Assembly: GCA_022508895.1 (NCBI GenBank)
Contig: JAFLUH010000002.1
Location: forward strand, 1 to 64,000
Length of the DNA stretch: 64,000 nucleotides
Direction of reading: 5' to 3'
Source: Oscillospiraceae bacterium
GTDB taxonomy: Bacteria; Bacillota; Clostridia; Oscillospirales; Ruminococcaceae
In this document: in pieces, positions 1 to 64,000 of the stretch
How the letters are laid out: every line of letters starts with the position of its first letter
How positions within the stretch are numbered: the first letter of the stretch is position 1
Notes under the pieces: generated by a model
The model's input: the letters and a program-made list of their open reading frames with translations, nothing else
What the model was told of the DNA's origin: nothing
Databases searched by the model: none
Position numbers and translations under genes: made by a program

Positions 1-10
1 GCTTTATAGC

Positions 11-85
11 TGGTTGCGGAGGCAGGATTTGAACCTGCGACCTTCGGGTTATGAGCCCGACGAGCTGCCCCTGCTCCACTCCGCG
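11..85 (-). tRNA. initiator tRNA-fMet (CAT)
   Basis: Read on the minus strand this folds into a full cloverleaf with anticodon CAT and an encoded 3' CCA. It has the hallmarks of a bacterial initiator rather than an elongator tRNA: an unpaired C1/A72 at the end of the acceptor stem (CGCGGAG against CTCCGCA), three consecutive G-C pairs at the base of the anticodon stem (GGG/CCC around CTCATAA), and an A11-T24 pair in the D stem. It charges methionine, is formylated, and starts translation. Only ten bases downstream lie in the window, so the rest of any tRNA cluster cannot be seen. Confidence 0.96.
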
Positions 86-101
86 ATTTTAACACTCAGA
101 T

Positions 102-130
102 AGTATACCACAACCGCGCAAATTTGTCAA
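102..130 (-). promoter_or_regulatory. promoter of the tRNA-fMet gene
   Basis: On the minus strand a perfect -35 TTGACA (125-130) is separated by 17 bp from a -10 TATACT (102-107). The predicted start is about 10 bp before the mature tRNA 5' end. The rest of 131-277 has no recognisable gene. Confidence 0.85.
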
Positions 131-277
131 TGCCTAAAACGTAAATTATTTCAGCTAAATTTTTACAGCGGCCCCAAACCGCACAGCGAAGCCTTTTCCT
201 CTTTCGACAAAATGCGCTTTGGGGTCGAACGGGCGCTGCTCCGCATTATTTGGGGGCTGTTATTTTTTTTATTTTGG

Positions 278-306
278 TTGACTTTTGCGGCTTTTTAGTG
301 TAAAAT
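278..306 (+). promoter_or_regulatory. promoter of the GGDEF/EAL gene
   Basis: TTGACT (278-283), a 17-bp spacer and TAAAAT (301-306) lie in an AT-rich stretch, giving a start near 313 and a leader of about 60 nt before the ATG at 375. Confidence 0.8.
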
Positions 307-374
307 AAATATAAATATACCTATAAAAAATATTTTCTGAGCTGCCGTATAACGGTCAAGCATGGCGAGGGCGT

Positions 375-3300
375 ATGGAAAAAGAAAAAAACACAATTCT
401 GGTAGTTGACGACTCAATGCTCAATCAGGAGTTCCTGTCCACCATATTCGGGGACACCTACAACCTGCTGAAGGCTACCAACGGTACACAGGCGCTGGAA
501 GTAATGAGGGAAAATGCCAAGATCATCGATGTTGTTCTGCTGGACATAGTAATGCCCGGCATGGACGGCTATGAGGTGCTTCAGGTGATGGGCACCGATG
601 AGGATCTGAAATTTCTCCCCGTAATAGTCATAACCGCCGAAAGCGACGTAAAATCCGAGCTGAAGGCATTTCAGCTGGGTGCGGTGGACTTTATCGTCCG
701 CCCCTTCAACAGCCGCCTTGTGCTCCAGAGAGTCAGCAGTGTGCTGCATAAGCGCCAGCTTGAGAATATGCGCACCGAATTTGAGCTGCTGAAAAAGGAC
801 GCCGAGAACGAAAAGATCATCTCCATGATGATGAACAATGCCCCCGGCGGCGTTTCCATGCTGGAAAGGGAAAAGAACGGCACCTACAATTTCCTGTACT
901 GCACCAACGGAATGGCGGAGCTGTTCAAGTATCCGGATTACGTCACCTGCCTGTCGGAGCTGTCCGAAAAGCCCTTCTGTATGCTGGACGAGGGCACCAT
1001 GGAAATGCTGGATACGCAGATACAGGTAGCTCTGGAGAATAACCACCCCGTGGTGGAAAGCACCTTCTGCTGCAAGGCATATAACGGCGAGGACGTCTGG
1101 GTGATGCTCAAGGCTCAGGTCACCAATCTGGGCGACGGCAAGGCGCAGATATACTTCTTCGTCACCGACATAACCAAGGAAAAGAAGTACGAAAACGAGC
1201 TGAAGGCAAACGCATATCAGGACCCCCTCACGGGAATGTACAACCGCAACGCCTTCTACGCCAATGCCGGCAGGCAGATAACGGAGGACAAACACTCGGA
1301 TTACTCCGTGCTGCGCCTCAATGTGGGCGGCTTTAAGCTGATAAACGATATTCTGGGACGTGAGATGGGAGATAAGCTGCTGATGACCATTGCGGACAGT
1401 CTCAGGCGCATAGCACCGAGAAGAGCCATCTACGCCCGCTATCATGCGGATAATTTTGTAATGCTGGTGCCCAGCATAGACCTGGACCCGGAGATGTTCC
1501 ACTGTGAGATAGTGGCTGACATAAACAAAGTAGAATCCATCAAGCATGATATCCAGATATACATAGGCATCTACAAGGCGGAGGACAAGGACGTTTCCGT
1601 GGAGGTGATGTGCGACAGAGCGGGCATCGCCTGCCAGTCCATAAACGGCAGCTACAGCACTCACATCGCATATTACGACGAGAAAATGCGTCAGGCGATG
1701 GTGGAGGAGCAGGAGATACGGGACGAGACCCGCCGTGCCATCGACAACGGCGAGTTCGTGGTGTTCTATCAGCCTGTCTACGGTATCAAGGCAAAGCGCT
1801 TTGTAAGCGCCGAGGCTCTTGTCCGCTGGAACCACCCCACCAAGGGCATGATCTCCCCCGGCAAGTTTATCCCCGTGTTCGAGCGCAACGGCTTTATCGC
1901 AGAGCTGGATATCTATGTGCTGGAGCAGGTGTGCAAGTATCACCAGAAGCGCAGGGAAAACGGGCTTGAGCCTTTCCCCATCTCGGTGAACATCTCCCGC
2001 ATGAGCCTGTATAATCCTCAGCTTTTCGATATAATCGCAGCGCTCACCGAAAGCTACGGCATAGAATCCAAATATTTCAGGATAGAGATAACCGAGACCG
2101 CCTACAACGACAACCCCGCTCAGCTCCTTGAAACGGTAAACAAGCTGAGAGCCAAGGGCTTCCCCGTCCTGATGGACGACTTCGGCAGCGGCTATTCCTC
2201 CCTGAACACACTGAAGGATATACCCATCGACCTGCTGAAGCTGGATATGAAGTTCATGCAGGGCTTCGAGAGCAGCGAAAGGGTAAAGACGATAGTTACC
2301 TCCGTTGCCAGAATGTCCAGATGGCTCAACGTGCCCATGCTTGCCGAGGGCGTTGAGACTAAGGAACAGTACCTGTTCCTCAAGAGCATAGGCTGCTCCT
2401 ACATTCAGGGCTACTACTTCTCCAAGCCCACCCCCGAAAGAGAGTTCACCGAGACCATCGGCAGCTCCGGCGGCAATTCCTCCGATTACAAGCTGAGCGC
2501 CATAAACACCGCCGAAGATATAAACCTGCTGCTGGACAGCAACAGCTTTGTTTCCACGCTGCTGGGCGAAATTTTTGACGGCTACGCCATATATGAGGTG
2601 AACGGCGACAGGCTGGACGTTATCCGCATAAACGACGGATATACCCGTATCACGGGTCTGGATTCGGACGACGTGGCAGCCGAGGATTACAATATTCTTG
2701 ACAAGTTCCATGAGGAAGACAAGAAAAAGGTGCAAAAGGGCTGCGCCGAGTGCTTCGTCAAAAAGGGCGGCGTGAGAGCGGTGCTCCGCATTTACAACAC
2801 CCATGGCGATATGGTTTATATCGACACCCTGTTCAAAAGGCTGGGCGGCACGGACGAGAACCCGATATTCTGCATTGCAGTCACCGACGTTACAAGTCAG
2901 ATGACCGCAGATACCACCTACATAGCCTACTACAACATTGCGCAGGACGACCTGAGGGAGAGAGCCGACGGCAAGTATCCCCACTGCACCGTTCTGGAAT
3001 TTGACCACACCACCAACACCACCATCATCACTCCTACTTTCTCCATGTTCGCCGCCGATGAGCTGATGAATAAGGACGAGATGTTTGAGGAAAAGGAGTA
3101 TATGAAGGCTCCCGCCATTCACCCCGACGACCGCGGCGAGTACAAGGAGTTTCTTCAGAGCGCCTACAAGCAGGATTCGGGCACGGAATGCGTGCTCCGT
3201 TTACAGATGGCGGACAGAAGCTACAAGTGGTGCAGGCTGTTCCTGTACTTCGACAAGGACGAAAAGGGCAAGATACGCAAGTCTATATGCACCATCAACG

Positions 3301-5492
3301 TGGTACACGACGAGATCATGTCGAAGAAAAAGCTGGAGCAGACCATGAATATGCTGGACAAAGCCGTCAGGAACATTCCCGTGGGAGTGGGCATACTGAA
3401 GGTGGAGGACGGCAAGGCGATTCCCGTTTACACCAGCGACCAGATATTCAATATTTTTGCGGCAGACCGCGGCGCAGACAACAAATCGGGTCACGTCAAC
3501 ATTGCGATAGACTTCCCGCGGAACGCACTGTCTGCAGGCTGCCACGGCGACACCACCCGTCTGACCTATAAGGAGGACGGCACTCCCTTCTGGCTCAACA
3601 CAAGATACAACGTTGCCGAGGAGGACGGCGAGCTTATGGTGTACGCCGCTCTTGACGACGTAAGCGAAAAGGTGGAATTTGACCGCCGCCAGACGGTTCA
3701 GGAGCAGATTTACCAGCTGCTGCTGGAGGAGTCCAGAACGATAATATTTGACTACAACACCGAGTCAGACGTGCTGACCTACTACCCTTGGGCTACCCAG
3801 AGCGAGGACGGCACCCGCACTCCCGTGGTGGTGAACGATTTCAAGAAGAACAGCCTGAGCAACTTTGAGGCTATTGAGGCAGAGTACAGAGAGCCTGTGC
3901 GTGAGATGATTGACAATCTTTCCGCAGCCGAAGGCACCGAGGAGCTGCCCATGAGGCTGAACACCTCGGACGGCAGGGAAAAAATATGGTTCCGCTGCCT
4001 GTGCAAGAGCATAAGCGACGAGGACGGCAATGTGTTCCGCATCATCGGCAAGCTGGAGGACGTGGACGACGAGGTCACCCAGATGAATCTGGTGCGTGAA
4101 AAGGCGAAGTACGACGCTCTCTGCGTTGACATCTACAACAAGGCGACCACCGAGGATCTGATACGCAAGGCATTGGAGCGCAACACCAAAGGCTCTCTCT
4201 TGATGCTGGACATAGACGACTTCAAGAGCATTAACGACAGTCTGGGTCACCTGTTCGGGGACGAATTCCTGAAAACCTTTGCCACCAAGCTGAAAAGCGT
4301 GTTCAGAGGCACCGATATCGTAGGACGCTACGGCGGAGACGAGTTTATCGTGTTCCTGAACCACGCCGACCCCGCCCTTGCCAAGAAAAAGGCTGAGACG
4401 GTGCTGCAGCAGATATCCAACATTGAAGTCCCTGAGATAGGCAATGTGAAAAGCAGCATAGGCATCACCATATCCGATTCGGGCAACAGCGATTACATCC
4501 ATCTGATAAAGCAGGCTGACAGCGCACTGTATCAGGCGAAGAACAACGGCAAGAACTGCGTCGTGATGTTTGAGCGGGAGAGCATGGACGAGACCTCCTA
4601 CCGTGTCAGCGACACCGGCTCAGACACTGCAAGACCCATGCTCAGCAGCAATCCCAATTCCTTCTCCTCACTTATAATGAGGGTGTTCAGCGCACTTTAC
4701 AGCAGCGCAGATATGCAGTCGGGCATTGACCGTATGCTGAAGCTGGTGGGCGAGACCTTTGACGTCAGCAGGGTATACATATTTGAAAATTCCGACGACG
4801 ATCTGCACTGCTCCAACACCTTTGAGTGGTGCGCCGAGGGTGCCCAGTCCCAGATGGGTTCACTGCAGAATCTCTCCTACGAGGACGATCTTGACGGCAG
4901 CTACCACGAAAACTGGAACGAGGACGGCATTTTCTACTGCCACGATATAACCTCTCTTGAAGGCTCACAGCGTGAGATACTGGAGCGGCAGGGGGTAAAA
5001 TCCGTGCTGCAGTGCTCCATTCTGGAGGACGGCAAGTTCAGAGGCTTTGTAGGCTTCGACGAGTACAGGAGCAACCGCTTCTGGACTCAGGAGCAGGTGG
5101 ACGCACTGGCGTTTATCGCTAAGGTCCTGTCTACCTTCCTTCTCAAGGAGCGGAACAAGAGGATATCCGAAAAATTCTCCAAATCCATCGAGTCGATACT
5201 GGATTACCACCCCTCATTTGTGTATGTGATAGAGCCCGAGACCCACAAGCTGCTTTACCTGAACAGCATGGCGCAGGAGGCGGTGGGCAGCGACAAGATA
5301 GGCAGCCCCTGCTACGACGTGGTCTGCGGCGACAGCAAGTGCCCCGAGTGCCCTGTCAGGGACTACGAAAAGAACGGCGAGGGGCGCAGCGTCAACATGA
5401 TACTGCCTGCGCTGAAAAAGATCGTGAAGGCACGCACCTACAAGATCGAGTGGAAGGGCAAGCAGGCGCAGCTTATTATATGCGTGGACTGA
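375..5492 (+). CDS. giant REC-PAS-GGDEF-EAL-PAS-GGDEF-GAF cyclic-di-GMP protein
   Basis: Soluble 1705-aa protein predicted to make and break the second messenger cyclic di-GMP. Order seen: a receiver domain (about 7-123, phosphoacceptor D57 in LLDIVMPG); a PAS-like region; a first GGDEF domain (about 275-430); an EAL phosphodiesterase (about 455-690) with EAL, NISR, TET, DDFGSGYSSL, KLDM, EGVE and QGYYF all kept; further PAS-like regions; a second GGDEF (about 1250-1400) with canonical RYGGDEF; a GAF domain; and a C-terminal Cys-rich PAS-like segment. The first GGDEF reads YHADNF at the active loop, so it is probably regulatory. The second should be an active cyclase and the EAL an active hydrolase. 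The usual receiver lysine is R109 (VRPF). No transmembrane segment is evident. It has its own promoter and terminator, so it is monocistronic. Start: ATG 375 follows a modest GCGAGGG site and begins exactly at the receiver domain. Confidence 0.93.
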   Translation: MEKEKNTILVVDDSMLNQEFLSTIFGDTYNLLKATNGTQALEVMRENAKIIDVVLLDIVMPGMDGYEVLQVMGTDEDLKFLPVIVITAESDVKSELKAFQLGAVDFIVRPFNSRLVLQRVSSVLHKRQLENMRTEFELLKKDAENEKIISMMMNNAPGGVSMLEREKNGTYNFLYCTNGMAELFKYPDYVTCLSELSEKPFCMLDEGTMEMLDTQIQVALENNHPVVESTFCCKAYNGEDVWVMLKAQVTNLGDGKAQIYFFVTDITKEKKYENELKANAYQDPLTGMYNRNAFYANAGRQITEDKHSDYSVLRLNVGGFKLINDILGREMGDKLLMTIADSLRRIAPRRAIYARYHADNFVMLVPSIDLDPEMFHCEIVADINKVESIKHDIQIYIGIYKAEDKDVSVEVMCDRAGIACQSINGSYSTHIAYYDEKMRQAMVEEQEIRDETRRAIDNGEFVVFYQPVYGIKAKRFVSAEALVRWNHPTKGMISPGKFIPVFERNGFIAELDIYVLEQVCKYHQKRRENGLEPFPISVNISRMSLYNPQLFDIIAALTESYGIESKYFRIEITETAYNDNPAQLLETVNKLRAKGFPVLMDDFGSGYSSLNTLKDIPIDLLKLDMKFMQGFESSERVKTIVTSVARMSRWLNVPMLAEGVETKEQYLFLKSIGCSYIQGYYFSKPTPEREFTETIGSSGGNSSDYKLSAINTAEDINLLLDSNSFVSTLLGEIFDGYAIYEVNGDRLDVIRINDGYTRITGLDSDDVAAEDYNILDKFHEEDKKKVQKGCAECFVKKGGVRAVLRIYNTHGDMVYIDTLFKRLGGTDENPIFCIAVTDVTSQMTADTTYIAYYNIAQDDLRERADGKYPHCTVLEFDHTTNTTIITPTFSMFAADELMNKDEMFEEKEYMKAPAIHPDDRGEYKEFLQSAYKQDSGTECVLRLQMADRSYKWCRLFLYFDKDEKGKIRKSICTINVVHDEIMSKKKLEQTMNMLDKAVRNIPVGVGILKVEDGKAIPVYTSDQIFNIFAADRGADNKSGHVNIAIDFPRNALSAGCHGDTTRLTYKEDGTPFWLNTRYNVAEEDGELMVYAALDDVSEKVEFDRRQTVQEQIYQLLLEESRTIIFDYNTESDVLTYYPWATQSEDGTRTPVVVNDFKKNSLSNFEAIEAEYREPVREMIDNLSAAEGTEELPMRLNTSDGREKIWFRCLCKSISDEDGNVFRIIGKLEDVDDEVTQMNLVREKAKYDALCVDIYNKATTEDLIRKALERNTKGSLLMLDIDDFKSINDSLGHLFGDEFLKTFATKLKSVFRGTDIVGRYGGDEFIVFLNHADPALAKKKAETVLQQISNIEVPEIGNVKSSIGITISDSGNSDYIHLIKQADSALYQAKNNGKNCVVMFERESMDETSYRVSDTGSDTARPMLSSNPNSFSSLIMRVFSALYSSADMQSGIDRMLKLVGETFDVSRVYIFENSDDDLHCSNTFEWCAEGAQSQMGSLQNLSYEDDLDGSYHENWNEDGIFYCHDITSLEGSQREILERQGVKSVLQCSILEDGKFRGFVGFDEYRSNRFWTQEQVDALAFIAKVLSTFLLKERNKRISEKFSKSIESILDYHPSFVYVIEPETHKLLYLNSMAQEAVGSDKIGSPCYDVVCGDSKCPECPVRDYEKNGEGRSVNMILPALKKIVKARTYKIEWKGKQAQLIICVD

Positions 5493-5516
5493 TGCTTTTT
5501 TGAATATTTTAAAACA

Positions 5517-5550
5517 GCTTAAAGCCGAGTGATCGGCTTTAAGCGGTTTT
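5517..5550 (+). terminator. Rho-independent terminator after the GGDEF/EAL gene
   Basis: A perfect 12-bp stem (GCTTAAAGCCGA / TCGGCTTTAAGC) with a GTGA loop is followed by GGTTTTA. It separates the signalling gene from the glycan operon. No clear promoter is visible in 5551-5599, so the start of the glycan operon transcript is uncertain. Confidence 0.85.
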
Positions 5551-5599
5551 ATGTCAGCGACCTGCCGGTTGTCAGACAAAGGGGAAAGGAAGGCGGCTT

Positions 5600-7069
5600 A
5601 TGGTACTCTATTGTATTCAAGGCTCCGTATGCGTCATAAGGTCTGTCGTGCACAAATTTAAGTATCACCCGCAGGACGAAGCGGTTTTTCTTGTTGACAG
5701 AGAGGTATCCTCACCCTGCTGCCCTCATATTGACAAAATAAAATATTATCAAACGCCCGATCCCCTTGAAACCGTCCGATACGGCGCACGCTCCCGTGAA
5801 GAAACAAAAGCGCATATAAATCATACAATATCCGATTTTTTCAGGAAAATAAGCATAGACCCGCTTCAATTCTCAGATATTTATGTATTATTTGAGGAGT
5901 ACAACCCATTCGTACTATATTTTGAGATGAACTCCGTCAGATATATGTCTGTTGAAGCGGCAGACAACTCCTTTTCCGATCATGCGTCCGGCAGAGCCGT
6001 ATCCCGTTTTATGTATCTGCACCCCGAGGCTTATGCCTACGGCTGCCTGATAAGAGATATGCATTTACAGGACGCTCAAGGCGAAAACTGCACAAAAGCG
6101 TATTTATATTCCGAAAGGTCTGTCTGCGATCCTATAATCGGCAAGACTGACGCTGAAATATTCGGATTTTACGAAGCCCTTGCCGGTCTTGACGAGGAGC
6201 AGAAGCGTCAGCTCACGGCGGGTTATAATGCGGAAAGGTACGATTTTGACACCGTACTGACCTTCGGCTCACCGTTTTATACAAAGCGCTCTTTTGAGAT
6301 ACACAAGCTGGATATGCCCTTCAGGTATATGAGTGAGGACGGGCTTGGCGCGGTATGCTTCTTTTATAAAACTCTTATCGACTATTATTTCAGCGACGCC
6401 GACTATGCGATAAAGCTCCCCGCTGACTTGCCGGAAGGCTTTGTAAAAGCCTTTTCCGCATTTAAGCAATTGCCATCGGAATTTCCGACAGAGGTACTTT
6501 CCCTGATGGACAAGCAGATAGATATTGTATATCCCGACCTTGGCACGGACTGTGATGCTCATAACGCCGGTGCAACGGTTTTTGGGGGACGCATCTTCGA
6601 CTTCTTCAGATACATTCATTTCACTCTTTTAGCCTTTACACTGATAGGCGCCGTGGGTGTTCCCGAAAAAATAACCGTGTCCGGAATTGACATATCGCAG
6701 CTTGACCACTTTAAAAACCGTGCTTACAAGGATTTTAAGGGCGTGATATTTGAGCGTCTCAATCGGCATAACGTATGGGACGCTGATTTTGTGGTTGCAG
6801 ATCCTTCCGAGGAATTTGCGGAGATCATAAAAAACGTGCCAGAGGATTGTCTGATTTTTGTATACGGAGATGACCAAGCGGATACCGCCGCCTTTGCAGG
6901 GCAGGAAATGACCTGCTCTCTTATTGATACGTCAGGAGAGGAGCTTCAGAGCTTCCGCTGGTGGGTCTTATCCAAAAATCAAGGGCTTGTTGACGCTGTA
7001 AGAGAATTTTCCGCTTCCTACACGCTGGAGAATGCCGGGGTGACGGTACAGACGCAGCCGGTTGCGTGA
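5600..7069 (+). CDS. uncharacterised protein, possible GT-B type glycosyltransferase
   Basis: I do not recognise this 489-aa protein with confidence. It is soluble, with a hydrophobic patch near 340-355 (HFTLLAFTLIGAVGV) that looks like a buried strand or helix rather than a membrane anchor. It opens with an alternating strand-like segment (VLYCIQGSVCVIRSV). It also carries elements reminiscent of sialyl- or polysialyltransferase-like GT-B enzymes, namely a strand plus acidic residues (RYMSVEAAD) and a QLPSEFP segment, but no diagnostic motif is certain. It is the first gene of the glycan operon and ends 54 bp before the chosen start of a GT61-like gene. Given the context, a transferase or polymerase acting on a surface glycan is the best guess. 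Start: ATG 5600 with an AAAGGAAGG site upstream. The coding call is firm, the function is not. Confidence 0.6.
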   Translation: MVLYCIQGSVCVIRSVVHKFKYHPQDEAVFLVDREVSSPCCPHIDKIKYYQTPDPLETVRYGARSREETKAHINHTISDFFRKISIDPLQFSDIYVLFEEYNPFVLYFEMNSVRYMSVEAADNSFSDHASGRAVSRFMYLHPEAYAYGCLIRDMHLQDAQGENCTKAYLYSERSVCDPIIGKTDAEIFGFYEALAGLDEEQKRQLTAGYNAERYDFDTVLTFGSPFYTKRSFEIHKLDMPFRYMSEDGLGAVCFFYKTLIDYYFSDADYAIKLPADLPEGFVKAFSAFKQLPSEFPTEVLSLMDKQIDIVYPDLGTDCDAHNAGATVFGGRIFDFFRYIHFTLLAFTLIGAVGVPEKITVSGIDISQLDHFKNRAYKDFKGVIFERLNRHNVWDADFVVADPSEEFAEIIKNVPEDCLIFVYGDDQADTAAFAGQEMTCSLIDTSGEELQSFRWWVLSKNQGLVDAVREFSASYTLENAGVTVQTQPVA

Positions 7070-7123
7070 TTTTATGAGCCTGCAGTGATGGGAAAACTTT
7101 TATTCGGTTGTTGGGAGGAAGCT

Positions 7124-9265
7124 ATGAGCGAAAAAAAGACCTTTGAGGAGTATCTGGACGATCTGAAGCACACCAGAGATTTCGAGCTTTATCTGGACAT
7201 TATGAATGAGCTTAAGGACAGATACCTGATCATTCTGTGCACTAAGGAAGTTTCCGGTCCCAACGTTTCCGAGACAGCGGTGGAGAAAATACGCAGCTTA
7301 GGCTTTTTGAGCTTTCCGGATAATTTCCGCTTTATGTATCTGGGAGCCGCCGACAGGGGCAATGTCCTCTGCGACGGCGTTTCCGAGATAGCAAATCAGC
7401 CTGTCCGTTTAGAGGGAACGGCGGGGAAGGCAGAGCTTTACGCCGCCTCCGAGCATTACAAGGCGGAAATAACCATTGACGGAACCAATTGGTCACTGGA
7501 CGAAAGAGGCTTGAATTTCGCCGTCTACGACCCCAAAAAGTCGGAGATCGTAGACGTTACCTGTTATGACGCCTTTGCAAATAAGCCTACATTTTATCAC
7601 CGCAACTTCTTTTACAGCGATCAGTATATTGCCGACCACATTTATATGCCCGTGAAGTATATGGACAGGGTCACCCGTCCAATGAAAAAAAGCTACTTCT
7701 CAAACCGTAAATTAGGCGTCAGGGAGGTTGAGAACGGCATCATTTTGCCGGGCAAGAAGATCAATGGCAAAACGTACGGCGGTGTTTGCGATGAAAGCTT
7801 CAATTTTATAGCGGGACATCAGATTTTTGACCCGGAGCACGGCGGTGGCAAAAGACATTTTCGGGACAGCTATACCGTGCCGCCGGAGGAGATAGAGTAT
7901 CTGGATGAAACCGTTGTATACGGCGGAGCTATGTATAACCATCCCGGGCATTTAGTATGTGAGTGTTTTGCTGACAGGATATGGTGGTTTATAAAAAATG
8001 CCGACAGCAATTTAAAGGTCGCTGTGACGGTATTGTGGGAGTATACGGTCAAAGTTTGGGGAGACAATATAAGGTCATCGGAATATGCATTCTTTGTCAA
8101 GGATTTTTTAAAAACGTTTGGCATACCTGAAGACCGGATCGTTTTTGTGAAAAATCCTATGAAATTCAAAAAGGTCATCATTCCGGATCAGTCTTATATT
8201 CCGCTGGACTATACGCTTCAATATGAGTTTACGTCTGAATATCTGCAGGTATTTCAGCACATGAGAGACCCGAATATTACTGCAAAATATAAAAAGATAT
8301 ACCTTACAAAGCTCAAATCGCCAAGACAGACTTTTATCAATGAAGAATTTTTTATTGATTTTTATAAAAAAAGGGGCTTTGAAATTATTTGCTTTGAAGA
8401 TTATAACGTAAAGGAACAGGTCGAATTATTGTACAGTGCAGACGAAGTTGTAGCACTGGAGGGCACTCTCGCTCACATGGCTGTCTTTTGTAAGCCAACG
8501 GCAAAGTTTACCATTTTGTCAAAAATGTTCAGCTATCTTTGCCCCATGCAACCACAGATCAATGAAGCTTCGGGAGCAGAAATTTATCATGTCAATATTT
8601 CAGGAAGTTTTTTCAGCGATTTTTCTGAAAAAAAAGCCTGTCAGGATCAAGTAGCTTTGTTCTCACAATCTCTGTCTCTTTTGTGTGTAACGGAGGAATT
8701 CAGAAAATATGTGAAATACTATTTTAATGAAGATCTTGACATCACCCCTGAGGAATCCTTAAAAAGCCATCTCTACGAATATATCGCCCGTGCTCCGGAG
8801 CACTTTTTTACGACCTCATACGGATTCAGTACCATAAAGGAACTGAAAATGTCGGATATATTGCAAAACATAAGCGAGGTGTTTTTCAGAAAGAATATCG
8901 ACACATCTCACATCAAACTTTCCACCTCTGCAGATCTTAAATCTTCCAGAGACCTTATTATTCAGAAGCGAGAAAACGAGTTGAACTTAGAGAAAGTAAA
9001 AGTCCTGACTTCCCGGGCAAATGCCCTGATCGACGAGAATAAGGATCTTAAGCTTTATATAGCCCGTCTCAGAGATGAGATAGACCAGCTCCGCAGCGGC
9101 GGAGACAGCAAAACCGATGCAGAGATTTACCCGCAAAAGCACGAGACGGAGGAAGAGCTTGAGGAGGCTTACCGCAGGATGGACGAGCTGGAAAAGCGGC
9201 TTATACAGGCCGAGGAGGAAAAATCCGCACTGGCAGCCTATTTGACCGAAACGGGCAAAGTATAA
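7124..9265 (+). CDS. GT61-like glycosyltransferase with N-terminal FAM3/ILEI-like domain and C-terminal coiled coil
   Basis: 713-aa cytoplasmic protein. Residues about 1-165 form a domain shared with the two LicD proteins downstream: EYLDDL...DRYLIILCTKE, IRSLGF, then ITIDG...RGLNFAVYD...VDVTCYD. It resembles the FAM3/ILEI fold with its halves exchanged. Residues about 200-520 match the capsular GT61 (DUF563) family, including the VVYGGAMYNHPGH and ALEGTLAHMAVF elements, and should transfer a sugar during surface glycan assembly. About 620-713 is a charged coiled coil (ENKDLKLYIARLRDEIDQL) that could mediate oligomerisation. Start: the ORF extends to GTG 7085, but ATG 7124 sits 6 bp after a strong GGGAGGA site and begins at the homologous MSEKKTFEEYL, so the shorter form is preferred. 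Acceptor and donor are unknown. Confidence 0.8.
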   Translation: MSEKKTFEEYLDDLKHTRDFELYLDIMNELKDRYLIILCTKEVSGPNVSETAVEKIRSLGFLSFPDNFRFMYLGAADRGNVLCDGVSEIANQPVRLEGTAGKAELYAASEHYKAEITIDGTNWSLDERGLNFAVYDPKKSEIVDVTCYDAFANKPTFYHRNFFYSDQYIADHIYMPVKYMDRVTRPMKKSYFSNRKLGVREVENGIILPGKKINGKTYGGVCDESFNFIAGHQIFDPEHGGGKRHFRDSYTVPPEEIEYLDETVVYGGAMYNHPGHLVCECFADRIWWFIKNADSNLKVAVTVLWEYTVKVWGDNIRSSEYAFFVKDFLKTFGIPEDRIVFVKNPMKFKKVIIPDQSYIPLDYTLQYEFTSEYLQVFQHMRDPNITAKYKKIYLTKLKSPRQTFINEEFFIDFYKKRGFEIICFEDYNVKEQVELLYSADEVVALEGTLAHMAVFCKPTAKFTILSKMFSYLCPMQPQINEASGAEIYHVNISGSFFSDFSEKKACQDQVALFSQSLSLLCVTEEFRKYVKYYFNEDLDITPEESLKSHLYEYIARAPEHFFTTSYGFSTIKELKMSDILQNISEVFFRKNIDTSHIKLSTSADLKSSRDLIIQKRENELNLEKVKVLTSRANALIDENKDLKLYIARLRDEIDQLRSGGDSKTDAEIYPQKHETEEELEEAYRRMDELEKRLIQAEEEKSALAAYLTETGKV

Positions 9266-9371
9266 GGCCGGCGTGCCGACACAACAGATTTCGTGAAAAT
9301 ACCGCAGATTTGGTGTAAGAGAAAACCATTATTGAAAAAAAGATCATATCATTGTATTCACAAGGAGCGGC

Positions 9372-10106
9372 ATGATGAGAGATATAAGAGTTTGTGTTAT
9401 TACAGATAACGAATTCTTATTTCATGGATTTAAGAAAATTATTCAGAAATATAGCGGTATTTACGAATTTGAATTCTACTATTCGTATTTCAATACAGGA
9501 ATTATGCCTGAATGTTTTGCGAAAGAAGAATATCGTCCTATTTGCCTGAAAAATGAAAATGAACAATTTTTCAGCAAATTTGATCTTTTTTTGTCAATAC
9601 ATTGTAAGCAGTTATTCCCAAAAGAGCTGGTAATGAAACATAGATGTATTAATATACATCCCGGTTTTAATCCTTATAATCGAGGGTGGTTTCCACAGGT
9701 GTTTAGTATTATTGATAAACAACCGGTCGGAGTTACTATTCATGAAATGGACGCAGAGTTAGATCACGGACCTATCATAATTCAGCAAGAGATACCCATT
9801 TATGAACACGAAACATCTTTTGACGTTTATCAAAAAATTCAGGAATTAGAGTTGAAATTGCTCGCTGATAATTTGGAGGTACTGATCTTAGGTGATTACA
9901 AAACATGGCTTCCCGATTTTGAGGGAAATATAAATAATGAGGCAGATTTCCGTTCGCTGTGCGAGCTGGATATGGATCGTGTGGGAACATTCAGAGAGTT
10001 TTTAGATATTTTGCGTGCAACTACTTTTGCACCTTATGATAATGCATATTTTTTAGATAAAGATAATAATAAAATTTTTGTATCCGTCAATCTAAAAAAG
10101 AGTTGA
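9372..10106 (+). CDS. sugar N-formyltransferase (VioF/Fmt-like)
   Basis: 244-aa enzyme of the N10-formyltetrahydrofolate-dependent formyltransferase fold. The catalytic Asn-His-Asp set is visible in CINIHPGFNPYNRG and ELDHGPIIIQQEI. It is shorter than methionyl-tRNA formyltransferase and lacks its tRNA-binding C-terminal domain. With a DegT aminotransferase, RmlA and RmlB directly downstream, it most likely N-formylates a dTDP-4-amino-4,6-dideoxyhexose (the VioF role), although the 3-amino isomer (FdtF/QdtF role) cannot be excluded. The gene is strikingly AT-rich compared with both neighbours, which suggests separate acquisition. Two adjacent ATGs (9372, 9375) follow an AAGGAG site. The second has the better 7-bp spacing and the product would differ by one residue. 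Confidence 0.82.
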   Translation: MMRDIRVCVITDNEFLFHGFKKIIQKYSGIYEFEFYYSYFNTGIMPECFAKEEYRPICLKNENEQFFSKFDLFLSIHCKQLFPKELVMKHRCINIHPGFNPYNRGWFPQVFSIIDKQPVGVTIHEMDAELDHGPIIIQQEIPIYEHETSFDVYQKIQELELKLLADNLEVLILGDYKTWLPDFEGNINNEADFRSLCELDMDRVGTFREFLDILRATTFAPYDNAYFLDKDNNKIFVSVNLKKS

Positions 10107-10138
10107 TAAAAGGAAATCGCACAGTAAATCGTGGTGAG

Positions 10139-10234
10139 ATGAAAAATATTATCAAAAAAAGAGACAGGGTTTTCGCTTTTTTAGATCATATTGTGCAAGA
10201 TAATATAAATTTTTACAGAAAAGAGAGCCTATGA
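10139..10234 (+). CDS. possible small ORF coupling formyltransferase and aminotransferase genes
   Basis: A 31-codon frame (begins MKNIIKKRDRVFAF, ends RKESL) fills the gap between the two sugar genes, and its TGA overlaps the next ATG as ATGA. The frame stays open upstream to a TTG at 10103 that overlaps the previous stop as TTGA, which would give 43 residues. The peptide is basic and not hydrophobic. It could be a translational coupling leader or the remnant of a lost gene. There is no good ribosome binding site for ATG 10139, so it may not be translated on its own. Confidence 0.3.
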   Translation: MKNIIKKRDRVFAFLDHIVQDNINFYRKESL

Positions 10235-11346
10235 AAGAGGATATTTTTGTCACAAGACCTTCAATGCCGCCATTAGAAGAATACGTTGAGGAGATTAAAG
10301 AAATCTGGGAGAGTCATTGGCTCACCAACATGGGTTCAAAGTACAAGCAATTTCAGGCAGAACTTGAAAAAATGCTTGATGTACCTCATATCGTATTTTA
10401 TTGCAACGGTCATCTTGCACTGGAAAATATCATAGAGGCGATGGACTTTCCCAAAGGCGGTGAGGTGATCACTACTCCTTTCACCTTTGCATCGACAACT
10501 CACGCAATCGTCAGATGCGGATTAAAACCTGTTTTTTGCGACATTAATGATAGCGACTACACTATTGATGCCAAAAAAATTGAAGCCTTAATAACCAACA
10601 AGACCGTAGCGATTATCCCTGTTCATGTGTACGGGAATATGTGTGACGTTGAAGCTATCAAAGCCGTTGCAGACAAGCATGATCTAAAAGTTATCTATGA
10701 TGCGGCACACGCTTTTTCTGTCAAGTATAAAGGTCGAAGCTCCGCTTGTTTCGGTGATGCATCAATGTTCAGCTTTCATGCAACAAAGGTTTTTAATACC
10801 ATTGAGGGCGGTGCAGTCTCCTTTCATGATGATGAGCTGGTTCAGAAGCTGAATGAGCTTAAAAACTTCGGAATTCATGGATCGGAGGAAGTACCTTACA
10901 TAGGCGGAAACGCTAGAATAAATGAGTTCTGTGCAGCTATGGGAATCTGTAATCTTCGTCATGTTGATGAAGAGATTTCAAAGCGAAAGACGGTCGTAGA
11001 GCGCTATAGAAGTCATTTGAAGAATGTTGCCGGCATCAAACTCAGCCCTGTCCAGGCTGATGTTGAGCCCAATTATGCATATTTTCCGGTATTATTCGAT
11101 GAAGCCGTATTTGGTTCAAACAGAGATGAGGTCTTCACAAAGCTTGCAGAAAACGGAATATACGCAAGAAAATATTTCTATCCGCTAACAAATACATTTG
11201 ATTGCTACAAAGGAATGTTTACCACTGACAATACACATATTGCACTTGAAATCAGTATGAAAGTGCTGACGCTCCCGCTTTATGCAGATTTAAGCATGGA
11301 TGACGTCGACAGAATTTGTGAAATAATTCTACTTTGTAAAAAATGA
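10231..11346 (+). CDS. DegT/DnrJ/EryC1-type dTDP-sugar aminotransferase (VioA-like)
   Basis: 371-aa PLP enzyme that transaminates a keto-deoxysugar nucleotide using glutamate. Seen: [13 protein letters not shown] at the start of the cofactor domain, the IYDAAHAF aspartate that contacts the pyridine nitrogen, and the PLP lysine in [13 protein letters not shown], a form typical of the VioA/FdtB/QdtB branch. Length is normal for the family. The substrate would be dTDP-4-keto-6-deoxyglucose from RmlB (or a 3-keto isomer, for which no isomerase is seen), and the product would feed the adjacent formyltransferase. No 3,4-ketoisomerase gene is present, which favours amination at C4. Start ATG 10231 overlaps the TGA of a tiny upstream frame. 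Base composition is more AT-rich than rmlA/rmlB. Confidence 0.85.
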
Positions 11347-11359
11347 GGAAGGCAAGAAA

Positions 11360-12241
11360 ATGAAAGGCATGATCCTCGCCGGCGGCAAAGGCACCCGTCT
11401 CTACCCCAGCACCATCGCAGTCAGCAAGCAGCTGCTGCCCATATACGACAAGCCCCTCATATACTACCCGCTGTCCGTTCTTATGCTGGCAAGCATTCAG
11501 GACATTCTGATAATCTCCACGCCTCAGCACGTCGAGAGCTACCGGGAACTGCTACGCGACGGCTCCCAGCTCGGTATACATATCGAGTACAAGGTGCAGG
11601 GAACGCCCCGTGGACTTGCCGACGCATTTATTATAGGCGAGGAGTTTATCGGAAACGACAGCGTATGCTTAGTCCTCGGCGACAACGTGTTTTACGGGCA
11701 GTATTTTACGAACCTGCTGAACAACGCAAAGCAGCAGGCAGAAGCCTCAGGCGCAGCCATCTTCGGTTATCCCGTAAAAAATCCCAGTGAATTCGGCGTG
11801 GTAGAGTTTGATGAAAACAATCATGTTATTTCCCTTGAAGAAAAGCCGAAGCACCCCAAATCCACCTTTGCCGTTCCCGGACTGTATTTTTATGACAACA
11901 GCGTGGTGGAGATCGCAAAAAACGTCACGCCCTCCGCCCGTGGAGAGATAGAGATAACCTCGGTCAACAACACCTATCTTGAACAGGGAAAGCTGCGTGT
12001 AACGCTTATGGGCAGAGGAATGGCGTGGCTTGATACCGGCTCACCCAAGGGAATGCACAAGGCGGGAGATTTCGTAAAAACGGTGCAGGAAATGCAGGGT
12101 TTTTACATTTCCTGTATCGAGGAGATAGCATGGCGGCGCGGATTTATCACCTTGGAGCAGCTTCACTCTCTGGGTGAGCAAATGAAAATGACCGATTACG
12201 GAAAGTACATTTTATCGCTGAGGCAGGAGGACGGGCTGTGA
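11360..12241 (+). CDS. rmlA: glucose-1-phosphate thymidylyltransferase RmlA
   Basis: 293-aa nucleotidyltransferase that makes dTDP-glucose from dTTP and glucose-1-phosphate, the first step of dTDP-deoxysugar synthesis. The signature [16 protein letters not shown] opens the protein and [16 protein letters not shown] follows, as in all RmlA proteins. The length is standard. It overlaps rmlB by 4 nt (GTGA), which implies translational coupling. No RmlC or RmlD is present in the window, so the pathway here appears directed to the amino/formamido sugar rather than to dTDP-rhamnose, unless those genes lie elsewhere. Confidence 0.97.
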
Positions 12242-13233
12242 AGATCATTGTGACCGGCGGAGCAGGATTTATCGGCTCAAACTTTATTTTTTACCTGAGA
12301 AAAAAATATCCCGATTACAGGATAGTTTGTATCGACAAGCTGACATACGCAGGTAACCTGCATACGCTTAAAGGTATATTGAACAGCGAAAATTTCAGGT
12401 TTGTCAAGGCGGATATATGCGACCGCAAAGCTGTTGATCCTTTGTTTGCGGAGGAACGCCCCGATATTGTGGTAAATTTTGCCGCAGAATCCCATGTTGA
12501 CCGCTCTATCGAGAATCCTGAGATATTTCTTCAGACAAATATAATCGGCACTGCCGTTCTTATGGACGCCTGCCGTGAGTACGGGATAAAGCGGTTCCAT
12601 CAGGTCTCCACCGACGAGGTATACGGCGACCTGCCCCTTGACCGCCCCGACCTGTTTTTCACCGAGCGGACACCCCCGCACACCAGCAGCCCATACAGCT
12701 CCTCAAAGGCGTCCGCAGACCTTCTTGCCCTTGCCTATCACAGAACCTATCAGCTTCCTGTCACCATCAGCCGCTGCTCCAACAACTACGGTCCTTACCA
12801 ATTCCCTGAAAAGCTGATACCGCTGATGATCGTCAACGCCCTTAACGACAAGCCCCTTCCCGTTTACGGTGAGGGAATAAATGTCCGTGACTGGCTTTAC
12901 GTCGAGGATCACTGCAAGGCTATCGATATGATAATCCATAACGGCAAAGACGGCGAGGTCTACAATGTGGGCGGTCACAACGAGATGAGAAACATGGACA
13001 TCGTAAAGCTGATCTGCAAAGAGCTGGGAAAACCCGAATCACTGATAGAACACGTTACCGACCGCAAGGGTCATGACATGAGATATGCCATAGACCCCGC
13101 AAAAATTCATGCCGAGCTTGGCTGGCTGCCTGACACTAAGTTTGAAAACGGCATAAAGACCACAATAAACTGGTATATTAACAACAAAAATTGGTGGGAA
13201 AGCATCTTAAACGGAGCTTACAGGAATTACTGA
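12238..13233 (+). CDS. rmlB: dTDP-glucose 4,6-dehydratase RmlB
   Basis: 331-aa extended short-chain dehydrogenase that converts dTDP-glucose to dTDP-4-keto-6-deoxyglucose. The NAD-binding [12 protein letters not shown] is at the N terminus, STDEVYGDL follows, and the catalytic YxxxK is in [30 protein letters not shown] is characteristic of RmlB. It starts with GTG at 12238, overlapping the rmlA stop. Its product is the expected substrate of the VioA-like aminotransferase just upstream. Confidence 0.97.
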
Positions 13234-13348
13234 GGAATGAACGGATTTTGAATTTACATAGTTGTTCGGAGGAACCTGCGGACAAAAAATGACCTTTGGG
13301 GTAAGACCGTATGTCTTTTGATCGCACCTGAATCCTACCGCTCGCAAG

Positions 13349-13354
13349 TATAAT
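13349..13354 (+). promoter_or_regulatory. possible -10 element before the phosphonate genes
   Basis: A TATAAT hexamer sits 27 bp before ATG 13381 in a 147-bp intergenic gap, but no -35 at proper spacing is visible (TTGATC at 13318 is 25 bp away). AAGGAG at 13370 is the ribosome binding site. An internal promoter for the phosphonate block is possible but weakly supported. Confidence 0.35.
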
Positions 13355-13380
13355 TTAATTTTATATATTAAGGAGCAGAC

Positions 13381-14688
13381 ATGGATAAGCAAAAAACAGT
13401 CTATATATGTTTTTCAACCGATATTGTACATAGCGGGCACCTGGCAATATTGAAAAAAGCGGCTCAGCTTGGGGAACTGATCGTCGGTGTACTTTCGGAC
13501 AGTACGGTGGCCGGCTTTAAACGTTATCCCTTGCTTCCGTTTGAGGAGAGAAAAAACCTGTTTGAAAACATAAAAGGTGTAAGCCGTGTGATTTGTCAGG
13601 ACACGCTTAGCTATCGGGGTGTGATCAAACAGCTCCGCCCCGATATCATAGTGCATGGAGACGATTGGACTCAAGGCTTCCTGCAGCCAATTCGTGCAGA
13701 GGTGGAAGCCCTTCTGAAAGAGTACGGAGGAGAGCTCGTTGAATTTCCCTATGACGAATCGCCGGAATTGCGTACTATTGAGCATCGCAGGTTTGCAGAA
13801 GCCGCTCTTCCTGACTTTCGCAGGGCCAGACTGAAAAAATTATTGGAGCTGAAAGGGTTCGTCCGCATTATTGAGGCGCACAGCGGATTGAGCGGACTGA
13901 TCGCAGAGACGGCAACGGTATATCAGGACGGCGTCGGACGCTCCTACGACGGTATGTGGCTGTCCTCCCTGTGCGACTCCACCATTAAGGGGAAGCCGGA
14001 TATAGAACTGGTGGATATGACCAGCCGTATGCAGACGATAAACGAGATCATGGACGTGACTACCAAGCCGATCATTCTGGACGGAGATACCGGCGGACTG
14101 AGCGAGCATTTTGTGCATCATGTAAGGACGCTTGAGCGGATAGGCGTATCCGCCGTCATTATCGAGGACAAGATCGGGCTGAAAAAGAATTCTTTGTTTG
14201 GTACGGAAGTGGAGCAGCGTCAGGATTCCATTGAAAATTTCTGCTCTAAAATACAGGCTGGAAAGTATGCAAAGCGCACGAAGGATTTCATGATAATTGC
14301 CCGGATAGAGAGCCTGATACTGGAGCAAGGAATGGAGGACGCTCTGAAGCGGGGCTTTGCTTATGTTCAGGCAGGAGCGGGCGGCATCATGATCCACAGT
14401 CGCCGCAGTGAGCCGGACGAAATTTTTGAGTTTGTGCGCCGTTTTCGGGAGAAAGATAAGGTCACGCCTGTTGTTGTAGTACCTACCTCATTTAATACCG
14501 TGACGGAGGAAGAGTTTCAAAAGCGGGGCGTGAACATCGTTATTTATGCCAATCAATTGATCCGCAGTGCGTTCCCTGCTATGATGGGTACTGCAAAGTG
14601 CATTCTGGAGCACCACAGAGCCAAGGAGGCGGACGAGCGGTGTCTGTCGATAAATGATATTCTTAACCTTATTCCGGAGAAAGGGTGA
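13381..14688 (+). CDS. pepM: cytidylyltransferase-phosphoenolpyruvate mutase fusion (PntC-PepM type)
   Basis: 435-aa bifunctional enzyme. Residues 1-135 are a nucleotidyltransferase with the H17-x-x-H20 motif (VHSGHL) and the HGDDW segment. They would activate a phosphonate as its CMP derivative. Residues about 145-435 are phosphoenolpyruvate mutase, which makes the C-P bond by rearranging PEP to phosphonopyruvate. The diagnostic EDK-x5-NS loop is intact (IEDKIGLKKNS, about 262-270), with GDTGG upstream. PEP mutase fused to such a cytidylyltransferase is a known architecture for nucleotidyl activation of phosphonates headed to glycans or lipids. It starts the phosphonate block and lies six bases before the aldolase gene. 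This is the strongest single marker that the polymer carries a C-P bond. Confidence 0.95.
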   Translation: MDKQKTVYICFSTDIVHSGHLAILKKAAQLGELIVGVLSDSTVAGFKRYPLLPFEERKNLFENIKGVSRVICQDTLSYRGVIKQLRPDIIVHGDDWTQGFLQPIRAEVEALLKEYGGELVEFPYDESPELRTIEHRRFAEAALPDFRRARLKKLLELKGFVRIIEAHSGLSGLIAETATVYQDGVGRSYDGMWLSSLCDSTIKGKPDIELVDMTSRMQTINEIMDVTTKPIILDGDTGGLSEHFVHHVRTLERIGVSAVIIEDKIGLKKNSLFGTEVEQRQDSIENFCSKIQAGKYAKRTKDFMIIARIESLILEQGMEDALKRGFAYVQAGAGGIMIHSRRSEPDEIFEFVRRFREKDKVTPVVVVPTSFNTVTEEEFQKRGVNIVIYANQLIRSAFPAMMGTAKCILEHHRAKEADERCLSINDILNLIPEKG

Positions 14689-14694
14689 TCGCAC

Positions 14695-15711
14695 ATGGGA
14701 AGAATAAGCCTGCTTGATTGTACTTTACGGGATGGCGGCTATGTCAATAACTGGAGATTTGGTTCACAAAAAATAAACGATATCATTCGGGGGCTTGCGA
14801 GATCCGGGATCGATATTATTGAAATAGGCTTTCTGCGTGATGAGCAATATGATCCTGACAGAGCCGTTTTTGCCCGCTGTGAAGAAATAAAGTCTGTTAT
14901 TGGCGACACAAAAGACGTTAAATTTGCTGCGATGATCGAGGCGAAGGAAGATGTATCAAAACATTTTCCTCTTGAAAAGGCGGCGCTGCTGAAGGACGCC
15001 GGGCTCAGTTTTATCCGCATCATGGCATGGGAATGGAAGCTCGAGGAGCATCTGGAGTATTGCAAAAGAGTAAAGGAGCTGGGTATCGAGATATCCATTC
15101 AACCCACATCGGTGGTGGATTACACAGATGAACGATTCATGCAATTGTTGGATATGGCAAATGAAATAAAGCCTTTTTCCCTGTATATTGTGGACACCTG
15201 GGGCACGGAAATGCCCGGAAAGATCCGACATCTTGCCGAAATGGCAAACAAGACTCTGGATCCCGATATTGCGTTGGGTTATCACGGTCACAACAACAAA
15301 ATGCAGGGAATGGCCTGTCTGGAAGCTATTTTGGGAATGGATATGTCAAGGCAGGTCCTGTGTGATGTGAGCCTTGGAGGGATCGGGAAAGGTCCGGGCA
15401 ATCTGCAAACGGAGGTTATTGCGGATCTGCTGAATGAAGAAGAAGGCGGCGGATATGATGTGGATAAGCTTTGTGATTTATATTCAAAGAATGTGAGCGA
15501 TTTTTTCTACGAAAACCCATGGGGCTACTCACTATATCATTTTATCGGCAGCAGGAATTTGGTGACGCAGAATTATGCCACCTACTTCCGTCAGATGCGC
15601 TACGGTGAAGACGTATTTTACAAATTCGTTCAAAGCCTGAAAGGTCGGGAAAAGGTCGTCTTCAACAGAGAATTTACCGAAAATCGCCTTAAGGAGTTGG
15701 GACTGAAATGA
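14695..15711 (+). CDS. DRE-TIM metallolyase, HMGL/4-hydroxy-2-oxoacid aldolase-like
   Basis: 338-aa TIM-barrel enzyme of the HMG-CoA-lyase-like superfamily. The opening LLDCTLRDGGYVNNW gives the catalytic Arg-Asp pair, and GYHGHNN supplies the two metal-binding histidines, so a divalent-metal active site is intact. It resembles the catalytic half of 4-hydroxy-2-oxovalerate aldolase (DmpG) and lacks that family's C-terminal communication domain. Such enzymes join or split an alpha-keto acid enolate and an aldehyde. The gene overlaps the following TPP enzyme by 4 nt (ATGA), so the two products are probably made together. The substrate is unknown. A phosphonate aldehyde or a keto-sugar precursor would fit the neighbourhood. 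Confidence 0.8.
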   Translation: MGRISLLDCTLRDGGYVNNWRFGSQKINDIIRGLARSGIDIIEIGFLRDEQYDPDRAVFARCEEIKSVIGDTKDVKFAAMIEAKEDVSKHFPLEKAALLKDAGLSFIRIMAWEWKLEEHLEYCKRVKELGIEISIQPTSVVDYTDERFMQLLDMANEIKPFSLYIVDTWGTEMPGKIRHLAEMANKTLDPDIALGYHGHNNKMQGMACLEAILGMDMSRQVLCDVSLGGIGKGPGNLQTEVIADLLNEEEGGGYDVDKLCDLYSKNVSDFFYENPWGYSLYHFIGSRNLVTQNYATYFRQMRYGEDVFYKFVQSLKGREKVVFNREFTENRLKELGLK

Positions 15712-17306
15712 AGGTTTCAGATTATATCGTCGGCGTTCTGGAAAAGGAAAACGTAACGGACATTTTTGGCGTTCCGGGCGTAGGATGCGGCCATTTTACC
15801 GATTCTCTGATAAGAAGCAGTATCCGTAATCATTTGACATACCATGAGCAGGGTGCTGCGTTCGCTGCCTGTGCATACGGTCAGGCTTCCGGAAACATAG
15901 GTGTCGCTTATGCAACGGCAGGACCCGGAGCGACAAATCTTCTTACAGGTGTTGCCAATGCTTATGTTGACTCTGTTCCGACGCTCTATATTGTCGGAGA
16001 CAAGGATCTGGACACGCTCAAGGGCGACCTGAAAATTCGGCAAAAAGCGTCCCAAGAGGTAGACATAGTGGAAATGGCACGTCCCGTGACAAAATGGAGC
16101 TATCAGATCACAGATGTCAGAGACGTGCAGTGTGCACTGGAAAAGGCATTTTATATCGCCCGAAGCGGCAGACCCGGTCCGGTGCTGCTGGATATTCCCA
16201 GCAGTATCCAAAGAATGGAATACTGCGAGGGACAGAGATTTGCTCCTGACGGCAGGAAAGAGTTTGACGTACATAGTCTGACAGATATCATAAACAGTTG
16301 TTCACGTCCGCTTTTCCTTGTCGGCGGAGGCGTCAGGCAGGCAGGTATGATGGGTCAGCTCAAGGCTGTCTCATCAAAAGCCAACATTCCCATTGTCGCT
16401 ACCGTAGTGTGCGACGACGAATTTTTTGATTTTGAAAACTATATCGGCTTTTTCGGAGTAGACGGCGATGTATGCGCCAATCAGGCTATCAGGGACTGCG
16501 ATGCTTTGATCTGTCTCGGCACACGGCTGAATATCAAGGAGGTCGGAACGGAACGCACCCGATTTGCACAGCAGGCACGGATAATAAGGATAGATATAGA
16601 TCAGGCGGAATTGGACTACAGGCTCGGCAATGAAGAGGTGATCCATGCAGACCTGAAGGACGTTATTCCTGCGCTGCTGGCGGAGGCTTCCGCACTCAAG
16701 GAAAAAGAGGTCTGGGTCAAGCGGGACATAAAAAGAAACGAAAAAGCAGCGTCTTCAAACGGAGCAGCCCTTGAACTGACGTGCGCTCTGGCAGAGCAGA
16801 TCCCGGAGAACGTAGACATAACCGTAGGGATCGGAAGTCATAGAAGGTGGTTTATTTCCGGCAGGGTCGTAAAAAAAGGATGGCGGATCTTTCAGTCCGC
16901 AGGACTTGCGTCGATGGGCTTTGCCCTGCCTGCGGCGATCGGCGTACATTTCGCAGCCAAGCGCCCCGTTGTCTGTCTGGACGGCGACGGCGGACTGATG
17001 ATGAATGTTCAGGAGCTGCAGCTGCTCCATCGGGAAAATCTGCCCATCACGGTGGTAGTGTTTAACAACCGCTGTCTGGGCGAGATCATGGAATTTCAGA
17101 AAAAGATTTTCGGTGGGAACTATTTTGCGACGACGGAAGAAACGGGATATTTATCCGCCGATTTTGAAGCGCTGGCTGCGGCATTTAAGCTTGCATACAG
17201 GAGAGTAAGCAGTATTGACGAGCTGAAGCTGCTGAAGGCTGATTTCAGCGGACCAAGTCTGATAGAAGTAGTCATACCGGCTGATAACGGGGAGGCAGGT
17301 TTATGA
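15708..17306 (+). CDS. acetolactate-synthase-like thiamine-diphosphate enzyme
   Basis: 532-aa TPP-dependent enzyme with the three-domain layout of acetolactate synthase and relatives. The catalytic glutamate is in the YHEQGAAFAA segment, and the cofactor motif runs DGDGGLMMN to FNN near 425-455. It should decarboxylate a 2-keto acid and either release an aldehyde or ligate the two-carbon unit to an acceptor. It overlaps genes on both sides by 4 nt, tying it to the DRE-TIM aldolase upstream and the iron alcohol dehydrogenase downstream. It is not the phosphonopyruvate decarboxylase, which is a separate, shorter gene at 18887. A second, divergent member of this family is at 28716-30503. No small regulatory subunit gene is present, arguing against a branched-chain amino acid role. 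Confidence 0.8.
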   Translation: MKVSDYIVGVLEKENVTDIFGVPGVGCGHFTDSLIRSSIRNHLTYHEQGAAFAACAYGQASGNIGVAYATAGPGATNLLTGVANAYVDSVPTLYIVGDKDLDTLKGDLKIRQKASQEVDIVEMARPVTKWSYQITDVRDVQCALEKAFYIARSGRPGPVLLDIPSSIQRMEYCEGQRFAPDGRKEFDVHSLTDIINSCSRPLFLVGGGVRQAGMMGQLKAVSSKANIPIVATVVCDDEFFDFENYIGFFGVDGDVCANQAIRDCDALICLGTRLNIKEVGTERTRFAQQARIIRIDIDQAELDYRLGNEEVIHADLKDVIPALLAEASALKEKEVWVKRDIKRNEKAASSNGAALELTCALAEQIPENVDITVGIGSHRRWFISGRVVKKGWRIFQSAGLASMGFALPAAIGVHFAAKRPVVCLDGDGGLMMNVQELQLLHRENLPITVVVFNNRCLGEIMEFQKKIFGGNYFATTEETGYLSADFEALAAAFKLAYRRVSSIDELKLLKADFSGPSLIEVVIPADNGEAGL

Positions 17307-18406
17307 AGCTGTATAATCCGACCAAGGTATATTTTGAAAACGGATGTGTCGCAAAATACGGCAATGAGATCGTCGGCAAGCGTATATTGATACTGACAGG
17401 AAAAAATTCCTCCAAGGCAAATCACTCTCTGGACGACGTGACAGACGGCGTCGGCGCCGATGCGCAAATTGCCGTTTTTGATGAAGTGGAATCGGACCCT
17501 TCCATTGCAGCCGTTGTAAAGGCGGCAAAGCAGTATCGCAATTTCAAGGCAGATGTGTGTATCGGAGTTGGAGGCGGTTCTGCGATAGATGCGGCAAAGG
17601 CGGTCGCCGTTTTATTGGCGAATGATGAAAATGCGGATATCGAGAGACTGTTTTTTGAGGAAAGAAAGGCGCGGCACCTTCCTGTCGTGGCTGTACCTAC
17701 CACCTGCGGGACAGGATCGGAGGTCACGCCGTTCTCCGTTTTGACAGACACTGAAAAGAATACGAAGCGGACGATTTTTTCCCAGCTGTATCCGCAGCTT
17801 GCTCTGGTGGATCCCCGATATTTGAGAACGATTTCTTATAAAGACTGCGTTTCGACCTGTGCCGACGCACTTTCCCATTTGATCGAAGCTTTTTTATCGT
17901 CTCGGGCAAATGATTATAACCGTTTATACAGTACTGCGGGATTAAATTTATTCGGGGAGTTTAAAGATCATCTGTCGGAGCCGGGGAAGTTTGAAAAGGC
18001 GGGGGACACCGTTCGGGAAAAGATGATGGCCTGCGCCATGCTTGGCGGATATGCGATCGCAGCAAACGGTACAAGCATTCCGCACGGGTTAGCCAACACC
18101 ATTACACACGATCTGAAAATTTCTCACGGCAGGTCTGTGATTTTATTTATTCCCGGTTATCTGCGGAATTTTGAAAATCGGGAAGCCGTGGACCGCATTG
18201 TGAAAATGCTGGGCTTTGGCAGTGTCGATGAATTGGAGGACTATCTGCATTTTATTCTGGGCAGCGTTTCCGTTCCGGAAAAGCTGTGGCACAGTGAAAT
18301 TGAGAAAATGCTTTCCAACACCCATAAATTATCCAGCTATCCCTATGAGATGACACGGGATATTCTGGAAAAATATCCGGGCAGTCTGTTTTGCATACAG
18401 TCATAG
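17303..18406 (+). CDS. iron-containing alcohol dehydrogenase, likely phosphonoacetaldehyde reductase
   Basis: 367-aa group III metal-dependent alcohol dehydrogenase. GGGSAIDAAKA binds the nucleotide, VAVPTTCGTGSEVTPF is the family signature, and the metal ligands are visible in CADALSHLIEAF (Asp, His), PHGLANTITH and ISHGRSV. Enzymes of this family next to PEP mutase and phosphonopyruvate decarboxylase reduce phosphonoacetaldehyde to 2-hydroxyethylphosphonate. No aminoethylphosphonate transaminase is present in the window, which favours the hydroxy product. The 4-nt overlap with the upstream TPP enzyme leaves open that its real substrate is the aldehyde made by that enzyme. Confidence 0.82.
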   Translation: MKLYNPTKVYFENGCVAKYGNEIVGKRILILTGKNSSKANHSLDDVTDGVGADAQIAVFDEVESDPSIAAVVKAAKQYRNFKADVCIGVGGGSAIDAAKAVAVLLANDENADIERLFFEERKARHLPVVAVPTTCGTGSEVTPFSVLTDTEKNTKRTIFSQLYPQLALVDPRYLRTISYKDCVSTCADALSHLIEAFLSSRANDYNRLYSTAGLNLFGEFKDHLSEPGKFEKAGDTVREKMMACAMLGGYAIAANGTSIPHGLANTITHDLKISHGRSVILFIPGYLRNFENREAVDRIVKMLGFGSVDELEDYLHFILGSVSVPEKLWHSEIEKMLSNTHKLSSYPYEMTRDILEKYPGSLFCIQS

Positions 18407-18431
18407 CTACGAAAGGAAAGGAACAGGAAAA

Positions 18432-18890
18432 ATGGAGTATACCTGCAGGGAAGACCTGAACCTCGAAGAAGGTGAAAAGCTGGTTTATGTGCCCATGGCG
18501 GCGGATATTATCCATCCGGGACACATAAATATCCTGAGAACGGCAAGAGAGCTGGGGAAGGTAATGGTCGGTCTGTTTACCGACGATGCCATCAGAAGCT
18601 ATAAGCCGGAGCCGTACATGGACTATGAGAAGAGAAAAATCGTTATTTCCGAAATAGTGGGCGTGGCATTCGTTGTGCCTCAGCTCACGAAAGATTATCA
18701 ACCTAATCTTAAAATGTTTCGTCCTGAGTTTTTTGTACATGGGACGGACTGGAGGAGCGGACCCCTTGCCGAAGTGCGCCGTCAGGCGATCGATTTGATG
18801 GCACAATGGGGCGGCGAAGTTATCGAGCCGGAGTACACACAGGGAGTATCGTCTACTGAACTGAAAAAGAAGGCAAAGGGTAAGGAATGA
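18432..18890 (+). CDS. stand-alone cytidylyltransferase
   Basis: 152-aa nucleotidyltransferase of the TagD/PntC-like fold: PMAADIIHPGHINIL gives the HxGH motif and HGTDWRSGP the second substrate-binding loop. It parallels the N-terminal half of the PEP mutase fusion but is divergent, so the operon encodes two activating enzymes. It overlaps the phosphonopyruvate decarboxylase gene by 4 nt. The likely role is CTP-dependent activation of hydroxyethylphosphonate, or of a second phosphonate, for the LicD transferases. A CDP-alcohol role is an alternative. Start ATG 18432 follows AAAGGAACAGG. Confidence 0.82.
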   Translation: MEYTCREDLNLEEGEKLVYVPMAADIIHPGHINILRTARELGKVMVGLFTDDAIRSYKPEPYMDYEKRKIVISEIVGVAFVVPQLTKDYQPNLKMFRPEFFVHGTDWRSGPLAEVRRQAIDLMAQWGGEVIEPEYTQGVSSTELKKKAKGKE

Positions 18891-20011
18891 AAGCAGAAGT
18901 ATTTGTGCGCAGCATCGGCTCCGATTTCTACGCAGGCGTACCTGATTCGCTGTTGAATCCGCTGTGCAGTTATCTGACGGAAATCTACGGTATAGGCGAA
19001 CACCATGTCATTGCGGCAAATGAAGGTAACGCAGTCGGACTTGCGGCAGGATATCATCTGGCGACCGGTAAAGTGCCGGTGGTCTATCTTCAGAACAGCG
19101 GACTGGGCAATATCGTCAACCCGGTGGTGTCGCTGCTCAACGGCAGGATATACGGCATTCCCTGCCTGTTTATCGTGGGCTGGCGGGGGGAACCGGGGGT
19201 CCACGACGAGCCGCAGCACCTGTTCCAAGGTGAGATAACCCTGTCCTTGCTGGAAAACATGGATATTCCCGCTTTTGTTATTGACAGGACCACCACGGAC
19301 GAGCAGGTCCAAGGCAAGCTGAACGAGTACCGTGAGCTGTTCGCTCAAGGCAGACAGGCGGCTTTTGTCATACGCAAGGGCGGTCTGGAATACGGCGGAA
19401 AAATCCTCTGCAATAACCGTTTCACCCTGCTTCGGGAGGAGGCGATCAGGCATATTGCCGCCTGCTCCGACGGCGGAGTGGTAGTCTCCACCACAGGCAA
19501 GGCAAGTCGGGAGCTGTTTGAGATAAGAGAAGCAAACGGGCAAAGCCATAAGTACGATTTCCTGACGGTAGGCTCCATGGGACACAGCAGCTCCATTGCG
19601 CTTGGTATCGCATTCAACAAGCCCGAAACAAAAGTCTGGTGCATCGACGGCGACGGAGCGGTGCTTATGCACATGGGAGCCATGGCTCTCATCGGCGCAA
19701 ACCGACCTGCCAACCTTATTCACATTGTACTCAACAATGCGTCTCATGAGTCCGTGGGCGGTATGCCTACCGTGGCAGGGCGATTGGACCTGCCTGCCAT
19801 TGCCGAAGCCTGCGGTTACCCCAATGCCGTGTCGGTGAGTACGGCTGAGGAGCTGGACGAAGCGCTGACTGCGGCAAAAGCGAGATGCGAGCTGACGTTC
19901 ATCGAGGTAAAATGTGCCCTTGGAGCACGGGAAAATCTGGGGCGCCCCACTGCTGCGCCTGTTGAAAATAAGCAGTCGTTTATGGAATTTTTGCAGGGTG
20001 GATCGATATAG
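18887..20011 (+). CDS. ppd: phosphonopyruvate decarboxylase
   Basis: 374-aa TPP enzyme that decarboxylates phosphonopyruvate to phosphonoacetaldehyde, pulling the unfavourable PEP mutase reaction forward. The family opening FYAGVPDSLLNPL, the catalytic glutamate in AANEGNAVGLAAGY, GWRGEPG, and the cofactor motif DGDGAVLMHMG to LNN are all present, and the length is typical. It shares ATGA with the upstream cytidylyltransferase. Its product would be reduced by the iron alcohol dehydrogenase encoded two genes upstream. Confidence 0.95.
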   Translation: MKAEVFVRSIGSDFYAGVPDSLLNPLCSYLTEIYGIGEHHVIAANEGNAVGLAAGYHLATGKVPVVYLQNSGLGNIVNPVVSLLNGRIYGIPCLFIVGWRGEPGVHDEPQHLFQGEITLSLLENMDIPAFVIDRTTTDEQVQGKLNEYRELFAQGRQAAFVIRKGGLEYGGKILCNNRFTLLREEAIRHIAACSDGGVVVSTTGKASRELFEIREANGQSHKYDFLTVGSMGHSSSIALGIAFNKPETKVWCIDGDGAVLMHMGAMALIGANRPANLIHIVLNNASHESVGGMPTVAGRLDLPAIAEACGYPNAVSVSTAEELDEALTAAKARCELTFIEVKCALGARENLGRPTAAPVENKQSFMEFLQGGSI

Positions 20012-20044
20012 GCATTTATATACCGAAAAAAGGAGCATACGAAC

Positions 20045-21559
20045 ATGAGCAACCAAAAGGACAATGTAATAATGCAGCAAACCGAGCTGCTGAAAAACAC
20101 GACCGAAATGACTGAATATCTCGATATCCTGAAAACGCTTCGGTCGGAATATCTTATCATACTCGGAGTGAAGGACTCGCCGGGCAAAAGAATGCTTCCG
20201 TCTATGCTGCAGCAAATTCGTGAGCTCGGTTTTTCAAAGTTCGATAACAGCTTATGGTATATGTATGCAGGGATCATATACAAGTCTGAGGTGCTGCTTG
20301 ATGAGTCAGGCATGGTACCTGAAATGCCTGTTTTTTATGAAGGTGATATCGGCGGGTATCATATTGAAATAGGCAGCGAATCCTACTTGAAAGGGAATCG
20401 CAGTATAATTTCGATAGACGGGAACGACTATTCCACGGACGGGATAGGCGTGAATATTGTTGTCTATGACGTTTATAACAACCAGCTTGTTGATTCCATC
20501 GCTTATGATTCTCACAGCAACCCCGCCGGTATATTTAAAAGAGGAAAACGTGCGGCAGAATGTAAAAAAGTCAACACTGAAAGTGCTCTGATACAGATAC
20601 TCGGCAAATTGGAAGTTCTTACCCAAAAAATCGATTTAGAAAATTATAAAGCGGAGTATGTTCTCTGGAACAATGCCCGCATGGACGGCGAAACCACTTT
20701 GGACGCCAAAAAGCGCTTTTTCAGGTCTCTGCGGACGGCGGATCGGAATATGTTCATCTGGCAGAAAGCGACGACAATAATACTGGCAGAGTTTGGAAGA
20801 ATATGCAGGGAAAATAATATTGATTACTGGCTGGACTGCGGAACGCTTTTGGGAGCTGTACGTCACGGCGGTCCTATCCCGTGGGACGACGATATGGACA
20901 TAGGTATGCTGAGAAAGGACCTGCCTAAACTGGAAAAGGCCATTGCCGAAGCGGATACATTTATACGGCTGAACAAATTCTTTTCGATAATAGTTCCTTA
21001 TTATGCAATGAACGTTTACAGACTTCAGTTTAAAGATCCTTCTGCTGCTATGTTTGTTGACATTTTTATATATGACTACTGCGAAAGTGACAGCCTCGAA
21101 AGATGGCGCAAGCTCATAACGGACAGGGAAAGCTATTTTTCACAGTTGACTGAATTTGCACCTGTCGCCAAAGCTGAGCCGGGAAGGAGCATTGCTGAAT
21201 ATTTTGCCGTTACCGATCCGGATCATATCAGTGAGATCGCTTCGATCTCAAATAAGATATTGGAATCGTCTGAAACAGTCGAAAACGGTGATTACATAAT
21301 ATGGGGATTTGATAACTGCCCTTATGTAGAAAATAAAAAGCCTATTTACAGAACATCTGACATCTTTCCGCTGAAGGAACTGGAATTTAACGGTAAGCCG
21401 TATAAGGTTCCGAATCAATATGAAAAATATTTATATAAGTTTTATGGAGATATATATACTTTGCCCGACGACCTGCTGACACATATGCATGTTGATGTAT
21501 CACAGGAAGTGATAGATAAGTGCACTGAGATAATAGAGCAATATTCCGATAAGCTTTGA
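20045..21559 (+). CDS. LicD-family phosphotransferase with N-terminal FAM3/ILEI-like domain, copy 1
   Basis: 504-aa protein. Residues about 20-165 are the FAM3/ILEI-like domain: EYLDILKTLRSEYLIILGVKD, IRELGF, WYMYAGIIYKS, then a second half with ISIDG and GVNIVVYD. Residues about 240-500 are LicD, a nucleotidyltransferase-fold enzyme that moves phosphocholine-like groups from CDP or CMP donors to sugars. The core DYWLDCGTLLGAVRHGG and the metal-binding IPWDDDMDIGM (about 276-286) are intact. Ending a phosphonate operon, it most likely transfers a CMP-activated phosphonate to a glycan. It is a tandem paralogue of the next gene. Start ATG 20045 follows AAAGGAG. No membrane segment is seen. Confidence 0.87.
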   Translation: MSNQKDNVIMQQTELLKNTTEMTEYLDILKTLRSEYLIILGVKDSPGKRMLPSMLQQIRELGFSKFDNSLWYMYAGIIYKSEVLLDESGMVPEMPVFYEGDIGGYHIEIGSESYLKGNRSIISIDGNDYSTDGIGVNIVVYDVYNNQLVDSIAYDSHSNPAGIFKRGKRAAECKKVNTESALIQILGKLEVLTQKIDLENYKAEYVLWNNARMDGETTLDAKKRFFRSLRTADRNMFIWQKATTIILAEFGRICRENNIDYWLDCGTLLGAVRHGGPIPWDDDMDIGMLRKDLPKLEKAIAEADTFIRLNKFFSIIVPYYAMNVYRLQFKDPSAAMFVDIFIYDYCESDSLERWRKLITDRESYFSQLTEFAPVAKAEPGRSIAEYFAVTDPDHISEIASISNKILESSETVENGDYIIWGFDNCPYVENKKPIYRTSDIFPLKELEFNGKPYKVPNQYEKYLYKFYGDIYTLPDDLLTHMHVDVSQEVIDKCTEIIEQYSDKL

Positions 21560-21612
21560 TAAGCACTTGATATTTACGGCTGACCGCTACAAAAATAAAG
21601 GAGAATACGAAC

Positions 21613-23130
21613 ATGAGCAACCAAAAGAACAGCGCAATAATGCAGCAAACTGAACTGCTGAGAAACACTACCGAAATGATCGAATATCTCGATATTCTGA
21701 AAACACTCAGATCGGAATATCTTATCATACTCGGCGTGAAGGACACACCCGGCAGAAAAATGTTCCCGTCTATGATACGTCAAATTCGTGAGCTGGGATT
21801 TTCAAGGTTTGACAATCAGATGTGGTATATGTATGGCGGTATTATATACAAGTCTGAGGTCCTTCTTGATGAGTCAGGCATGGTGCCTGAAATGTCGGTT
21901 TGCCGCGAATGTGATATTGATGGGCACCGCATTGAAATAGTCAGCGAATCTTACATGAAAGGAAATCGCAGTATAATTTCAATAGACGGGAACAACTATT
22001 CCGCTGACGGTATAGGCGTGAATATCGTTGTTTATGACCTTGACAACAACGAGCTTGTCGATTCCGTTTCCTATGACACTCACCGCACGTTCTTCGGAAT
22101 GTTTACAAGAGGAGAGCGTACTGTGGAATGTAAAAAAATCGACACTGAAAATGCCTTGGTTCAGGTGCTTGGCAAATTGGACGCTCTGTCCCAAAAAATC
22201 GATCTGAATAATTACAAAACGAATTATGTCCTTTGGAATAATGCCCGCATTGATAGCGAGACCTCTTTGGACGCCAGAAAGCGCTTCTTCGGTTCTCTGC
22301 AGACAGAGGATCAAAAGATGGCTGTCTGGCAGAAATCAATGACGATACTGTTGGCTGAATTGGCAAGAATATGCGATGAAAATAATATTGATTACTGGCT
22401 GGATTGCGGAACACTTTTGGGAGCGGTTCGTCACAAAGGCTTTATCCCTTGGGACGACGATATGGATATAAGCATGATGAGAAAGGACCTGCCCAGACTG
22501 GAAAAAGCAATTGCCGAAGCGGATACATTTATACGGCTGAATAGCTTCTTTTCGATACGACCGGCTCCTCATGCAGCTACCCTGCATAAAGTTCAATTTA
22601 AAGATCCTCTTGCCGATCCGTTTGTTGATATTTTTTTCTTTGATTATTGTGAAAATGACAGCATCGAACGCTGGCATAAATACATGAAAGACAGGGAAAA
22701 TTATTCATCACAAGTGGCTAAATATGAGCCTATTCCCAATAATGACCCGGGAAAGAGCCGCTCTTTTTGGTACGCTGTTACCGATCAGGATCACATAAAT
22801 GAGCTTACTTCAATTTCAAATAAAATGTTGAGTTCCTCCGAAACGATAGAAAACGGAGAATATATAATTGTAGGATTTGACAAGTACCCTTATTCAAAGG
22901 ACAGAAAACGTATTTACAGGGTATCTGATGTCTTTCCGCTGAAGGAATTGGAATTCGGCGGAAGGCTGTATAAGGTCCCGAATAATTATGAAAGATATTT
23001 GGATGTATTTTTCGGAGAAGATATATATACTTTGCCCAACGATATGATAATTCATCAGCATTTTGAAATATCCCAGGAAATGGTGGATAAGTGTACTGAA
23101 CTAATAGAAAAATACTCCGACAAGCACTGA
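21613..23130 (+). CDS. LicD-family phosphotransferase with N-terminal FAM3/ILEI-like domain, copy 2
   Basis: 505-aa tandem paralogue of the preceding gene, nearly colinear over its whole length. The N-terminal domain (SEYLIILGVKDTPG, IRELGFSRFDN, WYMYGGIIYKS, then SIDGNNYSADGIGVNIVVYD) and the LicD core (DYWLDCGTLLGAVRHKG, IPWDDDMDI) are conserved. The segment after the DDD motif differs: copy 2 has SIRPAPHAATLHKV where copy 1 has SIIVPYYAMNVYRL. This suggests a different acceptor or a different phosphonate donor, matching the presence of two cytidylyltransferases. It is the last gene of the operon before a strong terminator. Start ATG 21613 follows AAAGGAGAA. Confidence 0.87.
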   Translation: MSNQKNSAIMQQTELLRNTTEMIEYLDILKTLRSEYLIILGVKDTPGRKMFPSMIRQIRELGFSRFDNQMWYMYGGIIYKSEVLLDESGMVPEMSVCRECDIDGHRIEIVSESYMKGNRSIISIDGNNYSADGIGVNIVVYDLDNNELVDSVSYDTHRTFFGMFTRGERTVECKKIDTENALVQVLGKLDALSQKIDLNNYKTNYVLWNNARIDSETSLDARKRFFGSLQTEDQKMAVWQKSMTILLAELARICDENNIDYWLDCGTLLGAVRHKGFIPWDDDMDISMMRKDLPRLEKAIAEADTFIRLNSFFSIRPAPHAATLHKVQFKDPLADPFVDIFFFDYCENDSIERWHKYMKDRENYSSQVAKYEPIPNNDPGKSRSFWYAVTDQDHINELTSISNKMLSSSETIENGEYIIVGFDKYPYSKDRKRIYRVSDVFPLKELEFGGRLYKVPNNYERYLDVFFGEDIYTLPNDMIIHQHFEISQEMVDKCTELIEKYSDKH

Positions 23131-23170
23131 TAAGCGAGCAGCACCGACCGTCTGCTCCCCAATACATAAC

Positions 23171-23212
23171 AACAGCCGAGATCCGCAAGCGACCTCGGCT
23201 GTTATTTTATTA
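23171..23212. terminator. bidirectional terminator between converging glycan operons
   Basis: A 10-bp perfect stem (AACAGCCGAG / CTCGGCTGTT) encloses a 13-nt loop and is followed by ATTTTATT on the plus strand. It lies between the stop codons of the last LicD gene (23130) and the LuxE-LuxC gene (23228). Confidence 0.85.
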
Positions 23213-23227
23213 AGTCTTAAAATGAGC

Positions 23228-25546
23228 TTAAACCTTTACCGTCCTCGTAAACCTCTCAACCAGATCGTACCCGTCCCAAACCAGATCAAAATCCATCGTA
23301 TGTCCAATCGGCACAACACGGTCCACACCCTTGATGCCCGACCTGAGCAGCGGCTCCACTATCGCTTTATCCCCAAGCAAGCCTATAGTCTGACAATGAG
23401 TATCATTGCAGAAATCCCGTACCGCCATAATATCATCGCAGTCATATTCATAGAAATATCCGGAATTTCCCCTATGCTCCATAAGCTCATGGGGCAGCTC
23501 TGACACCTGAACTCTCACAAGCCGGTTGTCGCCCCCGTGTACGCATTTCATGCCGCATATCCCGCAGGCAGCCGCAGTATATTCCGTGGCAAGCTTATCC
23601 ACTCCCTGTATCGGCTGAAACAGGTATCTTTCCTTTACCGGTGCGGACAGACTATCCCAGAATATCTCCTTTGCTTCCTCTTTTGCGCCGCCTGTCCATA
23701 CCACCGCACGGGGACTTGAGCAGGCATTCTGATCGGATAAATAGGTATCGTTGTAAAAATCGGCTGCAATGCGTGCTGCCGCCTTGCCGTCATCGCTCAC
23801 TGCACGCATATACTCGTCGGAATCTATCACCGCCAGCGAGTAGCGGTCAGCAAATGTTATCTCTGTCGCTCTTGGCGGCAGCGGTGATTTGCGCAGCTCC
23901 GCAACGGTATCGTCGCCGCCCCAGATAACACGCACATCGCACATAGCCGACAGCATATCGTTGATCTCCCTATCACGCTCATACCGCAGCAATACGATAT
24001 ACGGCTTCATATCGGGGTGCTTTTCAAGTGCTGCACAGATAGCCCCGTTGATTATCCTCACCTGCGGGAACTCCCTTGAGGTTACTCTCACCGCATTTGC
24101 GTTGCCGCAGAGCAGCCCCGCAAAAAGCGAATACGCATAGTTCACCGGCACATTCGAGGGCGCAACATGAAAAGCCGCCCCACGTCCCACACGCAGCTCA
24201 CCGTCCGGCACGAACCTCTTCTTCATAGCCAAAACCGAGGATTTCCTCAGCCAGAAGCCCAGAGTTGCCACATCGGGAAACGCCTTTGCCTCAGCACTTT
24301 GCATAAGCTCCTTCGACAGATCGTTCAGAAAGTCGATTATATCGTCGCCGAAAGGCATTTTAGGCGCAGCCTTGGGAATATTCAGCAGCGTCTCCCTGTT
24401 TCCGATAAGATAGGTGATCTTATCCGATGCCGAAGCTTCGGTATCGCCTTTATTTACGGCACGCTCAGCCGCAAAGGTATCGCTGCAGCCCCGCAGCTCC
24501 GCATTTTTGAGCCGTCCCAGTATCCTGAAATACTTGCCCTTCCGTCCGCAGGGGCAGTCGTCCTCGCCCAGTATCACGCCCTCGTCCTCGGTGAGCAGAC
24601 AATGTCCGGGATAGGATTCGGGAATGGTCGATACTACCTGAAGTATACCCCTTTCCCCTATCTCGCACTCGGAAAAATCCTCCGGTCTTCTTGCGATAAC
24701 GTCGGAAAAAACGCTTGCGTGCAGATGCCCCTGCTCGCACTCCATATAAATGCAGCCGGTCTGCTCCACCATACCGTAGTAATCATGGATATGCTCCAGT
24801 CCGCACACGTCCTTCAATGCCCTGCGAAACTCCTCGGGACTTACCGCTTCGCCGGCAAGCTTTTTCCAGCCGCCGCCGTGTATCAGTATCCCGTGGGACA
24901 GGTCAAAGCTCATGCCCTCGCCCTTTAAGCGCAGCAGCTCCTTGTAAAAATACTGCCACACCATAAAGGTAAAGCCGAAAAGGAGTATCCTCTGTCCCTT
25001 ATTCTGCTCCAAAAAAGCCTGCAAGCCCGACCTGTCAAGCTGCATATCGTCGTTCAGCGCATATATCTTCTTTGCGCCGAAAATCGAAAAGCCCAGTATA
25101 CCTGCGCCTCTTGCCGAAAACATATTGCGGTCCTTCACCACCGAGGGGCAGTCCAGTATTATCATGGGCATTCTGGCTGAGCCTGTGAAGTCGTTCACTA
25201 TCTTGACCATAGCCTTTTGCTGGTTGGAGGAGGTGGTGCGGTCAAGGTAAATTTTTGACACCTTCTGCCCCGACGTCCCCGAGGAGGTCATGGTCTTCAC
25301 TATTCCGTCCTCGGAAACGCTTTTCAGCGACAGCTCCTTGAAAAGCCTGACAGGGAGAAAGGGGATATCCCTGTATGAGCTTACCTTTTGTCCGTCGTAT
25401 GAAACGGCGTTTAAAATGCGAGCATATTCGGGGCAATTTTTTCTGTGATGCTCGGTAAGCTCCGCCAGTCTTTCGGTGAGCAGCCTTTCCTTTTCCGCCT
25501 TTTCAAGGGAATAAGGCGAAATATTCAGCAATTCCTCAAAGCTCAC
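23228..25546 (-). CDS. LuxE acyl-protein synthetase fused to LuxC acyl reductase
   Basis: 772-aa fusion. Residues about 1-370 are LuxE-like, an acyl-adenylating and acyl-transferring domain, with the nucleotide loop MTSSGTSGQKVSKIY and DYYGMVEQTG. About 390-772 are LuxC-like, an NADPH-dependent fatty acyl reductase that makes an aldehyde. Its catalytic cysteine is in QNACSSPR (about 609), the same context as in LuxC. In bioluminescence these reside on separate proteins. Here they are one chain in an operon with an acyl carrier protein, an acyl ligase and a thioesterase, so the role is probably reduction of a carrier-bound acyl group to an aldehyde for glycan or glycolipid synthesis. No luciferase genes are present. 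The start is GTG 25546, two bases after the thioesterase stop. It is the last gene of its operon. Confidence 0.88.
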   Translation of the reverse strand: MSFEELLNISPYSLEKAEKERLLTERLAELTEHHRKNCPEYARILNAVSYDGQKVSSYRDIPFLPVRLFKELSLKSVSEDGIVKTMTSSGTSGQKVSKIYLDRTTSSNQQKAMVKIVNDFTGSARMPMIILDCPSVVKDRNMFSARGAGILGFSIFGAKKIYALNDDMQLDRSGLQAFLEQNKGQRILLFGFTFMVWQYFYKELLRLKGEGMSFDLSHGILIHGGGWKKLAGEAVSPEEFRRALKDVCGLEHIHDYYGMVEQTGCIYMECEQGHLHASVFSDVIARRPEDFSECEIGERGILQVVSTIPESYPGHCLLTEDEGVILGEDDCPCGRKGKYFRILGRLKNAELRGCSDTFAAERAVNKGDTEASASDKITYLIGNRETLLNIPKAAPKMPFGDDIIDFLNDLSKELMQSAEAKAFPDVATLGFWLRKSSVLAMKKRFVPDGELRVGRGAAFHVAPSNVPVNYAYSLFAGLLCGNANAVRVTSREFPQVRIINGAICAALEKHPDMKPYIVLLRYERDREINDMLSAMCDVRVIWGGDDTVAELRKSPLPPRATEITFADRYSLAVIDSDEYMRAVSDDGKAAARIAADFYNDTYLSDQNACSSPRAVVWTGGAKEEAKEIFWDSLSAPVKERYLFQPIQGVDKLATEYTAAACGICGMKCVHGGDNRLVRVQVSELPHELMEHRGNSGYFYEYDCDDIMAVRDFCNDTHCQTIGLLGDKAIVEPLLRSGIKGVDRVVPIGHTMDFDLVWDGYDLVERFTRTVKV

Positions 25547-25548
25547 AT

Positions 25549-26241
25549 CTACACCCCCAATTTTTCCATGATAAGCTCCGCCACTTTTTCGCAGTGCTTA
25601 TTGATAAAGAAATGTCCGCCCGTATATTCCGCAAGCTCGCAGCAGCCTGTAAAATGCCTTTTCCACAGCTCCATTTCCTCTCTTGGGATATCCTCCGGCG
25701 AATAAAGAAGCAGTGCGGGAATATCCGTTGTAAAATCAATGCCTTCAAAATCATATCTGCCGATCATCAGGTAGTCCGCCTTAAAAAGCGGCAGATAAAT
25801 ACGCCAGAAGGTCTCGCTGTCCACAAGCTGCTCAGGTATCCCACCGAAGCGAATGGTTACTTCCCGTGTATATTCGTCCAATTTGTCGGGATCGCACCGT
25901 GTCAGATTGACCACCAGCTTAGGCTGATGCGAAGCCATAAAAATATATTTGGGAGCGGGCAGCTCTTTGGTTTTTGTCACATACCGCAAAACCTCCAGCG
26001 CCGCAACACACCCCATGCTGTACCCCAGCAGCGCATATTCTCCGCCGCTGTATTTTTCCCGCATCTGCGCATACAGATCCCGTGATAGCTCCTGATATGT
26101 CTCGCAGAACTTTTCCTTGCGCCTTGTGCCATGACCGGGGTACTCCAGCTTTACAAGCTCTGTTTTCCCTTCAAGGGCTTTCCCAAGCTCATTAAAAAAT
26201 GCAGCCGTTCCGCCTGCATAGGTAAAGCAAAAAAGCTGCAT
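25549..26241 (-). CDS. type II thioesterase
   Basis: 230-aa alpha/beta hydrolase of the GrsT/RifR type that hydrolyses acyl groups from carrier proteins. The nucleophile is in GYSMG, the acid in LYSPEDIP, and the histidine in YTGGHFFINKH. The opening LFCFTYAGG is the usual oxyanion-hole strand of this family. Such enzymes edit stalled or wrong acyl chains, and here the partner would be the acyl carrier protein at 33144. Start ATG 26241 follows GGAGGCAG. Confidence 0.87.
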   Translation of the reverse strand: MQLFCFTYAGGTAAFFNELGKALEGKTELVKLEYPGHGTRRKEKFCETYQELSRDLYAQMREKYSGGEYALLGYSMGCVAALEVLRYVTKTKELPAPKYIFMASHQPKLVVNLTRCDPDKLDEYTREVTIRFGGIPEQLVDSETFWRIYLPLFKADYLMIGRYDFEGIDFTTDIPALLLYSPEDIPREEMELWKRHFTGCCELAEYTGGHFFINKHCEKVAELIMEKLGV

Positions 26242-26252
26242 AACTGCCTCCG

Positions 26253-27668
26253 TTACCGATAGTATTTTTCCAGTTCCTTGTATAACGTTTTTCCCGAATC
26301 GTTTTTAGGTATCTCGCTTACCACCACCGTCTTGAACGCCGCCGGATTAAGCCCCGTTTTAGCCGCAGCAAAGCTCTTTACCTCTTCGGCGATTTCCCCG
26401 TCCGTAACAAAAATATACATATGGTCGTCCACCCCTGCGCTGGCGCAGTCTATGTTGTCAAACCGTGCTTTTATCAGTCGGTCTATCTCGTCAAGATTCA
26501 CCCGATTGCCGTATATCTTCAGAAATCTCTTTTTCCTGCCCACGATATAGTAATATCCGTCCTCGTCGAACTGCGCCATATCGCCGGTCTGCAGCACGCC
26601 GCCCCGTTCGTCTCCCTTTATCAGGTCCTCGCCCCGTTCCGCATAGCCCGGGGTGACGTTATCTCCCTCGTAAACCAGCTCTCCGGTCACATGAGGTTCC
26701 GTAATATCCTGCCCGTCAGCGTCTGTCAGGCGGAATTTCCCGCCCGGGATAGCAATGCCCATTGACCCGCACTTTTCGATGGCTTTTTCCGCCGGAAGAT
26801 ACCCCATTCTGGCGGTAGCCTCGCACTGCCCGTACATGACGATGAACTTGGTCCCTTTCTCACAGGCATACTCGGCGAACTTCCTGTGCAGCTCAGGTGT
26901 CAGCTTTCCCCCTGCCTGAGTGGAATACCTGAGAGAGGGCAGCTCCATGCGGAAAAATCTCAGCCGCTCCAGCATTTCATAGGTGTAGGGGACCCCGCCG
27001 AAGGAGGTCGCCTCCTGCTCCTTGAAAAAGCTCCAGAACTCCTTCTGCATAAGCCCCTTATCGGTTAGAAGCAGCGTTGCCCCCACCAGAAGATGACTGT
27101 TTATGACGGACAGTCCGTAGGTGTAATTCATGGGCAGCGTGGAAATGGGGCGTTCCGTCTCGTTCAGCTCCAAATATTCCGCAATCGACCTTGCGTTTGA
27201 AAGCACGTTTTTATAGCTTTGACGGACGAACTTGGGACTGCCGGTGGAGCCGGAGGTGGTGAGCAGCAGCGCCAAATCGTCATGCAGGGGATACTCCCTG
27301 TTATATGCGGTTTTGAGCAGGGTGTAGTCGTAACATCCGTAAACAGGCTGCCACGGGAACATATCCGCCTGCTCAGCGGGCAGCCAGACAAATTTCGGCG
27401 CATAAGTCTCCAGCAGATTTGTCAGCAGCTCTTTTTCCAGATTTGCGCTGAGCAGCATGGGGACTATGCCGCTGTTCATAAATGAAACATACCCCGCAAC
27501 CGAGCCGATGGTGTTTTTGCAGAGTGAGGCAACAAGACATCTGCCGCCCGCTGCCTCTGCAAGCTCCCTACCCGTCCGATAAAGCTCACCGTAGGTCGCC
27601 GAAGTCCCAAGCTCGTCTGTGATTGCGGTATTATTCTCATATCTGAGCAGATCCCACATTTTATTCAT
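26253..27668 (-). CDS. acyl-AMP ligase (ANL superfamily)
   Basis: 471-aa adenylate-forming enzyme. The P-loop-like LLTTSGSTGSPKFV, MYGQCEATARM, TGDMAQFDEDGYYYIVGRKKR and the catalytic C-terminal lysine in PKNDSGKTLYKEL are all recognisable. It activates a carboxylic acid with ATP and, given a free-standing acyl carrier protein in the same operon, probably loads it onto that carrier. Its ATG overlaps the stop of the NeuB-like gene by 4 nt. The acid cannot be predicted: short hydroxy acids, fatty acids or amino acids are all possible. Confidence 0.88.
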   Translation of the reverse strand: MNKMWDLLRYENNTAITDELGTSATYGELYRTGRELAEAAGGRCLVASLCKNTIGSVAGYVSFMNSGIVPMLLSANLEKELLTNLLETYAPKFVWLPAEQADMFPWQPVYGCYDYTLLKTAYNREYPLHDDLALLLTTSGSTGSPKFVRQSYKNVLSNARSIAEYLELNETERPISTLPMNYTYGLSVINSHLLVGATLLLTDKGLMQKEFWSFFKEQEATSFGGVPYTYEMLERLRFFRMELPSLRYSTQAGGKLTPELHRKFAEYACEKGTKFIVMYGQCEATARMGYLPAEKAIEKCGSMGIAIPGGKFRLTDADGQDITEPHVTGELVYEGDNVTPGYAERGEDLIKGDERGGVLQTGDMAQFDEDGYYYIVGRKKRFLKIYGNRVNLDEIDRLIKARFDNIDCASAGVDDHMYIFVTDGEIAEEVKSFAAAKTGLNPAAFKTVVVSEIPKNDSGKTLYKELEKYYR

Positions 27669-28696
27669 TCAAAATCTTCCTGTACTATGAGAGTGTCCTT
27701 TTCCACCTTATGGGCAACGGTTCTGCCGATAAATTTAGGCATATCCTCGGGAGGGAAGCCCGTACCGGGGCGCTTTGCGTCGATATCCCCCTCGGCGATG
27801 ACCTCGCCCGCCTCCATATCTCTTGTATATATAAGGCTTCTGCGCATATTTTTCCGCTGTTCCAGCTCCGATTCAAATACCACTCTCTCCTTGGAGCCCC
27901 GTGCCGTCCACACGTTATGGCATTGCCGTACCATAAGCTTCATCTCGTCAGGCTCCGTCGCCATCTGGTTGTCCAGTCCTATCTTGGTTTTGTCAGGGGT
28001 GAGGTGCTTTTCGATAAGGCAGGCGCCCAAGGCAATTGCCGCCGCCGCCATTTCAGTTCCTGCGGAGTGATCGGAAAATCCCACGGGATAATTCGGGAAC
28101 TTTTCCTGCAAGCCCACGATGTTCAGCAGATTTATCTCGGATATTTCGGGGGGATAGACGGAAATGCAGTGCAAAAGGCAGATATCGTGATTACCCGCTT
28201 TTTCGATGGTGTCCACCGCACGGCAAACCTCCTCCATGGTGCCCATGCCCGTGGAAAGAATGACAGGCGCACCCTTTCTTGCGATATAATCGAGAAAAGG
28301 ATAATTGTTCAGCTCCATTGAGGATATCTTGATAAAGGGAGCGTCAGCCTCGTCTGCAAGGAAGTCAACCTCCTCACGGGAATAGGGAGTGGAGGAAAAA
28401 TCAACGCCCGCATTTTTGCAGTATTCCGCAAGCTCAAGGAGCTGCTCCGACGACAGCGACCATCTTTTGATAAACCGTGCCGCAATGGGATTTGCCCTGC
28501 TGTAAGTGCGGGAATACAGCGATTCGTCAGACCAGGACTGAAACTTCACGCAGTTGCAGCCGCAGTCCGCCGCTGCGTCTATCATCTGCTTGGCGGTCTC
28601 CATGTTCCCGTAGTGGCTGGAATTTACCTCTGCGATCACATAGGGCTTCTGCTCCCTGCCTATCTTAACTGAATTTCTTAAAGTAAACGTGGGCAT
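27665..28696 (-). CDS. neuB: NeuB-family sialic/nonulosonic acid synthase-like enzyme
   Basis: 343-aa enzyme that condenses phosphoenolpyruvate with an aldose to form a 2-keto-3-deoxy sugar acid. The TIM barrel carries AEVNSSHYGNMETAKQMIDAA, VKFQSW, STPYS, STGMGT, and FSDHS with EKHLT near the active site. A C-terminal SAF (antifreeze-like) domain follows (about 285-343, MEAGEVIAEGDI). Partner genes usual for sialic, legionaminic or pseudaminic acid (NeuA, NeuC) are absent from the window, so the substrate may not be a standard amino sugar. Start: the ORF extends to 28726, but ATG 28696 has AAGGAG 7 bp upstream and leaves a 19-nt gap after the TPP gene. Confidence 0.87.
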   Translation of the reverse strand: MPTFTLRNSVKIGREQKPYVIAEVNSSHYGNMETAKQMIDAAADCGCNCVKFQSWSDESLYSRTYSRANPIAARFIKRWSLSSEQLLELAEYCKNAGVDFSSTPYSREEVDFLADEADAPFIKISSMELNNYPFLDYIARKGAPVILSTGMGTMEEVCRAVDTIEKAGNHDICLLHCISVYPPEISEINLLNIVGLQEKFPNYPVGFSDHSAGTEMAAAAIALGACLIEKHLTPDKTKIGLDNQMATEPDEMKLMVRQCHNVWTARGSKERVVFESELEQRKNMRRSLIYTRDMEAGEVIAEGDIDAKRPGTGFPPEDMPKFIGRTVAHKVEKDTLIVQEDFE

Positions 28697-28715
28697 ATTT
28701 AACTCCTTACTTTCC

Positions 28716-30503
28716 TTATTGATCAATAGGTTCTATCACCATTTCGCTGAGGAACAGCTCTCTGTCCAGAAACGGCGCCTGATCCTCAAGAGGACGCTGT
28801 ACAAAGCGTTTTTCCGACGTTCTTGCAATGGAGCAGGAAATGATATCCTGATCTTCAACGCCGTCTATCTCGCACAGCACCGCCCCGTTTTCGGCAAAGA
28901 CCTCGCCGAGCCTCTGCTCAAGCCCGCTGTCCTCCGCTATATGAACGTACTTCAGCCCGAAGCATTCCGCAGCCTTGGCAAAGTCCACCGTTCCCACGCC
29001 GTTTTCGGGGTCGGTGCCTGTGGTCCTTGTGCGGAAAAGCTCCTTCTGCCGCTTTCTGATGACCGAGTACACATTGTTGCTTATCACCAGTATCTTTATT
29101 GGCAGCTTGTTAAAATCCACCGTCGCCAGCTCCTGCAAATTCATCATTGCCGAGCCGTCCCCGATGACCGCAACAACGGGCTTGCCGCTTGAATAATACG
29201 CTCCTATCGCCGCAGGAAGCGCATAGCCCATCGCTCCCTGCGAGGTCGGGTGGATACAGCGGCGTTCGCCTGAGAACACCACGTTGGAGGGAATTATCAG
29301 CTCCTCCAGCCCTGCGTCGCTCAGCAGGACCGCATCATCGGGCAGGGAAGCGGAGAGAGCCTCCGCAAGGCGGTAAAGGTCAACCTTGTCTTTAACACGG
29401 TGAATATCCTCACACAGCGGGAAAGCTTCCTTCCAGTGCCGGCACTTCGCCGCCCACCCGCTGCGTCCGCCTGCGATGTCGCAGTTATTTATCTTATCCA
29501 GAAACGCCTTTACGTCCGAGACGATGAGCCTGTCTATCTTAACGGTATTCTTGGAGTGCTCGGTCTTGTCAACGTCCACCACAATCACCTTGGCTTCACG
29601 GGCAAATTTCGCATACTCGGAACCGGTGGTCATAGGCGAAAGCCGATTTCCCAGCACAAGCACAAGATCGGCGTTTTGCAGAGCAAAGCAGCCCGACCGT
29701 GAGCACGCCATCATTCCCGCACTGCCTATACAAAGCTCTCTGTCATAGCCGTAGGTATCGGGAGCAGACGCGCTGTAAACCACGGGAATGCCGTTTTTTT
29801 CGGCAAAGACCCTCAGCTCATCACAGGCATTTGCCCACCGTATCCCGCTGCCTATAAGCAGAACAGGTCTTTGCGAAGCGGCAAGCGTCTCGACTGTGTA
29901 GGCAATTTCCTCCTCGGTCGCCGCAGGGAGCGCCTCGTCGGGCACAAAATGCTCCTGCTCCTCAGGCTCGATACGCATATTCTGCACGTCAAGGGGAACG
30001 TCTATCCAGACAGGACCCTTTCTCCCATGCTGCGCAAGGTACAGCGCCTTTTCCATCTCATACACGATACGGCTCGGGTCGTCAAGCATAACGGCGTATT
30101 TGGTGATATGCTCTGCAAGGGAAACGATGTCCGCCTCCTGCTGTCCCCACGTTCTGAGCGGTATACCCGAATGCCTTGAGGTCTCTCTCAGGATATTCTG
30201 ACCCGAGACCACCACCATGGGAACTCCGTCCTGCCATGCGCACAGAACGCTTGTGAGAGCATTTGTGCCTGCGCAGCCCGTGGACACCAGACAGGCGCCC
30301 AGCTTTTCGTTATAGGAGGAATACGCCGAAGCGGCAAAAGCGCACGCCTGCTCATGGTGCATAGGCACAGGGACGATGCCCTCCGCCTTTGCGGCGGCGT
30401 CGGAGAGGTACAATACGCCTCTGCCGGTGATCATAAAGAGGTGCTTTACGCCTTCCTCGCTGAGTTTTTCCATTATGTAGTCGGCTGCTCTGACCATTTG
30501 CAT
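28716..30503 (-). CDS. second acetolactate-synthase-like TPP enzyme
   Basis: 595-aa TPP enzyme. The catalytic glutamate is in MHHEQACAFAASAYS, and the cofactor motif GDGSAMMNLQELATV ends in SNN, as in acetolactate synthase and relatives. It is longer at the C terminus than the 15708 paralogue, with a tail of about 60 residues (EDQDIISCSIARTSEK onward). It should form a carbon-carbon bond from a 2-keto acid and an aldehyde or ketose, or simply decarboxylate. Between a transketolase pair and a NeuB-like gene, a role in building a branched-chain or chain-extended sugar is likely. The start ATG 30503 has a weak site (GTGAGAGA), and a Met two residues later is an alternative. Confidence 0.82.
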   Translation of the reverse strand: MQMVRAADYIMEKLSEEGVKHLFMITGRGVLYLSDAAAKAEGIVPVPMHHEQACAFAASAYSSYNEKLGACLVSTGCAGTNALTSVLCAWQDGVPMVVVSGQNILRETSRHSGIPLRTWGQQEADIVSLAEHITKYAVMLDDPSRIVYEMEKALYLAQHGRKGPVWIDVPLDVQNMRIEPEEQEHFVPDEALPAATEEEIAYTVETLAASQRPVLLIGSGIRWANACDELRVFAEKNGIPVVYSASAPDTYGYDRELCIGSAGMMACSRSGCFALQNADLVLVLGNRLSPMTTGSEYAKFAREAKVIVVDVDKTEHSKNTVKIDRLIVSDVKAFLDKINNCDIAGGRSGWAAKCRHWKEAFPLCEDIHRVKDKVDLYRLAEALSASLPDDAVLLSDAGLEELIIPSNVVFSGERRCIHPTSQGAMGYALPAAIGAYYSSGKPVVAVIGDGSAMMNLQELATVDFNKLPIKILVISNNVYSVIRKRQKELFRTRTTGTDPENGVGTVDFAKAAECFGLKYVHIAEDSGLEQRLGEVFAENGAVLCEIDGVEDQDIISCSIARTSEKRFVQRPLEDQAPFLDRELFLSEMVIEPIDQ

Positions 30504-30523
30504 TCTCTCACTTTTCAGGTAGG

Positions 30524-31492
30524 TTATTGCTTCATAAATTCCGCTATTTTCCCGGCAATTTTTTCCGCTGTCAGCCCGTATTTCTCCAGCATCGCTTCGT
30601 AAGAATCCGCAACGGGATAGCTGCTTGGCAAGCCGATCAGCAGCTGCGGAGGTTTGTGGGCGCAGGGTGATATTTCCTCTGCGACTGCCGAGCCAAGTCC
30701 GCCTGTTACGCTGTGCTCCTCGGCGGTGACAATAAGCTTGCAGTCAAGGCATTGCCTTATCATTTCGCCGTCCAGCGGTCTTATTGTGTGAATATCAATG
30801 ACGGAAGCGCTTATCCCCTGTTCCGACAGGGCTTCAGCCGCCTTCAGGGATTCCGCCACCATCGTTCCCGTAGCGATAATTGCCACGTCGATTCCGTCCC
30901 GCAGCTTTATTCCCTTGCCTATACGATAGTCGTAGTCCTCCTTGTATACGACGGGGGAGCCCATGGTGCCGGTCAGTCTGATATAAACCGGCTTATCCGA
31001 TTCGGCAGCGGCAAGGACCGCCTTTACCGTTTCGGTGGAATCGGCGGGGGACAGTATCGTTATGTTTGGTATGGAGCGTATTATCGCCATATCCTCCGTT
31101 CCGAGATGGGTGGCGCCTAAAAATCCGGCGCTGAGTCCTGCGGTAAGTCCCATCAGCTTTACAGGAAGCTGCATATATCCCATATTGACTCTGATCTGAT
31201 CGAGAGGTCTTGCCGATGCAAAGGAGGCGAAGGTGGAGGCAAAGACCTTATAGCCCTCGCTTGCCATTCCTGCTGCAACGGCTATCATATTCTGCTCCGA
31301 GATACCCACGTTGACGTAATTTTCGGGATAGCTTCTCCGAAACCTGTCAAGACCTGCATGAACGCCCAGATCGGCTTCCATCGCTATAATGCTCTTGTCG
31401 TTTTCCGCCAGATAACCCATCGCCATGGCGTGAGCGCCGCAGGAACCCAGCCTTGACCACATTCTGATATTAGCAGGTGTAAAATAACTCAT
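30524..31492 (-). CDS. transketolase-like protein, C-terminal (pyrimidine-binding) subunit
   Basis: 322-aa subunit of a split transketolase. It carries the Pyr domain with the glutamate that activates TPP in GISEQNMIAVAAGMA, and the C-terminal transketolase domain (ITAEEHSVTGGLGSAVAEE). It works with the N-terminal subunit encoded immediately upstream, with which it shares one base (TAATG). Split transketolases in polysaccharide loci transfer two-carbon units from a ketose donor. The acceptor here is unknown. Confidence 0.9.
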   Translation of the reverse strand: MSYFTPANIRMWSRLGSCGAHAMAMGYLAENDKSIIAMEADLGVHAGLDRFRRSYPENYVNVGISEQNMIAVAAGMASEGYKVFASTFASFASARPLDQIRVNMGYMQLPVKLMGLTAGLSAGFLGATHLGTEDMAIIRSIPNITILSPADSTETVKAVLAAAESDKPVYIRLTGTMGSPVVYKEDYDYRIGKGIKLRDGIDVAIIATGTMVAESLKAAEALSEQGISASVIDIHTIRPLDGEMIRQCLDCKLIVTAEEHSVTGGLGSAVAEEISPCAHKPPQLLIGLPSSYPVADSYEAMLEKYGLTAEKIAGKIAEFMKQ

Positions 31493-32316
31493 TATGCGCC
31501 TTCCATTTCCGCAATAGCCGTATTGAACTGACTTTCGTTCAGCCTTCCGCTGTGCCAGCTTGGGCTGTTTTCCATGAAGGATACGCCCTTGCCCTTTACC
31601 GTATCCGCAACGATAGCCACAGGCTTTTCGCTTCTGTATTCCAATGCGGTCAGCAGGGCCTCCATGTCGTGCCCGTCCACCGTTTTCGTATCCGGACCGA
31701 AGGCGGATATCTTTTCCGCAAGGTCCCCCATGGAAAGTATCTCCTCGGTAAATCCGTCATGCTGCAGGCGGTTGCGGTCCACGATGACGGTCAGATTGTC
31801 CAGCTTAAAGTGCGAGGCAGACGCCAGCGCCTCCCACACGGAGCCCTCGTTGCATTCTCCGTCACCTAACAGGACGAACACTCTTGCAGGATTACCCTTC
31901 TTTTTCAGTGCCATCGCAACGCCTACCGCCAGACATATCCCCTGACCGAGGCTGCCGGTGGAAAACTCTACGCCTATATCCCTGTCACGGGTGGAATGTG
32001 CATACAGTCTTGTACCGCTCTGCTTGAAGGTCATCAGCTCCTCGTCGGTGATCGCGCCTATCTGCTTCAGCGCCGCATACTGCGCCAGCGAGCAGTGCCC
32101 CTTGCTGAGTATGAACCTGTCTCGGTCGTCACTTTGGAGCTTCTCCTTACTGATATTCATAACGCCGACATACAGCGCCGCCATTATATCCATCGCCGAA
32201 AGCGTCCCGCCGATATGGGTGCCTGTTTTTCCGCCGGCATACATTGCACGGATAGCGTCTATCCGCATTTCCTTGGCTGCATTTCTGCATTTTTCCGCAA
32301 CAGAAGCATCGACCAT
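31492..32316 (-). CDS. transketolase-like protein, N-terminal (TPP-binding) subunit
   Basis: 274-aa partner of the C-terminal subunit. It binds the diphosphate of TPP through GDGECNEGSVWEA and metal ligands nearby. GGKTGTHIGGTLSAMDIM and SKGHCSLAQYA are standard transketolase segments. Its start shares one base with the stop of the SDR gene and its stop shares one base with the next start, so the three products are strongly coupled. Confidence 0.9.
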   Translation of the reverse strand: MVDASVAEKCRNAAKEMRIDAIRAMYAGGKTGTHIGGTLSAMDIMAALYVGVMNISKEKLQSDDRDRFILSKGHCSLAQYAALKQIGAITDEELMTFKQSGTRLYAHSTRDRDIGVEFSTGSLGQGICLAVGVAMALKKKGNPARVFVLLGDGECNEGSVWEALASASHFKLDNLTVIVDRNRLQHDGFTEEILSMGDLAEKISAFGPDTKTVDGHDMEALLTALEYRSEKPVAIVADTVKGKGVSFMENSPSWHSGRLNESQFNTAIAEMEGA

Positions 32317-33059
32317 CAGTACAAACCTCCATCTACTCTTAAAACCTGACCCGTGACAAAGCTGGACATATCCGACGCTAAGAACAGAATTGCATTTGCT
32401 ATCTCTCTCGGCTCTGCGTCCCGTTTCATGATGCAGTGGTTCAGTGTATTCTCATGAATTTGTTCGACCATATTTTCGTCCACCATTTTTGTCTTGGTGA
32501 TACCGGGCGCAACGGCGTTTACCCTTATGCCGTATTCTCCCAGCTCGATGGCGGATTCCTTTGTCGAACCTATCATTGCCGCTTTGCTTGAAGCATATTC
32601 AAAATTGCCGGGCGACCCGAGAATGGCTGAAACGGAGGAAACGTTCACGATGCTTCCGCTCTTGTTCCTTGACATCATTCTGGCGATATACTGGGTAAGC
32701 ACAGTCTGACCAAAGAAATTCACTTCAAAGACCCGTCTTATCTTGTCGATGGGCGTCATCTGGTACGGCGTGTATTCCAGCACCATGCCTGCGTTGTTGA
32801 CAAGGATATCAACGGTCTTTGTATTCTTGGTAAGGGCTCTGACAGCCTCCTTTATGCTTGCTTCGCTGCCGATGTCGCATTCAATGACGTGAACGGCAGC
32901 TCCCTGAGCCGTCAATTGCGATATATGCTCCGTGAGATCGGGACGTTCCTCCCTTACAAAGGCATAGACCTCCGCACGGTTCTCGCAAAAAAGGTCTAAG
33001 CAGGCACGCCCGATACCTCCGGCAGCCCCCGTGATCACAGCAATTTTACCTGACAGCAT
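32316..33059 (-). CDS. short-chain dehydrogenase/reductase (FabG-like)
   Basis: 247-aa classical SDR with TGAAGGIG for NAD(P) binding, NNAGMV, the catalytic serine strand (VNVSSVSA) and YASSK. It could reduce a 3-ketoacyl group on the adjacent acyl carrier protein or a keto sugar from the transketolase. Gene order (ACP, SDR, transketolase) does not decide between them. One-base overlap with the transketolase N subunit. Confidence 0.88.
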   Translation of the reverse strand: MLSGKIAVITGAAGGIGRACLDLFCENRAEVYAFVREERPDLTEHISQLTAQGAAVHVIECDIGSEASIKEAVRALTKNTKTVDILVNNAGMVLEYTPYQMTPIDKIRRVFEVNFFGQTVLTQYIARMMSRNKSGSIVNVSSVSAILGSPGNFEYASSKAAMIGSTKESAIELGEYGIRVNAVAPGITKTKMVDENMVEQIHENTLNHCIMKRDAEPREIANAILFLASDMSSFVTGQVLRVDGGLY

Positions 33060-33097
33060 AGTTTTTCTCCCTGTTCTGAAATAATAACGTGCGCCGA

Positions 33098-33127
33098 TGC
33101 GCTTTGCGGCGAAAAGCCGCAGGCGCA
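33098..33127 (-). other. stable hairpin between ACP and SDR genes
   Basis: TGCGGC-GAAAA-GCCGCA extends through a small internal loop to TGCGC/GCGCA. It lies in the only intergenic gap longer than 60 nt of this operon (33060-33143). There is no following U-run on the minus strand, so it is more likely an RNA-processing or partial attenuation element than a full terminator. It could allow more ACP than downstream enzymes. Confidence 0.45.
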
Positions 33128-33143
33128 GCAGCGCAGGAACCTG

Positions 33144-33380
33144 TCACACGGTCACCTCATACTTGGCGAGAATTTCCTTGCCCTTTTCGTATGAGCTGAA
33201 ATCAATGATGTCGTCTGTCTCCATCATGATATCAAAGCCGTCCTCGAGAGCTGCGACAAGGTTCATGTGACCTACGCTGTCCCATTCGGGGATAGCTTGG
33301 TATTCCAGCCCTGCAAGGGCGCCTTCTTCAACTCCGAACGCTTCCTTGAAAGCGTTATTGTAGATTTCCAGATTAGACAT
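33144..33380 (-). CDS. acyl carrier protein
   Basis: 78-aa small acidic carrier with the phosphopantetheine attachment serine at S35 in PEWDSVGHMN. DSV replaces the DSL of primary fatty acid ACPs, as is usual for dedicated carriers. It should carry an acyl group loaded by the acyl-AMP ligase, edited by the thioesterase and reduced by LuxE-LuxC. Start: the ORF runs to 33410, but ATG 33380 has GGAGGAAA upstream and gives a standard ACP length. Confidence 0.92.
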   Translation of the reverse strand: MSNLEIYNNAFKEAFGVEEGALAGLEYQAIPEWDSVGHMNLVAALEDGFDIMMETDDIIDFSSYEKGKEILAKYEVTV

Positions 33381-33444
33381 GATATTTCCTCCGTAATGAT
33401 TTATTATCACACTTTAAGTGCAATTTACCGTGGCTGTAAGTCCT

Positions 33445-34464
33445 CTAATTCGGCCGATCCTGATCTGCGTCCGCTTTGAAGAAAAGCGCCCCCTCAACGG
33501 ACGCATGAGTATATATCTCTATGTTTCTCCGCTCAAAGGGGTGAAAATAATTGGGAATGATATTGCCGTCATTCTCAGTCCTCAGCACAAAGCCTGCGTC
33601 CAGGATATAAGCCTCCTCAAAGCCCTCGCAGTAAAAGTCGATATATTCGTACTCCTTTTCCCGCACCAGACCGCAGAAAAACAGATACAGCTTCCCGAAG
33701 CGCTTTTGCTCGCCCAGAAAGTCCACGATACGAAGCGCCTTTCTGCCGAAGACTTCCTCCTCTCTTACCACAAAGAAAGCCTCTATGCGCTCTCCCGAAA
33801 ATATTCCGTAGGTGTCATAGTGATATATCGGGTGCCTGAAAAACCGCTTGCCTATATAATATGCGTCCTTGCAGGGAACGATCTCCTTACACTTTGCAAA
33901 ATCAAACCCTTCCTGCAGCTCCTCTATGGAATTTATCTTCCGCACGTCCACATTTTCAACCGGCTTGCCGCACTGCTCCGGAAAATGCACGATCTCGGCG
34001 ATCCTAAACTCCTTGCAGTTCCCCAAAAAATAGTACTGCTTCAGCTTGCCCATCACACGGTGGTGCATTCTTTTGATCAGTGGCACTGCCGTATTAGGAT
34101 TCAGTCCCACGCCCAGGCTGTGTTTGCACTCGCACAGTCGGTTCATTCTGAGCGTAAGCTCCATGCCGAGAAACGGCATATTCCCGTCCTTCACCTTCCA
34201 CAGGCTGCCCCATATATCCGTGCCGGTCTTGCCCTCAGAGGCTTTCAGAAAGCCCTGTATACCCTCCAGACTCCCCGTTTCCCTCTTTATCGCAAGGGCA
34301 AAGTTTACCGTCCCGTCCTCCTCCAAAAACTCATACTCGAAAAACTCCCTGTTTTCAGCAAGTATATGTCCCTTTTTCCAGTATGTATCTATAAACTCCA
34401 TGATAACGGGAATATCGTCTTTTCGTGCCAGCCGTATCTCGTACACTTCATCGTAGCGGCTCAT
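33445..34464 (-). CDS. GNAT-like acyltransferase of glycan loci
   Basis: 339-aa protein beginning with a GNAT-like strand-helix (YEIRLARKDDIPVIMEFI) and probably built of two GNAT-type folds. No canonical acetyl-CoA loop is unambiguous. The second half, with FFVVREEE and LRIVDFLG, looks like the FemX-type arrangement. Proteins of this shape accompany NodB-type deacetylases in surface polysaccharide clusters. It may transfer an acyl or aminoacyl group, perhaps from the ACP encoded 64 bp downstream, to an amino sugar. It lies 5 bp after the deacetylase gene. The function is an inference from fold and context. Confidence 0.6.
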   Translation of the reverse strand: MSRYDEVYEIRLARKDDIPVIMEFIDTYWKKGHILAENREFFEYEFLEEDGTVNFALAIKRETGSLEGIQGFLKASEGKTGTDIWGSLWKVKDGNMPFLGMELTLRMNRLCECKHSLGVGLNPNTAVPLIKRMHHRVMGKLKQYYFLGNCKEFRIAEIVHFPEQCGKPVENVDVRKINSIEELQEGFDFAKCKEIVPCKDAYYIGKRFFRHPIYHYDTYGIFSGERIEAFFVVREEEVFGRKALRIVDFLGEQKRFGKLYLFFCGLVREKEYEYIDFYCEGFEEAYILDAGFVLRTENDGNIIPNYFHPFERRNIEIYTHASVEGALFFKADADQDRPN

Positions 34465-34469
34465 TGCTG

Positions 34470-35423
34470 TTATTTCTCCTTATAGCTTTCACTTACGGGC
34501 GGGAAATCGTTGCAGTCCAGCCTCGGCAGCTCAAGGGCGTTATCCTTTCCTATCTCTGCGGCTCTCACTGCGGTGGTAAGCCCCAGACAGGCGCCCTCGC
34601 TCCTTACATATTCCAGCACGTCCCGATCATAATTGCCGTAAGGATAATTCATGACCCAGCGTTTCCTGTCTATGAACTCGTCCAGAGCCTCCAGCCCCTT
34701 GGAAATATCCCGCTTCATCTGCTCCGGTGGCAGGTTTCCCAGCCAGTAATGATCGTACCCGTGAACGCCGATAAACATACCGTGCCGCTTCATGGTGCGT
34801 ATCTGGTCCTCCGTCATATAAAGCTCGTAGGCGAGCTGCTCCTCCGCAACTCCCACATACTTTTCAAAAAGCTCGCTTGAAATGGTATTTCTCAGCCTTT
34901 CGGGAAGCGCCGTCTGGAGCATTCTCTTTACAAAGACGGTTTCCTTTGCGTCAAAGCGGTTGGCGACCGCATACTCGCTGAACAGTTCCTCCGTGGCAGG
35001 GTAGTCATACTCGGCTCCCCGATAACGGTCCATCTGCTTCTTCACGTCCTCCGTCAGCTCGTAAATATCTGCGCTTGCCAGAATGTAGTGTATTTTGTTT
35101 ACGTCCAGCAGCTTATGCTCGGCAAAGGTTTTGCCCGGAATAAAAAAAGAGCCCTGAACATGAAATTCTTCCAGAAGGGGGAGAGCAAAGGCGTAGTTAT
35201 CCGCATAGCCGTCGTCGAAGGTCAGCAGCAGCGCATTTTCGGGAAGCTCAGACCTTCCCTCGGCAGCGTCCGTGACCTGTTCCATGGTCACCGCATTGAA
35301 ATTGCTTTTCATGAATTCGAGCTGGCGGCGGAACAGAGCGGTGTCCAGCCCCTTGATCTGCGGGTATCTGCTGTGCTTCAGATCTCTGGTATAGTGATAC
35401 ATGCAAATATATAATCTGCTCAT
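34470..35423 (-). CDS. NodB-type polysaccharide deacetylase
   Basis: 317-aa carbohydrate esterase 4 family protein that removes N-acetyl (or O-acyl) groups. TFDDGYADN supplies the catalytic Asp and the first metal Asp, VHGYDH the two metal histidines, and NYPYGNYD the third motif, so it looks active. There is no signal peptide, so it would act on a cytoplasmic intermediate. It is the first gene of the minus-strand operon, 52 bp from the predicted transcription start. A deacetylase followed by an acyltransferase-like protein suggests replacement of an N-acetyl by another acyl group. Confidence 0.87.
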   Translation of the reverse strand: MSRLYICMYHYTRDLKHSRYPQIKGLDTALFRRQLEFMKSNFNAVTMEQVTDAAEGRSELPENALLLTFDDGYADNYAFALPLLEEFHVQGSFFIPGKTFAEHKLLDVNKIHYILASADIYELTEDVKKQMDRYRGAEYDYPATEELFSEYAVANRFDAKETVFVKRMLQTALPERLRNTISSELFEKYVGVAEEQLAYELYMTEDQIRTMKRHGMFIGVHGYDHYWLGNLPPEQMKRDISKGLEALDEFIDRKRWVMNYPYGNYDRDVLEYVRSEGACLGLTTAVRAAEIGKDNALELPRLDCNDFPPVSESYKEK

Positions 35424-35481
35424 TTCTCTTCTCTTTTTGGGTATATGATTTTGTGACTGCGGAGCCGCGTCCGCCTTTTTA

Positions 35482-35510
35482 ATAATAACACAAAAACGAC
35501 ATTTTGTCTA
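35482..35510 (-). promoter_or_regulatory. promoter of the minus-strand acyl/NeuB glycan operon
   Basis: On the minus strand TAGACA (35505-35510), a 17-bp spacer and TATTAT (35482-35487) predict a start near 35475. A short palindrome GACA-AAA-TGTC overlaps the -35 and could be an operator half. It drives the eleven-gene unit down to 23228. Confidence 0.75.
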
Positions 35511-35648
35511 TAATTTTTTTCAATTTTTTGCCTTACCTGTCCCTTCCTGAAATTTCCTCCCTCACCGCCGCAGGAAAGGGCGGCGGGACCGCCTTTTCAG
35601 CATAATTTACATAAAACGCCAAAAAACGTAAAAAAATGCAATTTTTAC
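35511..35648. other. divergent intergenic region with a GC-rich hairpin
   Basis: The 316-bp gap 35424-35739 holds two back-to-back promoters. Between them are long A/T tracts and one 7-bp perfect hairpin (CCGCCGC / GCGGCGG, 35565-35586). The right arm can instead pair with the downstream CCGCC before TTTT. No gene or known riboswitch is recognised. Confidence 0.5.
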
Positions 35649-35677
35649 TTGAAAAAGCAGAATGTTAGTGATATAAT
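35649..35677 (+). promoter_or_regulatory. promoter of the GT2-GtrA operon
   Basis: TTGAAA (35649-35654), a 17-bp spacer and a perfect TATAAT (35672-35677) predict a start near 35684. The short leader has a CCCGC/GCGGG hairpin before ATG 35740. Confidence 0.88.
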
Positions 35678-35739
35678 AAATTGGAATGCCCGCAAGACGG
35701 CGGGACTTAAAGTGAAAAGGAAAGCGAACAGATACATAG

Positions 35740-36828
35740 ATGGAAAGCAATTTTTCTGACATATCGGTAATAATACCGTCCTATAAGCCCGACGGCAAGC
35801 TGATAAACACGCTACAGGGCATACTTGCGGCGGGCTTCGGCGATATCATCGTGGTGGACGACGGAGGAGGAGACGAATACGCCGCCTTTTTTGACCAAGC
35901 CGAGAAGCTGGGCTGCACCGTGCTGCGCCACGAGGTCAATCGGGGCAAGGGAGCGGCGCTGAAGACCGCATTTTCATTTTTTTCCGAAAACCGCAGCGGT
36001 TTTGCGGGCGCAGTGACCGCAGATGCGGACGGACAGCATCTCCCGAAGGATATCGCCGCCGTTGCGGAGGAGATGAGGGAGACGGGAAAGGTGATACTCG
36101 GCAGCCGTGATTTTTCCGACCCTATGGTGCCTAAGAGGAGCCGCTACGGCAACAGATTTTCATCACTGCTGTTCCGCCTGTTTATCGGCATGAAGATAAA
36201 CGACACGCAAACGGGACTGCGTGCCGTTCCGAGCGGATACATACCCGACCTTGCGCAGGCGAAGGGCGACAGATACGAGTACGAGACCCGTATGCTTTTT
36301 CTCATGAAGCAGAAAAAGATACCCTACCTTGAAAAGACCATCACCACCGTATACATAGACGACAACGCTTCCTCGCATTTCCGACCGATAAGGGACAGCC
36401 TGAGGATATATTCGATGATACTGCTGTTTGTCCTCAGCTCCATATCCTCAGCCCTTGCGGACTCTCTTTTTTATTACCTGTGCCTGCGTATCATCGGCGC
36501 GGCGCTTGCAGGACCTGCGGCGCACGCCGTATCCATTGTGACAGCAAGGGTCCTGTCCTCGCTGCTGAACTATACCATCAACGCCAAAACGGTTTTCGGC
36601 GGCAGAATGGGCAGCCGCACGATGATCAGATATATCGTGCTGGCAGTATGTCAGATAACCGTGTCCGGCGTCCTTATATGGCTGATAAAGACCGCTCTCG
36701 GCATAACCTCTCCCGAGCTTCAGACGCTGGTGAAGATGCTTGTGGACACCGTACTGTTCTTTTTCAGCTTCAGGATACAGCATGGCTGGGTATTCAGGGA
36801 AAACCGCAAAAGCGAAAAGGAGGACTGA
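35740..36828 (+). CDS. GT2 glycosyltransferase fused to GtrA-like membrane domain
   Basis: 362-aa protein. The first 220 residues are a GT-A fold family 2 transferase of the dolichyl-phosphate-mannose synthase type (VIIPSYKPDGKL, VVDDGGGDE, NRGKGAALKTAF, TADADGQH), which would make a polyprenyl-phosphate-linked sugar. The C-terminal 140 residues have four predicted membrane helices (SMILLFVLSSISSALAD onward) resembling GtrA, which moves such lipid-linked sugars across the membrane. Joined in one chain they would make and flip a sugar donor for surface glycosylation. It is the first gene of a unit continuing with a repeat protein and a phosphodiester glycosidase. Confidence 0.88.
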   Translation: MESNFSDISVIIPSYKPDGKLINTLQGILAAGFGDIIVVDDGGGDEYAAFFDQAEKLGCTVLRHEVNRGKGAALKTAFSFFSENRSGFAGAVTADADGQHLPKDIAAVAEEMRETGKVILGSRDFSDPMVPKRSRYGNRFSSLLFRLFIGMKINDTQTGLRAVPSGYIPDLAQAKGDRYEYETRMLFLMKQKKIPYLEKTITTVYIDDNASSHFRPIRDSLRIYSMILLFVLSSISSALADSLFYYLCLRIIGAALAGPAAHAVSIVTARVLSSLLNYTINAKTVFGGRMGSRTMIRYIVLAVCQITVSGVLIWLIKTALGITSPELQTLVKMLVDTVLFFFSFRIQHGWVFRENRKSEKED

Positions 36829-36885
36829 CCCGCACCTGCGGCAGCTAAAATCGGCGCTGATGCGCGGAAAGGTACATTCACTCAA

Positions 36886-38421
36886 ATGAGAAAAAAATTC
36901 GCAGTAAAATTCAAATTCGTTTATCTTATATTTCTCGGTCTTATGGTAATTCTCGCAGCTGCGGCGATAATATACGTCCGCATGACTCTGGGGGAATACA
37001 GAGACTCCCTGCCTGAAAGGGTGGTGGAGGCGCAGATAGAAACCTTCCGAAGTGCCGCCTCCGACGGCACGATCTGGGACAAATACCCGCTGTCGGAGAG
37101 CGAAACAGGGAAATTCGAGCAGGACATCGACATAAAAACCTTTTACGCAGAGCTTTTTGCCGCCGAAGGGGTCACATACTCCCTCAAGGCAGGCAGCGCC
37201 ACCGAGACCGAGCAGACATACAACATAGTGAGCGGCGAATACACCGTTGCCGAGGTCACTCTGCAAAAGCAAAGCGAGGACAGGACGAAGATATTCATAC
37301 TGAACATTGCGGACTGGGCGCTGAAGGACGTAACTCTGCTGATAGGAACTCACAGCTACACCATCGACGCGCCCTACGATTTCATCGTGACGGTCAACGG
37401 CGTACAGCTTGGCGTGGAGGACCGTGATACCGTAAACGGCGAAGCCTCCGGCTATAAGATAGAGGGCTTGTTTCTCCCGCCGTCCGTTTCCATAACGGAC
37501 AAGGACGGACAGCAGGCGGAATATAACATTTCAGGCTCGAACATAAAGACGGTTTTATACGATTACTCTCTCACCCTGCCCAGAACGCTCAAAGTCACGG
37601 TGGACGGCGCTCTGCACACGGGAGAAGCCATCTCCGACGAAATGATACGCCACGACATACGCTGTCTCACACGTCCCGAGGTGAAGATATCCGACCTTTT
37701 CGGCAACACCGTATCCTACGAGGGCGGAAGCAGTCTCGATCTTACATACTTCTCCTTCAAGGCTCCGGGGAATTACAGCATAACCGTTGACGGCAGACCG
37801 GTGCCCGATGAAGCCCGTGAACGTGTGGAAAACGTTTCCCTTGACAATATAAGAGCCTTCGACCCCACCGTGCCTGAATATTACGATTACTGCGTCGCCG
37901 TCGTCAAAAAGGACGCCGACATGGTGATAAAGGATCTCTTCGGGAATACGGTGGAGTATGACAGGGAGGAGACCTCCTTTGACCTGACCGAATCAAACGG
38001 GCTTGCCGATATTCCGGAGGAAATCGCGGCAGAGGTGGACGTGCTGGAGATCGCAAAAAGGTGGAGCCTCTTTATGACTCTGGACCTGCCGGGAGAATCC
38101 TACGGCTTTTACAATATCAGCAAAGACCTTATCAAAGGCTCTCCCTCGTATGAGGGTGCAAGGAAATGGGCGACCAGCTACGACGTCAATTTTGTCAGCA
38201 TTCACTATCTGGGCAATCCTCCTTTCTCCGAGGAAAGGGCGTCAAACTTCACCTATCTCTCGGAAAACAGCTTTTATGTAGACATTTTCCTTGTGAAGGA
38301 TATGTATGTTCTTTACTCTCTTGTGCCCGATACAATGGAAAACAGGCTGTATTTCGTCAAATACGACGACACCGACGACGGCGTTGACAATCCGGTATGG
38401 AAGCTCGCCGATATGAGCTGA
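36886..38421 (+). CDS. membrane-anchored extracytoplasmic protein with repeated beta-rich units
   Basis: 511-aa protein with one N-terminal membrane helix (about 10-32) and a large outside portion. It contains about three repeats with the pattern VTVNG or VTVDG, then I-x-D-x-x-G-x-x-x-Y. The last two are close (ISDLFGNTVSY and IKDLFGNTVEY, each followed by acidic residues and DLT). A C-terminal NTF2-like segment may follow (about 380-500, ENSFYVDIFLVKDMY). The layout recalls TcaA-type cell-envelope proteins of Firmicutes, but the match is by architecture only. It lies between the GT2-GtrA gene and a phosphodiester glycosidase, so a role in a cell-wall polymer is likely. The ribosome binding site is weak (GGAAAGG, 17 nt away). 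Confidence 0.65.
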   Translation: MRKKFAVKFKFVYLIFLGLMVILAAAAIIYVRMTLGEYRDSLPERVVEAQIETFRSAASDGTIWDKYPLSESETGKFEQDIDIKTFYAELFAAEGVTYSLKAGSATETEQTYNIVSGEYTVAEVTLQKQSEDRTKIFILNIADWALKDVTLLIGTHSYTIDAPYDFIVTVNGVQLGVEDRDTVNGEASGYKIEGLFLPPSVSITDKDGQQAEYNISGSNIKTVLYDYSLTLPRTLKVTVDGALHTGEAISDEMIRHDIRCLTRPEVKISDLFGNTVSYEGGSSLDLTYFSFKAPGNYSITVDGRPVPDEARERVENVSLDNIRAFDPTVPEYYDYCVAVVKKDADMVIKDLFGNTVEYDREETSFDLTESNGLADIPEEIAAEVDVLEIAKRWSLFMTLDLPGESYGFYNISKDLIKGSPSYEGARKWATSYDVNFVSIHYLGNPPFSEERASNFTYLSENSFYVDIFLVKDMYVLYSLVPDTMENRLYFVKYDDTDDGVDNPVWKLADMS

Positions 38422-38470
38422 GCCGCCGAAAGCTATTTTGATAATCATGCAGGGAAAGGAAACCTAACCA

Positions 38471-39673
38471 ATGAACAGCAGCAAAGAAAAAGGTCAGACA
38501 GCATTAGCGGAGCGGGAGGACGGCGAGACTGCCGCAGGCGCAGGAAAGAAGGGCGGCTCAGGCAAAGCCGAAAAGCCGTCGAAGGGCGGCAGTCACTTAA
38601 AGCGCAGATCTCCCCTGCGCACCATAGGCAAATATGTGCTTTACGGTCTTGCCTTCATATTTACCGCCGTTGCAACGTTAGTGGTCATATTGGCGGTATC
38701 GCTCAACATGATGTGCTCCGACTCCTTCCCCGACCTGCAAAGCAGGCTTGTCACCACCTTCCTTGAAACGGGACAGCTCAAATTCATACCGTCGCTGTTT
38801 CTGTCGGACGAAAAGATACAGGCTATCGTCAACGAAAATTCCATGGCGGATTTCAACGAGGAGGTGGACAGCGGGCTTATAGACGTAGGCGGCACCGGCA
38901 GCATCGACCTGTCCGAGGAGGAACAGGAGTGGGGAGACATCGAGATATTTGAGGTAAAGGGCTCCACCTTCTATGCAACGATGCTGTACCTGAAGGACCC
39001 CTCACGGCTCAGCGTCGCCACCGTTTACCCGTGGACCAATCAGGGCGTGTCTCTGGATAAGCTGGTGGAGTCTGCGGGAGCCATCGGCGGCATAAACGGC
39101 GGACTTTACAACTCCACCAACAACGGAGGCGGAGCGCCCTTCGGAGTGGTGGTGTCCAACGGCGAGATACAGAAGAACGAGCCGCAGTCATGGCCGGGAC
39201 TTGTGCTTATCGGACTGACCAACGACCATATACTTCAGATAATACCTCTTTCCTCGATGACGCCAAGAGACGTGGAGGAGATGGTGAAGGAAAAGGGCAT
39301 AAGGGACGCCGTTACCTTTCAGGAGGAGAGCAGCGACGCCAGCAACCACTTTGTCCAGCTTATAATAAACGGAGAGCCGAGAGAAATGAGCGGCACGGGA
39401 AGCGGTCTGAACCCCCGCACGGCGATAGGACAGAGAGCCGACGGTTCGCTTCTGCTCCTTGTCACCGACGGAAGGGGCAAAAACGGTCACACCGGCGCCT
39501 CCGCCTTCGACCTTATCAACGTCATGATGTCCTACGGAGCGGTAAATGCGGCAAACCTTGACGGCGGCAGCTCCTCCTGTATGTATTACGAGGGCGAATT
39601 TCTCATGGACAGCGTGACCTTCTACTATTCCAATTCCTCATGGAAGCTTCCCGCAGGCTTCGTGATAAAGTAA
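38471..39673 (+). CDS. phosphodiester glycosidase (NAGPA-like) membrane protein
   Basis: 400-aa protein with a charged 55-residue cytoplasmic head (E/K/G rich), one membrane helix (about 57-80), and an extracytoplasmic NAGPA domain (phosphodiester alpha-GlcNAcase family). The domain shows GGINGGLYNSTNNGG, GVVVSNGEI, NPRTAIGQRADGSLLLLVTDGR and the closing NLDGGSSSCMYYEGEFL. These enzymes cut sugar-1-phosphate diesters and occur in exopolysaccharide and wall teichoic acid loci. With a phosphonate- and phosphate-decorated glycan upstream, it might trim or recycle sugar-phosphodiester or phosphonoester bonds. Start ATG 38471 follows GGGAAAGGAAA. Confidence 0.88.
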   Translation: MNSSKEKGQTALAEREDGETAAGAGKKGGSGKAEKPSKGGSHLKRRSPLRTIGKYVLYGLAFIFTAVATLVVILAVSLNMMCSDSFPDLQSRLVTTFLETGQLKFIPSLFLSDEKIQAIVNENSMADFNEEVDSGLIDVGGTGSIDLSEEEQEWGDIEIFEVKGSTFYATMLYLKDPSRLSVATVYPWTNQGVSLDKLVESAGAIGGINGGLYNSTNNGGGAPFGVVVSNGEIQKNEPQSWPGLVLIGLTNDHILQIIPLSSMTPRDVEEMVKEKGIRDAVTFQEESSDASNHFVQLIINGEPREMSGTGSGLNPRTAIGQRADGSLLLLVTDGRGKNGHTGASAFDLINVMMSYGAVNAANLDGGSSSCMYYEGEFLMDSVTFYYSNSSWKLPAGFVIK

Positions 39674-39688
39674 AGGGAGATCGCGCTT

Positions 39689-40555
39689 ATGAAAAAAACA
39701 AAATGGGCAGTCTGCACGGCGCTTGCTCTGACAGTGAGCCTTTGCCTGTCTGCCTGCAATGAAAATGAAAAGGAGGAGGATAAAATGGAGCTTCAGTCAG
39801 GCGTGACCGCAATTCAGGTGGAGCACCACGGCAGGACGGTTTACGGCGATGCTTACATACCCGAAGGGTCAAGCTTCCCGCTGGTGATATTCAGCCACGG
39901 CTACAACGGCTATAAGGACGATTTCAGGGATTCTGCAAAATACCTGATGGAAAACGGCATAGCCTCTCTGACCTTTACTTTCTGCGGCAGCGGCGGACGT
40001 GACCCCAGCGGCTTCGGCACCACCAACATGACCCTCTTTACCGAAAAAGAGGACCTGTCCGCACTTATCGACTACGCAAAGAGAATACAGGGCTGGAACG
40101 GCAGCCTGTACCTCTGCGGCGGCAGTCAGGGCGGCATGGTGTCCGCAATGGCGGCAGAGGAGCGGGGAGAGGAGATAAAGGGAATGGCGCTGCTCTTTCC
40201 CGCCTTCTGTATCCCGGACAACTGGAACGACACAAATTACCCCGTCAGCCGCTACCCGACTCCCGAAAGCATACCCGAGACGATAGATTTCTGGGGCGTG
40301 AAATTGGGCAGAGGCTTTGTCCTCACCCTGCGGGAGCTGGATATTTACGCAAACATGGCGGAATACAAAAACCCCGTCCTTCTCTTTCACGGCACGGACG
40401 ACCCCATAGTCCCTATCAGCTACAGCCGCAGAGCAAACGAGACCTACCCCAACGCAGAGTTAGTGGTATACGACGGCGAGGGGCACGGCTTTACTCCCGA
40501 TACCATGAGAGACGTGGAGAAAAGGCTGCTTGAGCTTATAAAGAATGACCCGTAA
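39689..40555 (+). CDS. lipoprotein alpha/beta hydrolase
   Basis: 288-aa surface lipoprotein: signal peptide with lipobox LSAC (lipid-modified Cys at about 24), then an alpha/beta hydrolase fold. The nucleophile is in CGGSQGGM, the acid in FHGTDDPIVP and the histidine in GEGHGF, so the triad is complete. FSHGYNGYKDDF provides the oxyanion-hole region. It should hydrolyse an ester or peptide bond outside the cell, and the substrate is unknown. It ends the 35740 operon, 15 nt after the NAGPA gene, before a strong terminator. Confidence 0.87.
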   Translation: MKKTKWAVCTALALTVSLCLSACNENEKEEDKMELQSGVTAIQVEHHGRTVYGDAYIPEGSSFPLVIFSHGYNGYKDDFRDSAKYLMENGIASLTFTFCGSGGRDPSGFGTTNMTLFTEKEDLSALIDYAKRIQGWNGSLYLCGGSQGGMVSAMAAEERGEEIKGMALLFPAFCIPDNWNDTNYPVSRYPTPESIPETIDFWGVKLGRGFVLTLRELDIYANMAEYKNPVLLFHGTDDPIVPISYSRRANETYPNAELVVYDGEGHGFTPDTMRDVEKRLLELIKNDP

Positions 40556-40557
40556 AA

Positions 40558-40592
40558 AAGTGCAGCGGTAAACGCCGCTGCACTTTACTTTT
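40558..40592. terminator. Rho-independent terminator after the lipoprotein hydrolase
   Basis: An 11-bp perfect stem AAGTGCAGCGG / CCGCTGCACTT with a 6-nt loop is followed by TACTTTTG and preceded by an A-run. Confidence 0.88.
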
Positions 40593-40667
40593 GTAAAGCA
40601 CTGCCACGGCACCGCAAAACCCTTGAATTGCACAAATAACCCCCAAAATAATTGGTAAAAACACATC

Positions 40668-40696
40668 TTGAACACCGCCCACCAAAATTGTATAAT
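40668..40696 (+). promoter_or_regulatory. promoter of the galactoside utilisation operon
   Basis: TTGAAC (40668-40673), 17-bp spacer, TATAAT (40691-40696). The predicted start near 40703 lies downstream of the ATG offered by the ORF track (40652), which fixes the GTG at 40736 as the true start of the GH2 gene. No catabolite-response (cre) site is obvious. Confidence 0.88.
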
Positions 40697-40735
40697 AATC
40701 CAAGAAACAAAAATGAAAATGAGGGAGAAAAAATC

Positions 40736-43081
40736 GTGATAAGGTTAAACAACGACTGGGAATTTACCTACCGTTGGACGGAGGATTTTTTGCAGGGCAA
40801 AGGCGACCCCGAGCAGGTCCGCCTGCCCCACACGGTAAAGGAGCTGCCCCTGCACTATGCCGACCCGTCGGATTATGAAACGGTCTGCGGTTACCGCAAG
40901 CGCCTTACCCTACCCGAAAATTCGGAGGGCAAGCGCATTTTTCTGCAATTCGACGGCGCTGCTCATATCGCCACGGTTTATATGAACGGACAGGAGCTTG
41001 CCGCCCACCGCTGCGGCTACACCTGTTTCCGTGTGGAGCTGACCGACACGGTGAAGCAGGGCGAAAATCTTCTTGCAGTAAAGTTAGACACCACGGAAAA
41101 CCCCGCAGTACCGCCCTTCGGCTTCGTGATAGACTACCTGACCTACGGCGGACTTTACCGTGACGTGTGGCTTGACATACGCCCGCAGAAATACATATCC
41201 GATGTTTTTGTATATACTCCGAGTTTAAATACTGCAAAAATATCCTGTCAGGCGAATTTGTCGGCAGGCGATTTGCTGCGCTTCGACATAATCTCCCCTG
41301 ACGGCGCAGTTGCTGCAAGCCGTACAAGCGAAGCGGCAGAGCTGACCCTCGAAGTCCCCGACGCCAAGCCGTGGGACACCGATGCTCCCAACTTGTATAC
41401 CTGCCGTGTAACGCTCACAGAAAACGGCAAAGACGGTGACACCGCCGAAACCGTCTTCGGCTTCCGCACCGCAGAGTTCAGAAACGACGGCTTCTACCTC
41501 AACGGCAAAAAGCTGTTTCTCCGCGGCATAAACCGCCACCAATCCTACCCCTATGCGGGCTACGCCGTTCCCGAAAAGTTACAGCGGGAGGACGCCCGCA
41601 TAATCAGGCACGAGCTTCAGTGCAACACCGTCCGCACCAGCCACTACCCTCAAAGCCGCTATTTCATTGACGAATGCGACAGACAGGGCTTGCTGGTATT
41701 CACCGAGCTGCCGGGCTGGCAGCATATAGGCGACGAGCAGTGGAAGGAGCAAGCCTGCGAAAACCTCCGTGAAATGATACTCCAGTACCGCAATCACCCC
41801 AGCATTATCCTCTGGGGCGTGCGGATAAACGAGAGCCTTGACGACGACCCATTCTACACCAAAACCAACGCCATTGCCCACGACCTCGACCCCAGCCGTG
41901 CAACCAGCGGCGTGCGCTACCTTGAAAAAAGCCATCTCTTGGAGGACGTGTACGCCTTCAACGACTTCTCCCACACGGGCGACAATGCGGGAGCAAGACA
42001 GAAAAAGGACGTTACTGCCGACATGAGCAAGCCTCTGCTGATTTCCGAGTGCAACGGTCACATGTACCCCACCAAATCCTACGACACATGGGCGCACAGA
42101 CAGGAGCACGCCCTGCGCCACGCAAGAGTGCTTGACGCCGCAATGTCCGACGGCGGACACGTTGGCTTCTATAGCTGGTGTATGTTCGACTATCCCACCC
42201 ACAAGGATTTCGGCTCAGGGGACAGGATATGCTACCACGGCGTAATGGACGCCTTCCGCAACCCCAAGCTTGCGGCTGCCTTCTACGCCGCTCAGGGCGA
42301 GGAGTTTCCCGTCCTTGAGGTAGGAGCCTCCATGGACATAGGCGACTACCCCGGCGGACAGATAGGCAAGATATACGCCTTCACCAACGCCGACGAAATT
42401 GCCCTCTACAAAAACGGAGATTTTGTCACCAAGCTCCGTCCCACAGGCTGGAAGTCCCTTAAACACGCTCCCATAGCCGTAGAGGACACCATAGGCGAGC
42501 TTCTGGAAACAAAGGAGGGCTTCCCCAAGAAGAAAGCCGACACCCTGAGAAAATGCCTTTTATCGGCAGGGAAGCACGGGCTTGCAAATATGCCCCTGAA
42601 AGATAAGCTCCGCATGGCTTGGTGCATGGTGCGCTACAAAATGAGCTTTCAGGACGGCTACGACCTTTACGGAAAGTATGTGGGCAACTGGGGCGGCGAA
42701 TCCACGGTATGGCGCTTTGACGCAGTAAAGGGCGGCAAGACGGTGGCTTCCGTCACCAAATGCCCCTCCGCAAAGCTGCACCTTGAAGCAAAGCCCAGCC
42801 ACACCTCCCTCACCGAGGGCGAGGTGTACGACATGGCGGCAGTACGCATACGTCTGCTGGACGAATACGGCAACCTTGCCCCTTATGCACAGCTCCCCGT
42901 CACCCTGACGGCAACAGGCGAAGCGATGATCGTCGGTCCCGCCGCAGTGACCCTTGAAGGCGGCAGCGCAGGCGCCTACATACGAACCGTCGGAAAGGAG
43001 GGCACGGCAGCTCTGACGATTTCAGCAGCAGGAGTTGAACCCGTAAAAATAGAATTTACCATAAAAAAGGAGAGAGATTAA
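40736..43081 (+). CDS. glycoside hydrolase family 2, probable beta-galactosidase
   Basis: 781-aa cytoplasmic enzyme (no signal peptide). It has an N-terminal sugar-binding jelly roll (RLTLPENSEGKRIFLQFDGA, YLTYGGLYRDVWL), an Ig-like domain, and a TIM barrel with the acid/base glutamate in ILWGVRINES and the nucleophile in LLISECNGH (about 437). A C-terminal Ig-like domain ends the chain (LTEGEVYDMAAVRIRLLDEYGN). The family includes beta-galactosidases, glucuronidases and mannosidases. The partner GH36 alpha-galactosidase and GPH transporter point to galactosides. Start: GTG 40736, 8 nt after GAGGGAG. The upstream ATG 40652 precedes the promoter and is rejected. Confidence 0.87.
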   Translation: MIRLNNDWEFTYRWTEDFLQGKGDPEQVRLPHTVKELPLHYADPSDYETVCGYRKRLTLPENSEGKRIFLQFDGAAHIATVYMNGQELAAHRCGYTCFRVELTDTVKQGENLLAVKLDTTENPAVPPFGFVIDYLTYGGLYRDVWLDIRPQKYISDVFVYTPSLNTAKISCQANLSAGDLLRFDIISPDGAVAASRTSEAAELTLEVPDAKPWDTDAPNLYTCRVTLTENGKDGDTAETVFGFRTAEFRNDGFYLNGKKLFLRGINRHQSYPYAGYAVPEKLQREDARIIRHELQCNTVRTSHYPQSRYFIDECDRQGLLVFTELPGWQHIGDEQWKEQACENLREMILQYRNHPSIILWGVRINESLDDDPFYTKTNAIAHDLDPSRATSGVRYLEKSHLLEDVYAFNDFSHTGDNAGARQKKDVTADMSKPLLISECNGHMYPTKSYDTWAHRQEHALRHARVLDAAMSDGGHVGFYSWCMFDYPTHKDFGSGDRICYHGVMDAFRNPKLAAAFYAAQGEEFPVLEVGASMDIGDYPGGQIGKIYAFTNADEIALYKNGDFVTKLRPTGWKSLKHAPIAVEDTIGELLETKEGFPKKKADTLRKCLLSAGKHGLANMPLKDKLRMAWCMVRYKMSFQDGYDLYGKYVGNWGGESTVWRFDAVKGGKTVASVTKCPSAKLHLEAKPSHTSLTEGEVYDMAAVRIRLLDEYGNLAPYAQLPVTLTATGEAMIVGPAAVTLEGGSAGAYIRTVGKEGTAALTISAAGVEPVKIEFTIKKERD

Positions 43082-43082
43082 C

Positions 43083-44483
43083 ATGAAACTGACCAAATCC
43101 CAGACCGCCGCCTTTGGTATAGGCGCAATAGGAAAGGACATGGTCTACGCCCTGTCCGCCTCTTATGTAATGTACTTCTATCAGGACATTTTAGGCTTGT
43201 CCGCAACCTTTGTGGGACTTATCCTGATGATAGCCCGTGTCTTTGACGCACTGAACGACCCCTTTATGGGGATTCTGGTGGCAAAGACCCGCACCCGCTG
43301 GGGACGCTTCCGTCCGTGGCTGTTCAGCGGCACCGTGCTTAACGCCGTCGTCCTCTACGCACTGTTTGCGGCGCCCAACTTGGACGAAAGCGGCATGATG
43401 GTGTACTTTGCCGTTATCTACATAGTATGGGGAACCACCTACACCATGATGGACATTCCCTACTGGTCCATGATACCCGCCGTTACCGAAATGCCCAAGG
43501 ACAGAGAAAATCTTTCGGTGGTAGGACGTACCTGCGCAGGCATAGGCTCCGCCATTATCCAAGTGGGAACGCTCCTTATGGTAAATGCCCTCGGCGGCGG
43601 CGATGAGCGCACAGGCTTCGGCTTGGTAGCTCTTATCGTGGCAGTTCTGTTTATCGTGACAGAGGTTTTCTGCTGCTTCAAGGTAAAGGAGCAGCGCCTT
43701 GAAAAGGTCGAGACCTCCACCGTTGGACAGATGTTCAAGGCTTTGTTCAGCAACGACCAGGCTTTGATAACCGTTCTGGCAATTCTGCTGGTAAACGGCT
43801 CCCTGTACCTCACCTCTAATCTGATAATCTACTTCTTCAAATACGACGTGGGCGGCACAGGCTGGATGGGCAACTACACCCTCTTTACAATGGTAGGCGG
43901 CGTGTGCCAGATACTGGGCATGATGGTGGTATATCCCCTGCTCCACAAAAAGCTCAGCAATACCACCCTTTTCAAGATAGCCCTTACAATGGCTATCACG
44001 GGCTACGGTCTGATACTTGGCGTATGCCTTCTCGGACTCAGCTCCAACATGATACTCCTCTGCGTCTGCGGCGCACTTGTGTTTATGGCAAACGGCATAC
44101 TTACCGTCCTCACCACCGTATTCCTGTCCGGCTCGGTGGACTACGGTCAGATGAAAACGGGCAGACGTGAGGAAAGCGTCATCTTCTCCATGCAGACCTT
44201 CGTGGTAAAGGCTGCATCAGGTATTGCAGTTTTTATCACAGGTATCGGACTTGACCTTATAGGCTTGGTAGGCGACACCTCCGAGACTGAGGAGATAGTT
44301 GCCCAGAGCGCCGACACCATTCTCGGACTTCGCCTGCTTATGACCATACTGCCCATACTTGGACTTGCCGTAGCATTCATCTTCTTCGCACTGAAGTTCA
44401 AGCTCACCGACAAGAAGGTACAGGAGATAGCGGAGACCCTTAAAGCTCAGAAGGAACAGCAGGAGGTAACGGAAAATGCTTGA
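43083..44483 (+). CDS. GPH-family sugar:cation symporter
   Basis: 466-aa integral membrane protein with about twelve helices, of the glycoside-pentoside-hexuronide family (MelB/XynP type). FGIGAIGKDMVYALSASYVMYFYQD at the start and DALNDPFMGI with RTRWGRFRPW are the family hallmarks. There is no IIA-like regulatory domain. It would import an oligosaccharide for the flanking GH2 and GH36 enzymes. Its stop overlaps the GH36 start by 8 nt and it follows the GH2 gene by 1 nt, so all three are co-translated. Confidence 0.92.
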   Translation: MKLTKSQTAAFGIGAIGKDMVYALSASYVMYFYQDILGLSATFVGLILMIARVFDALNDPFMGILVAKTRTRWGRFRPWLFSGTVLNAVVLYALFAAPNLDESGMMVYFAVIYIVWGTTYTMMDIPYWSMIPAVTEMPKDRENLSVVGRTCAGIGSAIIQVGTLLMVNALGGGDERTGFGLVALIVAVLFIVTEVFCCFKVKEQRLEKVETSTVGQMFKALFSNDQALITVLAILLVNGSLYLTSNLIIYFFKYDVGGTGWMGNYTLFTMVGGVCQILGMMVVYPLLHKKLSNTTLFKIALTMAITGYGLILGVCLLGLSSNMILLCVCGALVFMANGILTVLTTVFLSGSVDYGQMKTGRREESVIFSMQTFVVKAASGIAVFITGIGLDLIGLVGDTSETEEIVAQSADTILGLRLLMTILPILGLAVAFIFFALKFKLTDKKVQEIAETLKAQKEQQEVTENA

Positions 44484-46074
44484 TTGGCAGATAACGGTAG
44501 ATACTGACGAGGGCGTAAAAACCTTAGAGGGTCAGTCCGAAATCCCCGAGGGAAAGGGAGCGCTTACTGTAGCCTGCGACCTGCCCGAGGGCAAGATAAA
44601 AAAGGTCAAGGCGCTGCTTGACCTGTCCGTACAGGACGACGAAAAAATATTCATGAACGGCTACCAGACCTGGACCAACTGCCCCGAATACGGCAAAAAG
44701 GGCAGGATAAGGGGACTGAACGGACTTCCTCAGTTCATGATAAACAAATTCGGGCTTGACCGCTACGGCGATTACCACTTCGTAAACTACCCCCACAAAA
44801 AGGGAATAACCCACGGCTTTTCCTGGTGCTATTTCCGCAGGGGCGACAAATACCGCCTGATAGCCTCCACCGACGAGAAAAACGGCTACACCATGTTCAC
44901 CTACGACAGTGACAGGGGACAGCTGGGCATAGTCCGTGACTGCTCAGGAGTAAAGTGCGGCGGCGATTTCCATGCCTTCGACCTTTACTTTGCCGAGGGC
45001 ACCGAGGACGAGGTGTTCGACGGCTGGTTCAGCGCCATGAATGTTCACGCAGATGCAAAGCCTCTCCGCGGCTACTCAAGCTGGTACAACCGCTACGAAA
45101 ACATCACCGAGGAGACTATCAGGACTGACCTGAACGGCTGCAAGACTTTACTTGCAAAAGGCGACCTGTTCCAGATAGACGACGGCTGGGAGCCTGCGGT
45201 GGGCGACTGGCTGGTACCCGACGAGAAGAAATTCCCCGACGGACTGAAATCCCTTGCCGACGAGATACACGAAGCAGGCTTTATTGCAGGCCTGTGGCTT
45301 GCCCCCTTCGTATGCAGGAACGGCTCTGCGCTTATGACCGAGCACCCCGACTGGCTGCTTCAGGTAAACGGCAAGCCCTGGAGCTGCGGCAGCAACTGGG
45401 GCGGCTTCTGCTCCCTTGACATCGACAATCCCGAGGTTATGGACTACCTGAGAAAGGTATTCGACAGAGTGCTGAACGAGTGGGGCTTCGACCTTGTGAA
45501 GCTGGACTTCCTCTACGGCGCCGCTCCCTTCGGCACCGAAACCGAAAGCCGTGCAGGGCGCATGATACGGGCAATGGACTTTCTTCGTGAGGTTTGCGGC
45601 AATAAGCTGATACTGGGCTGCGGCGTTCCCGTAATGCCCGCCTTCGGCAGAGTGGACTATTGCAGAGTGAGCTGCGACGTAGGTCTTGACTGGGACGACA
45701 AGCCGCTCATGCGCATTATCCACCGTGAGCGTGTGTCCACCAAGCAAGCCATAGAAAACACCGTATTCCGCCGCCAGCTCAACGGCAGAGCCTACCTCAG
45801 CGACCCCGACGTATTCTTCCTCCGTGAGGAAAACCTCAGCCTTACAGCGGAGCAGAAGCGGCTTTTAGCACAGGTAAACGCCCTGCTTGGCGGAGTGCTG
45901 CTGACCTCCGACGACCCAAGCTCCTACACGGACGCACAGCGTGAGACTTACCGTGAGCTGCTGCATTTGCAGGAAGCGGAGCAGGTGCGGGTGGATTGGG
46001 ACGCTCACCTTATAAGCTACCTCTTGGACGGCGAGACGCAGACGCTTTCCCTCCCGCAGGAATGGTTCAGATAA
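44476..46074 (+). CDS. alpha-galactosidase, glycoside hydrolase family 36
   Basis: 532-aa retaining enzyme, shorter than the 700-residue GH36 group I. QIDDGWEPAVGDW and AGLWLAPFVC are family signatures. The nucleophile aspartate is in LVKLDFLYGA (about 344) and the acid/base aspartate in CRVSCDVGLDW (about 399). There is no signal peptide, so it works on imported raffinose-type or galacto-oligosaccharides with the GH2 enzyme. It is the last gene of the operon, followed by a palindromic repeat-terminator. Confidence 0.9.
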   Translation: MLDWQITVDTDEGVKTLEGQSEIPEGKGALTVACDLPEGKIKKVKALLDLSVQDDEKIFMNGYQTWTNCPEYGKKGRIRGLNGLPQFMINKFGLDRYGDYHFVNYPHKKGITHGFSWCYFRRGDKYRLIASTDEKNGYTMFTYDSDRGQLGIVRDCSGVKCGGDFHAFDLYFAEGTEDEVFDGWFSAMNVHADAKPLRGYSSWYNRYENITEETIRTDLNGCKTLLAKGDLFQIDDGWEPAVGDWLVPDEKKFPDGLKSLADEIHEAGFIAGLWLAPFVCRNGSALMTEHPDWLLQVNGKPWSCGSNWGGFCSLDIDNPEVMDYLRKVFDRVLNEWGFDLVKLDFLYGAAPFGTETESRAGRMIRAMDFLREVCGNKLILGCGVPVMPAFGRVDYCRVSCDVGLDWDDKPLMRIIHRERVSTKQAIENTVFRRQLNGRAYLSDPDVFFLREENLSLTAEQKRLLAQVNALLGGVLLTSDDPSSYTDAQRETYRELLHLQEAEQVRVDWDAHLISYLLDGETQTLSLPQEWFR

Positions 46075-46078
46075 ACAA

Positions 46079-46109
46079 AAACGCTCTCGGTATCATGCCG
46101 AGAGCATTT
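46079..46109 (+). repeat. palindromic terminator repeat, copy 1
   Basis: 31-bp sequence centred on an 8-bp stem (GCTCTCGG / CCGAGAGC) and ending in ATTT, right after the GH36 stop. It probably terminates that operon. An identical copy lies at 46296-46326. Confidence 0.85.
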
Positions 46110-46295
46110 CAGCTTGGTGAAAACCCTCCCTGCGGTCGGATCTTCCGCCAAGCTGCCTAAAAATCGGTCAGCCCGCTTTGCGGGCTTCCTCGATTTTTGC
46201 CGCTCTGCGAGCGGCTTTGATTGCTATTTGGAGGGGGAACCCTGATGGTTCCCCCTCCAAGCCTCCCCTTCCTTCCGGTGTTTTTCTACAGACTG
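46110..46295. repeat. inverted-repeat-rich extragenic element
   Basis: Between the two direct repeats lie five inverted repeats. They are CAGCTTGG/CCAAGCTG (46110-46155), AAAAATCG/CGATTTTT enclosing GCCCGC-TTT-GCGGGC (46159-46198), GCCGCTC-TGC-GAGCGGC (46199-46215), and a 14-bp perfect TTGGAGGGGGAACC/GGTTCCCCCTCCAA (46228-46260). No ORF is supported. It looks like a non-coding mobile or repetitive element of the MITE/REP type. Confidence 0.65.
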
Positions 46296-46326
46296 AAACG
46301 CTCTCGGTATCATGCCGAGAGCATTT
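46296..46326 (-). repeat. palindromic terminator repeat, copy 2
   Basis: Identical 31-bp copy of 46079-46109, 217 bp away. It overlaps the 3' end of the CPBP gene: the last residues (about KMLSA) and the stop codon are encoded by the repeat, so the hairpin would form at the end of that mRNA. Confidence 0.8.
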
Positions 46327-47173
46327 TTTCTTTCTTATTATCCCGAAGCAATAAAACCCCGAATATCGCCGCCAAAATGACCAGCGGAGCAAATTCGCAG
46401 ACATAAGCGACGAGTGCTTCGCCACCCTGCTCATATCCCTCCGTCATACCGCCCGCAGCAAGCATACTCCTCGTCAGGCTGATGGCGCTGTTATAGGTAA
46501 AATGCAGTATAACGGCAGGCCACACCGAACCCGTTTTCCTGGTGACCCACATAAGCAAAACGCTCAGCAGGACCAGCACCGCCATACGTTCAAGGCAGTT
46601 CTGCAGCGCAGCGGGAAAGCTGACATAGCCGTTCAGCCAGTTCAGTATATCGTTAGGGAAGTGCCACAGCCCCCAGATAACGCCTCCTGCCGCACAGGTC
46701 CCTATCGTACCCAGCAGCGGCTCCATGCGCTGATTCATGTACCCACGCCAGCCCAGCTCCTCGCCAAGCAGTCCGATACTGCCCACCACCGCCGCCGAGC
46801 CAAGCTGCAATAGGTCAGCACCGACATTTGCCCAAGTCAACCCGCTCAGCCATTCGCCGTGCCCGTTCAGCACCACAGGCAGCACCTCCGTTATCGGCAC
46901 AAACACAACAGGCAGCGCAAAGGCGAGAAGATAATACCGCAGATTTCCTTTCAGCCGCAAATGCAGCTTCATATCCCGAAATCCCTCTTTTGTGACGGCT
47001 CTTGTGACGATGCAGGCAATCGCAGGCGACCAGCAGAACAGCTGCTGCACAAGGAAAAACGCAGTCAGTGACTCGCCTACAGGCTTGTAAAACAGGAGCA
47101 GTGTCAAAGAAGCGGCAAACACAACAAGCAGGTAAATGCCCAGCCGCTTTACATTCACCGATTTATTTGTCAT
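46310..47173 (-). CDS. CPBP-family intramembrane metalloprotease (Abi/CAAX-like)
   Basis: 287-aa membrane protein with about seven to eight helices. The glutamyl motif GEELGWRGYM (EExxxR), IWGLWHFPND and LHFTYNS provide the conserved Glu, Arg and His residues of CPBP proteases. The family includes CAAX prenyl endopeptidases, regulated-proteolysis enzymes and bacteriocin self-immunity proteins. It is the last gene of the GntR/ABC operon and overlaps the preceding permease by 11 nt, so a link to the transported peptide or to envelope stress is plausible. Its last codons lie in a repeated palindrome. Confidence 0.87.
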   Translation of the reverse strand: MTNKSVNVKRLGIYLLVVFAASLTLLLFYKPVGESLTAFFLVQQLFCWSPAIACIVTRAVTKEGFRDMKLHLRLKGNLRYYLLAFALPVVFVPITEVLPVVLNGHGEWLSGLTWANVGADLLQLGSAAVVGSIGLLGEELGWRGYMNQRMEPLLGTIGTCAAGGVIWGLWHFPNDILNWLNGYVSFPAALQNCLERMAVLVLLSVLLMWVTRKTGSVWPAVILHFTYNSAISLTRSMLAAGGMTEGYEQGGEALVAYVCEFAPLVILAAIFGVLLLRDNKKEKMLSA

Positions 47174-47894
47174 ACTGCTCCACCCCCTTCATGTAAATGC
47201 GGCAGGAGATGAGATAGGAAAGGAAGTACGCAGCCAAAGCAGCGAACGGGAGCAGACCGAGCGCCAACAAAATACCGTCCCCGTCAAACCCGTTTTTCAA
47301 GACGTTTATCAGCGCCTCACCAATATCCTTGGGATCTATCATCACCGCCGCCGTAAACAGTATAAACAGCACCACGACAATGATCGCTTTGATCATGCTG
47401 CCCCGCTTGTCGCCAAATCGGATAATGAAAGGAATATCCAAAGCCCGCAGAAATATCTGCAAAAACACTAAAGCAACGTATACCCCGCTGAGGTCGGGCA
47501 GCGCTTCTCCCGTTATATCAAATACGACAGCCCCCAAAAGCTGCTCAAAAAACAGGCACCCCGACACCGCAAGCACGCTCATTGCAAAGATCATCTCATA
47601 TTTTATGCGGAGGAACCCCTTTTCCGTCTCGGGGGAAGAAGCGATAAAAATACCCCACCCCTTGCGTTCGTCGCCCCTGAGCGCAAGACTCTGCAATGCC
47701 CCCACGCCCAAAAAGCCCAGCAGCAGGGCAACTACACGGACGATCATGCCCTTCTCCCCTGCAAGCGCCTGCAGTCCATCGCCGCCCGTCAGTATCAAGG
47801 GTATCGGGATAAAGACCGCAGCTGCGCCGCAGACCGCCGTGAGAATAATGTACAGCCTGTTCTGCCGCCACTCCTTGTAGATAAGCCCCGTCAT
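47163..47894 (-). CDS. ABC-2 type transporter permease
   Basis: 243-aa membrane protein with about six helices and a short cytoplasmic N terminus (MTGLIYKEWRQNRLYIILT), typical of ABC-2 exporter permeases. It pairs with the ATPase at 48670 and the second permease. Start ATG 47894 shares one base with the upstream stop (TGATG) and has AAAGGAGAG before it. The longer ORF start in the track is inside the upstream gene. Confidence 0.8.
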   Translation of the reverse strand: MTGLIYKEWRQNRLYIILTAVCGAAAVFIPIPLILTGGDGLQALAGEKGMIVRVVALLLGFLGVGALQSLALRGDERKGWGIFIASSPETEKGFLRIKYEMIFAMSVLAVSGCLFFEQLLGAVVFDITGEALPDLSGVYVALVFLQIFLRALDIPFIIRFGDKRGSMIKAIIVVVLFILFTAAVMIDPKDIGEALINVLKNGFDGDGILLALGLLPFAALAAYFLSYLISCRIYMKGVEQYDK

Positions 47895-48670
47895 CACGGC
47901 TCTCTCCTTTCCTGGGCTTTGGCTGACGCAAAGAATGAGCATACCGCCAATAATATCAGTACTATAAACGGTATAAATGACAAGCTCTTCGCTGTATCCA
48001 AAATACCTGCGGCAGCTTCCATTGAGAGATTTTCACCGTTTTCCACCATGTCGTTGACATTTTCCAGAAACTTGTCGAAGTAGGATATATACAGCCAAAG
48101 GAAAAAGGCGCCTGCCAAAAGGAGGTTAAACAGCATACCCGGCAGCCTTGCCTGCTTTTCCGTCAGACCCGCCGCCATAAGCAGCTCACGAAACAGCCCC
48201 GCCAGCAGCAAAGCGTCCAGCGTCACAAGGTAAGTATTTACCGTGCCTGCCACAAGCTGCTGCCCCATAGGAGCTTCGATGACCGCCGCAAATATCCCGC
48301 AAAGAATGCCGCCCACAAGCATGGCAGCACCCTTGACGGAATAATGCGCCAGCGCCTTATCCTTAGCCGTGACAGGCAAAGCATAGGAATACCGTTTCCA
48401 GCCGCAGTTCACGTCGGACTTGAGCACGTCGGTATCATACCCCGCCAAAATAGCACTAAGCAGTCCGAACATCATACCGAACATGGCGATGGAAGTCTCT
48501 ATCATCTCCGAGTCTCCCGAGCCCGGGGCATTTGCAATATCCTCTTTCCACGCCACAAACACCGCAAGCATCAGCAATGCCGCAAAGCTCACCATCAGCA
48601 AAATGCGGACGACATAATGCCGCTTTGATATCTTCAGCTCCCGAAATATCAGCGATTTGAACAGCTTCAT
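47894..48670 (-). CDS. ABC transporter permease
   Basis: 258-aa membrane protein with about six helices beginning MKLFKSLIFRELKISKRHYVVRILL. It shows no domain beyond the permease fold and probably forms a heteromeric channel with the next gene product. Start: ATG 48670 (TGATG overlap with the ATPase stop, AAAGGAG 8 nt upstream) is preferred over the GTGs just before it. Confidence 0.8.
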   Translation of the reverse strand: MKLFKSLIFRELKISKRHYVVRILLMVSFAALLMLAVFVAWKEDIANAPGSGDSEMIETSIAMFGMMFGLLSAILAGYDTDVLKSDVNCGWKRYSYALPVTAKDKALAHYSVKGAAMLVGGILCGIFAAVIEAPMGQQLVAGTVNTYLVTLDALLLAGLFRELLMAAGLTEKQARLPGMLFNLLLAGAFFLWLYISYFDKFLENVNDMVENGENLSMEAAAGILDTAKSLSFIPFIVLILLAVCSFFASAKAQERREP

Positions 48671-49548
48671 CACCACCACTCCTTTGCGCCCTTATGCACG
48701 TAGAAAAGCATTATATCGTCCAAAGAAGCAGGGTCGATGATAGCGCCGTCGTACCTGCGTGCAGCCGCCTCACGGTCGCTCACCATCACCTCGGCGCCGT
48801 AGCTGTTTGTGCGGACGCTGACGATATCGGCGCTGTCGATGCCCGCCAGCTCTTCCTTGCTGCATTTGAGTATACCGTGCTTTTCAAGCACCTCGTCCTT
48901 ATAACCCGAAAGCAGTATCTTTCCACCGTCAATAAAGGTAACGCTGTCCGCAATTTTTTCAAGGTCGCTTGTAATATGTGAGGACATGAGTATACTCCGC
49001 TCCCCGTCCTGCAGATACTCCATGAAGATATGCAGTATCTCGTCACGGACAACGGGGTCAAGCCCCGTGGTAGCCTCGTCCATCACCAGCAGCTCCGCAT
49101 TATGAGAAAGCGCACAGGCGATCTGCAGCTTCATCTTCATTCCCTTGGAAAACTGTCCTATCTTCTTTTTTCTCGGCAGTCGGAACCGCTCTAAATAATC
49201 GGAATACAGTTTATTATCCCACTGCGGATACATTCCCTCAAATATCTTAGCCATATCGCCCGCATTGAAAAAATCGTGGAAGGGCAGCTCGTCAAACACC
49301 ACCGCCAGTCGCTTTTTTATCTCCGCCTCGTCTCTGACGTGATCAAGCCCCAGCAGCGCTATCTCGCCCTCGTCGATTTTTGTGATATTCAGCAGACTGC
49401 GTATAGTGGTGGTCTTTCCCGCCCCGTTCTGCCCGATAAAGCCCATGATACAGCCCTTAGGCACCTCAAAGCTGACGTTATCTAGCGTAAAGCCGTCATA
49501 ACGCTTGACAACGCCCTTTAATTCGATTGCGTTTTCGTACCCGCTCAT
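48670..49548 (-). CDS. ABC transporter ATPase
   Basis: 292-aa nucleotide-binding subunit with Walker A GQNGAGKTTT, Walker B LLVMDEATTGLD, and SKGMKMKL in place of the usual LSGGQ, common in ABC-2 exporters such as YtrB/BcrA. A C-terminal 80-residue tail (SAD IVSVRTNS region) follows. Start: two ATGs are possible. 49554 overlaps the GntR stop and is only 2 nt from GGAGGGG, so the second (49548, 7-8 nt spacing) is preferred. Confidence 0.9.
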   Translation of the reverse strand: MSGYENAIELKGVVKRYDGFTLDNVSFEVPKGCIMGFIGQNGAGKTTTIRSLLNITKIDEGEIALLGLDHVRDEAEIKKRLAVVFDELPFHDFFNAGDMAKIFEGMYPQWDNKLYSDYLERFRLPRKKKIGQFSKGMKMKLQIACALSHNAELLVMDEATTGLDPVVRDEILHIFMEYLQDGERSILMSSHITSDLEKIADSVTFIDGGKILLSGYKDEVLEKHGILKCSKEELAGIDSADIVSVRTNSYGAEVMVSDREAAARRYDGAIIDPASLDDIMLFYVHKGAKEWW

Positions 49549-49550
49549 AT

Positions 49551-49925
49551 TCATTCCCCTCCGTTTACAAGCTCAAGCAGCCCGTGCAGCTCCTCCATGG
49601 TTATCCCGCATTTTCGCGCCTTATCCCCTGCCTCGGTAAGCAGCGCCTCGATAGCCCTTATCTGCATTTCACGGTAAAGCTCCAGATTCTGCGCCTTGAC
49701 GAAGCTGCCCCTGCCCGTGTAGGATTCGATGAAGCCGTCCCGCTCAAGCTCCTCATAGGCGCGCTTTGTAGTCATGAAGCTTATCCTCAGCTCAAGGGCA
49801 AGATTTCGCATGGAGGGGAGCATTTCCCCCTCTTTCAGCCTGCCCTCCAGTATCATCGTCTTTATCTGCCCAGCAATTTGCAGATATATCGGCTCTCCCG
49901 ATGCGTTGCTGATATTGATATTCAT
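49551..49925 (-). CDS. GntR-family repressor, YtrA subfamily
   Basis: 124-aa regulator: a winged helix-turn-helix (about 10-78, IYLQIAGQIKTMILEGRLKEGEMLPSMRNLA) and a short helical C-terminal tail instead of a ligand-binding domain, which defines the YtrA branch. Such proteins repress their own operon and are released by cell-wall-active compounds or small effectors. It is the first gene of the operon. A palindromic operator overlaps its promoter. Confidence 0.9.
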   Translation of the reverse strand: MNINISNASGEPIYLQIAGQIKTMILEGRLKEGEMLPSMRNLALELRISFMTTKRAYEELERDGFIESYTGRGSFVKAQNLELYREMQIRAIEALLTEAGDKARKCGITMEELHGLLELVNGGE

Positions 49926-49961
49926 TTAACTGTACTCCTTCTGCTTTGTAGGCAACATGAG

Positions 49962-49988
49962 AATTGTATAAATGATATATATACAATT
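49962..49988 (-). promoter_or_regulatory. operator for the YtrA-type regulator
   Basis: A perfect inverted repeat with 9-bp arms AATTGTATA and TATACAATT and a 9-bp spacer. The arms match the GTATA...TATAC pattern of YtrA-type GntR sites. It overlaps the -10 box and the start site, as expected for autorepression. Confidence 0.85.
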
Positions 49989-50014
49989 ATAACGCTTATA
50001 CCGCCTCCTGTCAA
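49986..50014 (-). promoter_or_regulatory. perfect-consensus promoter of the GntR/ABC operon
   Basis: On the minus strand TTGACA (50009-50014), 17 bp, TATAAT (49986-49991), identical to the SigA consensus. A strong promoter tightly controlled by the overlapping operator would give a large induction range. Confidence 0.93.
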
Positions 50015-50037
50015 GAGGAAAAAAGCGGCGCACGAAT

Positions 50038-50063
50038 AAAAAAGCTCCCCTCAGAGGGGGAGC
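50038..50063 (-). terminator. Rho-independent terminator after the HD-GYP genes
   Basis: On the minus strand GCTCCCC-CTCTGA-GGGGAGC is followed by TTTTTTA, immediately after the stop of the 994-aa HD-GYP gene and before the next promoter. Confidence 0.88.
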
Positions 50064-50068
50064 CTTCG

Positions 50069-53053
50069 CTATTTATTAAGATCGTCAGCTATCTGCTCCA
50101 GCGGCTTCAGCAGCTCAGAGCAGGGCACCTTGCCCTCCTCGATAAGCTCCAGCATCACATCTGCGATCTCGGGGTCGAACTGCGTGCCCGAGCCTTCCCT
50201 CAGCTCCCTGACTATGATATCCGAGGAAAGGTTTCCCTGATAGTAGCGGACGCTGGACATGGCGTCATAGGAGTCGGCAACACAGATTATCCTTGCAAAA
50301 TACGGTATCTCCTCGCCCTTCAGCCCCTCATTGTAGCCGGTGCCGTCGTAACGCTCATGGTGATACCTTGCGCCGTCGCCGATACCCTCCAGCGCGGTGA
50401 AATCCTTCAGTATACCGCCGCCGATGGTGGGGTGCTGCTTTATCATCTCCCGCTCCTCCTCCGTCAGCTTGTCGGGCTTTGTGAGTATGGTGTCGGGAAT
50501 GCCTATCTTGCCTATATCGTGGAGGAGAGCGATATAGTAGATACGCTCCTGATCCTCCTCGGACAGTCCCAGCTTTTTCGCTATTTCAACGGAATAATGC
50601 GCCACTCTTGCGGAGTGACCGTTGGTGTACTTGTCCTTTGCGTCGATCGTCCGTGCAAAGGTGAGAAGCGCCTGATTTATTATCTCACGGTATTCCTGCT
50701 GGCGGTGGCGGAGGGCGGTGGTCTTTGCCCGATGCACCAGCACGACCGTCAGTATCACCAGCAGGGAAATGCCGATAACGATGATCGTCCACAGCCACGG
50801 GCGCTCCAAAAGGCTGTACTCCTTCTGAACGCTGACGGAGCAGTCGGCTATTACCGTCTCGCCGTCCCTGCCCAGAACTTCGACGGTGAAATTGTAGTTT
50901 CCTCCCGGCAGATTGGTGTAGCTTGCGCTCATTGCGCTGTCATTGGTAAGGGTGTACGCCCTGTCGTCAAAGCCGATGAGCCTGTATCTCACGGTGACCG
51001 AGGTGCCCGAAAAGGCAAGGGGAGCAAAATTGAAGGTGAGACGTGTGGTGCTCCCGCTTATGCTGATGGAGGTCGGATTTTCAAAGGTAACGTCGTCTGC
51101 GGCGACCTGACTGATAACCGCCTTTATCTGCGTATCCGACGAGCCGACAGCGTCCGTATCCAGTATGGAAAGCCCGTTTGAGGTACACAGGTACAGTTTC
51201 CCGTCCCGTATCACGTTCCAGGTGTTTGCGTTAAGGGAGCCGGTGAGACCGTAGGCTGCTCCGATAAGGTTTACCGGAGTTTCCTTTCCCGACATGAGCT
51301 GCTGCCTGTTTACGATATTCACGCCGTTGCTCTGCATAAGCCACAGCTCCTCGCCCACTATCCGTATATCGAAGATACTCCCTGCGCTTTTGCGGTAGTT
51401 GTCCACGGTGGTGAAGCTCTTGTGATCCCAGTAATACAGGCTGTTGCCTGCGCTGATAAACAAGCCGACCTCGTCAGCCGCCATTCTCAGCACCACGCCT
51501 GCGGGAAGCCCCTCGTCAAAGCCGTAGCGGGTCACCTTCCCGTCCTTTATTGCAAAGATGCCCTGCCCGTCGCTGCCTGCATAAATCGTGCCGTCGCTGC
51601 CCTCGCATAGGGTCAGTATTATCGGGTAGCTGAGCCCCTGCTCCTCGGAGTAGGTCTCGGCGACCTTTCCGTCCCGTATCACGTTCACGCCCTTCTGGGT
51701 GGCAGCGGCGATACTGCCGTCGGAAAGCTCGATGACCTGCCGTATCTGGGTACTGGTAAGCCCGCTCTCCTGAGTAAAGGGCGTTATAGCTCCCGTATCG
51801 GGTTCGTAAAGCACCAGCCCGTTGTTGTAGTAGGTGCCTATCCAGACATTGCCCCTGCTGTCCGCTAAAATGTTGCGTATCCTGTCTCCGTACAGCATTT
51901 CCGTCAGCTCGTTCTCCACGGGTCTGAAATTTCCGTCCAGCATTATCAGCCCCGTATCCGTGCCGATATAGTAATTATCCTCAGTTACCGCCACGGTATT
52001 CACCGAGGTGTCGGAAAGCCCCGCCACGGCGTTGGGGCTGTGGTAAAGCCCCGATACAAGGTGTATTACCCCGTGACTGGAGGAGGCGACCCAGACGTTG
52101 CCCTGATAGTCGAAGGCAAGGGCGTTTGCCGCAGTTGCACGCTCGGAGTCCGCAGTGTGCCAGTCGCCGTCGGAGTCTATGTAGCCCGTCCCGTTAAGCG
52201 CCGCCGCCCAGATATTCCCGTTTATATCCTCGCCGATTGCGTTGAAGGTGGAAAGCTCTCCCGTGGAATATTTGGTGAATTCAAAGGAATTATCGGTGTA
52301 ATCCCCGTCTCTGAAGCTGACTTTATAAATAACGCTGTCGTCGGTGCCCAGCCAAAGCCCGCCGTCCTTGTCCGTCCCTGCGCAGTAAAGAGCCGCTTCA
52401 AGGAATTTTGCCGACTCGAAGGTGTATATCACATTCCCGTCTCTGACCAGCTTTGCAATACCGCCGTCAAGGCAGGTCCACAGCACGCCGTTTTTATCGG
52501 TCTGCATACTGTAAACGGTGCCGCCGCTTACCGCCTCCACCGCCTCTATCCCGCTTTCCGACACCTTGGCAAGCCCCGAGGTGGTCCCTGCGTACACCGT
52601 GCCGTCCTTACCCTCCGCAAAGGAGCGGACGGACAGGTATGCGTTGTCGTTGTCGTTGTCAACAAGGGTAAAGGTATCGTTTTTGCAGAGGTAGACCCCC
52701 ATATCGTTGGTGCCTATCCACAGCCTGCCCTGACTGTCCTCGAAAAGGGAGCGGATACTGGAGGAGGCAACGCTGCCCTCCTCGCTGTAATTTCTGAAGG
52801 TGGTGCCGTCGTAGCGGATAAGTCCGCCGTAGCTGCCTATCCAGACATACCCGTCCGAGGTCTGCAGCACCGTGTTTGCCTCTCCCGTAGGCAGACCGTT
52901 GCTCTGGTTGTACTCCCTCACTATCCTGTTTGTGAGAGGGGAATCGCCGTAAGCAAATACAGGCTGTGCCGCCGTCAGTAAAATGCAGCAGCACAGCAAA
53001 GCGGAAATACATTTTGCGGTTTTCTTTCTCATCAGATAAATACGCCTGCTCAT
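50069..53053 (-). CDS. transmembrane sensor with Reg_prop propeller, Y_Y_Y domain and HD-GYP phosphodiesterase
   Basis: 994-aa membrane protein. A signal peptide or anchor (about 10-34) is followed by many two-component-regulator propeller repeats (DGYVWIGSYGGLIRYDG and similar units to about 640), forming an extracellular double beta-propeller, then a Y_Y_Y-like domain (about 660-750). A membrane helix (about 757-777) leads to a cytoplasmic HD-GYP domain (about 800-985). The metal-binding HD is in LLHDIGKIGIPD and the signature reads HHERYDGTGYNEGLKG, with N in place of P of GYP. The Reg_prop/Y_Y_Y sensor usually drives histidine kinases for polysaccharide sensing. Here the output is c-di-GMP hydrolysis. 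It follows a second HD-GYP gene by 18 nt. Confidence 0.9.
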   Translation of the reverse strand: MSRRIYLMRKKTAKCISALLCCCILLTAAQPVFAYGDSPLTNRIVREYNQSNGLPTGEANTVLQTSDGYVWIGSYGGLIRYDGTTFRNYSEEGSVASSSIRSLFEDSQGRLWIGTNDMGVYLCKNDTFTLVDNDNDNAYLSVRSFAEGKDGTVYAGTTSGLAKVSESGIEAVEAVSGGTVYSMQTDKNGVLWTCLDGGIAKLVRDGNVIYTFESAKFLEAALYCAGTDKDGGLWLGTDDSVIYKVSFRDGDYTDNSFEFTKYSTGELSTFNAIGEDINGNIWAAALNGTGYIDSDGDWHTADSERATAANALAFDYQGNVWVASSSHGVIHLVSGLYHSPNAVAGLSDTSVNTVAVTEDNYYIGTDTGLIMLDGNFRPVENELTEMLYGDRIRNILADSRGNVWIGTYYNNGLVLYEPDTGAITPFTQESGLTSTQIRQVIELSDGSIAAATQKGVNVIRDGKVAETYSEEQGLSYPIILTLCEGSDGTIYAGSDGQGIFAIKDGKVTRYGFDEGLPAGVVLRMAADEVGLFISAGNSLYYWDHKSFTTVDNYRKSAGSIFDIRIVGEELWLMQSNGVNIVNRQQLMSGKETPVNLIGAAYGLTGSLNANTWNVIRDGKLYLCTSNGLSILDTDAVGSSDTQIKAVISQVAADDVTFENPTSISISGSTTRLTFNFAPLAFSGTSVTVRYRLIGFDDRAYTLTNDSAMSASYTNLPGGNYNFTVEVLGRDGETVIADCSVSVQKEYSLLERPWLWTIIVIGISLLVILTVVLVHRAKTTALRHRQQEYREIINQALLTFARTIDAKDKYTNGHSARVAHYSVEIAKKLGLSEEDQERIYYIALLHDIGKIGIPDTILTKPDKLTEEEREMIKQHPTIGGGILKDFTALEGIGDGARYHHERYDGTGYNEGLKGEEIPYFARIICVADSYDAMSSVRYYQGNLSSDIIVRELREGSGTQFDPEIADVMLELIEEGKVPCSELLKPLEQIADDLNK

Positions 53054-53071
53054 ACAGGCGGCTCTCCTTTT

Positions 53072-54328
53072 TTATGCCGTTTGGCTTCCTGCCATAACAG
53101 TATCCATATCACGGACGATCTTCCCGTTAAGCTCGCCCCTGCTTACCATATCCGTCAGGATAGACATTGTTTTTTCATGGGACATACCGTCCTTATAGGG
53201 TCTTTTTTCCGTAAGCGCCTGATAAATGTCAACGACTGCCATCAGCTGATCCTCGAAGCTCAGCTCCTTTTCGGTAAGCCCGCGGGGATAGCCCTTGCCG
53301 TTCAGCTTTTCGTGGTGGTTTGCCGCCCACTCCAGTATATCGGGTATCTCCTTTATCTGGCTGAGTATGTAGTAGGTCGCCGAGGCGTGGTTTTTCATCT
53401 GTGCAAATTCCTCCGCCGTGAGCTTGTCCGGCTTTTCGAGGATACCGTTTGCGATGGCGAGCTTGCCTATATCGTGCAAGGCTCCCGCAAAATAAAAGCG
53501 AATGGATTTTTCCGGGTCGAAGCCGTAGTAATGCGCCATGATCTCCGCCTTCCGTGCAACGCCCGTGGAGTGCCGCTGGGTGAATTCGGATTTATAGTCA
53601 ACTATTTTAGCAAAAAACTCGGCGATATTGCGTATCTCCTCATCGGAATAATCCAGCACCTTTTTGTGCAGCTCCTCATGCAGTGCGTCGGTCAAGCCCT
53701 TTTCCCGCATTGCAAGCAGCTTGTCGTAGGTCACCGCTTTAACGAACAGCTCCGACACTTCTTCGGAAAACAGCGTCCCCGTCCTGTCCTTTATCCAGCT
53801 GCAGAGCTTTTCGTATTCATCGGCAGTCAGCCGCTCCAAGTCAAGATGAAGCGTTGCGTCCGCAAGGTCTGCCAAGTGCAGTATCTGAGCCTTGAGATTG
53901 GTCTCAGCCGCCTTCTTGCCCAGCGCTCCCGTTCCGTCCGCATTTTCGTGGTGATACAGGATTATGTCCTTAACGTCGGTGCGAAAGGGCAGCAGGCGTA
54001 TATTTTCCTCGCCCACGATACTGTGGTGGCGCAGCAGCTTAGGCTTGCTCTGCTCAGCCAGCTCGGAGAGCTTCACGTTGGTGCCGTCGGAAAGGCGGCT
54101 GCCTGACAGCTCCTCATATATGAACTCAGTCAGCGCATTGTCATGCAGCAGGCAGCAGCCGATAAAATCCCGCAGCTCCTCTTCCTCATAGCCTGCCAGC
54201 TTTCCCGTCAGCAGCGCCATATACGCCACCCGCTTGCCGTGACCCGTGTCAACGCCCACCAGCTCCGTCTCCACCTTATCCAGAGCGAAGGACAGCGCAT
54301 AAAGCATATCGGTGAGGTCAAGTTTCAT
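53072..54328 (-). CDS. cytoplasmic tandem HD/HD-GYP phosphodiesterase
   Basis: 418-aa soluble protein with two HD-like halves. The first (about 25-190) keeps GHGKRVAYMALL and LLHDNAL, and the second (about 245-410) is a complete HD-GYP domain: HSTGVARKAEIM, ALHDIGKLAI, HHEKLNGKGYPRGL. It should hydrolyse c-di-GMP or a related cyclic dinucleotide. The first half may be regulatory or also catalytic. It is the first gene of the unit, with its own promoter, and would be co-expressed with the propeller sensor downstream. Confidence 0.9.
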   Translation of the reverse strand: MKLDLTDMLYALSFALDKVETELVGVDTGHGKRVAYMALLTGKLAGYEEEELRDFIGCCLLHDNALTEFIYEELSGSRLSDGTNVKLSELAEQSKPKLLRHHSIVGEENIRLLPFRTDVKDIILYHHENADGTGALGKKAAETNLKAQILHLADLADATLHLDLERLTADEYEKLCSWIKDRTGTLFSEEVSELFVKAVTYDKLLAMREKGLTDALHEELHKKVLDYSDEEIRNIAEFFAKIVDYKSEFTQRHSTGVARKAEIMAHYYGFDPEKSIRFYFAGALHDIGKLAIANGILEKPDKLTAEEFAQMKNHASATYYILSQIKEIPDILEWAANHHEKLNGKGYPRGLTEKELSFEDQLMAVVDIYQALTEKRPYKDGMSHEKTMSILTDMVSRGELNGKIVRDMDTVMAGSQTA

Positions 54329-54365
54329 AATTATACACTCCGGTTTTTTTATTCCATACTATTCC

Positions 54366-54404
54366 ATAGTATACTATTATACTGTATCACGGAAAAAAAG
54401 TCAA
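54366..54404 (-). promoter_or_regulatory. promoter and palindromic start region of the HD-GYP operon
   Basis: On the minus strand TTGACT (54399-54404), 17 bp, TATAAT (54376-54381). A 12-bp perfect palindrome ATAGTATACTAT (54366-54377) covers the start site and is followed by two short direct repeats ending TATGGAATA, a possible operator. Confidence 0.83.
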
Positions 54405-54437
54405 CCGTGATAAAACGGACAGGTGCAGCTTTTTGTA

Positions 54438-54466
54438 TTGACATAAAAGCGGCAAAGTGATATAAT
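54438..54466 (+). promoter_or_regulatory. perfect-consensus promoter of the ABC exporter operon
   Basis: TTGACA (54438-54443), 17 bp, TATAAT (54461-54466), start near 54473, divergent from the HD-GYP promoter. AAGGAG at 54501 serves ATG 54514. Confidence 0.93.
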
Positions 54467-54513
54467 TATACAGCTAAAGAAAGATATTTTGCCGCAAAAG
54501 AAGGAGCAACCGA

Positions 54514-56793
54514 ATGTTAAACATCTTCCGCAACCTGAAAAAGTATTGGTACCTCGTACTGCTGATACTTGCCCTGCTTTTCGTGCAGGCGTACTGCGAC
54601 CTGTCCCTGCCCGACTACACCTCGGTGCTGATAGACGTGGGCATCGCAAATTCGGGCATAGAATACGCAGTTCCGCAGTACATAAGCAAAAGCGGCTTTA
54701 TGGAGGTACAGCTTTTCCTCACTGAGGAGGAAAAGCAGCACTGGAACGAGGCGTATGCCCCCGACGGGGACAGGTACGCCCTGACCTCCGGGTCGCAGGA
54801 AAATTGGAGCGCCCTTGACGAGGAATTTTCCCACATCATCGCCGTAGTGTACATGATGACCTCACAGGCAGGCTCAGAGACCGAGGGCATGGACTTTTCC
54901 GCCGTGAATTTCGGCAATATGGATATGTCTGCCCTTGACCCCACCGTGATGACCCCCGAGCAGCTCCAACAGCTTCAGACAGCCGGGCAGATGCTGGCGG
55001 AGCTGGGCGTTGACATCACCAGCCCCACTTTAATGCTTGACCTTCGTCAGGTGTTTGAGGAAAAGCTAAGCACCCTTGGCGACTCGATAATCTCCTCAAT
55101 GGCAAAGCAGTTTGCCCGTGAGCAGTATGAGCAGTGCGGGATAGACCTTGACAAAATGCAGACGGACTACCTGTGGGTAACGGGTCTGAAAATGATGGCA
55201 ATGGCGCTCATTATGGCGGTGGTAGCGATAATCATCGGCTTTGTAGCGTCAAAGATAGCGGCAGGCGTAGGCAGAGACCTGCGCGGCAATGTGTTCAGAA
55301 AGGTCATGGGCTTCGGCAACGCCGAGCTTGACAAATTCTCCACCGCTTCACTCATCACCAGAAGCACCAACGACGTGCAGCAGATACAGTTCGCCACCGT
55401 AATGCTGCTGCGAATGGTGCTGTACGCACCGATACTGGCAATAGGCGGCATAATCAACATCAGCCGCTACGATTCGGGCATGAACTGGATAATCGTCCTT
55501 GCCATCGCGGTGGTATTCTGTCTTATCCTGCTTTTGCTTGCCCTGACAATGCCCAAATTCAAGATAATGCAGAAATTAGTGGACAGGGTGAACCTTGTTG
55601 CAAGAGAGATACTGACGGGTATCCCCGTTATCCGTGCCTTTGGCAGAGAGGAAAAGGAGAACGAACGCTTTGACGAGGCGAACACCCACCTTACCAAGGT
55701 AATGCTGTATGTCAACAGGATAATGTCCGTAATGATGCCCACCCTTATGATAGTCATGAACGGCGTGTCCGCTCTGATAATCTGGGTAGCGGCGCAGCAG
55801 ATAGACGCAGGCGTGCTGGAGGTAGGCGCAATGACCGCCTTCATCACCTATGCAATGATAATAATAATGGGCTTCCTTATGCTTACCGCAGTATCGATCA
55901 TGCTCCCCAGAGCAGGCGTTGCCGCCGACCGCATACAGGAGGTACTGGATACCGAGCCTTCCATCAAAGATAAGGAAGGAGCAGCTGCCGCAAAAACCGC
56001 CCCTGCCGAAAACGCAGCCGTCCGCTTCGACCATGTAAGCTTCAAATACCCCGACGGCGGCGAGAACGTCCTCACCGACATCGACTTCATAGCCGAGCCG
56101 GGCAAGACCACCGCCATCATCGGCAGCACGGGCTGCGGCAAATCCACACTTGTAAAGCTGATACCGAGGTTTTTCGACGTTACCGAGGGCACGGTCTCCC
56201 TTGGCGGCACGGACGTGCGGGACATAGCATTGCAGACCCTGCGAGGGCAGATAGGCTACGTTTCCCAGAAAGCAGTGCTGTTTTCGGGCGACATAAGCTC
56301 CAACATAGCCTACGGCGCTCCCGACGCCACTCAGGAGAATATTGAGGAAGCGGCAAGGATAGCCCAAGCCACCGAGTTTATCGAGGCAAAAGAGGAAAAA
56401 TACGAAAGTGCGATAGCTCAGGGCGGCACCAACGTCTCAGGCGGACAGAAGCAGCGCATTTCCATCGCCAGAGCCATTGCCAGAGACCCCAAGGTGTACA
56501 TATTCGACGACAGCTTCTCCGCCCTTGACTTCAAGACGGACACCGCCCTCAGAAAGGCGCTGTCCGAAAAGACAAAGGACGCAGCGGTGATAATCGTTGC
56601 TCAGCGTGTCAGCACCATTCTCAGCGCCGACCAGATAATCGTCCTTGAGGACGGCAAGATGGCAGGCAAGGGCACTCACAGGGAGCTGGTGGAAAGCTGC
56701 GAGGAATACAGAATGATAGCCAAGTCACAGCTTTCCGAAAAGGAATATCTTGCCAGCATAAATGCAAGCGTCAATGGAAAGGAGGGAGTATAA
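54514..56793 (+). CDS. heterodimeric ABC exporter, subunit A (degenerate ATP site, large extracellular domain)
   Basis: 759-aa half transporter of the multidrug type (BmrCD/LmrCD-like). TM1 (about 12-30) is followed by an unusually long extracellular insertion of roughly 185 residues before TM2 (about 220-245), reminiscent of the extracellular domain of BmrD. The ATPase domain has Walker A STGCGKST (about 537) and a canonical signature VSGGQKQR. Walker B reads YIFDDSFSALD, with Asp instead of the catalytic Glu, so this is the non-hydrolysing site partner. Its signature would complete the active site of subunit B. The substrate is unknown: drugs, peptides or lipids are possible. It is adjacent to subunit B with no gap. 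Confidence 0.92.
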   Translation: MLNIFRNLKKYWYLVLLILALLFVQAYCDLSLPDYTSVLIDVGIANSGIEYAVPQYISKSGFMEVQLFLTEEEKQHWNEAYAPDGDRYALTSGSQENWSALDEEFSHIIAVVYMMTSQAGSETEGMDFSAVNFGNMDMSALDPTVMTPEQLQQLQTAGQMLAELGVDITSPTLMLDLRQVFEEKLSTLGDSIISSMAKQFAREQYEQCGIDLDKMQTDYLWVTGLKMMAMALIMAVVAIIIGFVASKIAAGVGRDLRGNVFRKVMGFGNAELDKFSTASLITRSTNDVQQIQFATVMLLRMVLYAPILAIGGIINISRYDSGMNWIIVLAIAVVFCLILLLLALTMPKFKIMQKLVDRVNLVAREILTGIPVIRAFGREEKENERFDEANTHLTKVMLYVNRIMSVMMPTLMIVMNGVSALIIWVAAQQIDAGVLEVGAMTAFITYAMIIIMGFLMLTAVSIMLPRAGVAADRIQEVLDTEPSIKDKEGAAAAKTAPAENAAVRFDHVSFKYPDGGENVLTDIDFIAEPGKTTAIIGSTGCGKSTLVKLIPRFFDVTEGTVSLGGTDVRDIALQTLRGQIGYVSQKAVLFSGDISSNIAYGAPDATQENIEEAARIAQATEFIEAKEEKYESAIAQGGTNVSGGQKQRISIARAIARDPKVYIFDDSFSALDFKTDTALRKALSEKTKDAAVIIVAQRVSTILSADQIIVLEDGKMAGKGTHRELVESCEEYRMIAKSQLSEKEYLASINASVNGKEGV

Positions 56794-58590
56794 ATGCCTC
56801 CACACGGAAGAATAAATCCCGCCTCAAAGGCGAAGGACTTCAAGGGAACCATCAGGAAAACGGTAAAATACGTAGGCAGCTATAAAATAGGCGTTATAGC
56901 GGTGATGATATGCGCCGCCGCAGCCGCCGTGTTCCACATCGTGGGACCGAAGGTATTAGGTAAAGCCACCACCGCTCTTTCCGAGGGACTCATGGGCAAG
57001 ATAACGGGCACAGGCGAGATAGATTTCGGCTATATCGGGACTATCCTGCTGACCGTTCTGGGACTCTACGGCATAAGCTATGTATTCAACCTGATACAGG
57101 GCTTCACCATGACCAAGATAACCCAGACCCTCTGCTACAAGCTTAGAAAAGAGATAACCGAAAAGATAAACCGTATGCCCCTGAAATACTTCGAGAGCAG
57201 GACCTACGGCGAAGTGCTGTCCCGTATCACCAACGACGTGGACACCTTCGGCAACGGCTTCAACCAGAGCGTCACCCAGCTCATAACCTCCGTCACCACC
57301 ATGATAGGCGTGGTGATAATGATGCTTACCATAAGCCCTCTGATGACGCTGATAACCCTGCTGATACTGCCAATAAGCCTTATCTTCATCAGCATTGTGA
57401 TGAAGAAGTCCCAGAAATACTTCAAGCAGCAGCAGGCGTACTTAGGACACATAAACGGTCAGGTGGAGGAGAATTACTCAGGACACCTTGTGGTAAAAGC
57501 CTACGGCAAGGAAAAGGACGTTATAGAGAAATTCGACGACACCAACGCCACCCTCTACGAATCCGCATGGAAATCCCAGTTCCTGTCGGGACTTATGATG
57601 CCTGTAATGCAGTTCGTGGGCAACTTGGGCTACGTTGGAGTTGCGATCTCAGGCGCATTCCTTGCCATACAGGGAGCCATCGAGATAGGCGACATTCAGG
57701 CGTTCATCACCTACGTGAAAAATTTCACCCAGCCCATGCAGCAGATAGCGCAGGTTACAAACATGATGCAGTCCATGGTAGCCGCCGTGGAGCGTGTATT
57801 CGAGTTTCTTGAGGAAGAGGAGGAAGACCAGACCACCGAAAACGCAGTTTCCGTAAACGACGTAAAGGGCGTGGTGGATTTCAGGCACGTCCGCTTCGGC
57901 TACGACCCCGAGCAGATAATCATAAAGGACTTCAACGCCCACGTCGAGCAGGGACAGCAGATAGCCATAGTAGGTCCCACCGGCGCAGGCAAGACCACCA
58001 TGGTGAAGCTCCTGATGCGCTTCTACGACGTAAACGGCGGCTCCATAGAGCTGGACGGACACGACCTGAAGGCATACAACCGCAACGAGCTGCGCAGCGC
58101 CTTCGGAATGGTGCTTCAGGACACATGGCTGTTCAAGGGCAGCATAATGGAGAATATCCGCTACGGCAGGCTTGAGGCTTCTGACGAGGAAGTGATGGCA
58201 GCCGCCAAATCCGCCCACGCCGACCACTTTATCCGCACCCTGCCCGGCGGCTACGATTTCGAGCTGAACGAGGACGCCACCAACGTTTCCGCGGGACAGC
58301 GCCAGCTTCTCACCATAGCAAGAGCCATACTTGCCGACAATCCCGTGCTGATACTGGACGAGGCGACCTCCTCGGTAGACACCCGCACCGAGCAGCGCAT
58401 ACAGAAGGCAATGGACAATCTGATGAAGGGAAGGACCAGCTTCATAATCGCCCACCGCTTAAGCACCATACGGGGCGCCGACCTTATCCTTGTAATGAAG
58501 GAGGGCGACATTATCGAGCAGGGCAATCACGACCGGCTTATGGAGCAGGAGGGCTTCTACGCAGAGCTTTACAATGCGCAGTTTGCGTGA
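56794..58590 (+). CDS. heterodimeric ABC exporter, subunit B (catalytic ATP site)
   Basis: 598-aa half transporter with six helices and an ATPase domain: Walker A PTGAGKTT (about 395), Walker B LILDEATSSVD with the catalytic glutamate, and a variant signature VSAGQRQL. This pattern is complementary to subunit A, as in asymmetric exporters: one active site (B Walker with A signature) and one degenerate (A Walker with B signature). Start ATG 56794 directly follows the upstream TAA, with GGAGGGAG before it. Confidence 0.93.
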   Translation: MPPHGRINPASKAKDFKGTIRKTVKYVGSYKIGVIAVMICAAAAAVFHIVGPKVLGKATTALSEGLMGKITGTGEIDFGYIGTILLTVLGLYGISYVFNLIQGFTMTKITQTLCYKLRKEITEKINRMPLKYFESRTYGEVLSRITNDVDTFGNGFNQSVTQLITSVTTMIGVVIMMLTISPLMTLITLLILPISLIFISIVMKKSQKYFKQQQAYLGHINGQVEENYSGHLVVKAYGKEKDVIEKFDDTNATLYESAWKSQFLSGLMMPVMQFVGNLGYVGVAISGAFLAIQGAIEIGDIQAFITYVKNFTQPMQQIAQVTNMMQSMVAAVERVFEFLEEEEEDQTTENAVSVNDVKGVVDFRHVRFGYDPEQIIIKDFNAHVEQGQQIAIVGPTGAGKTTMVKLLMRFYDVNGGSIELDGHDLKAYNRNELRSAFGMVLQDTWLFKGSIMENIRYGRLEASDEEVMAAAKSAHADHFIRTLPGGYDFELNEDATNVSAGQRQLLTIARAILADNPVLILDEATSSVDTRTEQRIQKAMDNLMKGRTSFIIAHRLSTIRGADLILVMKEGDIIEQGNHDRLMEQEGFYAELYNAQFA

Positions 58591-58605
58591 CAGTCTCAAC
58601 ATTAT

Positions 58606-58635
58606 ACGCCGCACGGAATTTGTGCGGCGTTTTGT
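58606..58635 (+). terminator. Rho-independent terminator of the ABC exporter operon
   Basis: A 9-bp perfect stem ACGCCGCAC / GTGCGGCGT with a 7-nt loop is followed by TTTGTT. Confidence 0.87.
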
Positions 58636-58644
58636 TAAAAGCGG

Positions 58645-58673
58645 TTGTTTTTTTGTATCGGGTATGGTATAAT
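58645..58673 (+). promoter_or_regulatory. promoter of the AIM24-family gene
   Basis: TTGTTT (58645-58650), 17 bp, TATAAT (58668-58673), start near 58680. GGAGG at 58700 serves ATG 58710, so the longer ORF in the track (58587) is not the gene. Confidence 0.82.
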
Positions 58674-58709
58674 TTAGGTATTATAATAACCGAAAAAACG
58701 GAGGTTTTT

Positions 58710-59387
58710 ATGAAGTACCAGATATTAGGTGAAACGCTGCCCGTAGTCATCTGCGAGCTGGAGCCCGAGGAGCAGATGATAACCGAGGCGGGAGCAATGT
58801 CCTGGATGAGCCCCAATATGCAGATGGAGACCACCACCAACGGCGGTATCGGCAAGGCTATCGGCAGGGCGTTTACCGGCGAAAAAATGTTCCAGAATAT
58901 TTACACCGCGAGGGGCGGTCCCGGCATGATCGCTTACGCTTCCAGCGTTCCCGGTTCCATTCGTGCCTTCGAGATAAGCCCCGGCAGAGAGATGATCTTC
59001 CAGAAGGGCGCATTCCTTGCAGGAGCCAGAGACGTCACTCTGGAGGTGCATTTCAGGAAAAAGCTGGGCGCAGGTCTGTTCGGCGGCGAGGGCTTCCTCA
59101 TGCAGAGGATAAGCGGTAACGGCGTCGTATTCGCTGAATTTGACGGTCATGTTGTAGAATACGAGCTGAGACCCGGTGAAAGTATCATACTCGATACCGG
59201 TCACTTAGCCGCAATGAGCGCTACCTGCTCCATAGATATCCAGAGCGTTGCAGGCGCAAAGAACAAGTTCTTCGGCGGCGAGGGCTTCTTCAACACCGTT
59301 GTTACGGGTCCCGGTCATGTATGGCTCCAGACCATGCCCATATCCAATCTGGCAGGCGCTGTCCGCCAGTTCATACCTACAAGCTGA
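58710..59387 (+). CDS. AIM24/TIGR00266-family protein
   Basis: 225-aa all-beta protein of the tubby-like AIM24 family: EEQMITEAGAMSWMSPNMQMET, GGIGKAIGRAFTGEKMFQNIY, LEVHFRKKLGAGLFGGEGFLMQRISG, and FFGGEGFFNTVVTGPGHVWLQTMP. No enzymatic residues are known for the family. The mitochondrial namesake organises inner-membrane complexes, and bacterial members have no established role. It has no signal peptide and is transcribed alone. The 113-bp gap to the pullulanase gene shows no clear promoter. Confidence 0.9.
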   Translation: MKYQILGETLPVVICELEPEEQMITEAGAMSWMSPNMQMETTTNGGIGKAIGRAFTGEKMFQNIYTARGGPGMIAYASSVPGSIRAFEISPGREMIFQKGAFLAGARDVTLEVHFRKKLGAGLFGGEGFLMQRISGNGVVFAEFDGHVVEYELRPGESIILDTGHLAAMSATCSIDIQSVAGAKNKFFGGEGFFNTVVTGPGHVWLQTMPISNLAGAVRQFIPTS

Positions 59388-59500
59388 TATATTACACAAT
59401 GCTGCTCACAGTCGGTCAACACGGCAGCGGGCAGTTTTTAAGGCAGCGCACCGCAAAGCGTGTGCGTGAGCCATAAATACTTAAAAGAGAGGAATTCACG

Positions 59501-62224
59501 ATGTCAAAGAAAAGAAGATCGCTGCTTGATCGGATAATAAGCAGCCTGCTGGCGCTTACCCTGCTGCTGACAATGACTGCGGGAGCAGTAAGCGCCGCCG
59601 ACGGTGACGGCATAGTGATAAAGCTGCACTACCACCGCCCCGACGGAGAATACGACGGCTGGGACGTGTGGTTCTGGGCTGAGGGCAAGGACGGAAACGG
59701 CTACCCATTTGCCGAGGAGAACGGAGAAATGGTGTCCACCTTTGTTGCCGATGCGGGAGTTGCCAGAGTAGGCTTCATCGTCCGCACCGCCGGCTGGGAC
59801 AAGGACATCAACGCCGACCAGTTTATCGACATTGCCGACGTGGTATCCGGCACGGTACACGTTTATGTGGAATCAGGCGTGGAGGGCTACACCCGTGAGC
59901 TTGGCGAAGACGCCGCCACAGGACTGAAAATATTGGGGGTACGCTACGATATGGACAAGAACGTGATAACCGTCACCACCACAGGCGAGGTGCCCGACAG
60001 CGACACCGCATTCACTCTGACGGACGAGAGCGGCAGCGAGGTGGCAATACACTCGGTGGAGCAGTCAGGCGAGTGGAAGTACAGCGTCATACCCCAAGGC
60101 CTGCTGGACATGAAGGGCGCATACAAGCTTAAATACGACGGCGCAGAGTACGACGTGGTACTGCCCAACATCTACTCCACCGCCGGCTTTGAGTCCGACT
60201 ACACCTATACAGGCGACGATTTAGGCGCAAATTGGACTGCCGAAAAGACCACCTTCCGCGTATGGGCGCCCACCGCCTCCGCAGCTGCCGTAAACCTCTA
60301 CAAAAGCGGCACCGCCGGCACCAACGACTTAATAGAGCAAATCACCATGACCGCCGACGTAAACGGCACATGGGTTGCGGAAAAATCAGGCGACCTGAAC
60401 GGCACCTACTACACCTACACGGTAACGGTAAACGGACAGGAGAACGAAGCCTGCGACCCCTACGCAAGGACTACGGGCGTAAACGGTGCAAGAGCCATGG
60501 TGATAGACCTTGCTTCAACGAATCCCGAGGGCTGGGAAAACGACAAAAACCCCAACGCGGACCTTACCTACAACGACGCAATAATCTACGAGCTGCACGT
60601 CCGTGACCTGTCCTCGGACAGCAGCTCAGGCATAACCAACGCAGGCAAATTCCTCGGTCTCACCGAAACGGGGACCACTACCTCAGGCGGTATCCCCACA
60701 GGCATAGACCACATCAAGGACTTAGGTATAACCCACCTGCACCTGCTGCCCATCTACGATTACGGCTCGGTGGACGAGAGCAAGCTGGACACACCGCAGT
60801 ACAACTGGGGCTACGACCCCGTAAACTACAACGTTCCCGAAGGCTCCTACTCCACCGACCCCTACAACGGCGAGGTAAGAGTAAGCGAGCTGAAGCAGAC
60901 GGTGCAGTCCCTCCACCAAAACGGGATAAGCGTGGTAATGGACGTGGTGTACAACCACGTTTACAACGCAGGTGAATTCTGCTTCAACAAGATAGTTCCC
61001 GGCTACTTCTCCCGCATAGACGATTACGGCGTCTACTCCAACGGCTCAGGCTGCGGCAACGACACCGCCTCCGAGCGCAGCATGGTGCGCAAATACATAG
61101 TGGACTCCGTGAAATACTGGGCTGACGAATACCATATCGACGGCTTCCGCTTTGACCTTGTGGGACTGCTGGACATTGAGACGGTAAACGAGATAGTGAC
61201 CGAGGTGCATAAGGATCACCCCGACGTTATCTTCTACGGCGAGGGCTGGGAAATGGCTACCTCCGTCACCAAGTCCGACATCGCCATGGCGACCCAGAAA
61301 AATTCCACCCAGACCCCCGGCTTCGCCTATTTCAGCGACAGTATCCGTGATGCGCTTAAAGGCAGCGTGTTTGACAAAAACCCCGGCTACGTTTCCGGCT
61401 CCTACGGACAGGCAAGCATAATCCAGATGCTGTTCAAGGGAATGTCCTCCTGGTGCACCACCCCTGCACAGACGGTAAACTACGCCTCCTGTCACGACAA
61501 CAACACCCTTATAGACCGCATAACCCTCTCAGTCCCCGACGCTTCAAGAGAGGACATAATAAAGATGAACAACCTTGCGGCGGCTATTTACCTCACTGCC
61601 GAGGGAATACCCTTCATGCAGGCAGGCGAGGAAATGCTCCGCACCAAGCCCAACGCCGACGGCACCCTCAACGAGAACAGTTACAACGCCTCCGACGAGG
61701 TGAACAGCCTAAAATGGGATACTCTTGAAAACGAGGAGTATTGGAGCGTTTACGAGTATTACAAGGGACTTATCGAGTTCCGCAAGGCGCACCCCGCCCT
61801 GCGCCTCACCAACGCCGAGGACGTAAAGGCAAACGTGACCTCGATACCCGGTCTGGACAACCACGTTGTTGCATTTGACATCAAAGGCGGCGTAAACGGC
61901 GAGACAGCCGAGGAGATATACATTATCTTCAATCCCAATAAAGAGGAGCAGGAGATAACCGTTCCCGAAGGCACATGGAACGTCTGCATAAACGGCACCA
62001 CGGCGGGAACAAGGTCCCTTGCAGTCATCTCCGACGGAAAGGTGACCGTAGAGCCTATTTCCGCAATGGTACTGGTAAAGGGCGAGACGGCAGCTCCCTC
62101 CGCTGACAGCGGCAAGGGCAGCAACGCCGCTCTCTGGATAATCCCTGCTGCGCTGGTTGCAGCGGCAGGCGCAGTAGCAGGTCTGGCATTCTTCATCAGA
62201 CACCGCAGCAAGAAGAAGGATTAG
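59501..62224 (+). CDS. pulA: cell-surface type I pullulanase
   Basis: 907-aa exoenzyme that cleaves alpha-1,6 branches of pullulan, starch and glycogen. A signal peptide (about 1-32) precedes a starch-binding domain like CBM41 (LHYHRPDGEYDGWDVWFW), a CBM48-type domain (about 240-330, WTAEKTTFRVWAPTA), and the GH13 barrel. The type I signature YNWGYDP and the four GH13 regions are clear: DVVYNH, GFRFDLVG (nucleophile Asp about 552), GEGWEM (acid/base Glu about 581), and SCHDNN. The C terminus has one membrane helix (LWIIPAALVAAAGAVAGLAFF) plus a basic tail with no LPxTG, so it is membrane-anchored rather than sortase-linked. It faces the sugar ABC genes that would import its products. Confidence 0.95.
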   Translation: MSKKRRSLLDRIISSLLALTLLLTMTAGAVSAADGDGIVIKLHYHRPDGEYDGWDVWFWAEGKDGNGYPFAEENGEMVSTFVADAGVARVGFIVRTAGWDKDINADQFIDIADVVSGTVHVYVESGVEGYTRELGEDAATGLKILGVRYDMDKNVITVTTTGEVPDSDTAFTLTDESGSEVAIHSVEQSGEWKYSVIPQGLLDMKGAYKLKYDGAEYDVVLPNIYSTAGFESDYTYTGDDLGANWTAEKTTFRVWAPTASAAAVNLYKSGTAGTNDLIEQITMTADVNGTWVAEKSGDLNGTYYTYTVTVNGQENEACDPYARTTGVNGARAMVIDLASTNPEGWENDKNPNADLTYNDAIIYELHVRDLSSDSSSGITNAGKFLGLTETGTTTSGGIPTGIDHIKDLGITHLHLLPIYDYGSVDESKLDTPQYNWGYDPVNYNVPEGSYSTDPYNGEVRVSELKQTVQSLHQNGISVVMDVVYNHVYNAGEFCFNKIVPGYFSRIDDYGVYSNGSGCGNDTASERSMVRKYIVDSVKYWADEYHIDGFRFDLVGLLDIETVNEIVTEVHKDHPDVIFYGEGWEMATSVTKSDIAMATQKNSTQTPGFAYFSDSIRDALKGSVFDKNPGYVSGSYGQASIIQMLFKGMSSWCTTPAQTVNYASCHDNNTLIDRITLSVPDASREDIIKMNNLAAAIYLTAEGIPFMQAGEEMLRTKPNADGTLNENSYNASDEVNSLKWDTLENEEYWSVYEYYKGLIEFRKAHPALRLTNAEDVKANVTSIPGLDNHVVAFDIKGGVNGETAEEIYIIFNPNKEEQEITVPEGTWNVCINGTTAGTRSLAVISDGKVTVEPISAMVLVKGETAAPSADSGKGSNAALWIIPAALVAAAGAVAGLAFFIRHRSKKKD

Positions 62225-62237
62225 TGCGGTGACACGA

Positions 62238-62452
62238 CCGTGCTCTGGGGGAGACCCTTTTGGACAAAAGGGTCGTCCCCCAGACCCCCTCCCTAAAACT
62301 TCTAATAAAAATTTTTTAGGACCGGCGTACGTCGGTCCTAAAAAATTATTAAAAGTCTTTGGAAATGGGGTTCGTACTTATTTCCAAATAAAATATTTGG
62401 AAATAAGTACTGGGAATAACCTTTCTTCAGAAAGGTCTCCCCCGGAGCACGG
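62238..62452. mobile_element. 215-bp MITE-like palindromic element
   Basis: Terminal inverted repeats of 19 bp with one mismatch (CCGTGCTCTGGGGGAGACC at 62238 and its complement at 62434-62452) enclose three strong palindromes. They are CTGGGGG...CCCCCAG with an AAAAGGGTC stem (62245-62283), a 13-bp TTTTTTAGGACCG hairpin (62312-62345), and a 17-bp perfect GTACTTATTTCCAAATA hairpin (62374-62410). No ORF is supported and no target-site duplication is obvious. Between converging genes it would also act as a bidirectional terminator. Confidence 0.75.
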
Positions 62453-62457
62453 CTGCG

Positions 62458-63579
62458 TTACAGCAGCAAATTCTTCTCACTCTCGGGGTCAAAGAAGTGC
62501 ATAACCTTCCCCTCGAAGGAGATATTCAGCTTCTGTCCTGCCACAAGCTCACTTCTCGACTTATTATCCAGGTCGATCGTAGGCACTCTTACGATAAGCC
62601 TTGTCTGATCCTCCGTGTACACATGGAGGTGCAGCTCGGAGCCCATCATTTCGTTTACCTCAAGTGTGCAGGGAATGGATTTTTCGCCCGGCTGAGCCAG
62701 CACGATATGCTCGGGACGAACGCCCAGCAGTATCTTACCCTCCGGCACGTTCTTATCCGCCAGCATTTTTCCCTTATCGCCGTCCACCGGTATCTTTGCG
62801 CCGAAGGGGTGAACGAAGTACTGCCCGTTCAGCTTAGTAAGCTCCGTTTTGATGATATTCATTTTGGGAGCGCCGATGAACTCTGCCACAAACAGGTTTT
62901 CAGGCATCTCAAACACGTCGGTGGGAGTGCCAACCTGCATGATAAAGCCGTCCTTCATGATAACGATACGGTCGCCCAAGGTCATTGCCTCGGTCTGGTC
63001 GTGAGTAACGTACACGAAGGTGGTGTCCAGCTTCTGTCTCAGCAGGATTATTTCGGCTCTCATCTGGTTGCGCAGCTTTGCGTCAAGGTTGGACAGCGGT
63101 TCGTCCATCAGGAACACCTTGGAATCTCTCACCATTGCACGACCGATAGCCACACGCTGCCTCTGACCGCCTGAAAGAGCACGGGGCTTGCGCATCAGAT
63201 ACTCGGTGATACCCAGTATCTCAGCGGCGTTTGTGACCTTCTGATACACCACGTCCTCGTTCACCTTCTGCAAACGCAGAGAGAATGCGATATTGTCGTA
63301 CACCGTCATATGCGGATACAGTGCGTAGTTCTGGAAAACCATTGCGATATGGCGATCTTTGGGCTGCAGGTCGTTCACGACCTCGCCGTCGATCTCGATG
63401 GTGCCGTCGCTTATCTCCTCCAGACCCGCTATCATACGCAGGGTAGTGGACTTGCCGCAGCCTGAAGGCCCTACCAGCACCACAAATTCCTTGTCCTTTA
63501 TCTCAAGGTCGAAGTCATGCACTGCGATAACCTTGTTGTCGTACATTTTTTTGACCTTTGTGAGTTTTACACTTGCCAT
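62458..63579 (-). CDS. msmX: MsmX/UgpC-type sugar ABC transporter ATPase
   Basis: 373-aa ATPase that energises carbohydrate importers and is often shared by several of them. Walker A GPSGCGKSTT, signature LSGGQRQR and Walker B FLMDEPLSNLD are intact. The C-terminal regulatory MalK-like domain (about 240-373) includes GVRPEHI. Start ATG 63579 follows AAGGAGG, 10 nt after the MalG-type permease gene, so they form one operon entering from the right edge. Confidence 0.95.
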   Translation of the reverse strand: MASVKLTKVKKMYDNKVIAVHDFDLEIKDKEFVVLVGPSGCGKSTTLRMIAGLEEISDGTIEIDGEVVNDLQPKDRHIAMVFQNYALYPHMTVYDNIAFSLRLQKVNEDVVYQKVTNAAEILGITEYLMRKPRALSGGQRQRVAIGRAMVRDSKVFLMDEPLSNLDAKLRNQMRAEIILLRQKLDTTFVYVTHDQTEAMTLGDRIVIMKDGFIMQVGTPTDVFEMPENLFVAEFIGAPKMNIIKTELTKLNGQYFVHPFGAKIPVDGDKGKMLADKNVPEGKILLGVRPEHIVLAQPGEKSIPCTLEVNEMMGSELHLHVYTEDQTRLIVRVPTIDLDNKSRSELVAGQKLNISFEGKVMHFFDPESEKNLLL

Positions 63580-63589
63580 ATTATCCTCC

Positions 63590-64000
63590 TTATCCCTTTA
63601 CGGCGCCGCCTGTAACGCCCTCGACATAGTATTTCTGCAGGCATAGGAACAGAATGGTGACCGGCAGTGCCACGATAACGCCGCCTGCGCAGAAAGTGGT
63701 GTACCAGTTGTTTATCTGGTCCTGAGTGAGCCAGCCGTACATACCTACCGCCACGTTCATGCCCGAGGAGGTGCCGAAGGAGACGTACTGTGCGAACACA
63801 TAGTCGCCCCATGGCGCCATGAAAGCGGTGAGTATGGTGTAGATAACGATAGGCTTGGCCAGCGGCAGGATTATCTTGCGAAGCACCTGGAATCGGGTCG
63901 CCCCGTCCACTCTTGCCGCCTCGTCCAGCGACTTGGGTATCGTATCGAAGAAGCCCTTGGACACATAGTAGCCCATGCCCGAGGAAGCGATATACACCAA
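63590..64000 (-). CDS. MalG-type sugar ABC permease, C-terminal part
   Basis: Partial gene: only the last 136 codons are inside the window, and the start lies beyond 64000. The EAA loop that contacts the ATPase is present (SLDEAARVDGATRFQVLRKIILPLAKP), and the chain ends YVEGVTGGAVKG, typical of MalG permeases for maltose and maltodextrins. With the pullulanase next door, it probably imports malto-oligosaccharides. Confidence 0.92.
   Translation of the reverse strand: MVYIASSGMGYYVSKGFFDTIPKSLDEAARVDGATRFQVLRKIILPLAKPIVIYTILTAFMAPWGDYVFAQYVSFGTSSGMNVAVGMYGWLTQDQINNWYTTFCAGGVIVALPVTILFLCLQKYYVEGVTGGAVKG

Follow-up and report, generated by a model that had tools for sequence, protein, structure and literature searches.

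The pepM operon and its surroundings

The window, a stretch of 64,000 nucleotides from contig JAFLUH010000002.1 of an Oscillospiraceae bacterium, contains a phosphonate locus in which genes for a predicted aldolase, a ThDP enzyme and an Fe-dependent alcohol dehydrogenase (Fe-ADH) lie between pepM and ppd. The relevant features, all on the forward strand, are as follows.

9372..13233, +, upstream dTDP-4-formamido-sugar genes (formyltransferase, DegT aminotransferase, RmlA, RmlB), a glycan context
13381..14688, +, PepM with an N-terminal HIGH-type cytidylyltransferase-like domain (TIGR02320, 406 bits, over the cut-off)
14695..15711, +, DRE-TIM (HMGL-like, 4-hydroxy-2-oxovalerate-aldolase-like) pyruvate aldolase, unfused, 338 aa (PF00682)
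15708..17306, +, ALS/YerE-like ThDP-dependent carboligase or decarboxylase, 532 aa (PF02776/PF00205/PF02775)
17303..18406, +, Fe-ADH, 367 aa (PF00465)
18432..18890, +, CTP2, standalone Fom1-type phosphonate cytidylyltransferase (PDB 5x3d, 153 bits)
18887..20011, +, Ppd, phosphonopyruvate decarboxylase (TIGR03297, 472 bits, over the cut-off)
20045..21559, +, LicD-type phosphotransferase 1 (PF04991, 121 bits)
21613..23130, +, LicD-type phosphotransferase 2 (PF04991, 119 bits)

The three open reading frames are where an earlier, sequence-only reading had placed them, and the ald-tpp and tpp-feadh junctions each consist of the 4-nt ATGA overlap that it described. That reading had also set the trio apart from the cytidylyltransferase-Ppd pair, a separation that does not hold, as ctp2 begins only 25 nt after feadh. 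The aldolase gene follows pepM by 6 nt, ctp2 and ppd overlap by 4 nt, and gaps of 33 nt and 53 nt lead to the first and second licD genes, while 147 nt precede pepM. Given the short gaps from pepM to the second licD, the simplest reading is that pepM-ald-tpp-feadh-ctp2-ppd-licD-licD would form a single operon. Scans for promoters and terminators gave a signal no better than chance, and no kinase gene was found in the operon among the Pfam and NCBIfam profile matches. LicD 1 probably transfers a CMP-activated phosphonate to a glycan; LicD 2 is its tandem paralogue (69% identity). A convergent operon (33059 to 23228) encodes an SDR, a split transketolase and a second YerE-like ThDP enzyme, a combination that branched-sugar loci also have, along with NeuB, an AMP ligase, a thioesterase and a LuxE-LuxC fusion.

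In the PepM tree, the window enzyme falls inside the LicC/HEP-type clade (support 96/94, 22 rows), which rules out an AEP-type locus; AEP loci carry a PhnW-AepZ aminotransferase. All of the other 21 rows of the clade carry LicC, and most a PhpC-like Fe-ADH. By its PepM and the presence of Ppd, the operon belongs with the HEP-type phosphonyl-tailoring operons (LicC-CyTase-PepM, PhpC-like Fe-ADH, Ppd, LicD), which it resembles in PepM clade, Ppd, LicD and glycan setting. However, it differs from them in having CTP2 and a different Fe-ADH in place of LicC and the PhpC-like Fe-ADH, and in the added aldolase-ThDP pair. No match to a LicC-type (PntC) nucleotidyltransferase was found in the window genome with the same reference that matched LicC in other PepM loci, nor was a PhpC-like Fe-ADH found there, the best matches within the genome being 28-35% identical.

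CTP2 is assigned as a Fom1-type phosphonate cytidylyltransferase by its similarity to the CyTase domain of Fom1 (5x3d, from fosfomycin biosynthesis; 52% identity over 133 aa) and by its intact HxGH and SST motifs. Unlike that domain, CTP2 is encoded by a standalone gene; in the neighbouring PepM, the fused copy of the domain no longer has the ISST (SST) motif. Relative to the standard module, both the reductase and the activating enzyme have thus been swapped and two putative carbon-joining enzymes gained. Such exchanges hint at a changed phosphonate product, although a functionally equivalent replacement would look identical.

The aldolase, ThDP enzyme and Fe-ADH

Motif checks agree with the earlier proposal that the catalytic residues of all three enzymes (His-x-His metal site, TPP glutamate and Fe ligands) are intact. 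The aldolase is a DRE-TIM metallolyase (HMGL-like) by its PF00682 match, TIM barrel, and Asp and His-x-His metal ligands; R12-D13, H197 and H199 are all present, and these four residues are invariant across 36 aligned sequences. Its PDB matches are 3dxi, 1nvm and 8ih7, and its AlphaFold model (pLDDT 91) matches 3dxi and DmpG-type aldolases in fold. It does not belong to the 4-hydroxy-2-oxovalerate aldolase family TIGR03217, scoring 55 bits against a cut-off of 286. With DmpG-type enzymes it shares the fold, the Arg-Asp pair and the His-x-His metal site, but His21 of DmpG is replaced by Tyr16, and the acylating aldehyde dehydrogenase partner of the DmpG system is lacking. Directly after the His-x-His-Asn-Asn motif, the window aldolase has K202, a position occupied by L, F or M in 34 of 35 relatives; positions 111, 113, 291 and 292 have changed as well. 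This is a hint, not proof, that its pocket, beside the metal site, differs from that of the branched-sugar relatives.

The ThDP enzyme has the TPP_enzyme N, M and C domains of Pfam and intact motifs (E47, GDG at 426-428, N453-N454). Its NCBIfam/Pfam assignment is acetolactate-synthase-like, and its best sequence matches are acetohydroxyacid synthases (AHAS). The fold of its model (pLDDT 82) matches both AHAS and JanthE (8rph), a YerE-like ligase, and the decarboxylase-superfamily ThDP fold with its E and GDG motifs places it with the ErwE/YerE-like enzymes of erwiniose and yersiniose biosynthesis. It groups with the aldolase-paired ThDP enzymes of L231, L075 and L085, three loci in which the two genes are adjacent, and with that of L113.

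The AHAS matches and the ALS-like fold would also suit an enzyme that directly joins pyruvate to phosphonoacetaldehyde, leaving the aldolase to supply or remove an unrelated keto acid. Acyloin formation of this kind resembles phosphonothrixin-type chemistry. We consider this unlikely, since the aldolase and ThDP genes recur together and are translationally coupled, which implies that the product of one enzyme is passed to the other, and since the ErwE precedent places the aldolase first. ErwE is a YerE-like enzyme whose donors are 4-hydroxy-2-oxo acids rather than pyruvate (PMC12247030); the pairing would be explained if a pyruvate aldolase supplied such a donor.

The Fe-ADH, whose best PDB match is 9jx4 (282 bits), carries the GGGS motif and the D/H/H ligands when aligned with that structure. 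An ordinary HEP-locus reductase is ruled out, as the window enzyme is only 26-31% identical to the Fe-ADHs of PepM loci and falls outside their clade in the tree. Genes for Fe-ADHs are nevertheless companions of PepM, occurring near it in 22 of 46 loci versus 1 of 85 aldolase loci. These counts rule out the trio as a conserved unit: the Fe-ADH goes with PepM loci and lies outside the aldolase-ThDP cassette.

Distribution of the aldolase-ThDP pair and of PepM

Aldolase relatives were surveyed in 199 related genomes, 391 genomes of the class and 399 of the phylum, where the best are only 32-39% identical and most are fusions of 520-560 aa. When 85,462 species genomes were scanned, at least 80 aldolase loci came up, the best at 37-38% identity among the matches listed. 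A ThDP-enzyme gene is nearby in 44 of the 86 aldolase loci whose neighbours were examined, and 27 of these 44 contain RfbF/RfbH, which are CDP-3,6-dideoxyhexose genes; essentially none is a PepM locus. About 20 of the 86 encode a NeuA-like cytidylyltransferase, and 17 of these lack a ThDP gene. The nearest relatives of the pair are all in non-phosphonate glycan loci. The pair is thus a recurrent cassette, mostly of ErwE/YerE-kind branched CDP-sugar loci, and is not phosphonate-specific.

PepM scored over the cut-off in 15 of the 199 relatives and 31 of the 391 class genomes; the aldolase was found in 26 of the latter, and both in 8. Besides the window, a single class genome (G542) has the two within 10 kb, its aldolase lying with NeuA-like and HAD genes and without a ThDP gene, and with this one further co-location we claim no statistical association. 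We fetched the neighbourhoods of 46 PepM copies, leaving out the window. Two modules are common among them. One, HEP-type by inference, combines LicC-CyTase-PepM and a PhpC-like Fe-ADH; in the other, CyTase-PepM is accompanied by a 2-aminoethylphosphonate aminotransferase. None of the 46 contains a ThDP gene or a standalone HIGH-type cytidylyltransferase, and a single one (L208, also among the 86 aldolase loci) has an aldolase, a distant one beside NeuA-like and HAD genes and without a ThDP gene.

These surveys bear on two points of the sequence-only reading. The co-occurrence with pepM that it had sought for the aldolase-TPP pair is not seen, the pair residing mainly in non-phosphonate loci. 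Wide occurrence of the trio without pepM, which it had named as evidence against a phosphonate branch, holds for the pair and not for the exact trio, the Fe-ADH being outside the cassette.

No second instance of the window arrangement appeared in the 46 PepM neighbourhoods or among the aldolase matches listed; cassettes of this kind are known, and the phosphonate-operon setting of this one is unusual and single-instance. Glycan islands are mosaics, and an arrangement seen once could reflect shuffling that left the pair with no current role beside its neighbours, or acting on an imported or other substrate. The intact reading frames and catalytic motifs and the tight coupling argue against this, and we regard it as very improbable, the least probable of the explanations considered.

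Candidate products of the operon

ErwE/YerE-like loci contain CDP-3,6-dideoxyhexose genes and no pepM, whereas the window pair is flanked by pepM and ppd. The window genome lacks the CDP-3,6-dideoxyhexose pathway as judged on CDP-glucose 4,6-dehydratase, for which it gave no match over the cut-off, and action of the pair on CDP-4-keto-3,6-dideoxyglucose, as in its relatives, is accordingly disfavoured. The pair might instead serve a branched sugar together with the convergent operon, parts of which occur together with aldolases in L231, L085 and L302.

One operon could then have two products. PepM, Ppd, the Fe-ADH, CTP2 and LicD would make and attach plain 2-hydroxyethylphosphonate (HEP), and the pair, with the convergent transketolase/SDR/ThDP operon, would make a sugar for the same glycan, either C-branched or higher-carbon; one possible route is ligation of a 4-hydroxy-2-oxo acid donor to dTDP-4-keto-6-deoxyglucose. 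This is a real possibility, though one that we place well short of even. The branched-sugar loci of the pair's homologues, the rows of aldolase, ThDP and transketolase genes in L231, L085 and L075, the association of Fe-ADHs with PepM and the likeness of CTP2 to the HEP cytidylyltransferase Fom1 all favour it, and RmlA and RmlB provide a 4-keto sugar. However, besides the absence of the dehydratase, the aminotransferase and formyltransferase already account for the dTDP sugar, the pair lies in the pepM operon, away from the transketolase genes, and the HEP-type reductase is missing, having been replaced.

Our preferred explanation, held tentatively and at slightly less than even confidence, is that a borrowed aldolase-ThDP carbon-chain cassette elongates phosphonoacetaldehyde for a surface glycan. 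Protein families, operon layout, tree positions and absences, all read from sequence, are its basis, and from them we infer every substrate and product. Elongation is plausible because the pair is located between pepM and ppd (6 nt after the former and overlapping the next gene), because the acceptor dehydratase is absent, and because LicC and the HEP-module reductase have been replaced. CTP2 cannot work without a phosphonate or phosphate group, and as the operon has no kinase, the phosphonate would be the sole phosphorus handle in sight. The divergence of the aldolase pocket at K202 is a further hint in favour. Against elongation, the pair is in no other of the 46 PepM loci examined, its nearest relatives are all in non-phosphonate glycan loci, and the enzyme that CTP2 resembles most activates plain HEP. 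The phosphonate branch proposed in the sequence-only reading thus gains partial support, from the position of the pair, the absent dehydratase and the replaced HEP parts, although the pair itself is not phosphonate-specific.

In the elongation pathway, the aldolase would join pyruvate and phosphonoacetaldehyde, the most likely aldehyde in this operon and a product of PepM and Ppd, to give 4-hydroxy-2-oxo-5-phosphonopentanoate, from which the ThDP enzyme would release CO2 via an acyl anion, most simply yielding 3-hydroxy-4-phosphonobutanal or, alternatively, ligating the intermediate to a second aldehyde or ketone. The Fe-ADH would reduce the carbonyl, CTP2 would form the CMP-phosphonate, and LicD would transfer it to the surface glycan. 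The product may be a new hydroxyalkylphosphonate of C4 or longer, such as 2,4-dihydroxybutylphosphonate, made by an ErwE-type cassette acting on phosphonoacetaldehyde; this we consider possible rather than probable. We know of no described counterpart of such a branch. In rhizocticin biosynthesis, RhiG reportedly catalyzes the aldol joining of phosphonoacetaldehyde to oxaloacetate. The likeness lies in the proposed chemistry, an aldol reaction of phosphonoacetaldehyde with a keto acid; the RhiG pathway, in contrast, leads to a small-molecule antibiotic, and to our knowledge RhiG has no ThDP partner.

Bacteria devote most of their phosphonate capacity to decorating cell surfaces. Among the decorations known, 2-aminoethylphosphonate is the main one, and HEP has been inferred. 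If the pair does act on phosphonoacetaldehyde, carbon-carbon extension would be how this organism builds a surface phosphonate, and the chemistries of branched sugars and phosphonates would be connected. In either case, the analysis suggests a testable role for a widespread aldolase family, that of providing ThDP ligases with 4-hydroxy-2-oxo acid donors.

PepM and the LicD proteins

The fused cytidylyltransferase-like domain of PepM in the window (13381-13830) has lost its ISST-type motif, as has every LicC-fused PepM protein that we examined. The two LicD genes stand in tandem at 20045-23130 and are 69% identical to one another, which suggests that they duplicated recently or that there are two sites to which acceptors offer attachment. 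A domain of ~160 aa is common to the following regions, with weak similarity, below the Pfam cut-off, to the animal ILEI/FAM3 domain:

20045-20760, LicD 1
21613-22328, LicD 2
7085-7804, GT61-type glycosyltransferase of the window
L242 14410-15309, protein matching the LicD-like domain, at a surveyed locus of another genome

Aldolase loci in other genomes

At L242 (8250-9843) and L232 (7006-8692), from two different genomes, the ThDP enzyme is broken into two ORFs at a similar point; its neighbours are a NeuA-like gene and an aldolase that is not fused. Elsewhere, a single 760-aa ORF (L049, 1177-3456) has an aldolase fused to two further parts, assigned by eye as an MptE-like domain and a phosphatase of the KdsC-like kind; this architecture suggests a route resembling that to ulosonic acids.

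The convergent operon

23228-33059, minus strand, convergent operon: SDR, split transketolase, second YerE-like ThDP enzyme, NeuB, AMP ligase, thioesterase and LuxE-LuxC fusion
31492-32316, minus strand, transketolase N part
30524-31492, minus strand, transketolase C part
28716-30503, minus strand, second YerE-like ThDP enzyme of the window

A close counterpart (L302, G330:C1; LuxEC 63%, AMP ligase 64%, ThDP 44%) contains a fused aldolase; NeuB was not seen within the stretch of that locus fetched. The convergent operon of the window is an unusual pathway for joining carbons.

Follow-up and report, generated by a model that had tools for sequence, protein, structure and literature searches.

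What reaction does a NeuB-type synthase perform when it is encoded among acyl-handling genes, with no neuA or neuC partner beside it? The gene that raises this question lies on the minus strand of the window, by which we mean the whole stretch of 64,000 nucleotides analysed here (most of contig C88, from an assembly of 2.37 Mb and 175 contigs that is 100% complete). It is intact, with an AAGGAG upstream of the ATG at 28696 and a stop at 27665, and it encodes 343 amino acids; the plus strand has no open frame from 27665. According to the Pfam scores the protein belongs to the NeuB superfamily (NeuB domain PF03102, 1e-76, 258 bits against a gathering threshold of 22.1; SAF domain PF08666, 1.7e-8, 35.4 bits against 21), which bears out the first-pass annotation of a synthase with barrel motifs and a SAF domain. 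It scores below both equivalog cut-offs of the characterised families, reaching 309.4 bits with TIGR03569 (NCBIfam N-acetylneuraminate synthase; cut-off 399.65) and 266.7 bits with TIGR03586 (NCBIfam pseudaminic acid synthase, PseI; cut-off 340.25).

The gene is part of a minus-strand run, given here from its likely first gene onwards and followed by one feature of the opposite strand:

34470..35423, minus strand: polysaccharide deacetylase, with which the operon likely starts (Polysacc_deac_1, 1.9e-23; 5 bp gap)
33445..34464, minus strand: uncharacterised protein, read by eye as GNAT-like, that probably belongs to the operon (64 bp separate it from the ACP gene on this strand; no Pfam match)
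33144..33380, minus strand: acyl carrier protein (ACP), 78 aa, with DSVGHM phosphopantetheine site (homologous small ORFs; GGAGG before the ATG)
32316..33059, minus strand: SDR, FabG-like reductase (adh_short_C2, 1.1e-60)
31492..32316, minus strand: split transketolase, N-terminal half (Transketolase_N, 1.6e-36)
30524..31492, minus strand: split transketolase, C-terminal half (Transket_pyr/Transketolase_C; top PDB match the Carboxydothermus split transketolase 6yaj, 5.1e-64)
28716..30503, minus strand: ThDP lyase ALS2, YerE/JanthE-like, apart from acetolactate synthases (JanthE 8rph, 7.5e-102; tree)
27665..28696, minus strand: NeuB-type PEP aldol synthase, TIM barrel plus SAF, with catalytic residues kept and pocket altered
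26253..27668, minus strand: AMP-dependent acid ligase, presumed to load acyl groups on ACP (AMP-binding, 1.6e-41)
25549..26241, minus strand: type II thioesterase (Thioesterase, 3.4e-29)
23228..25546, minus strand: LuxE-LuxC fusion, acyl-protein synthetase plus acyl-thioester reductase (LuxE 2.9e-56, LuxC 3.5e-27)
11360..13233, plus strand: RmlA- and RmlB-like genes, read from translations, with a putative role in acceptor supply

From the SDR gene through LuxE-LuxC the intergenic gaps are -4 to 20 bp, and the NeuB gene overlaps that of the AMP-ligase by 4 bp. The split transketolase, ALS-like enzyme and acyl-handling genes are as first described; the ACP and the SDR are further members of the operon, which thereby holds all five gene types of what we call the cassette (ACP, AMP-ligase, LuxE, LuxC and SDR). 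The ACP has no Pfam match; its homologues are small ORFs beside AMP-ligase or LuxE genes in relatives, with D34-S35 invariant. The TSGSTGSPK motif and the C-terminal Lys of the AMP-ligase are likewise invariant. When the LuxE-LuxC fusion is aligned to the LuxC-LuxE complex structure 7xc6, its RGC and QNAC cysteines match cysteines and are candidate catalytic residues.

Statements on the source genome as a whole are based on profile searches. CTP_transf_3 (NeuA) and Epimerase_2 (NeuC) gave no match on the window's contig, in agreement with the earlier claim that NeuA and NeuC genes are missing from the 64 kb, and Pse- or Leg-type genes were not seen among the window ORFs (translations read by eye, about 20 ORFs scanned with Pfam). 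Genome-wide, NeuA gave a single strong match and NeuC a single match; both are on contig C141, as is the only other full NeuB, in a cluster ordered neuD-like, neuB, SGNH, neuA, neuC. The partners absent from the window locus are therefore present only on C141, with another NeuB; the window enzyme is a divergent paralogue, extra to the one of that cluster.

Relatives were searched for in the family (249 genomes), by scanning the contigs of 84,980 species genomes for peptide patterns, which added one further locus, and at the genus, order, class and phylum levels. Altogether three close homologues of 53-56% identity were found, in genome G159 (locus L021), in a Lachnospiraceae MAG (L030) and on a 4-kb contig of G639 (L052), a genome of the same genus that is 87% complete. 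No further cassette member came from the order, class and phylum searches, which used a NeuB profile of three rows; the viral and phage collections held only distant NeuBs, and the clade has four members in all searches. Two other strong matches are not cassette members: the NeuB of G1234 (2e-96) is located in a legionaminic-type locus near flagellin, and that of G961 (1.5e-113) adjoins a neuA-like gene. A literature search that combined NeuB, transketolase and acyl carrier protein had no result.

The neighbourhood of these homologues is conserved in content and variable in order. L021 reads ACP-ligase-LuxE-LuxC-SDR-NeuB, L030 reads FabA-like x2-ALS2-NeuB-ACP-ligase-TE-LuxE-LuxC, and L052 reads LuxE-LuxC-SDR-NeuB. 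Thus LuxE and LuxC adjoin NeuB in all four clade loci, the window included, with the gene order taking at least three forms; ACP and AMP-ligase are present in each of the three loci whose length would reveal both. Among about 26 other NeuB loci read, LuxE/LuxC is near NeuB in one, that of the PseI in G159. If the loci were independent, the chance of this linkage would be about 2e-4 (5/27405, calculated by hand); because the four NeuBs are related, more weight belongs to the diversity of their gene orders.

In a maximum-likelihood tree of 30 NeuBs, the four cassette proteins form one clade (support 100/97), joined next by the NeuB of L055 (100/99). The clade is separate from PseI 8h2c, from the C141 NeuB and from the single SpsE reference included (1vli), whereas the NeuB/SiaC of Neisseria meningitidis (NmNeuB) is on a very long branch and its exact placement is unsure. 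The PseI of G159 groups with 8h2c and the cassette NeuB of the same genome does not. The first-pass annotation had named two observations as counting against an unusual acceptor, complete sialic or legionaminic acid genes in another part of the genome and a place within a characterised clade; a full set of sialic acid genes is indeed present on C141, but the tree does not place the window protein with any characterised clade.

The positions compared with NmNeuB (residue list from PMC6795526) that are catalytic are all kept in the cassette NeuBs; in the window protein these are H210, H231, K51, K123, S126, S148, S208, T103 and R309, comprising the metal-binding His pair, the Lys, Ser and Thr residues for PEP and the Arg of the SAF domain. 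The Arg that places the N-acetyl group in NmNeuB is kept as well, a point against an altered acceptor, although it is likewise present in 26 of the 26 other NeuBs aligned. On the other hand, pocket positions 57, 112, 133 and 248 (N. meningitidis numbering) and their neighbours are uniformly altered in all four, the window protein having W55, Y105, S106, M127 and N243. His57 is replaced by Trp (Phe or Tyr elsewhere), Phe112 by Tyr (Phe in 25 of 26 others), the residue after it by Ser (Asp in 23 of 26), and Gly133 by Met, and the His of the GPDH motif, present in 23 of 26 others, is Asn (GLDN). Several of these residues are common to L055.

With N. meningitidis NeuB/SiaC (1xuu/1xuz, TIGR03569) the window protein has the domain architecture, Mn-binding His, PEP-binding residues and Arg314 in common; it differs in its score below the cut-off, its own pocket residues, its separate clade and its lack of neuA/neuC linkage. 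PseI (8h2c, TIGR03586) belongs to the same superfamily, and a transketolase cassette in G159 adjoins a pseudaminic cluster, but the window score is 267 bits against 340.25 and the cassette NeuB is outside the PseI branch. The spore-coat synthase SpsE (1vli) is also of the NeuB-type family, on a different branch and in a neighbourhood other than the cassette. The nearest NeuB outside the clade, L055 133-2682, has neuA-like and neuD-like neighbours, no obvious neuC, and FQSW and SM(E/D) motifs in common with the cassette proteins; it may be intermediate in substrate range.

The cassette is also found without NeuB. On the contig of its NeuB cassette, at a distance of about 41 kb, G159 has a second copy, ACP-ligase-LuxE-LuxC-SDR-TKn-TKc, next to the pseudaminic cluster, in which the transketolase halves occupy the position that NeuB has in the first. 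In a LuxE tree the two G159 copies are joined (97/90) and the NeuB- and transketolase-linked cassettes are interleaved, while the NeuBs remain one clade. Further NeuB-free cassettes are present in G814 (transketolase), G717 and G792 (transketolase, ALS2 and HMGL aldolase), Rhizobium (transketolase), Deinococcus and Ponticoccus; by locus, L104, L083 and L093 carry a split transketolase and L092 no recognised partner enzyme. Because transketolase fills the slot of NeuB in the second G159 cassette, the two enzymes look like alternatives and not like consecutive steps. In two other loci read by eye, L084 and L085, AMP-ligase, LuxE, LuxC and ACP (the last recognised in L084 only) are found among apparent genes for 4-hydroxybutyryl-CoA dehydratase and CoA-transferase, a hint that the cassette can accept short C4 acids.

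The five gene types have been described together before. Flagellin glycosylation islands of Aeromonas group II (PMC7874193) and of Enterobacteriaceae (PMC4875605) carry ACP, FabG, AMP ligase, LuxE and LuxC genes; the role of these genes was left open, with a "liposugar" as the guessed product. As far as the consulted parts of these papers go, the islands resemble the window operon in clustering the five types within surface-glycan loci, and the PseI of the pse genes is the only NeuB type mentioned, whereas the window operon combines a NeuB of a distinct clade with a split transketolase and a YerE-like lyase.

This lyase, ALS2, has JanthE (8rph, 345 bits) as its top PDB match, against 213 bits for AHAS I, and it groups with JanthE apart from AHAS (100/100), so that a true acetolactate synthase was rejected. 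A second candidate for the partner lyase, ALS1 (15708-17306), was also rejected, since its long branch falls with AHAS and its gene is part of a phosphonate cluster. ALS2 falls in the group of YerE, ErwE, MMAR_2332 and JanthE; its ThDP motif is GDG where JanthE has CDG, and the aldol enzyme next to it is NeuB. YerE-like lyases couple units derived from 2-oxo acids to keto sugars, and ErwE is reported to refuse pyruvate and to prefer 4-hydroxy-2-oxo acids (PMC12247030). More distant ALS2 homologues adjoin an HMGL aldolase (L128, L130, L132) or an HpcH/HpaI aldolase (L129, L131), with neither in L127, and the subclade nearest to that of the window and L030, which have NeuB as partner, is that of G717 and G792, which have HMGL. 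NeuB thus occupies the slot that a 2-oxo-acid aldolase has beside related lyases. The HMGL aldolases beside YerE-like lyases in L079, L081, L128, L130 and L132 are 526-546 aa long, with about 200 extra residues lacking a Pfam match.

Two aspects of the lyase concern its generality and its acceptor. First, no YerE-like lyase was detected in G159 or in G639 (87% complete), hence the lyase step cannot be general; a plasmid search with ALS2 gave nothing at 1e-70. Second, several of the distant homologue loci carry RfbF/G/H, for CDP-4-keto-3,6-dideoxyglucose, but neither these nor CDP-glucose genes were seen in the window, which makes the acceptor sugar a guess. The RmlA- and RmlB-like genes, about 15 kb from ALS2 on the opposite strand, are a possible source of a 4-keto-6-deoxy sugar acceptor.

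What function, then, could the window NeuB perform? The enzymes of its family join PEP to an aldehyde and give products of the 4-hydroxy-2-oxo acid class. The sequence itself shows what the genes encode, how tightly the operon is packed, that the linkage is conserved, that the NeuBs form a clade of their own with an altered pocket, and that modules are swapped; in what follows, all substrates, the order of the reactions and the product are inferred from it. The reading that we favour, tentatively and at somewhat less than even confidence, is that the window NeuB still works as a PEP-dependent aldol synthase and has left nonulosonic acid synthesis for a route from acid through aldehyde and 4-hydroxy-2-oxo acid to sugar. 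The AMP-ligase would load a carboxylic acid, probably a small one, on the dedicated ACP, LuxE/LuxC would reduce the acyl thioester to an aldehyde, and NeuB would add PEP to this aldehyde to give a 4-hydroxy-2-oxo acid. The YerE-like lyase would then decarboxylate this acid and couple the unit to a keto (or aldehyde) sugar, and the SDR and split transketolase could reduce or extend it further, so that a surface glycan would receive a sugar that is C-branched or chain-extended. In the relatives lacking the lyase (G159, G639) the NeuB product would have to go elsewhere. An acceptor other than a ManNAc-type sugar, perhaps an acyl-derived aldehyde, had been proposed at the outset; the LuxE/LuxC linkage, the ACP and AMP-ligase, the distinct clade and the pocket changes all fit this proposal, and the aldehyde itself is a putative substrate.

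It is unlikely, in our estimation, that NeuB acts upstream instead, joining PEP to an ordinary aldose or triose to give a 2-oxo-3-deoxy acid that the SDR would reduce, the AMP-ligase load on ACP and LuxE/LuxC reduce at C1 to a 3-deoxy aldose three carbons longer. The ligase needs a carboxylic acid and NeuB makes one, NeuB is the only recognised C-C-forming enzyme of the L021 cassette, which has three SDRs, and the order in L052 would also suit this scheme. However, the NeuB-free cassettes (L104, L083, L093, L092) indicate that the acid need not come from NeuB, and the adjacent YerE-like lyase is left unexplained. Somewhat more doubtful is an ordinary synthase of Neu5Ac, legionaminic or Kdn type, whose sugar supply and CMP activation would come from genes elsewhere, e.g. 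on C141. The neuA and neuC genes there, the standard residue core and domains, and the neuA-like gene adjoining the sister sequence L055 are in keeping with it; C141 has its own NeuB, however, and the scores below both cut-offs (309 < 399.65 and 267 < 340.25), the position outside both reference branches, the GLDN replacement and the linkage to LuxE/LuxC speak against it.

A transketolase product had also been suggested as the acceptor. In such a scheme the split transketolase would extend the LuxC aldehyde and an isomerisation would give the aldose used by NeuB. All the genes are in one window operon, and split-gene transketolases have been proposed in branched-sugar biosynthesis (PMC12247030), but the NeuBs of L021, L030 and L052 (the last locus only 4 kb) were seen to have no transketolase beside them, no isomerase gene was recognised, and in G159 transketolase and NeuB fill the same slot of separate cassettes, which makes this improbable. 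That NeuB is an unrelated or dying passenger is very improbable: the mosaic nature of polysaccharide loci and the small number of members found, four, would allow it, but the 4-bp overlap with the AMP-ligase, the intact catalytic residues and a linkage that persists although the gene order takes at least three forms argue otherwise.

Returning to NeuB as a synthase acting on a LuxE/LuxC aldehyde, it is possible, though we hold it with less assurance than the role of the window protein itself, that surface-glycan loci contain a modular system for building sugars de novo, with a common acid-to-aldehyde cassette (AMP-ligase, ACP, LuxE, LuxC, SDR) and swappable C-C-forming enzymes. These would be a repurposed NeuB (adding three carbons from PEP), a split transketolase (adding two) or an HMGL aldolase, and YerE-like lyases would join what these make to keto sugars; some NeuBs would then be 4-hydroxy-2-oxo-acid synthases with no nonulosonic product. 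If so, part of a family routinely annotated as sialic acid or related synthases performs different chemistry, and such genes are miscalled as sialic acid production. The "liposugar" genes ACP/LuxE/LuxC of many flagellin and polysaccharide loci would receive a concrete, testable role, and the hydroxy-2-oxo acids that ErwE-type lyases reportedly need would have a further enzymatic source.

Other clusters of the window concern glycans as well. The plus-strand genes at 13381-23130 encode a fused cytidylyltransferase-PEP mutase, HMGL aldolase, ALS1, Fe-ADH, a second cytidylyltransferase, a phosphonopyruvate decarboxylase-like enzyme and two LicD proteins; this phosphonate cluster probably makes hydroxyethyl- or aminoethyl-phosphonate and transfers it to glycan, though it is not obvious where HMGL and ALS1, as a pair, would fit into such a route. 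At 9372-13233 (plus strand) a sugar N-formyltransferase, a DegT aminotransferase and the RmlA- and RmlB-like genes likely lead to an N-formylated dTDP-amino sugar. Finally, two proteins look alike by eye, one encoded at window 5600-7069 beside the glycan locus and the other at L007 2479-3945 beside the neuC of C141; both are possibly polysialyl- or capsule-type transferases.
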